A stretch of 26,509 nucleotides of DNA from a virus, in the IMG/VR virus record IMGVR_UViG_3300035130_000226, positions 1-26,509 of that record; one strand, given 5' to 3'. The notes beneath the pieces are model-generated. The model made no database searches and had not been told where the DNA came from. It saw only the letters and a list, made by a program, of their open reading frames with translations. Position 1 is the stretch's first letter. Every line of letters starts with the position of its first letter. The position numbers were made by a program, and so were the translations under genes. Positions 1 through 26,509 of this stretch are shown here, in pieces.

Positions 1-2
1 AC

Positions 3-1712
3 GACGACGCCTTTGTGCATTTTTTGCGTATGTACAGTAACAGGGCAGCGGCGGCTGCCACTGGACGTTCATACTCGAGTGCTATGGACGGCGGAGAGCG
101 CATCCGGCTGAACGTGACCAAGTCAGCTATCGACACCGCGGTTGCCACCATCGCTGCAGAGCGATCGCGTCCATTGCACGCGACCAAGCGTGGAGATTTG
201 GAAGCGCGCTCCAAAATGCGAAAGACCGATCAGTTCATCCTCGGAGCTTTCCTAGCGCTGCAACACTATCAGACGTCCTTGCAGATGTTCCTAGACGGAA
301 GCATATTCGGCTCTGGATTCGAGCGCATCGACCACGTCCGTGGTCAGCTGTTCATGGAGCGTGTGCCCACGACGGATGTCATATTCGACGATGCCGAGTG
401 TAAGTATGGCAAGCCTAGGATGTTGTACATCACTAGGGACGTGGACCGGGATTGGTTGGCTGACAAGTATCCAAAGAAGCGCGAGGAGATCAAGAACTCC
501 GAGCGTTTGGCGCGCAGCTTCATCGATCACGTAGGGAACACAGATCCCGTAACGGTGATCATGGCCTACCGGCTGCCAGAGTCCAAGACCACTCCTGGGA
601 GATTCACCATCGCAGTCGATCAAGCGACGCTGGCGGATGGTGAATGGCGCGACCCATTCCCACTGGTGAAGTGGGATGCTCAATGGCCCTTGTTTGGCTA
701 CCTGGGAATGGGGCTGGTCGAGGAGCTGTCGCCTATCCAGGTCGAGATCAACTACATCGCTCAGAAGATCCAGAAGCTCATGACACTGGCAACCTCGATG
801 GTGTGGCTCCAGAAGGGCAGTGGAGTTGCCAACATCAACAATCGTGACATGGCCGTGCGAGAGTACAAAGGCAATCGGCCACCGATTTTCCAAACGACCG
901 CGTCCGTCTCCGCTGAGTATTTTCATCATCTGGATCGGTTGTACGCTCGTGCATTCGAGATCGTGGGCGTTTCGCAGTTGGCTTCGCAAGGAGTCAAGCC
1001 AGCAGGGCTCGACTCCGGGGAAGCTCTCCAGATCTACCATGACATCGGCACGCAGAGGCACAAGCACACTGCGCAGCGCTGGGCCCAAGCGCAAGTAGAT
1101 GCCGGCGAGCGCTTGATAGACGCTGGGGCCCGAGCTGCTAAAGCGGGCTATAAAGTGCGGATGCTCTCGGCTGACACGGATGGAGCCTCGGAGATCGATT
1201 TCAACGACATCTACATGCCCAGGGATTCGTACACGACCCAAGTGTTCCCTGCCAACCTGCTGCCAGAAGAGCCGGCCGGACGCATCGATGCAATGCTCAA
1301 GCTTGCGAATGTGTATCCAGCGCTTGGCCCGCACTTGATTGGGTTGTTGCGTGGGACTCCCGATGTTGATCATCTAGCTCGGTTGGCAACTGCTCCTCTG
1401 GAGCTCATCGAGAAGAAGATCGAGAACATGCTCGAGCGGGGACAGCCGGAATCCCCAGAGCCCCACATGAATTTCCAGTTGACCTTGGATTGGGCAAGCA
1501 AGCATTTGGCACAAGCCCAGATCGACGATGTGCCCGAGGAGCGTTTAGACCTGGTGCGCAGCTTTATCGCGCAAACACAGGACAAGATCGTGCAGGCAGA
1601 GCAGGCCGCGATGCAACAGGCTCAGATGCAACAGATGGCAATGCAACAGCCGGGACCAGGCATGGGGGCACAACCAGTCGGTGCTGCCCCTGCCGGTCCT
1701 CCGAACCTATGA
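3..1712 (+). CDS. Portal (head-tail connector) protein, 5' partial
   Basis: The portal forms the dodecameric ring at the capsid vertex through which DNA is packaged and ejected. The frame is open from the left edge (codons DDAF precede a GTG at 15), so the gene very likely starts outside the window. The visible part has the profile of podovirus portals: an N-terminal helical region, a segment around VPTTDVIFDD followed by VDRDWLADKYP, a long helical crown/stem region, and a C-terminal Gln/Met/Pro-rich tail (AAMQQAQMQQMAMQQ). It is the first gene of the run portal, scaffold, capsid, which supports the call. About 570 residues are seen; podovirus portals are commonly 500-750. The assignment rests on family resemblance and gene order, not on a catalytic motif. 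Confidence 0.85.
   Translation, partial: DDAFVHFLRMYSNRAAAAATGRSYSSAMDGGERIRLNVTKSAIDTAVATIAAERSRPLHATKRGDLEARSKMRKTDQFILGAFLALQHYQTSLQMFLDGSIFGSGFERIDHVRGQLFMERVPTTDVIFDDAECKYGKPRMLYITRDVDRDWLADKYPKKREEIKNSERLARSFIDHVGNTDPVTVIMAYRLPESKTTPGRFTIAVDQATLADGEWRDPFPLVKWDAQWPLFGYLGMGLVEELSPIQVEINYIAQKIQKLMTLATSMVWLQKGSGVANINNRDMAVREYKGNRPPIFQTTASVSAEYFHHLDRLYARAFEIVGVSQLASQGVKPAGLDSGEALQIYHDIGTQRHKHTAQRWAQAQVDAGERLIDAGARAAKAGYKVRMLSADTDGASEIDFNDIYMPRDSYTTQVFPANLLPEEPAGRIDAMLKLANVYPALGPHLIGLLRGTPDVDHLARLATAPLELIEKKIENMLERGQPESPEPHMNFQLTLDWASKHLAQAQIDDVPEERLDLVRSFIAQTQDKIVQAEQAAMQQAQMQQMAMQQPGPGMGAQPVGAAPAGPPNL
1611..1649 (+). repeat. Three short direct repeats, 15-base period, in portal 3' end
   Basis: The nonamer ATGCAACAG occurs at 1611, 1626 and 1641, exactly 15 bases apart, and encodes the MQQ-rich portal C-terminus. 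It is a small in-frame tandem expansion in a low-complexity tail. Confidence 0.7.
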
Positions 1713-1720
1713 GGTGAGTA

Positions 1721-2698
1721 ATGGGTGACGAAGTTCTAATGGAAGCCTTGAAGAGCGTGCAGCACGCGAGTGAACCAGTGTCTGAAGAGACGCCTGTAAC
1801 CACGCCGGAACCAGAGCCAGAAGCTGGAGCTGATGAAGGTGAGGGCAAGGCGAGCACGACTCCAGCATCGGAGGATGCCCCGGAAGCTCCAGAGCCGGAT
1901 GCGACTCCAGAGATGCCCAAGTCTGTGTCTCAGGCATGGGCAGCTATCGAGGACAGGATGTCGCGCGCTGAGAGGCGCGAGAGGGATCTGAAAAGTCGAG
2001 AGGCAGCTCTGCAGAAACACATCGAGCAAATCCAGGCCGGGAACGTCGAACAGCAAAAGGCTGACTTCTTGACCGGGCTCAGGAAGGACCCGCTGGGAAT
2101 TCTGCAGGAAGCTGGAATCACCTTCCAGAACCTGGCAGAGCGCGTGATGACAGGTACGACACAGATGCCTCAGGAGAAGCCAGCTCAGAGTGGGAACTTG
2201 ACTAGGGAAGATGTAGCCGCCATCGTCGCCGAGGCTTTGGACAAGCACAGTCAAACCGCCAACCAACAGAGTTACGAATGGCAATATCTACAGCTCATCG
2301 ATGGAGCACTCGCCAAAGACGAGTACAAGCTCATGGCTTCCTTCCCAAACGCCAAGGACGAGGTCTACCAAGAGGCTATCCGTCTGTCGCAGGAAAAAGG
2401 GGAAGTGTTGCCGCCAGAAACCGTGATTGCTATACTGCAAGAGAGAAAGCGCGGCGACTTGAAGAAGCTCATGGACCTGGATGTAGTGAAATCCGCGCTG
2501 GGGCTGGGCAGTGACCAACCGAAGGCAGAGACAGAGCAACAGTCAGATGGAGAATCCGGAAGTGAACCGGCTAACAAGACACCAGAAACACTTGGGACTG
2601 AGGCCGGTATCACGTCGAAGCCGAACAAGCCAGAACCAGAACGAAGACTCACTGAGAACGAAGTCCTGGAACAGGCATTGAAGGCTATCAGGAGATAA
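1721..2698 (+). CDS. Putative capsid scaffolding protein
   Basis: A scaffold guides capsid assembly and is then lost or cleaved. The 325-residue product has an acidic, Glu/Pro/Ala-rich disordered N-terminus (about 1-70). A strongly helical, probably coiled-coil segment follows (about 72-115, RMSRAERRERDLKSREAAL). A helical middle contains DPLGILQEAGITFQNLAERV (about 127-146). A second charged low-complexity linker (about 265-305) precedes a basic terminal helix (EQALKAIRR). This composition, and the position directly between portal and major capsid, are typical of podovirus scaffolds. The start is ATG at 1721, preceded by GAGGTG, nine bases after the portal stop. No enzymatic motif is visible and the call depends mainly on context. 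Confidence 0.75.
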   Translation: MGDEVLMEALKSVQHASEPVSEETPVTTPEPEPEAGADEGEGKASTTPASEDAPEAPEPDATPEMPKSVSQAWAAIEDRMSRAERRERDLKSREAALQKHIEQIQAGNVEQQKADFLTGLRKDPLGILQEAGITFQNLAERVMTGTTQMPQEKPAQSGNLTREDVAAIVAEALDKHSQTANQQSYEWQYLQLIDGALAKDEYKLMASFPNAKDEVYQEAIRLSQEKGEVLPPETVIAILQERKRGDLKKLMDLDVVKSALGLGSDQPKAETEQQSDGESGSEPANKTPETLGTEAGITSKPNKPEPERRLTENEVLEQALKAIRR

Positions 2699-2726
2699 AC
2701 TACCGGCCTCCTAACGGAGGCTAGCA

Positions 2727-4022
2727 ATGTCCAAGACTGCTGCTGTTTCGACCAGCATCACCAATTTCGATCCGGCCCTCAAGCAAATCTATCGCGGCCG
2801 GAACTTCCAGGAGATCCAGTACAGGAAACGGCCCCTCTACGGGGCCATGAACAAGTTCGAGGGCTTCGGTGGGCGCGACATGCCGATCCCGATCAAGTTC
2901 GGCAATCCACAGGGACGCTCTCGATCGCTCGCCAAAGCCATGGCGAACGCCAGTGAGCTCAAGCTGGAGGATTTTGTCCTCACGCGCGTGCGGGATTACT
3001 GCGTCTCGTACATCGACGGCGAAGCAATCGCGGCAACTGCCTCGGACGACATGGCATTCCTACGAGCCCTGAAGGGCAAAGCCGATGGTACTCTGACGTC
3101 ATTGTCCAACTCGATCGAGACCAAGCTCTTCCGGGGCGGGGACGGAACGGTCGCCCAGACGTCAGCGGCTGGCACGATCGGCACTCACACCGTCGGCCAG
3201 ACCACCAGCAAGTTCGGGCTCGCCGAGCCAGAGGAAATCACCTGCTTTGAAGTGGGCATGGAGATCGCAGCCACGGCCGATCAGACGGTCACCACGAACC
3301 TGCGACACGCGTCCGATACAGTGACCATCACAGCGGTCGATCGCAGCGTCGGCGTGTGCACCACAAGTGCGGCCACTGACCTCAACACCGACTGCGGCTA
3401 CGTGGATGAGGACTACGTGCTCATCGATGGAGACCGCGAGAACACGGACACCACGCTCGGGTGCCTGGCTGGACTCAACGCTTGGTTGCCAACAGCTACG
3501 CCGTCTGGTTCCTACTTCGGTGTTACCCGCAGTGTCGACTCGCGTCTCTACGGCCAGTACCATGATGGCACCAGTGGTCCCTTGGAGCAGAACCTCATCG
3601 AGGCGCAGTCCAAGGCGGCCCGCGAGGAAGAGTCCCCGGAAAATTGTTTCATGCATCACGCTCAGTATCGCCAATTGATCCTGGAGCTGGGAGCCAAGAA
3701 GGAGTATTCCCAGGTCATGGGACGAGATGGTTCCGGCGAGGCCACTGTTGGTTACCGCGCCGTGATCATCGAAGGAGACGGGGGCCCGATCAAGGTGGTG
3801 GCCGCCAACAAGTGCCCAGCGACAGCGGCTTACATGCTGTCGATGGACGGCTGGACCTTGAACACCATCGGGCCAGCGGTGAATTGGGTCGATCTAGATG
3901 GTGTGTGGATTCTTCGCCGTGCGCAGGCCGATGGTTACGAGATGCGTGCCTACATGTACGGCAACGTCGGGAATAATGCGCCGATCGGGAACGTCAGGAT
4001 TGGCCTGTCGAGCCCGAGCTGA
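2727..4022 (+). CDS. Major capsid protein (HK97-like fold)
   Basis: This 431-residue protein would form the icosahedral shell. The N-terminus (FDPALKQIYRGRNFQEIQY) and the run of domains fit phage capsid proteins of the HK97 fold. A central beta-rich segment at about residues 170-240 (FEVGMEI, TVTITAVDR, DEDYVLIDGD) looks like an inserted domain, followed by GCLAGLNAWLP and then an A-domain-like C-terminal part. It ends with a strand-rich region (YMYGNVGNNAPIGNVRIG). The start has a strong GGAGG 28 bases after the scaffold stop. Portal, scaffold and this gene lie in the standard assembly order. The inserted domain boundaries are inferred from the text of the sequence only. Confidence 0.85.
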   Translation: MSKTAAVSTSITNFDPALKQIYRGRNFQEIQYRKRPLYGAMNKFEGFGGRDMPIPIKFGNPQGRSRSLAKAMANASELKLEDFVLTRVRDYCVSYIDGEAIAATASDDMAFLRALKGKADGTLTSLSNSIETKLFRGGDGTVAQTSAAGTIGTHTVGQTTSKFGLAEPEEITCFEVGMEIAATADQTVTTNLRHASDTVTITAVDRSVGVCTTSAATDLNTDCGYVDEDYVLIDGDRENTDTTLGCLAGLNAWLPTATPSGSYFGVTRSVDSRLYGQYHDGTSGPLEQNLIEAQSKAAREEESPENCFMHHAQYRQLILELGAKKEYSQVMGRDGSGEATVGYRAVIIEGDGGPIKVVAANKCPATAAYMLSMDGWTLNTIGPAVNWVDLDGVWILRRAQADGYEMRAYMYGNVGNNAPIGNVRIGLSSPS

Positions 4023-4085
4023 GCATAACCAGGAAAGGGAGCGGGTGAACTCTGCTCCCATTCCACTTCTGAAGGGAAAGAGGCA

Positions 4086-5027
4086 ATGGGCATCGTGAGG
4101 AATGTTCACCGAGGCTTCGGATCGGTCGGCCGCGACCGAGTCGTTGTCGAGGGAAGCTTTCGACCCAATGGCGCCACCGGAGTCGTCAGCGGGTCTCAAA
4201 AGGGCACTGGATGGAGTGTGGCACGCACGAGTGCTGGGCTCTATACAGTCACCTTCGAGGACTTCGGTTATCAACTGGACAGCTTCTTCTGCAGCCTGCG
4301 AGAAGCTGCCAAGACCCCGACCATCGTGCAGGCGGGTGATGTCAGCGTGGCCAACAAGACGGCCCAAATCCAAGTTCTGCAGGCAGCTACCGCTGCGGTG
4401 ACTCCGTCAGCTGGCGTTATCCCCCTACCTCTCGGGGCTTTCCAGGAGCAGGATGGTACGGCTCTGGCGGACTTCTCGGCGGGACCGACCCCTGGATGGT
4501 CAGCCGGCGACGAGTCCGGCGGGATACGCTGGGGGGCACACGCCAATCCAGACCCTGTGAGCACTCAGATCGTGTGGCCACACGACGTGGATGTGGCGTT
4601 TGACGTCGTGTTGTATCTTCTGGCCGCCAAGACAGGAGCTACGGTAGGCGATGCCGTCGTTTGGGTCGTAGAAGCATTCAACACCGTGGACGGTGCGCTG
4701 TATGATGCCGATGCCGACTACGGTGGGGAGTCCACAGCCATGGTTGGCGATGCGACCGCCAAGACGGTCCAGGAAGTGGCCTTGGTCCTGTCAGCTGCCG
4801 ACTTGCCGGCCGCCGTCCCCTCGGCAACGACGCTGACCATTCAACCGAAAGATGGCACCTTGGGAACTGACGACGTGATCCTTCTGGGGGCCTGGCTGAA
4901 ATACATCAGGGATGCCCCAACAACTACCGGTCAGGTCTTCTCGGCGACTGATTTGGCTGCTGATGCAGACAACGTCGTCAACTTCCTCGCCGTCTTCAAG
5001 AACACCAGAATCAAGAACGAGAAATAA
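4086..5027 (+). CDS. Unknown structural protein downstream of capsid
   Basis: I do not recognise this 313-residue protein. It begins with a Gly/Val-rich segment (RGFGSVGRDRVVVEGSF) that alternates like beta strands, has an Ala/Thr-rich middle, and includes two stretches (about 155-215 and 235-285) with beta-sandwich character. There is no membrane segment or signal peptide. Placement immediately after the capsid gene, same strand, with an AAAGAGG ribosome site, suggests a virion protein such as a capsid decoration or head-fibre protein. That role is inferred from position only. Confidence 0.6.
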   Translation: MGIVRNVHRGFGSVGRDRVVVEGSFRPNGATGVVSGSQKGTGWSVARTSAGLYTVTFEDFGYQLDSFFCSLREAAKTPTIVQAGDVSVANKTAQIQVLQAATAAVTPSAGVIPLPLGAFQEQDGTALADFSAGPTPGWSAGDESGGIRWGAHANPDPVSTQIVWPHDVDVAFDVVLYLLAAKTGATVGDAVVWVVEAFNTVDGALYDADADYGGESTAMVGDATAKTVQEVALVLSAADLPAAVPSATTLTIQPKDGTLGTDDVILLGAWLKYIRDAPTTTGQVFSATDLAADADNVVNFLAVFKNTRIKNEK

Positions 5028-5038
5028 GGAGAGCAAAC

Positions 5039-5164
5039 ATGCCTAAGATCGTCAGGAACGTGAAGCAGCTGCGAGCCAAGCCGGCCAAGAAAAAGCCAAA
5101 GAAGCCCAGGAGCCCGGCGATCTTGCGGACCATCATGAGATCCCGCAAGTCCATGCGCAAATAA
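5039..5164 (+). CDS. 41-residue highly basic peptide
   Basis: This small gene starts at ATG 5039 behind a perfect AAGGAG, 11 bases after the preceding stop, and ends 15 bases before the next start. The product has 17 Lys/Arg among 41 residues, no acidic residue, and a Pro/Lys-rich centre (KPAKKKPKKPRSP). Such composition suits nucleic-acid binding. Its ribosome site, spacing and conserved operon position support translation. Function is unknown: it could be a DNA-binding virion component or an assembly factor. Confidence 0.65.
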   Translation: MPKIVRNVKQLRAKPAKKKPKKPRSPAILRTIMRSRKSMRK

Positions 5165-5179
5165 CCTGAGGAGCCAGTC

Positions 5180-5884
5180 ATGCCGAATGATGTTACCACA
5201 GCTACTATGTGGGCCCGCTCGTTGGACCTTGCCGACATGACTGGCTCTGGGTTCCCAGACGCCACCAGGCAGCTCGACATCCAAAACGAGGGGCTCAGTG
5301 AGCTTTACGAAATCCTTGTGGAGAGCCACGAAGACTATGTGACCAAAGAGAGCTCGGAGATCAGCATTGTGTCGGGAACCGAGTCCTACTCGTTACCTAC
5401 AGACTTCCAGAAGGCCGTCCAGGTGTTTTTACATCGCAGCGAACGACGGTACCTAATGGATCATTTCGAGCTCTCCGAGTTGGATGGCTACAAGGTCAAC
5501 CCGATAGACTCCGGGACTGTGAAGCTGTTCTACGTCCCGGAGCTATCACTGTTCACGAATGCAACCACTGATAAAGTCTCGGACAAAATTCCCTCGCTGC
5601 CTATAGGGTGGGAGCGCCTCATTGTCTTGCACACCGCAGCCCATTTACTACAGCGCGAGGAGTCATTCGAGGCTGCACAACTTGTGATGGCACAGAAGGC
5701 TCAAGAGGCTCAGCGCATCAGGGACCTGGCCGAGCAGCGTACGTACGAAGGGAACTCGGTCGCGGACTACTCCAACCGTTGGAGCTATGCCGGGCTGGAT
5801 TCAGATCGCGTGCAAGGCACTTTTCGTTATAGGATACTGGGGGAGGACATCCATTTTTCGCAAATCGAGCCTTGGGGCTTCTAA
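5180..5884 (+). CDS. Putative head-to-tail adaptor protein
   Basis: The 234-residue protein is mainly helical with a beta insertion (EISIVSGTESYSLPTDFQK, about 61-79). A helical bundle (NEGLSELYEILVESHEDYV) precedes it and another (LIVLHTAAHLLQREESFEAA) follows. The YSLPxDF pattern after a short strand is seen in podovirus head-tail adaptor and connector proteins that sit below the portal. Gene order (capsid, adaptor, nozzle) agrees. The start ATG at 5180 has a GAGGAG site. It could alternatively be a tail tubular A-type protein, which has the same structural role. Confidence 0.6.
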   Translation: MPNDVTTATMWARSLDLADMTGSGFPDATRQLDIQNEGLSELYEILVESHEDYVTKESSEISIVSGTESYSLPTDFQKAVQVFLHRSERRYLMDHFELSELDGYKVNPIDSGTVKLFYVPELSLFTNATTDKVSDKIPSLPIGWERLIVLHTAAHLLQREESFEAAQLVMAQKAQEAQRIRDLAEQRTYEGNSVADYSNRWSYAGLDSDRVQGTFRYRILGEDIHFSQIEPWGF

Positions 5885-5893
5885 GGAGACGTC

Positions 5894-6325
5894 ATGCCGA
5901 GCATGGAAGGAAAACAGGTTGCTGTCAGAGTACAGCTGGAGTTTGACCCAACTGTCGAGGACTCGAAGGACGCCGGGGCGTACCCACTCAAGTGGGACCT
6001 GCCGGATTGGTTGCTGGATTACAAGCTCGCCGCGGGGGCGCGCACGAGGATGGTGGAATCGGATTTGGCAGCCACCACCGGGGGGCTCAGTGATGATCTG
6101 AGTGGATTGACGGCGCTGGACGCTGTGATCATCCACAATCCAATCGAGAACGCCAACTACGTAGACACCACCTTCCGCTCAGCCGCGAATGGGGCCAACG
6201 ACAACATAGTCCGGGTGTATCCGGGTAAGACGGTCGTGTTGCCGGACGTGGCCAAAGCCACGGCACTCACCCACACGGCCAACACGGCGACCACCACGAT
6301 CATGCGTTGGTACATCGGTTACTGA
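5894..6325 (+). CDS. Small virion-associated protein, unknown
   Basis: A 143-residue protein with no recognised family. The second half (AVIIHNPIENANYVDTTF, VRVYPGKTVVLPDV, TIMRWYIGY) is a run of likely beta strands like a compact beta-sandwich, similar in feel to small phage proteins attached to the tail or head. AAGGAG lies just before the start at 5894, nine bases after the adaptor gene, and the next gene begins one base after its stop. A structural role is inferred from context. Confidence 0.6.
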   Translation: MPSMEGKQVAVRVQLEFDPTVEDSKDAGAYPLKWDLPDWLLDYKLAAGARTRMVESDLAATTGGLSDDLSGLTALDAVIIHNPIENANYVDTTFRSAANGANDNIVRVYPGKTVVLPDVAKATALTHTANTATTTIMRWYIGY

Positions 6326-6326
6326 T

Positions 6327-6869
6327 GTGTCCACTATCGTTGCCAGATTCCAACGGGCCTCTGGGGATTCCGTAGAGGAGCAACTCCGCGTCCTGCAGGA
6401 GAACTTGGAGCGCTTCACTACCGAGATCAACCAGTCCGCCCCCGGGGGAGGGATCTGGGTCTACGATAGCTCTACGGCCATCGCTCTAAGCGCTAGTTGG
6501 GTCAAGGTCGACACCTTCGAGGAGGCCAGTGACAGTGATGGAGTCACTCCGGACGTGGCCGGCAGCCGGCTGGTCATCAAGAAGCCTGGCGTGTACTTCA
6601 TCAACGTCTTCACCTCTATAGCCCTGAGTGCATCGAAGATGGTAGACCTCGGGGTATTTCGTAGCGACGGCCAAGCTCAGGATGCGGAGCTCACAGGTAG
6701 CTGCCTTGTTACTGTCGGTGGGGCTGGGAATAGAGCCTCGTGCTGTCTCGGGGGGCCAATCCGGGCGAACGCCGGAGATGCTCTGGAGCTATTCGCCCGC
6801 AGTCTATCTGGTGCAGTGAACCTCACCGTGGTACATGCCAACTTCTCAGCTGAGTGGAGGAGACCCTGA
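6327..6869 (+). CDS. Virion protein with probable C1q/TNF-like jelly-roll domain
   Basis: The 180-residue product starts at GTG 6327, directly after the preceding TGA, without a strong ribosome site, so it is probably translated by coupling. Residues about 13-34 (DSVEEQLRVLQENLERFT) form a short coiled coil. From about 42 onward there is a beta-rich domain with strand patterns typical of C1q/TNF-like folds: SRLVIKKPGVYFINVFTSI, a Gly/Ser loop, IRANAGDALELFARSL, and a final strand near LTVVHANFSAEW. A coiled coil plus this trimeric fold is common in phage head or tail fibres. I infer an accessory fibre or receptor-facing component; no homology search was possible. Confidence 0.6.
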   Translation: MSTIVARFQRASGDSVEEQLRVLQENLERFTTEINQSAPGGGIWVYDSSTAIALSASWVKVDTFEEASDSDGVTPDVAGSRLVIKKPGVYFINVFTSIALSASKMVDLGVFRSDGQAQDAELTGSCLVTVGGAGNRASCCLGGPIRANAGDALELFARSLSGAVNLTVVHANFSAEWRRP

Positions 6870-6870
6870 T

Positions 6871-9800
6871 ATGCCAGTCGAGACCATTGACATCCCATTC
6901 ACTGGGGGAATCGACCAGGAGATCGCCGAGAAGATACTGCCAATCGATGGGCGTTTGTCCGATCTGAAAGAGGCGGACATAGACGAGATCGGGAAGCTGC
7001 ACAGCCGGACAGGCTTGAACACCAACTTCGGCAATGCCGTGCAGGAGGCCCGTGGTTTCGTCCGGCCATTCTCCCACGGCAAGAAGCTACTCCGAGCCCT
7101 CCCGGACAGGATCGACATCTACGAACAATCAGGGTCATACCCACGCATAAGGACAGTGTCTGATCGCTTCTGTGGGATGAGGCTGACGACGGAAGATATC
7201 TCCGGTGTCTCCACTCAAGAGAACAGCCCGGACGACAGATATGTCGACGTAGCTGTTCAGGGTAACTACTACGTCGTGACGGTGGGTGCCTATTTCTACG
7301 TGCTGGACAAAGAGGACTATCGGGTCGTTCAGGGACCAACTGCCATTGCCACCGCTGGGACCGTGGCGCCATGGGCAGCTGTGATCCCTGTGGAGGCTGC
7401 CAACTACGTAGCCATTCTTTACTCGTTGGATACTTCCAATGACCTACGCATGCGCCTCTTGAATCTGAGCAATCCATACGGCAGCGGGTCGGATGGAGTC
7501 TTGGTCGCCGGGGACATCATTGCCACGGCCCCTAAACATATTCAAGCGATTCGGATGCACGATGCATTAATCGATCAGTTCGCTGTGGCCTATAAAGACA
7601 CAGCCAGCGACCTGAAGATTCGAGTGTTTGACCGGCTGGGCAACGAGTACACTGGTAGCCCGATCACTGTGTCTGGGACTGTGCAAAGCATTGGGCTCGG
7701 AAGTGTGTACATCGGAGGCTCTACGGAGAAGATCTACTGCGGTTGGGGGGAGCTTATTGGTGGAGTATATCAGGTCCGCAGGCTCGTGTTGGAACTGAAT
7801 TCAGTCTCCGTTTCAGTCTCATTGGTGGACGCATTAGTGAAGGATCATGGAGCAGTCGCCGGGCTCGGAGCGATAACTTTTACAGAGAAGACCACTGCCA
7901 GTATGCTCATGTACTGGAACTACATCGAGGGCCTCAGTGGGACTCCATCATTGGCGGTCTCAAACCCATTGTGGAACAGCCTCATCTATCAGAACGGTGG
8001 CATAAGCACCCCGGAGGAAATTTGTGGTGCGCTGACGATTCTCTCTCAGCCAGTACATTTGTACAATAATGTTGATGACAACGATAATGACATCTTCTTC
8101 CTGGGGAAGACTGAGCAGGTTGCCAACGAGTGTTACTTTGTGGCTCGGCACAGAGCTGGTGCTGGAGAGCTCGACATCGTTGGGCGGTTTTATATCGGAC
8201 GAGGTCATGATGAATGGCTCACCCGCCCGGTGGCGGTAATACCAGCATCTGAAGATTCGCCGGGGAGTTTCAGGTTCTTCGTCCCGCGCAAGGATGTCAG
8301 TCCGGGAGCCGGAACGGACTATAGTGCATTGGTGTACTCTGGTAGACGTTACATCTCTAGATCACATGCAGGCAACTACGATGTCTGGGGATTAAGTGTT
8401 GGGGAGATTGACATAGAGAAGCTTGGCAACATCATCCAAGTACACAACACGACGGTGATTGCTGGTGGGCAGTTGTGGGACTTTGACGGTGTACAAGTTG
8501 TCGAGCATGGCTTCCATTACTTCCCTGGAATCGGTACCACAGTGGCTGGCAGCGGGAGTGGACATCAACTATCCAACGGAGACTACAAATTCAGGGCTAC
8601 CTATGAATGGTATGACAGTTTGGGTCGTCGCTACGAATCTGCACCCTCGGACATTGCCGAAGCTACCGGGGTAACTGCTGGACAGAAAGTTGATGTGGCA
8701 ATCGTCCCATTAGAGCTCACGCATAAAGATAACGTGTACGTGAACTTCTACCGTACCGTTGCCGGTGGAGATACCTTCTACCTTGAGCAGCGAGCCGCGA
8801 ATGCACCTGGGGTTTCTATGGTGTTTGTTGGTGGGAGCTCGACATTGGGGCTGAGTGATACTGATCTGGTAAAACAACGCGTGTTGTACACGAGCAACAA
8901 CGAAATCGATCACATTGCTCCACCAGCTTGTCATGCAGTAACGGAGCACGAGAACCGCTTGGTGATCTGTGACCATGAAGGGAAGATTCGCTACTCAAAA
9001 ACACACGTGGAAGACCGTGGAGTGCAGTTCAACGACGCGGCATGGAAGATCCTCCCCAGCGCCTCTGGTAAGCCTCAGACCCTGGCATCGATGGGGGGCC
9101 AATTGTGTGTGTTCGCGGAGTCGGGGATCTTCCGTCTCTATGGTGATGGTCCCTCAAACATCGGGATCGGGGACTTCGTCGGCCCAGTGGAGATGAGCAG
9201 CGCAGTTGGAGCGCTGGCTGAGACACACGCACATACCTGGTCAGGAGGGATAGCCTTCGTAGGGTCTGACAGTGTCCCATGGAACATAGACCGAGGGTTT
9301 GCCATCAAACGTATCGGCAGCCGGATTCAGAGATCCATCGAAGGGGCCTCGTTTGGGAGATTCATCGAGCACCCGACGAAGCCATACCTATGCTTGGCAA
9401 CTACGGCCGGCACATTCATCTGGCACAGAGAGACTGGTAATTGGGTCAACTACATAACGCCAGGCTCTTGGACTCTTCATCAGACTGACCTATGTACCTG
9501 GAATAGGTACCTGGTGGTCAGTAGGGTAGAGGAAAGCTTCAACATCCAATATTCAACAGTGGTCCAGGACGGTGGTGGCAGGGAGGGTGACCTGGAGGTC
9601 CTCACCGGATGGATACGCCCTGGACGGCTCAACGGGTTCATGCGCCTGAAGTGGCTCTATGTACTGGGAGAGTACGTGGGGACCGGTGGGTATGAGACGA
9701 TTACTGTCGAGTTGCAGTATGAGGACGGGACCAGTGAGAGCTTCTCGAAGTTGTGGACAGCATCCGACGAGCCCTATGTCCTGCGGATGAAGCCGGCCAG

Positions 9801-9933
9801 ACAGAAGGCAAGTGCCTTCCGAGTGAAGATCTCCTACGGATTCGAGGGGGCGCCAGATGCCATTCTCTATGGCATCAGTCTCATGGTACAATTGAAGAGC
9901 AAGTACCCACTCAAGGGTGCAAAGACTTTATGA
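6871..9933 (+). CDS. Tail nozzle-like (tail tubular B-type) protein
   Basis: A 1020-residue, beta-strand-rich protein of the size and order expected for the podovirus tail nozzle. Its N-terminus (DIPFTGGIDQEI) resembles the short leader of such proteins. Repeated blade-like stretches with VYV, VAILYS and similar patterns suggest a propeller-like body. The C-terminal third carries HENRLVICDHEGKIRYSK, GQLCVFAESGIFRLYGDG and SGGIAFVGSDSVPWNIDRG, a pattern I associate with nozzle proteins. The start is set at ATG 6871 behind GGAGGAGA; an upstream in-frame ATG at 6835 lies inside the previous gene and lacks a ribosome site. It would attach below the adaptor and channel DNA. Confidence 0.7.
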   Translation: MPVETIDIPFTGGIDQEIAEKILPIDGRLSDLKEADIDEIGKLHSRTGLNTNFGNAVQEARGFVRPFSHGKKLLRALPDRIDIYEQSGSYPRIRTVSDRFCGMRLTTEDISGVSTQENSPDDRYVDVAVQGNYYVVTVGAYFYVLDKEDYRVVQGPTAIATAGTVAPWAAVIPVEAANYVAILYSLDTSNDLRMRLLNLSNPYGSGSDGVLVAGDIIATAPKHIQAIRMHDALIDQFAVAYKDTASDLKIRVFDRLGNEYTGSPITVSGTVQSIGLGSVYIGGSTEKIYCGWGELIGGVYQVRRLVLELNSVSVSVSLVDALVKDHGAVAGLGAITFTEKTTASMLMYWNYIEGLSGTPSLAVSNPLWNSLIYQNGGISTPEEICGALTILSQPVHLYNNVDDNDNDIFFLGKTEQVANECYFVARHRAGAGELDIVGRFYIGRGHDEWLTRPVAVIPASEDSPGSFRFFVPRKDVSPGAGTDYSALVYSGRRYISRSHAGNYDVWGLSVGEIDIEKLGNIIQVHNTTVIAGGQLWDFDGVQVVEHGFHYFPGIGTTVAGSGSGHQLSNGDYKFRATYEWYDSLGRRYESAPSDIAEATGVTAGQKVDVAIVPLELTHKDNVYVNFYRTVAGGDTFYLEQRAANAPGVSMVFVGGSSTLGLSDTDLVKQRVLYTSNNEIDHIAPPACHAVTEHENRLVICDHEGKIRYSKTHVEDRGVQFNDAAWKILPSASGKPQTLASMGGQLCVFAESGIFRLYGDGPSNIGIGDFVGPVEMSSAVGALAETHAHTWSGGIAFVGSDSVPWNIDRGFAIKRIGSRIQRSIEGASFGRFIEHPTKPYLCLATTAGTFIWHRETGNWVNYITPGSWTLHQTDLCTWNRYLVVSRVEESFNIQYSTVVQDGGGREGDLEVLTGWIRPGRLNGFMRLKWLYVLGEYVGTGGYETITVELQYEDGTSESFSKLWTASDEPYVLRMKPARQKASAFRVKISYGFEGAPDAILYGISLMVQLKSKYPLKGAKTL

Positions 9934-9942
9934 GGTGATTTC

Positions 9943-10677
9943 ATGCCTTTGCCAGTAGCAGCACTCGCAGTACCGGCCGCCATAGGCGCCGCGGGAAGCA
10001 TCGGATCGGCCATTGCTGGCAGAAAGGCCGGCGAGAAGGGTTATGGTTCGTACAAGCAGAGCAAGCTAGGGGCCAAGCAGTACATGACTGCTCCAGGGAC
10101 CACTATGGGTGTCGGGTCGTTCATGGATCCCAACATCACCGGTGGACAGGATTACCTGACCCAGACGCTCATGGGTCAGATGCAGGGGATGGCTCCCTCG
10201 CCGGCTCAGATGATGCTCCAAGGCGGTCTCGAGGACATCCGCGGGCAGATTGCCAGCAACATTGCCGGCTCGAGCGGATCGAACCAGGCATTTGCCCAGC
10301 GCCAAGGCATGCAACAGGCATCCACGGCCGGAACAGAGATGGCCCGTCAGATGGGCATTCTCCGAGCTCAGGAGCAGGAAGCCGCGCGCCAGCAGTTCTT
10401 AGCACTTCTCGCTCAACGCCTGCAGGGATCGCTTGGCCTCGAAGGGGTAGCTGCCCAAAACTACGCGACGGCGATGGGATCACAACGAGGGGCCAACATC
10501 CCCGGGCAGACTCAAGCTGCGAACATCGGGAACATGTTCCAGGGGCTGGGCACGATGGCCACCGGCATCGGTGCATTGGCAGCTGGGGGCGGTGGAGGCG
10601 GAGGCGGAGGGGTGCCCTCTATGACTAGCCTCCCAAGCAGCATGCAGTCGATCAACGTGCCGATCCCTGGAGCGTGA
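9943..10677 (+). CDS. Putative ejection (internal virion) protein, small
   Basis: The 244-residue product has a hydrophobic Ala/Gly-rich N-terminus (AVPAAIGAAGSIGSAIAG) with glycine-zipper spacing, a Gln/Met-rich helical middle (about 85-175), and a C-terminal tract of nine consecutive glycines (about 215-223). These traits and the position after the nozzle gene, before two larger helical proteins, match podovirus proteins that are packaged in the head and ejected to extend the tail through the envelope. The start follows GAGGTG. No motif proves the role. Confidence 0.55.
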   Translation: MPLPVAALAVPAAIGAAGSIGSAIAGRKAGEKGYGSYKQSKLGAKQYMTAPGTTMGVGSFMDPNITGGQDYLTQTLMGQMQGMAPSPAQMMLQGGLEDIRGQIASNIAGSSGSNQAFAQRQGMQQASTAGTEMARQMGILRAQEQEAARQQFLALLAQRLQGSLGLEGVAAQNYATAMGSQRGANIPGQTQAANIGNMFQGLGTMATGIGALAAGGGGGGGGGVPSMTSLPSSMQSINVPIPGA

Positions 10678-10678
10678 G

Positions 10679-10903
10679 ATGGGTAAAGAGGCCGCCAGGA
10701 AAGCTTTGTTGGATATGTACATGCCTCATTTGCGCAGTGCGCTTGGGAAGCTGAAGCCCAAGGGTGACATCAAAGCCAGCATCTTACAGGAAGAGATCCT
10801 GAAGGCAGCGAAGGTGGATAGCGAGCTGTCGTGGGCGATGCATGATTTGACACCACAGGAATTGGCAGCGATCACCACGTTCAGGAAATCTAGCCATGGC
10901 TAA
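10679..10903 (+). CDS. Small protein within the ejection-protein block, unknown
   Basis: This 74-residue helical protein begins one base after the preceding stop and overlaps the next gene by eight bases, so translation is probably coupled. It is Lys/Ala/Leu-rich, with no Cys, signal or membrane segment. I do not recognise a family. Its place between ejection-type genes suggests a virion or assembly role. Confidence 0.6.
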   Translation: MGKEAARKALLDMYMPHLRSALGKLKPKGDIKASILQEEILKAAKVDSELSWAMHDLTPQELAAITTFRKSSHG

Positions 10904-12731
10904 AAAGCGTAGGACAGTCCAATTGGAGCCCCAAGTGCTCACCGGCTTCCCTGGCAGGACGATCCAGCTTGAGCCCCAGATCCTTACGGGAGAGCCGGCA
11001 GGGTTTCAGCTCGAAATAGGAGACCCACAAGTACTCTCCCGGTTAGTCGAGCTGCAGCCTGAAACCCTCACCGGCCTTCCAGGTTTGATGGGTTCTCAGC
11101 CTACGCCACCTGGGGCCATAGTGCCAATTGCACCGACATCCTTGGAGGAGCTTACTCCAGAGGGATACATGCAAGCCCTCGCTGCTAGGGAAGGCGGCTC
11201 GCCGGCGGAGATGCTAGCCCGAGCAGAACGCGAGAACGTGATTCTGCCCGGCATCATCAGTGGGAAACTGTCCACATCCATCATCGCTCAGGAACTGCAG
11301 AGGATGGGCGAGGAGGCCGGGCAAGGCGTTCCGGCAGAAGTGACCAGGCTCCCAAGCTCCGGGGAGGAGACTACCCCCACCGAAGGGCCCACCCCAGCGG
11401 GGCTCCCCCAGCGCCCAATGGCCGGTAGAGGTGCCGCTGGCCGTATCTCGAGGCTCGGGCAGCGAATGGGGCAGTTGCCGGGGGAGTACGAGCAGGCCGC
11501 CGAGTCCTATCAGGAATTCCAACGCGCGGCCGAGGAAGACGTTGCTGCTCGGGAAGAGGAACGACTGTGGCGGCAGGCAATGGTCCAAGAAGCTTCCAAC
11601 GCCGCCGTGCAAGCCGCTGCCCAACAAATAGGTCAGGAAGCCGCTGTCGGTGACATCATCGAGGGTGCCCAGGCCAAGATGGCGGCTCAGCAGGAGAAGC
11701 TCGCTCAGTTGCAGCAAGAGTACGACGAGATGCAGCCAGGTGAGATCGATCCCCTGGGGCGCTTCGGCGAGACTGGACCGAAGGTCATGGCAGCTCTCGG
11801 CATCATCTTCGGGGGGCTCGGCTCCATGTTCACTGGAGGGCCCAATCAGGCCCTGGACATGGTCCTGAACATCGCCGAGAGCGACGTGGGCCGCGAGCAG
11901 GAAGAGCGCGCTGCCAAACGCCGGGCCCTCGGGGAGCGCTGGTCGCGCCAGATGGAGTACATGGACCGGGTGCGACAAATGGGGGAAGACGAGATCGAGG
12001 GCAAGCTCCTACAGAGGCGCGAGATCATGGCTGCCTTGGATATGAAGCTGCAGCAAATAGAGGGCACATCGGCAACTCAGGAGAAGATGCTGCAAGCCCA
12101 AGGACTACGTACCGCCCTCGTCATGAAACAGAACGAGAACGAGTTTGCGCTCAAGCAGCACAAGCTGAAGTTGGAAGCCGACGCACTAGGGTCTCGTATA
12201 CAGGCGGAGAGTGCCGCCGATGTTGCGCGCCGTGGATGGGCAACAATCGGCATCCAGCGAGAAGCACAGCGCGGGCAGGCGAAGCTTGCATCAGTTGCTC
12301 AGGCCCAAGAAGTTACTCAGGTACAGAAGGCCACCGAGACCATCCGCGATTTGCAGGAGCAGTACAACTTGCTGCCCAGCCAAATCCCAGCCACTTTGTC
12401 CTCATTGGTTCCGTTCATAACCACGGATGCCAAAAAGTACAAAGCTGCCATCGAGGCCACTGGGCGACCAATCTATCGCAGCATCCTGAAGGATCGCATG
12501 TCCGATGCTGATGCTGCTTGGGCAGTAGACAAGATGTTTGGTCAAATCAGTGAGCCGCGCGGTGTCGGCAACGCCCGCTTCGAGGCGACATTGGGAATTC
12601 TCGACAGCATCGCTGAGGGGAAAGACGCCGGCCTGGAAGCTGCCGGAGTGATGCCCGTGGGAGGTGGTCAACTGAAGCTCGACCGGCGTAAATTCGAGGC
12701 ATGGCTGGAACGTGTACAGCCTGCGGAGTAA
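10896..12731 (+). CDS. Putative ejection/internal virion protein with N-terminal repeats
   Basis: A 611-residue protein. Residues 7-63 contain degenerate repeats of the form QLEPQxLTGxPG. A Pro/Gly-rich segment (about 100-190) follows, then a long predicted coiled-coil region (about 195-285) rich in Gln/Glu/Ala. A short hydrophobic Gly-rich stretch (about 300-325, ALGIIFGGLGSMFTGG) is followed by another extended helical region (about 340-500). Extended helices with one possible membrane-interacting stretch fit podovirus ejection proteins. The start ATG overlaps the preceding gene; AGGAAA lies about eight bases upstream. The following gene begins immediately after its stop. Confidence 0.6.
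   Translation: MAKKRRTVQLEPQVLTGFPGRTIQLEPQILTGEPAGFQLEIGDPQVLSRLVELQPETLTGLPGLMGSQPTPPGAIVPIAPTSLEELTPEGYMQALAAREGGSPAEMLARAERENVILPGIISGKLSTSIIAQELQRMGEEAGQGVPAEVTRLPSSGEETTPTEGPTPAGLPQRPMAGRGAAGRISRLGQRMGQLPGEYEQAAESYQEFQRAAEEDVAAREEERLWRQAMVQEASNAAVQAAAQQIGQEAAVGDIIEGAQAKMAAQQEKLAQLQQEYDEMQPGEIDPLGRFGETGPKVMAALGIIFGGLGSMFTGGPNQALDMVLNIAESDVGREQEERAAKRRALGERWSRQMEYMDRVRQMGEDEIEGKLLQRREIMAALDMKLQQIEGTSATQEKMLQAQGLRTALVMKQNENEFALKQHKLKLEADALGSRIQAESAADVARRGWATIGIQREAQRGQAKLASVAQAQEVTQVQKATETIRDLQEQYNLLPSQIPATLSSLVPFITTDAKKYKAAIEATGRPIYRSILKDRMSDADAAWAVDKMFGQISEPRGVGNARFEATLGILDSIAEGKDAGLEAAGVMPVGGGQLKLDRRKFEAWLERVQPAE
10914..11084 (+). repeat. Degenerate protein-coding repeat, QLEPQxLTGxPG type
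   Basis: Four related units lie at residues 7-20, 22-35, about 38-47 and about 52-63 of the 611-residue protein. The first two are near identical in protein (VQLEPQVLTGFPG and IQLEPQILTGEPA) but differ at many synonymous bases, so the repeat is kept at the protein level. The third and fourth are weaker (DPQVL, LQPETLTGLPG). Confidence 0.7.
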
Positions 12732-15275
12732 ATGGGCATGGCAACTGGCCTGTTCAAGGATCCCACCGGAAAGATAGTCAGGCTGGAACTGACTGAGGAC
12801 CAACTGCGTTCGGCGTACGAGAGTGGCTACACCCCATTCACGCACGACGATCTAGTCCAGGAGCAGTACGGTGGCCTCAGGGGCCAGCTGCTCACAGGCC
12901 TCACCGGTGTAGCGAAGGGAGCTTCCCTTGGTGCCTCAGATGCCTTTCTAGCAGGCCAGGGCGAGGGCGTTCGACAGGTCCTCACCAACCTGAGGCAGGC
13001 AAACCCAGGAACCGCGCTTTTGTCCGAAATCGGTGGGATGATCGGCGGTACATTGCTCACCAAAAAGGTGCCTACTCCTGCGGGATTGGCGTCCAGTATC
13101 GGATCCAGAGCTGCAGCAAGCGCTGAAGGCACTGTGCTGCGCGCTTTCACCAAGCCTGGGGTATGGGGCCGTACAGCCGCCAAAATCGCCGGAGAAGCCG
13201 CCAGGGGAGGCGTGGAGGGCAGTATTTTCGGGGCCGGTGCCGGACTCAGCGAAGCCGCCCTTGGGGACCCAGAGAGGGTTGGAGAGCTCGTAGTTGCCGG
13301 GGCCCTGGAGGGAACGGCGTTTGGCGGATTGCTCGGAGGGGCGGTCGGTGCCATCGGGGGGCTCGGTGGGGCAGTGAAGGGGAAGATCGCCGATCGCATC
13401 TCCAAGCGCGCTGCTGTGGAAAGTGAGCAGTATGCCGCAGTGCTACGTGTCCTCAAAGAGATGGGAGTCTCCGAAGCGAAAGCAGGCAAGCTGATTGCGC
13501 GCAAGGGTGACCAATTCATGGAAGACATCCGCTGGCTTCTGATGGAAGCGCCGGCCGTCAACGTCGGGAAGGATGCCATGCAGCCTGTTCTGACCCAGGG
13601 GGTCAAGAACGTGGACGAGGCCGCCGAGCGCTTGGCGAAGGCTTGGCAGGGAGCTGGCCAGGAAATTGAAGGCCTGAAGTCCTACATGCGTCGGGCCGCC
13701 AAGGAGTTCCGTCGCAGTGAACGCGAGTTGACGACTCCTGGCTATACCAGATTCCAGGAAGTCTACGAGCCCGGAGAAGCAGCGGCCAGGAAGGCATTTA
13801 CCGAAGCGGAGACTGGAGTCGGAAGAAGGCCAGTGACCGCCCAGATGAAGTACAGGGTGGAGCCCGAATTCACTCCCACGCCGCGAATCAGCAAGTTCAA
13901 GCCCTATTTCTCGAGAGGGGAGCTCGCGGCCGAATTTGAGACTGTCCTGCGCAAGGAAGCCCCGGAAGCTATTGCTGGACAGGATGTAGCCACGCTCTGG
14001 GATAACCTGGAAGCAATGGTCATCCGCGTTCGTAAAGGGGAAGGGGCTGTAGGAAAGCGCGCTGGGTACTACGACTTCACCCATCTACAGGAGTTCAAAC
14101 AGCAGTTGAAAGGTAAGAGCTTCGTAGAGAGACAACTGCGCCGCTTCCTCGCCGACAAGCAGGAACAACTCGTCCGGAATGCTGGCGGTGAGAAGTTGCT
14201 CCAGGGATACCGTTTGAACAAACGCATCTACCGGGCAAGCCGAGATCTGGCTGACCAGATGGGCATTCGCAAGATCCTAGAGGGTGAGGGAGTACTGAGA
14301 AAGGCTGCCAAGCGTGCAGGCAGGCATGCTGCAAATGCTGCCGTTTGGCGAATGGCTTACAAGGGCGGGCTGGATCCAAAAGCCATGGCTCAGATGGGCA
14401 TCTTTGGACTGCCTGTATTTCTCGCAGTCGAAGGCGCTCAGAAATTCGCCGGCGCTTGGAAGCCTCCACTGGCGCGTGCCTACGGCAAACTGCAAAAAAT
14501 GAGCACGCTGGGTGCTATGCAAACGCGCGTCGACGGATTCCACCAGAAGTTCAGGGATGCCATACAGGAAGCCATCAAAGGAAGCCGTAGAGCTCTGACG
14601 TACGGCTATGTCGTCAGTCGCATGACCGGGGAGAAAGATCGGCAGAAGGCCCTAAACAAGTACCGCGCGAGCATCACGCGACTGGCCACTGATCCAAATG
14701 CTCTACTCGATGCAGTAACGGCTTCCGTGGCCTCCTTCGCTGATGATGCACCACAGATCGCCACACACTCGGCCGCGACTATCGGCCGCGCCGTGCGCTT
14801 TGCACAATCAGTCTTGCCCCCAACGGATACTGTGAGCCATCTACATTCTCAGTTCGGCGAAGATGTCTACTCAGACAGTGTGCTGGCGCGCATGGATCGC
14901 GTCTTGGGCGCCATTGGAGATCCCGTAACAGCCATCCGGCGTATCGCGTCTGGAGTTGCAACACCCGAGGAGATAGAAGCACTCCGGCAAGTACACCCAC
15001 AGCTGATGATGATCGCCGGCCAAATGCTCAGCGAGGCCGTTGCCGATCTCGGCCGGCCACTCACCTGGCGAGAGAGCTTGCGCCTGTCACCCTTCCTGGG
15101 CTCAGTGGGCCATGCTATGCTCAAGCCGATGAACATGGCCGTGAACCAGAGAATCTACCAGACCCCGGAGACCCAAAGTGAGCCAGCAATGAGCAGGCCC
15201 TCGGCGCTGGCTAAGGAACGAAATACGTCGCTGTCATACCAGACTGCGACCCAGAGATTGGAGAACCCGAGATGA
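12732..15275 (+). CDS. Large putative ejection protein with glycine-zipper helices
   Basis: The 847-residue product has an N-terminal leader (TGKIVRLELTEDQLRSAYESG) and then several Gly/Ala-rich helices with membrane-inserting character: EIGGMIGGTLL (about 97-107) and AFGGLLGGAVGAIGGLGGAV (about 197-216). The rest is helical and basic. This is the profile of the largest internal virion proteins of podoviruses, which form the trans-envelope channel. No transglycosylase motif was found. ATG at 12732 follows the previous stop with no gap; ATG 12738 is an alternative that has better spacing from GGAG. It is the last gene of the ejection block and its stop overlaps the next start (ATGA). Confidence 0.6.
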   Translation: MGMATGLFKDPTGKIVRLELTEDQLRSAYESGYTPFTHDDLVQEQYGGLRGQLLTGLTGVAKGASLGASDAFLAGQGEGVRQVLTNLRQANPGTALLSEIGGMIGGTLLTKKVPTPAGLASSIGSRAAASAEGTVLRAFTKPGVWGRTAAKIAGEAARGGVEGSIFGAGAGLSEAALGDPERVGELVVAGALEGTAFGGLLGGAVGAIGGLGGAVKGKIADRISKRAAVESEQYAAVLRVLKEMGVSEAKAGKLIARKGDQFMEDIRWLLMEAPAVNVGKDAMQPVLTQGVKNVDEAAERLAKAWQGAGQEIEGLKSYMRRAAKEFRRSERELTTPGYTRFQEVYEPGEAAARKAFTEAETGVGRRPVTAQMKYRVEPEFTPTPRISKFKPYFSRGELAAEFETVLRKEAPEAIAGQDVATLWDNLEAMVIRVRKGEGAVGKRAGYYDFTHLQEFKQQLKGKSFVERQLRRFLADKQEQLVRNAGGEKLLQGYRLNKRIYRASRDLADQMGIRKILEGEGVLRKAAKRAGRHAANAAVWRMAYKGGLDPKAMAQMGIFGLPVFLAVEGAQKFAGAWKPPLARAYGKLQKMSTLGAMQTRVDGFHQKFRDAIQEAIKGSRRALTYGYVVSRMTGEKDRQKALNKYRASITRLATDPNALLDAVTASVASFADDAPQIATHSAATIGRAVRFAQSVLPPTDTVSHLHSQFGEDVYSDSVLARMDRVLGAIGDPVTAIRRIASGVATPEEIEALRQVHPQLMMIAGQMLSEAVADLGRPLTWRESLRLSPFLGSVGHAMLKPMNMAVNQRIYQTPETQSEPAMSRPSALAKERNTSLSYQTATQRLENPR

Positions 15276-15763
15276 AAAACTTTCTGTTCGGTATGATCCT
15301 CCTGGCGCTCTGCGCCGTTGTCTACAACGCTTCTGCAGGACCGAATGAGTCCCTCGGCTACCACGAGGGTGTAGGACTGGATGCTGTGGCACTCAACGGT
15401 GCCGCTGCCACGCGCACGTTCGAGATCGACACGCGGCGCTATGTCTACGGGGCTGTGACATTCTGGATCTCGTTTGACTACACGGCGAACGCCGGTATTA
15501 TCTCGCTGATATGCACCGGGGGCCCGAGCGACGATGACAGCGATTACACTCTTACCGTCTGTGCCTCGACATCCGCGGAGGGAGAATGCACCGCCAAGTC
15601 ATCTGGCATCTTCCGCTCGGAGGGCTCGCTGAGCGCTGATACGAAATGGGACGCGCGTATGGAGATCAAAGGTGCGAAGTCGCTGTCGTGTGTCGGCTCT
15701 CATGGGGGAAGTCCCGGGGCGACCGACAAGCTCACCGTGAAATACATACTGGCGGAGGACTGA
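15272..15763 (+). CDS. Secreted protein with signal peptide and four cysteines, unknown
   Basis: The first 22 residues look like a Sec signal peptide: MKN, a hydrophobic core (FLFGMILLALCAVVY) and an ASA cleavage site. The mature part is about 141 residues, beta-rich, with four cysteines (81, 97, 106, 140), which would suit disulfides in the periplasm. I recognise no family. The start overlaps the preceding stop as ATGA, with GGAG eight bases before. It is the first of three consecutive genes with signal sequences. It could be an envelope-associated phage protein or an exported virion part; function is not assigned. Confidence 0.6.
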   Translation: MKNFLFGMILLALCAVVYNASAGPNESLGYHEGVGLDAVALNGAAATRTFEIDTRRYVYGAVTFWISFDYTANAGIISLICTGGPSDDDSDYTLTVCASTSAEGECTAKSSGIFRSEGSLSADTKWDARMEIKGAKSLSCVGSHGGSPGATDKLTVKYILAED

Positions 15764-15764
15764 G

Positions 15765-16874
15765 ATGTCTTTTTGGAAAGGTCTGGCTCTGTTCTTGGTG
15801 TGTTTCTGCATACTGGCAACCATCATCAGCACTACCCAAGCCCGTTATCCGGAACGCTTCCCTGACAAGAGCGTTGTTGGGCAGTCTAATCATGCCGATG
15901 ATGCCCCAGTGTGCTGGGGCGACGATGATGACCTATGCATAGAGTGGGACACGGATGGATCACCGGATGGAGGTAGGATCACTCAGAAAGACTGCGATGG
16001 ATCGCCATGCGATCCGCTGGAGTTCTACAAGGACGCCGGGGCCAATGTGATAGTCCTACGGGCATCGTCAGTTACGAACCCAGACGCCAAGATGACGTTT
16101 GGGCCGCCTGCGGCCTCCGGATTCAGCGTGGGTGCGAATGATGTGCACATCACAGGCGTCAAAATGGAAGTGGACGCGGAAACCCGTTTTGATGGGCGGG
16201 TTGTCATAGAAGGGCACTTGTGGATTAAGGATAACGAGGAAGTATATCTTGGTAGCGGCCTTGACTACATCATGGAGTACGAGCCCGCATACACTGGGTT
16301 ATCGATAAGAGCAACGACCGGTGAGATTTGGTTCTTGAATGATGGGGATCAAGATCTCTTCGTTGGGGATAGATCCCAAGCTATCCAATTGGATGCCAAT
16401 ACAACTGACGGAGAGCTCGCCATCTATGACGAAGCGGACGGGCCGGCTAACCTGTTGGTTAGTGGTAACCGGCTCGCTCTTGGTGGCGGGGGTGGGGGTT
16501 TCGGTTGCATCAACCAAACCATATCCTACGCGGACTTCGTGGACGGCGGTGGTGCATCAGGTACATTCGTACTAGATGAAGGCATCCCTGATGGTGCGGT
16601 TGTACAGCGCGCGATCCTGCACAGCTTGACTGGGTTCACCGGTGATGTGTCTGCATTTGTACAGATAGGAGATGGCACGGATGTAGATCGATACAGTACG
16701 GGAACACCTAGTGTTTTCACCACGAATCCGAGCGGGTGTGATCTCAGAGAACCATCTGGCACAGCCTGGCACGACGATGCCAAGAGTGTCACAGTGACGA
16801 TCACGAGCAACGCCGACTTCACATCCGTGTCAGCTGGAGCAGCAACAGTAGCTGTCTGCTACTGGACACCATAA
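15765..16874 (+). CDS. Exported or membrane-anchored beta-rich protein, fibre-like
   Basis: The 369-residue protein starts with a hydrophobic segment (about 5-25, LALFLVCFCILATIIS) and a possible TQA cleavage site at 24-26. Residues about 50-82 contain four cysteines in an acidic region. The middle (about 140-235) has short beta repeats such as HLWIKDNEEVYLGSGLDY and GEIWFLNDGDQDLFVG, typical of phage fibre shafts. A seven-glycine linker (240-246) leads to a C-terminal beta-sandwich-like domain (about 248-369) with three more cysteines. Fibre-like architecture with an export signal is unusual. It may be an adhesin-like or surface-exposed phage protein; the role is inferred. Confidence 0.55.
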   Translation: MSFWKGLALFLVCFCILATIISTTQARYPERFPDKSVVGQSNHADDAPVCWGDDDDLCIEWDTDGSPDGGRITQKDCDGSPCDPLEFYKDAGANVIVLRASSVTNPDAKMTFGPPAASGFSVGANDVHITGVKMEVDAETRFDGRVVIEGHLWIKDNEEVYLGSGLDYIMEYEPAYTGLSIRATTGEIWFLNDGDQDLFVGDRSQAIQLDANTTDGELAIYDEADGPANLLVSGNRLALGGGGGGFGCINQTISYADFVDGGGASGTFVLDEGIPDGAVVQRAILHSLTGFTGDVSAFVQIGDGTDVDRYSTGTPSVFTTNPSGCDLREPSGTAWHDDAKSVTVTITSNADFTSVSAGAATVAVCYWTP

Positions 16875-16887
16875 AGGAGGGTTTGAC

Positions 16888-17199
16888 ATGACGGGTAAAA
16901 TCATCGCATTGATTTCTGGTCTACTGCTCGGCAGTATCGCAGCCAATGTCCCGAAGACGTTTACCAAGACCGTGAACAACAGCAATCAGCAGGTCATTGA
17001 TTTCTGGTCCAAAGTCGAGAACGTGACCTGCAGCGACTTCGACACCGAATATGGAAAGACACCAGGAACCTGCACGACCATGATGGATCCCTGCATCGAC
17101 CGGACCGTGGTCAGCGCGACATGCAACACAGAAACAGGCAAAACGGTTTTCACCGTGACCTACGATCCGCCTGGACAGTTTGAAGTGACCGTTCCCTAA
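16888..17199 (+). CDS. Small secreted protein with four cysteines, unknown
   Basis: The 103-residue product has an N-terminal signal-like segment (KIIALISGLLLGSIAA, about 4-19) and a mature region with cysteines at 48, 62, 69 and 79, suggesting two disulfides. The remainder is polar and beta-rich (TVFTVTYDPPGQFEVTVP at the end). A strong AAGGAGG lies before the start. No family is recognised. It is the third consecutive signal-bearing gene, directly before the lysis region. Confidence 0.6.
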   Translation: MTGKIIALISGLLLGSIAANVPKTFTKTVNNSNQQVIDFWSKVENVTCSDFDTEYGKTPGTCTTMMDPCIDRTVVSATCNTETGKTVFTVTYDPPGQFEVTVP

Positions 17200-17223
17200 A
17201 CTGCCCTGGGGGGAGGAAAGGCA

Positions 17224-17514
17224 GTGCAGTCCATGACTGCCAAATCGAAAAAGCCCTGGTACGTAGTCACTGCAGGCTCCATTGGGGCCATCATTGCAGT
17301 CATCACTCTGTTTGGCATGCTCGGCTGGGTGCTTCCCTGGAAGGCTGCAGCCAAGAGCGAAGTGACAGAGCTGCGCGAGATGGTGATTGAGATCAATGGC
17401 AAGCTCGATGCATTGCTGAAAGATGGAGGTATTCATTATGTCCCTGCACGTAGAAAATTTGATCGAAGTCCCCACCCCAGGCGGGGCGAAAGAGAAGAGC
17501 CGAGACCTGAGTGA
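17224..17514 (+). CDS. Single-helix membrane protein, holin candidate
   Basis: The 96-residue protein starts at GTG 17224, eight bases after GGAGG; ATG 17233 is an alternative. It has a basic N-terminus, one membrane helix (about 13-38, VVTAGSIGAIIAVITLFGML), then an amphipathic segment (SEVTELREMVIEINGKLDAL) like a short coiled coil. Its 3' end overlaps the amidase gene by 77 bases in another frame, which gives the basic tail. Position directly before the endolysin suggests a holin or an antiholin-type partner. One-helix, coiled-coil proteins of this kind are frequent in lysis regions, but the class cannot be fixed from sequence. Confidence 0.5.
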   Translation: MQSMTAKSKKPWYVVTAGSIGAIIAVITLFGMLGWVLPWKAAAKSEVTELREMVIEINGKLDALLKDGGIHYVPARRKFDRSPHPRRGEREEPRPE

Positions 17515-18004
17515 TCTCGAATACATCGTGCTGCACCGGATGGGTTGGAACGGGCGCGATCAGTGGCTAAGGCGTGGATACCCAGACAACATCGTCGGGG
17601 TGAGGAACTTCTACCGGAGTGAGATTGGGCTATCTCTACCATATACCTTCATCGTCACGTCCGACGGTGAAGTTCAGCAGGGGTGGCCAGTGACCCACAT
17701 CTCCCCACATGCGAAGCACTTCAACGTGTCTGGGATCGGTGTCGCGCTCCTGGGGGACTTCCGGACGCGAGTGCCCCCCGATCGCCAACTCTGGGCCGCT
17801 GAGGACCTGGCAACTGCTTTACTCATTACATGGCCTCACCTCAAGATCGTGGCTCATGATGAGCTCGGTCCTGGCGCAACTTCCACACCCGGCAAGCAGT
17901 GTCCCGGTCCAATGTTCAACATCAGGGGTTTCCGGGAGCGTGTTCGCCGGCTACAATATGAGCATGGAGCCCGAAACCTTTTGCAGATTGGAGTTACGAT
18001 ATGA
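17438..18004 (+). CDS. Endolysin, N-acetylmuramoyl-L-alanine amidase
   Basis: This enzyme cuts the amide bond between MurNAc and L-alanine in peptidoglycan to release progeny. The 188-residue product matches the Amidase_2/PGRP fold of T7-lysozyme-type endolysins. Zinc ligands are visible: H33 in YIVLHRMGW, H140 in IVAHDELGPG and C155 in PGKQCPG. Conserved HISPHAKHFN and GIGVALLGDF also fit. There is no signal peptide, so a holin is needed for access. I chose ATG 17438 (GGAGG eight bases upstream) over ATG 17423, which contains that ribosome site. The length equals typical single-domain amidases. Confidence 0.88.
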   Translation: MSLHVENLIEVPTPGGAKEKSRDLSDLEYIVLHRMGWNGRDQWLRRGYPDNIVGVRNFYRSEIGLSLPYTFIVTSDGEVQQGWPVTHISPHAKHFNVSGIGVALLGDFRTRVPPDRQLWAAEDLATALLITWPHLKIVAHDELGPGATSTPGKQCPGPMFNIRGFRERVRRLQYEHGARNLLQIGVTI

Positions 18005-18243
18005 ATCCGCTACCAAGTGATGGATGGAAAAGCCGCAAGGTCATCATCGGGATTACCGTGTTCGCAGTGATGGCCATTGGTGGGTTTGCCTGCATGTTGC
18101 TGGAAGCTCCTGGCGAGGCAAGCACGCCGATCGCCACTTTCGATCAATGGGCTGGACTGATGAAGTTCACCGTGCCCGGAGTACTCGTACCTCTGTTCGG
18201 GGCTCTGGGGATGGACAAAATCGCAGAGGCCAAGCGTGAGTGA
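18001..18243 (+). CDS. Two-helix membrane protein, holin candidate
   Basis: The 80-residue protein has two hydrophobic helices (about 14-34, VIIGITVFAVMAIGGFACMLL, and about 52-70, GLMKFTVPGVLVPLFGALG) separated by a short polar loop, with charged ends (KRE at the terminus). This is the form of class II holins. The start overlaps the amidase stop as ATGA, and its end overlaps the next start by eight bases, so the lysis genes are translated as one coupled unit. Which of this and the 17224 protein is the holin cannot be decided by reading. Confidence 0.55.
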   Translation: MNPLPSDGWKSRKVIIGITVFAVMAIGGFACMLLEAPGEASTPIATFDQWAGLMKFTVPGVLVPLFGALGMDKIAEAKRE

Positions 18244-18574
18244 AGTAGTTGGTTGGATCGCCGGCATTCTGGGCGTGTTGTTCGGAGTTGGTGCCGTTCT
18301 GCACACGAAGAAAGTGCAGAGCGACCGACAGCGCGCCGAGCGGGATGCTTTCGAGGCCAAGAAAGCCCACCTGAACGCACGACTCGAGGCAATCCGTAAG
18401 GACTCAGAGCGCCAAGCCGCTGAAGCTCAGATAGCGGCGCTGCGAGAAAACGAGGAGATCCGGAATGATGTCCGTAGTAACCCCCCTGGTTCTGTTGTTA
18501 GCCGCTGGAATGCTGGAGGCCGACGCACTACTCCTGGAGATGGACAAGAGCCTGGAGATTCTGGAGCGGCCTGA
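18236..18574 (+). CDS. Rz-like inner-membrane spanin candidate
   Basis: The 112-residue product begins at GTG 18236 with an N-terminal membrane helix (about 4-22, VVGWIAGILGVLFGVGAVL) and continues into a highly charged helix (about 25-80, rich in Lys/Arg/Glu/Ala) that should form a periplasmic coiled coil. That is the layout of Rz i-spanins, which fuse inner and outer membranes at lysis. The last 36 residues are low complexity and lie where a second gene overlaps in another frame, as in Rz/Rz1 pairs. The overlapping partner lacks an obvious lipobox, so the pair is not a textbook one. Confidence 0.55.
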   Translation: MSEVVGWIAGILGVLFGVGAVLHTKKVQSDRQRAERDAFEAKKAHLNARLEAIRKDSERQAAEAQIAALRENEEIRNDVRSNPPGSVVSRWNAGGRRTTPGDGQEPGDSGAA

Positions 18575-18947
18575 CAAAGCCCCAAATGTGCCTGCGTGGC
18601 CACCTGACCTCCCTGATCCATTCACCATGCAGCCTGGAGATACCCTGGAGGGCAACCTCCCAGCCACCTGCTATCCATACCCAACCGACTTCGTCCTGGA
18701 ATATCATCTCCAGCACTGGGAGTCCTACCCAGACCGTTGCCAGCGGAAAATGAATGCCCTGGCCGGTCAGCTAGAGGACTCCCTCGCGTTCTGCCGTGCC
18801 ACCATTGATGACTTGGAAAGCAGCTGCGTGAGCGATGTCGAGGAGCCCGATCCGTTCTGGGATCACGTGATTCTGTCATTGGGATTGGCTGGTGCAGCCA
18901 TTGGTGGGATTGTGCTCGGGTATGCTATCGCCGTTGCGACTCATTGA
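18465..18947 (+). CDS. Protein with signal segment and C-terminal membrane helix, lysis region
   Basis: The 160-residue product starts within the Rz-like gene (110 bases overlap, different frame) behind AGGAG. It has a signal-like N-terminus (about 3-22, SVVTPLVLLLAAGMLEADAL). A Pro-rich linker (about 35-75) follows, then a region with four cysteines (69, 92, 110, 121) and helical content. A C-terminal membrane helix spans about 134-157 (VILSLGLAGAAIGGIVLGYA). There is no lipobox cysteine after the signal, so it is not a standard Rz1. A combined N-terminal export signal and C-terminal anchor is reminiscent of unimolecular spanins, but those are lipoproteins. The role is tentative. Confidence 0.55.
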   Translation: MMSVVTPLVLLLAAGMLEADALLLEMDKSLEILERPDKAPNVPAWPPDLPDPFTMQPGDTLEGNLPATCYPYPTDFVLEYHLQHWESYPDRCQRKMNALAGQLEDSLAFCRATIDDLESSCVSDVEEPDPFWDHVILSLGLAGAAIGGIVLGYAIAVATH

Positions 18948-19419
18948 ACTTCTTGATCTCCCCCCTTACATTTAAAGGCCACACGGAGAATCTCCCCCAT
19001 GCAGCCTTCCCGTACCCGAATAAGTAGATCATCGTGCTCCACATAACCCTGTTAGTCGGGGTGCCGTCCGGCATCAGGAAGTTGATCCGACTGTTGGGCA
19101 CGAGTATCATGCCGTGGATTGCGTACTGGTGGAACCACTCTTGGGAGCACCCAGCTAATCCAACGACACAAGACCTCCTTTTGTGATCAGCCCATTCCAG
19201 ATGACCCTTGCGCATCCACCTGCCCATCTGAGCGAATGGAGGATTGCAGAATGTACCATCCATCCATGGCTGCTCCAGACCATCTTCCTTCTCGGTCCAA
19301 AAATGCTTGCACAAGGCATTTTTCTTGTCAGCCGCCGCGTCTAACTGGAACGGGCCGTACCTGTAATTCAACATCTCGAACAGCCACGGTGGCGTTCTCA
19401 TTTCTTGGTTGCCCGGCAT
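18925..19419 (-). CDS. Phage N6-adenine DNA methyltransferase
   Basis: This enzyme would transfer a methyl group from S-adenosylmethionine to adenine in DNA, commonly to shield phage DNA from host restriction. The 164-residue product matches the phage DNA N-6-adenine methyltransferase family: TPPWLF at 9-14, LDAAAD at 26-31, NALC at 34-37 and the catalytic NPPF at 59-62. A later SRINFLMPDG segment also fits. No target recognition domain is visible. AAAGGAG lies before the start. It is the last gene of the minus-strand operon; its 3' end overlaps the end of the plus-strand 18465 gene by 23 bases. The recognition sequence cannot be told. Confidence 0.88.
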   Translation of the reverse strand: MPGNQEMRTPPWLFEMLNYRYGPFQLDAAADKKNALCKHFWTEKEDGLEQPWMDGTFCNPPFAQMGRWMRKGHLEWADHKRRSCVVGLAGCSQEWFHQYAIHGMILVPNSRINFLMPDGTPTNRVMWSTMIYLFGYGKAAWGRFSVWPLNVRGEIKKFNESQRR

Positions 19420-19422
19420 CGC

Positions 19423-19788
19423 TTACTCCTTTACTGGTGTGTGGTTCTTATCATCCTGAGCCCTGAAGCTCGGACTTGAGTGGCAACATGGATTGATAAA
19501 TTCGAGCATGACCAGATTGGCAGTGTCTACTAGATGCTCCTGGTTACCGTCGACGAGATAGAGCTTGAGTCTCTCGATCGCTGAGCTGACGTGATCGTAC
19601 TTAGGCCGATCTGAGGCTCCCACCGGCCCGTGCCTCAGATAACCAATAATCATCCGATTGCGCCTGTAATACTCGAACTCTGGAGACCAATCGTACTTCA
19701 GCGGGAGTAGTGGATTATTGGTCGATATACATTTGCATACACCTAGATGCTCCATCAGATGCTTCCTGATGTGCTCACTCACCGTCAC
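19423..19788 (-). CDS. Conserved phage hypothetical protein
   Basis: The 121-residue product starts at GTG 19788, overlapping the polymerase stop (GTGA), and ends just before the methyltransferase. A helical segment AIERLKLYLVDGNQEHLVDT followed by ANLVMLEF (about 70-97) recalls a phage hypothetical family with the pattern RLxxYxxxGNxExLVDxANxxMxEF, remembered rather than searched. The C-terminus has AQDDKNHTPVKE. No enzymatic residues are recognised. Position between polymerase and methyltransferase suggests an early function. Confidence 0.65.
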   Translation of the reverse strand: MTVSEHIRKHLMEHLGVCKCISTNNPLLPLKYDWSPEFEYYRRNRMIIGYLRHGPVGASDRPKYDHVSSAIERLKLYLVDGNQEHLVDTANLVMLEFINPCCHSSPSFRAQDDKNHTPVKE

Positions 19789-22388
19789 TTGTTCCTCTCT
19801 TTCTTTTTCCTTTCTCTCTTTCTCACTTCCCTCATCGCCCTCGCCACCCCCTTCTCGAGTGGCAATCTCCTATCTACACTCACACAATCAGCCCAATTCT
19901 TTCCAATCTTCAGACCAATAGTGAACTTCGCCGTATTTCCCCCAAGCGTGACATCCTTCTCCATGTACTTCACCAGCAGCTTGGCCAGCTTTACTGGATC
20001 TTCTCCCCCGAGTACGAGCTCATCGTGTACTTGCGCCAATATGCCCTCAGTCTCCCAATTTAGGGCATCTGAGATGGGCTTCACCACTGGATTGATGAGG
20101 TCTGCCGCGGAGTGCTGCACTGGGAGATTGTAGCACTCGGTCGGCTTCACACGCTGGTAGATCGGCAATCGATGACCACTGATAGGAGCCTCAATATATC
20201 GCTCGCGGTAGGCCGTCCTGATTAGTCCATCGTGCCAAGTAGGGATCTCGTGTAGGGCTTCCGTGAGTGCTTCATCGAAACGGATGCACTGGGCAAGTGT
20301 GGTTTCGGCAAAGCCGTCGTTGACCAGTGTTTGTTGCATAGTCCTGGGATCGGCCCCATAACACCAGCCGTATTCCACTGGCTTGGTGACATTGCGCTCG
20401 CCCCCGGTGACTTCTCCAGGGTCTTTTCGGTAGGGAAAGATGATCATGGCGACCATTCTATGCACGTCTTTTTTCTGCTCGAACCATTCCAACAGAAGCT
20501 GACAGCCAGATAGGAGCGCGATGATTTTGATCTCGAGTTGGTCGTAGTCCCCCCTGACAATCCATCCTTTTTTACTAGGGGGGATATACATATCTCGAAG
20601 GCCGGCCACCCTGATCACTTCGACAACTTCTCCAGTCTTCCTATTCAGTCTACGGTCGATGACTGGCAAAGGTATGTTCATCAAGTTCGGGGAGGCACTC
20701 CAGCGGAATGTGCGTGCTCCGGTGACACGCCACGTGACATGGACACGGCTTGTTCTCGAATCTATGAGTTTTATCGGATCGCAGTAGGTGTCACGCAGTT
20801 TAGCGTACTGGCGGTACCTATCGAGCCCACGCGCCATGACGACGACCAAGGGATTGTCATGGGTCTTGAGTTCAGCTAACACACTCTTGTCCAGGGAAGG
20901 CTCCTCGGTAAGCTGACTCCACTTGGTCGGACGCACGCGCAACTTGTCGAACACTAGCTTGCGCAGATGTGCTTGGGATGCTGGATTGAACGTGCGGCCC
21001 CACGCTGGCCAATACTTCCTGGCCACCAGGCGCAGCTCCTGCTTTGCGCGACTCTTCCGCTTCCCAAGTAAGCGGCGATGCTCCATCATCCGCTCCCGGT
21101 TGGCTGGGAAGCCGAATGTCTGCATCTTCATGGCCACTTGCATGTTCGTCAGATAACTATCGTAGAGCTGCCAGCCGTTGTGTTCCTCGTCCAGTCTTTG
21201 TCCCAGTGGCTCTCGTAGCCATACAGGGGCATAACTGTCTTTGGCGCAGTATTCTCGTAGTTGGCGTGGGTTCCTCTTGCTGAACTTCTTGGCTCCTTTC
21301 TCATTGGATGCAGTATGCTTCTCCTCCTTCCAGCGGGGCGCATGGCTCTCCTCACACATGATCCAACCCAAATCATGTCTGCGCCCCGAGGCTACGATCG
21401 TGTGTGCTGGGAGGGTGTCCCACGTATAGCCATGCGTTTTGATGCCCAAACGCTGGAAGGTAAGGAGGTCGTGGGGACCGTTCTGGAAGGCGAGCGGTAT
21501 GGACTTATCCTCAAGAATCCCAACGACCTCATCCCTAATACGGGTTCCAATAGCACATGAATCAATCCCTTGGACACTCCCATGCCTTCCAGCAGTATAG
21601 GATTCCCAGGGTACACATACCGCAACCTCGGCATTTGCAAGGCCGATACACATGCACAAATCTCGCAGAGGGTTTGTCCCCCGCGTCTCCACATCAGATC
21701 CGACGAGTCCACCGCATTTGCGTATGGAACGCAGTGCCCGAAGCGTAGCATCGTTGACCTCCGTATGAATTGGTGGCCATTCCCAATCTGGGAGCAGCTT
21801 GCGCGCGAGTGCCCAAGCGCGCTGGGTGTGAATGTATGTTGACGGCTTGTATGCCCACCCCTTCTCCCGCAGACAGAATGCTGGGTGGAGAGTGGCGAGC
21901 ACCGTCAAGCCATCATAGTGCCCCTTCCAACCGGGAAGCGGTGCTCCTGCCCAGGCGAATATGGAGGGCAACTTCTTGTGTGCTGCTTTGGTGTTGTCAC
22001 TCATTACCGGGCCAGTGAGTGCATACAGAGCCTTGCCCCCGAATGCTAACACCGCTTTGGCCCCCGTTGCCGCCAGCTCGACTTTCAGCCGTGGCTCACA
22101 GCACGCGATCGCTTTGCGCCATTGCTCCGGACTCATCTTGAATCGCGGCCGACACATGCACGCGTTGGTGATGTGATGCCGATTTCTGTCCATCCCGAGA
22201 TACCTAAGCATGTCGTCGAGGAAATCCCCAGATGGACCTACGAAGTAGTCCCCGAAGACTTCCTCATCTGGCCCAGGTGCTTCCCCAACGATTGCTAGCT
22301 TGCAGCGGAATGGCGCCTGCGGAAATACTGGGATGGAATTTTTGAGAGGGCAGGTGTCACAGAGGCAACCTAGTTGGCGTGGGTCCAT
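19785..22388 (-). CDS. DNA polymerase A family with N-terminal uracil-DNA glycosylase-like domain
   Basis: The phage replicative polymerase, 867 residues from ATG 22388 (GAGGTG just upstream; GTG 22397 is possible but overlaps that site). Domain order: a family 4 UDG-like domain (about 1-195) with Cys pairs at 10 and 13, GEAPG at 35-39, CRP near 79, Cys 96/97 and HPAF at 168-171, consistent with a 4Fe-4S cluster. Next, a 3'-5' exonuclease with DVE at 232-234, N303/D307 and Y380xxxD384. Then the polymerase: motif A DYDQLE at 614-619, motif B R665xxxK669xxxYG, and motif C HDE at 788-790. SPO1 phage polymerase has a similar fusion. Tyr replaces Phe at the O-helix discriminator position. A basic tail of about 33 residues follows the usual PolA end (GKNWADC). 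Confidence 0.93.
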   Translation of the reverse strand: MDPRQLGCLCDTCPLKNSIPVFPQAPFRCKLAIVGEAPGPDEEVFGDYFVGPSGDFLDDMLRYLGMDRNRHHITNACMCRPRFKMSPEQWRKAIACCEPRLKVELAATGAKAVLAFGGKALYALTGPVMSDNTKAAHKKLPSIFAWAGAPLPGWKGHYDGLTVLATLHPAFCLREKGWAYKPSTYIHTQRAWALARKLLPDWEWPPIHTEVNDATLRALRSIRKCGGLVGSDVETRGTNPLRDLCMCIGLANAEVAVCVPWESYTAGRHGSVQGIDSCAIGTRIRDEVVGILEDKSIPLAFQNGPHDLLTFQRLGIKTHGYTWDTLPAHTIVASGRRHDLGWIMCEESHAPRWKEEKHTASNEKGAKKFSKRNPRQLREYCAKDSYAPVWLREPLGQRLDEEHNGWQLYDSYLTNMQVAMKMQTFGFPANRERMMEHRRLLGKRKSRAKQELRLVARKYWPAWGRTFNPASQAHLRKLVFDKLRVRPTKWSQLTEEPSLDKSVLAELKTHDNPLVVVMARGLDRYRQYAKLRDTYCDPIKLIDSRTSRVHVTWRVTGARTFRWSASPNLMNIPLPVIDRRLNRKTGEVVEVIRVAGLRDMYIPPSKKGWIVRGDYDQLEIKIIALLSGCQLLLEWFEQKKDVHRMVAMIIFPYRKDPGEVTGGERNVTKPVEYGWCYGADPRTMQQTLVNDGFAETTLAQCIRFDEALTEALHEIPTWHDGLIRTAYRERYIEAPISGHRLPIYQRVKPTECYNLPVQHSAADLINPVVKPISDALNWETEGILAQVHDELVLGGEDPVKLAKLLVKYMEKDVTLGGNTAKFTIGLKIGKNWADCVSVDRRLPLEKGVARAMREVRKRERKKKERNK

Positions 22389-22410
22389 TGTTGTCACCTC
22401 TGCGGGAAGT

Positions 22411-22466
22411 GGTGACCCTGACAGGGAAAAGGAGCCCTCCGAAAAGGAAAACCTGTCAGGGTCACC
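22411..22466. promoter_or_regulatory. Perfect 15-bp inverted repeat upstream of polymerase
   Basis: GGTGACCCTGACAGG at 22411-22425 is exactly complementary to CCTGTCAGGGTCACC at 22452-22466, with a 26-base purine-rich loop on the plus strand. It lies in the 97-base gap before the polymerase start. On the minus-strand transcript it would form a strong hairpin ending about 22 bases before the start codon. No U-run follows, so a classic terminator is unlikely; an operator, attenuator, mRNA stabiliser or replication element is possible. Confidence 0.75.
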
Positions 22467-22470
22467 TGAC

Positions 22471-22493
22471 GTCGCTACGGGAGGATTAGCGAC
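22471..22493. promoter_or_regulatory. Second hairpin spanning the stop codon of the upstream gene
   Basis: GTCGCTA at 22471-22477 pairs perfectly with TAGCGAC at 22487-22493 around a nine-base loop. The stem contains part of the TAA stop of the 22486 gene. It sits five bases from the larger inverted repeat, making a tandem hairpin region between the two coding sequences. Confidence 0.6.
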
Positions 22494-23226
22494 GCTTCTT
22501 GCTGGTCTTCTTTTTCTTGGTCCTGGACCGCGAAGGGGCCGGCGTCTCCTCTTCGACTTCCTCTTCTTCCTCTACTTCATCAGCCTCTTCTGCTCCATGA
22601 GCTGACCAGTCGTAGAGGTCCATGTCCTCTGGGACCTCGCAGTACTTGCCAAGGATGTTGGTGTACTGCCCGGTCTTTTTATCGGGCCCCACCTCGCCGT
22701 AGAAGTTGGCTGGTAGCAGGATGCTGGCGTCGCCTAAGATGTCTCGGCACTTGTCGTACACGAGCTCCATGGCCTCGTCGCGCTTCTCTTGCTCGATGAC
22801 TCCCATGTTTTCATCGCCGGCTTCCGCCACGATCTCGCCCTGGAACACGAGATTTCCATCCTCGTCCTTGGTCGGCATGTCTGGGATCTCATCCTCGAAG
22901 CATGCATGCAGGTACTGGTGAGCCAGGCTAGCTGCGAAATCGGGGGCCTTGTGTCCGGGGACGTCCGGGTTATTGAATGGCATCCACAGCGAATCGCGCA
23001 TCGCCGGACGCACCTTGCTGTTGGTGTCTTCCGGATTTTTGAAGGCCACGCAACGAGTTGCGCAAACAATGGAGCCCTCGTAGTCCCCCTTCTCGATCAC
23101 CTGGTTTTTGGCCTCCACGTGTCCGAAGTAGTGCAGGCCGTGCGGCAATGTCTGCCGAGTGGCCGCCTTTCGGATGTCCTTTTTGTTGTAGCTGATATCA
23201 GTTGGTTTCGGTACTCGTCGACTCAC
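22486..23226 (-). CDS. Possible ssDNA-binding/recombination partner protein, ampholytic tail
   Basis: A 246-residue protein starting at GTG 23226 with AGGAG eight bases before. The folded part (about 25-205) has strand-like KGDYEGSIVCATRCVAF, NSKVRPAMRDSLWMPF and an Asp/Glu-rich middle. The C-terminus has an acidic run (about 211-228, EEADEVEEEEEVEEE) followed by a Lys/Arg run to the end (about 235-246). Acidic tails are usual in phage ssDNA-binding proteins, but the terminal basic block is not. Its location between a Sak4-like recombinase and DNA polymerase suits an ssDNA-binding partner. I recognise no motif, so this is inference from place and composition. Confidence 0.55.
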   Translation of the reverse strand: MSRRVPKPTDISYNKKDIRKAATRQTLPHGLHYFGHVEAKNQVIEKGDYEGSIVCATRCVAFKNPEDTNSKVRPAMRDSLWMPFNNPDVPGHKAPDFAASLAHQYLHACFEDEIPDMPTKDEDGNLVFQGEIVAEAGDENMGVIEQEKRDEAMELVYDKCRDILGDASILLPANFYGEVGPDKKTGQYTNILGKYCEVPEDMDLYDWSAHGAEEADEVEEEEEVEEETPAPSRSRTKKKKTSKKRR

Positions 23227-23515
23227 TTTCGATCTCCTGATCTTTGGGGCGGGCCCCGTTTTTTGATATGTCCTCCAGCTCTCTTTTGATCATGCTGGCG
23301 AGGACAGTTAACTCGTTGATCTTAGCCGCTAGCTCATCGTGCTCCCTTTGCCATTTCAATCCTTGCTTGCGGGTCTTCGGTGCTTTGAGGCGCTCCCGGC
23401 TGTTTTGTAGTTTTCGCAAACGCTCCATCATGAGCTTCTCGACCATTGAAAGGGCCGCCGAGAAGCCATCGAAGTAATCGGCGTCACGCCCGAGATTGAC
23501 TACCCGACCACTCAT
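23198..23515 (-). CDS. Coiled-coil protein, unknown
   Basis: The 105-residue product starts at ATG 23515, which overlaps the upstream stop as ATGA (GTG 23527 would extend it by four residues). It is helical and charged, with a long coiled-coil-like span (about 20-88, including EKLMMERLRKLQNSRERL and DELAAKINELTVLASMIKRE). It ends in a Ser/Thr/Glu-rich tail and overlaps the next gene by 29 bases. No family is recognised; its place next to the recombination genes suggests an early role. Confidence 0.6.
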   Translation of the reverse strand: MSGRVVNLGRDADYFDGFSAALSMVEKLMMERLRKLQNSRERLKAPKTRKQGLKWQREHDELAAKINELTVLASMIKRELEDISKNGARPKDQEIESESTSTETN

Positions 23516-23697
23516 GGGGTCCTGCACTCAGCTGGGTTGTAGCCTGCTTCTATGCACGAACGGTAGCTCTTGTGCCACTCTGCTTTGTATACCCTCTCAT
23601 TGACTTCGGTGCATGAGGCACACCGGCATGCTATCCCAAAGACAATCACCCCGATGATTGTCACCACCCAACCTGTCAATCTTTCACTTCCACTCAT
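23512..23697 (-). CDS. Small membrane peptide with Cys-rich ectodomain
   Basis: A 61-residue peptide with one N-terminal hydrophobic segment (about 8-25, TGWVVTIIGVIVFGIACR) followed by a short polar tail with cysteines at 25, 27, 30, 48 and 58. GIAC is only weakly like a lipobox because Gly is at the -3 position. A GGGAG site precedes the ATG, and both ends overlap neighbours as ATGA, so translation is coupled to the Sak4-like gene. The role is unknown; a periplasm-facing or envelope-modifying peptide is conceivable. Confidence 0.6.
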   Translation of the reverse strand: MSGSERLTGWVVTIIGVIVFGIACRCASCTEVNERVYKAEWHKSYRSCIEAGYNPAECRTP

Positions 23698-24566
23698 TGT
23701 GATCTCCCTTTCTCGATGATCTCGAACACCTTTTTCAAGTCCGGTGGGCTCATACTGTCTGGCAACAGTCCCTCGTAGCGGTTCTTTCCCTCTATGTTGT
23801 TGGCGTCCGCCTCGACCCCGAACAGGAGGGTGCGCACTATCGCCTTCGACTTCGGCGGGCGCCGCGCCAGCACACCCATCTGTAAGGAGGCATCGCGCTT
23901 GTAGAACTTAGGAGCTTGACCGGTTATGTCGGGCACCATTTCCCCGCCGCCAACAAGCTTGACGGTCATCTCTTTGTCGGAATCGCCAGCGAATGCACGC
24001 CCGTGACAACAGTAGATGAGATGGGCACCGAGTGCCTTCAGGTCCTGTGAGAGGATGGAATGATCGCCCAAGTTCTGCTTGTAGACCTCGTGATGGTTTG
24101 GGTGATTGCGGTACTTCTTGAAGTTGTCGTTGAACATGAGAGCGTCCAGGCCGGTGATGGTATCGATTACCACCTTCAAATCCGGATGCCATAGCTGAGA
24201 CACTTTCTCCATGAACTTCTGGATAACGTAGGTGATGCTCTTACCAGTACGTGACATCTCCTTCGCGAAGTTGTAGCGGCGCACTCGCAGGTTGTTGTGC
24301 TTGAATCCAGCGCCTGCCCTGGAATCTGCCTCACCCCAGAACATGTCCTCCAGGTCAGTCATCTTAGGCTCTTTACCCGTTGGCTTGGTGCGGTATTGGG
24401 AAGCAGATACCGCTGTGAAGGTTTTGCCTGCACCAATCTTGCCAACGATGAGCATTACTTCCTGATCGTCTGTATCATCGTCTGTGTAGGTAACCCCATC
24501 CGGGAGGCCACCCTTTGCAGTTGATGACTTCGCCTTGGTAGGCTTCTTTGTTACCGGTTTTGCCAT
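23694..24566 (-). CDS. Sak4-like RecA-fold ATPase (single-strand annealing/recombination)
   Basis: The 290-residue protein has a basic disordered leader (about 1-20), Walker A GKIGAGKT at 42-49, Walker B KVVIDT at 131-136, and a later strand AHLIYCCHGRAF (about 181-192) in the sensor position. Its size and motif spacing fit the phage AAA_24/Sak4 family of RecA-like recombinases, which act with an ssDNA-binding partner in homologous recombination. AAAGGAG precedes the start. It lies downstream of the deaminase and upstream of the putative partner and polymerase. DNA packaging or helicase ATPases are less likely given the size and the lack of helicase motifs. Confidence 0.8.
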   Translation of the reverse strand: MAKPVTKKPTKAKSSTAKGGLPDGVTYTDDDTDDQEVMLIVGKIGAGKTFTAVSASQYRTKPTGKEPKMTDLEDMFWGEADSRAGAGFKHNNLRVRRYNFAKEMSRTGKSITYVIQKFMEKVSQLWHPDLKVVIDTITGLDALMFNDNFKKYRNHPNHHEVYKQNLGDHSILSQDLKALGAHLIYCCHGRAFAGDSDKEMTVKLVGGGEMVPDITGQAPKFYKRDASLQMGVLARRPPKSKAIVRTLLFGVEADANNIEGKNRYEGLLPDSMSPPDLKKVFEIIEKGRSQ

Positions 24567-24604
24567 TTTCGAGAGCTCCTTTGTGGATAGTAGTCGGCCT
24601 GTTG

Positions 24605-25591
24605 TTATCCGTCAACCGAGAATCGGGTTACCGTAATCGCCACCGAGTTGAAGATCTCGATGGCTCTTTGATCGCGGTACTCTTTGTCGAAGTAAACCGT
24701 GCGCACGTTGCCGAGGTTGATAAGTCGTTTCGTGCACATAACACACGGCAGGTGGGTGACGAAGACAATCTTTTCGGCTGAACGCGGTGAATCGCAGTTG
24801 ATTACTGCATTCTCTTCGGCGTGCAAACACCCACAGTTACCCACCTCGTCGCTGTCGCAATCATTGGCTAGACCGGACACGTTGCCGTTGTAGCCAACCG
24901 ATAGGACTTTGCGGAAGTCGGTGGATGTGATCACGCAGCCAACTCGCAGACGCCGGCACGTGGATCGTTGGGAGAGCTCGTGTGCCATACGCATGTAGAT
25001 CTGTCTGAATGAGGGCCTTTTCTCCGAGGGGGCTTTGCTGCCCTTCTGCATTCCAACAAAGCAGTCCTTACACAACAACTGCATATTGGATGTACTACAC
25101 TCGGTGTAGCCTTCAATCAATGGAATCTCTTTGCCACAGACGTCGCACTTAACGGTGTCATCTCTCTTTGATGATAATCTTCCTTCGAGGATAAATTTAT
25201 CTAGTTCGTCATTGTCGATAATGAGGGTCTCAGTGGTTTGTATTGTCGGAACGCCCACCGCACTTGTTGGTGAACCTCGAGACAAACGGACCTCTACCAA
25301 TCCCCGTTCCTCATCACAATAGTGAGAGGGAACGACAAAATGCCTTCCGAGCATATCAACTAGACGTTCCCCACTGAAAGCACCTGGTCGTATCTCCGCA
25401 TTCAGCATCGTTGTTGTTGGGGATTCAACGGGACCACTGGTACCTGGTGGAGTCCATCTCACGGCATCCGTTATTGGCCCCTTTGGAGTCCAATTACTGT
25501 ACCTTATGCAGTTGGTGCATGCAGACCTATCGAGCTTTAGTAGATCATCCGCTGGATTGAAAAGACAATCATAACATGATCCCTCGCTCAT
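24605..25591 (-). CDS. dCMP deaminase-family protein with N-terminal zinc-module extension
   Basis: Residues about 190-328 form a deoxycytidylate deaminase domain that would convert dCMP to dUMP for pyrimidine supply: TCRRLRVGCVI, SVGYNGNVSG, HAEEN (H257, E259) and PCVMC (C283, C286), the zinc and catalytic residues of the family. Extra cysteines 245, 253 and 255 precede HAE. The N-terminal 190 residues are unusual: a Cys module at 6-42 (CYDCL, CTNC, YSNWTP), an unknown segment, and a second Cys cluster at 149-177 (CDVC, CKDC). I chose ATG 25591 (AAGGAG site, one base after the upstream TGA) over ATG 25615. Stand-alone phage deaminases are usually 150-200 residues. Confidence 0.88.
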   Translation of the reverse strand: MSEGSCYDCLFNPADDLLKLDRSACTNCIRYSNWTPKGPITDAVRWTPPGTSGPVESPTTTMLNAEIRPGAFSGERLVDMLGRHFVVPSHYCDEERGLVEVRLSRGSPTSAVGVPTIQTTETLIIDNDELDKFILEGRLSSKRDDTVKCDVCGKEIPLIEGYTECSTSNMQLLCKDCFVGMQKGSKAPSEKRPSFRQIYMRMAHELSQRSTCRRLRVGCVITSTDFRKVLSVGYNGNVSGLANDCDSDEVGNCGCLHAEENAVINCDSPRSAEKIVFVTHLPCVMCTKRLINLGNVRTVYFDKEYRDQRAIEIFNSVAITVTRFSVDG

Positions 25592-25605
25592 CTCACTCTC
25601 CTTCC
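25588..25605 (-). promoter_or_regulatory. Translation-start cassette copy 1 (deaminase start)
   Basis: Minus strand reads GGAAGGAGAGTGAGATGA: Shine-Dalgarno, upstream TGA, one G, and ATG 25591. Here the TGA is the true stop of the preceding gene. One of four near-identical copies between 25588 and 26156. Confidence 0.7.
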
Positions 25606-25955
25606 TCACTGCCATGGGCAGCTGCTATCAGAGCCCAGCCAATCTCTTCAGCCTGCTCAGCGGTTCCTTCCCACTGTATGGTCCTCTTCCTTCTCGGGTC
25701 TTCCAATTGGACTCTGACCGGGAGGACCATCGATCTCATCCTGTCGACACTCAGCCTCACCCCTTCGAGTCCTTCATAACCACTCTCTTTCACTTCTTGG
25801 CCACACTGTTGACAGATCTTCTTCATCTCATTCTCCTTTTTATCGGTCAGTGGTTTTCTTGGTTCCCATTTGTCGTACATAGAACATGTGGCGCACGGCT
25901 TATGTCTATAGTTTTTAGAGCCGTACAGACAGGTATTACAGCAGCGTTTTGTCAT
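25593..25955 (-). CDS. Cys-module protein paralogous to the deaminase N-terminus
   Basis: The 120-residue product has C6xxC9, C21xxC24, Y27, W30, P32 and TD at 37-38, the same order and spacing as residues 6-42 of the deaminase (CxxCL[FY], CxxCxxYxxWxP, PxTD), so the two share a duplicated small zinc-binding module. After residue 44 there is another CxxC (KKICQQCGQ, 45-53) and a helical/strand tail (DPRRKRTIQWEGTAEQ, EEIGWALIAAAHG). An internal in-frame ATG at 25826 carries its own strong ribosome site and could yield a 77-residue second product. ATG 25955 follows the upstream TGA by one base. Function is unknown. Confidence 0.65.
   Translation of the reverse strand: MTKRCCNTCLYGSKNYRHKPCATCSMYDKWEPRKPLTDKKENEMKKICQQCGQEVKESGYEGLEGVRLSVDRMRSMVLPVRVQLEDPRRKRTIQWEGTAEQAEEIGWALIAAAHGSEEGE
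25823..25840 (-). promoter_or_regulatory. Translation-start cassette copy 2 (internal in-frame start)
   Basis: Minus strand reads AAAAGGAGAATGAGATGA with ATG 25826. The TGA is out of frame here, and the ATG is in frame inside the 25593-25955 gene, so a shorter 77-residue product starting MKKICQQCG is possible. Confidence 0.6.
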
Positions 25956-25969
25956 CTCACTTTCCTTCC
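25952..25969 (-). promoter_or_regulatory. Translation-start cassette copy 3
   Basis: Minus strand reads GGAAGGAAAGTGAGATGA with ATG 25955. The TGA is the stop of the upstream coiled-coil gene, one base before the start. Confidence 0.7.
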
Positions 25970-26295
25970 AGCTCGAAGATCCTCTGACAAGCCCTGAGGT
26001 ACTTCTCCTCCAGGGCTTCGAGCTCGTGTTTCAAATCACTGACTTTTTTCTGCTCTGCATCCAGCATCCTTCGCAACTTCCACGGCGATGTCTTACCTTC
26101 CTCAAGGTCTCTGAGTTCGTTGTGCATTTCTTTGATACTCATCTCACTTTTCCTCCATAGATCCTGGGTCTCTGTCTCCCGAATGTGGTGACGCTCACTT
26201 GGGTATCCAACTCGTTGATCTCGCATACAAGCTGGCCAATTCTGCGCGATCCTCTGGGCCTTTTCCATCGCGGCATCTAATGCTTCCCTGTTCAT
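25957..26295 (-). CDS. Coiled-coil protein with internal start, unknown
   Basis: I chose ATG 26295, which overlaps the upstream stop as ATGA, giving 112 residues; the frame is open to 26343. The C-terminal half (about 50-112) is a clear coiled coil (KEMHNELRDLEEG, DAEQKKVSDLKHELEALEEK). An internal ATG at 26142 has the GGAGG-type cassette seen at neighbouring starts and would give a 61-residue protein comprising just the coiled coil. The first 50 residues are more polar (REALDAAMEKAQRIAQNWPA). No family is recognised. Confidence 0.6.
   Translation of the reverse strand: MNREALDAAMEKAQRIAQNWPACMRDQRVGYPSERHHIRETETQDLWRKSEMSIKEMHNELRDLEEGKTSPWKLRRMLDAEQKKVSDLKHELEALEEKYLRACQRIFELEGK
26139..26156 (-). 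promoter_or_regulatory. Translation-start cassette copy 4 (internal in-frame start)
   Basis: Minus strand reads GGAGGAAAAGTGAGATGA with ATG 26142, inside and in frame with the 25957-26295 gene. The embedded TGA ends only a very short reading frame here, so this copy no longer marks a real gene junction. Confidence 0.6.
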
Positions 26296-26486
26296 ACAAT
26301 CCTGTCTCCATTCACTCTTCGAGGATGCAGCCTTCTGTGGCACTCAGGGCAAACCTCGTCCACGAACAATGGACATCGATAATCCAAGTGATGCCACACA
26401 GTTGCTCCACACCGTCCGCAATATTCGCACCGATTCCTCTTCCGATATCTGGCCCTGCGCACGGCATCCCTGGCCCGTTCCTTCAT
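26292..26486 (-). CDS. Small HNH-like zinc protein, possibly 5' partial
   Basis: The 64-residue product has a basic leader (RARDAVRRARYRKRNR) and a compact zinc-binding region: CEYCG at 20-24, HHLDY at 32-36 and CPECHRRLH at 46-54. This matches small phage HNH-type proteins with the pattern CxxCG, HHxDYxxPL, CxxCHxxxH. The second-half CxxCHxxxH would hold the structural zinc and HH the active histidine. The reading frame stays open to the right edge (RTARRL precedes the ATG at 26486), so the gene may begin outside the window. It may be a homing or packaging-linked nuclease, or only a zinc-binding protein. Confidence 0.65.
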   Translation of the reverse strand: MKERARDAVRRARYRKRNRCEYCGRCGATVWHHLDYRCPLFVDEVCPECHRRLHPRRVNGDRIV

Positions 26487-26509
26487 TAGCCTGCGAGCCG
26501 TGCGCTTGC

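Follow-up and report, generated by a model that had tools for sequence, protein, structure and literature searches.

A candidate Sec-exported, cysteine-bearing fibre-type module of three late genes in podovirus-, siphovirus- and myovirus-like phages

Three consecutive late genes of a podovirus-like virus, here called A, B and C, are tentatively read as a fibre-type receptor-recognition module which would be rerouted through the Sec pathway and join the phage particles after lysis. The genes lie in the window, i.e. the whole 26.5-kb virus fragment from IMG/VR which was analysed. It is assumed that tail fibres, which set the host range of phages, fold and are assembled in the cytoplasm, and no secretion route is expected for them. 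The reading is favoured by several features taken together: a tail fibre with a signal peptide in the contig L057, swaps of a cassette within B, a B-C pair without signals in other phages, and cysteines linked to the presence of the signal. A signal- and cysteine-bearing fibre module spread across three morphotypes would mean that fibre maturation has a second route, outside the cytoplasm, or, alternatively, that fibres have given rise to a class of secreted receptor blockers.

The phage of the window is read as a podovirus because of its P22-like portal, SU10-type capsid protein and SU10 adaptor. The features discussed here are the following.

10896..15275, + strand: two cysteine-free proteins of 611 and 847 aa, directly upstream of A; going by their position, probably ejection proteins, injected along with DNA
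15272..15763, + strand: gene A, 163 aa, predicted Sec signal peptide (residues 1-22), 4 mature cysteines
15765..16874, + strand: gene B, 369 aa, modular, predicted Sec signal peptide (residues 1-26)
15765..15842, + strand: signal peptide of B (MSFWKGLALFLVCFCILATIISTTQA), by signal scoring
15897..16115, + strand: conserved N-terminal part of B, about residues 45-117, CWGDDDD.C...DC..SPC, with 4 conserved cysteines
16126..16500, + strand: central cassette of B, swapped, with no DNA similarity in either near-identical relative
16506..16871, + strand: C-terminal domain of B, residues 248-369, with the pair Cys248/Cys365
16888..17199, + strand: gene C, 103 aa, predicted Sec signal peptide (about residues 1-18), 4 cysteines
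17224..18947, + strand: lysis cassette, beginning with a small membrane protein
17423-18004, + strand: Amidase_2 endolysin, followed by a second small membrane protein
18236-18574, + strand: Rz-like i-spanin
18465-18947, + strand: protein with a signal and a C-terminal transmembrane segment, overlapping the Rz-like ORF

The open frames of A, B and C almost abut one another on the same strand, and the start codon of A shares bases with the stop codon of the 847-aa gene (ATGA). Since a single strand is used with little or no spacing between the genes, the trio is probably expressed together with the late and lysis genes. It sits at the T7 gp17-like tail-fibre position, after the 611- and 847-aa proteins and before the lysis genes. 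The host is likely a diderm, judged from the spanin-like genes only. The protein at 18465-18947, whose N-terminal segment is signal-like, is an unusual spanin partner with a u-spanin-like layout, and some relatives of its gene have lipobox-like starts (LAAC in L004). On the minus strand, positions 19785-22397 encode a DNA polymerase A that has a uracil-DNA glycosylase domain at its N-terminus (Pfam UDG, E 3e-19).

Signal peptides were called with a home-made rule-based score and inspection by eye, and export is a prediction throughout. Computed for the window's 26 likely genes, the score reached 4.88 for A (cut after ASA22), 4.45 for B (cut after TQA26) and 4.13 for C (cut around SIA18) while no head or tail gene exceeded 2.2, which bears out the preliminary description of three consecutive late genes with signal-like starts. 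Its counts of mature cysteines (4 in A, 7 in B and 4 in C) were exact as well; the virion proteins encoded upstream mostly have none or one. A signal like those of the trio was seen in 0 of the 12 virion genes upstream, and 1.3% of shuffled proteins reached a score of 3.0. The nearest other scores in the window belong to small membrane proteins of the lysis cassette (3.2 for 17224-17514 and 4.2 for 18001-18243). Of 154 ORFs of at least 140 aa from the window and related contigs, only ones in the tail-fibre/lysis locus scored 3.9 or more. Lipoprotein signals on A, B and C were ruled out: inspection of A (LALC), B (FLVC, VCFC) and C found no lipobox, the pattern [LVI][ASTVI][GAS]C being absent. 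A signal-less form made from a downstream start was also ruled out, as no ATG lies just behind the signal in A, B or C of the window.

It could be argued that the N-termini are simply hydrophobic and the signals are not used, the proteins staying in the cytoplasm or attached to the membrane and being assembled as ordinary virion fibres. Such an explanation is improbable, even though it accommodates signal-less homologues placed in virion clusters, the complete fibre standing behind a signal in L057, and the weak scores of some N-termini. By the rule used, the signal is weak on B of L003, L009 and L050 and missing on A of L009, and L036 is also among the relatives with a weak signal or none on A or B; these cases count against rerouting through Sec too. 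Nevertheless, the signals of B are unrelated in sequence between groups of relatives and occupy one and the same position across the phages, with the n-h-c pattern kept in most of them and a classic layout with AXA-type sites. The signal of C, moreover, is under purifying selection as judged from the codons of the window and L001 (11 synonymous and 2 non-synonymous changes in 18 codons), and a cysteine pair of B is linked to the signal, as described below.

Gene B comprises a conserved cysteine-rich N-terminal part, a swapped central cassette and a jelly-roll-like C-terminal domain with a terminal Cys pair. The virion and lysis half of the window (1-18950) shows about 89-95% DNA identity to two near-identical podoviruses, G002 and G006, and the cassette (16126-16500) is its only stretch without DNA similarity in both of them; the 611-aa gene diverges with respect to G002 only. 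Nearly the same cassette recurs in the siphovirus-like L001. The alignment of the myovirus-like phages L036 and L008 is interrupted only once in its first 13.1 kb or so, at the distal part of B (8260-8973), with 89% identity ahead of this break and 88% behind it; the B cassette of L036 recurs in L007. Exchange of this kind is the pattern of receptor-binding domains, from which we infer that B may bind a receptor. Two other regions of the window also differ from both near-identical podoviruses. In the gene of a 180-aa protein (6327-6869), only about 57% of bases match at 6601-6750; by eye this protein has a coiled coil and a C1q/TNF-like head and is perhaps a short trimeric fibre. The early region at 25100-26300 is mostly without similarity to them, and cysteine-rich ORFs lie near it (336 aa with 18 Cys, 120 aa with 7 Cys).

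Pfam and PHROGs searches matched no family to A, B or C of the window and no tail-attachment domain was recognised in them, which in the case of B speaks against a fibre. The AlphaFold model of whole B has a pLDDT of 45. Two details of B given by the preliminary description had to be corrected: the Gly7 linker is a run of 6 Gly, which reads GGDGGG in relatives and is not conserved, and the fibre-shaft-like repeat was an impression only, no internal repeat being detectable. Gene A is beta-rich in an AlphaFold model of low confidence (pLDDT 56). In most relatives a small signal-bearing protein fills its slot, and no homology was detected between A of the window and the other A proteins (hhalign probability 0.4%), nor for A of L009; A is therefore called a positional equivalent only.

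The trio was also searched for in other phages, as had been suggested, and relatives were found in podovirus-, siphovirus- and myovirus-like phages, all of them from IMG/VR. Those of B are ten contigs. Among the isolate phages of INPHARED, tblastn found no relatives of A, B, the 847-aa protein or the C family, and none of the signal-less B proteins (B') described below or of homologues of the B C-terminal domain. GTDB genomes gave no match to the N-terminal part of B and one 47%-identical domain match, in a Lentisphaerota MAG. Apart from G002 and G006, the relatives of B carry differing virion genes, among them one for a tape-measure protein in L001 and baseplate wedge genes in L007 and L008. 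In all three kinds of phages A, B and C keep their order and their place behind the tail tip, spike or fibre gene and ahead of the lysis genes; in L009 a second fibre-like gene stands where C would be. Other recognition proteins are a beta-helix tailspike in L003 and tail fibres in L004, L007 and L008. The group of the window has no further large fibre candidate besides the trio.

The place of the trio in relatives, immediately upstream of the lysis cassette, would also suit an accessory of lysis or envelope remodelling, acting on the cell wall or the outer membrane and aiding release. This role, one of those first proposed, is very unlikely and gained no specific support: Pfam and PHROGs gave no enzymatic domain, there are no features of a peptidoglycan hydrolase, holin or spanin, and a lysis factor would not need the fibre- or cement-like architecture of B with its swapped cassette. 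Furthermore, the B-C pair occurs in the virion clusters of two large phages. The 162-kb phage L056 encodes a B' without a signal whose cassette is that of L004 (78% DNA identity over 665 bp); the gene immediately behind it encodes an apparent homologue of C, signal-less and Cys-less. In L059 (191 kb) a signal-less B' with a different cassette is likewise followed by such a C homologue. The neighbours of the pair in the large phages match baseplate and virion structural families. By their sequences, then, B and C appear to exist both as plain members of virion clusters and, in other phages, as proteins with signals and cysteines. Homing-endonuclease-like ORFs, recognised by eye, adjoin signal-less B' genes (L056:1681-2532 and L058:2274-2840) and could drive cassette exchange.

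The C-terminal domain of B shows about 50% identity to signal-less proteins which adjoin major capsid genes (L045, L047 and probably L044); the B gene of the window does not itself adjoin a major capsid gene. The beta-sandwich-like C-terminus noticed at first is supported by the AlphaFold model (pLDDT mostly 65-78, with a low-confidence gap at 307-338), for which Foldseek returned 7eel_H with a probability of 1.00 and 7dou_4 with 0.95 (E about 5e-3), so that the modelled fold resembles, and may be, a capsid cement jelly-roll. Among 59 distinct homologues including B of the window, which are related sequences and not 59 independent trials, the terminal Cys pair is present in 10 of 13 domains that have a signal, be it strong or weak, and in none (0 of 46) of those lacking one. 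In the tree, the signal-less branch of L056 and L059 is nested within the signal-bearing clade (support 98/98), so the signal and the Cys pair changed together at least once. The signal without a Cys pair in L112 and L113 is of separate origin; there, cement-like proteins adjoining head genes (L112:3542-4327, L113:3554-4393) have acquired a signal peptide independently.

A fibre with a signal peptide was found in L057, a 44-kb podovirus-like contig (G014), where a tail fibre gene (993-2900) lies ahead of A and B. Residues 28-146 of the fibre match positions 2-121 of phrog_1640, a tail protein N-terminus (E 2e-27), and close to the C-terminus of the fibre there is an S74 chaperone. Residues 1-27 form a clear Sec signal peptide (MRRHVLPGLVGVLAVAALVATPHTAEA) directly before the fibre N-terminal domain, with no start codon between the two. 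No second tail fibre was recognisable by inspection of the contig. A 577-aa signal-bearing fibre-like protein is encoded downstream of the lysis genes in L050 (6636-8369) and has three repeated Cys pairs of the WCAGATGALDLVC type.

According to the preferred reading, A, B and C would be made late, along with the lysis genes, and exported via Sec, after which the signal peptides would be removed and disulfides formed in the periplasm. Opening of the envelope by the endolysin and spanins would set the proteins free together with the particles. B, with its swappable recognition cassette, would then most likely serve as, or join, the host-recognition fibre, and A and C would be its partner or tip proteins. 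Fitting after lysis would explain why the trio occupies the place of a tail fibre, why neither the window group nor L057 has a further large fibre, and why L057 has kept the fibre N-terminal domain. In T4 and P22 fibres or spikes are added last, and their addition works in extracts too; to our knowledge, the fitting of exported fibres to particles after lysis has no precedent in tailed phages. What speaks against it is that such addition would be inefficient, and that L003, L004, L007 and L008, perhaps also the window with its 180-aa protein, have other recognition proteins. It is conceivable, and stated with more reserve, that some tailed phages secrete their host-recognition fibre, which would be oxidised in the periplasm and attached at lysis, the particles being "armed" on release.

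The trio had been regarded as an envelope-targeted module in contrast to virion parts. The targeting itself, though predicted, is well supported by unrelated signals recurring in three morphotypes and by a Cys pair confined to signal-bearing domains. A plain non-virion status does not follow, and the opposition of virion and envelope may be mistaken in view of the tail-fibre position, a cassette shared with a virion-cluster protein and the signal on the genuine fibre of L057. Among the roles first proposed, receptor masking or superinfection exclusion is a possible one, though rather unlikely. B, together with A and C, would be a soluble exported copy of a receptor-binding protein which jams the receptor, so that receptors in the dying cell and its debris are blocked and the progeny is spared adsorption to debris, or rivals with the same cassette are excluded. 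Masking would account for the signal peptides and the export-linked Cys pair, for expression adjoining the lysis genes and export before lysis, for a cassette that also occurs in a fibre-like protein without a signal, from a large phage of the same metagenome, and for the separate spike or fibre genes of L003, L004, L007 and L008; T5 Llp (PMC9586334) and T4 Spackle (PMC7650644) are precedents. On the other hand, A, B and C have no lipobox or outer-membrane anchor, L057 retains a tail-fibre N-terminal domain behind the signal, and the cassette varies while other structural genes hardly do, where a mask of the phage's own receptor should track its own receptor-binding protein. Joining of the particles after lysis is therefore favoured over masking. 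The choice between exported fibres that attach to the virus once the cell has burst and fibres that block receptors is testable, and natural pairs (one cassette with and without the signal, one signal with different cassettes) offer a ready experimental design. In a literature search covering titles and abstracts, with most subscription journals outside its coverage, signal-bearing tail fibres were not described in tailed phages; this silence is weak evidence of novelty.

Among known systems, podovirus tail fibres and tailspikes (T7 gp17, phrog_1640 type) resemble B in their position after the ejection proteins and before the lysis cassette and in an exchangeable recognition domain, and L057 even has the fibre N-terminal domain. 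They differ in that B has a predicted Sec signal peptide, disulfide-type cysteines and no recognisable tail-attachment domain. T5 Llp is encoded next to the receptor-binding protein gene and works from the periplasmic side (PMC9586334). Superinfection-exclusion lipoproteins of the Llp/Cor type are thus similar to the trio, whose export is predicted, in being exported to the periplasm from genes beside receptor-recognition genes (PMC9586334), but they are small lipoproteins, whereas proteins of the A-B-C type are mostly larger, of the SPase I type and without a lipobox, and have a fibre architecture. T4 Spackle (gp61.3) has a cysteine pair and a Sec signal which is cleaved, and acts in the periplasm (PMC7650644). 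The trio, with its predicted export, is alike in these features, while Spackle is a small inhibitor of the tail lysozyme. Capsid cement or decoration jelly-rolls (Pam1 7eel, KHP40 7dou, the KPP25 structural protein) may share the fold modelled for the C-terminal domain of B, which differs from them in forming the end of a multidomain, predictedly exported protein encoded in the late tail/lysis region and in carrying an extra Cys pair.
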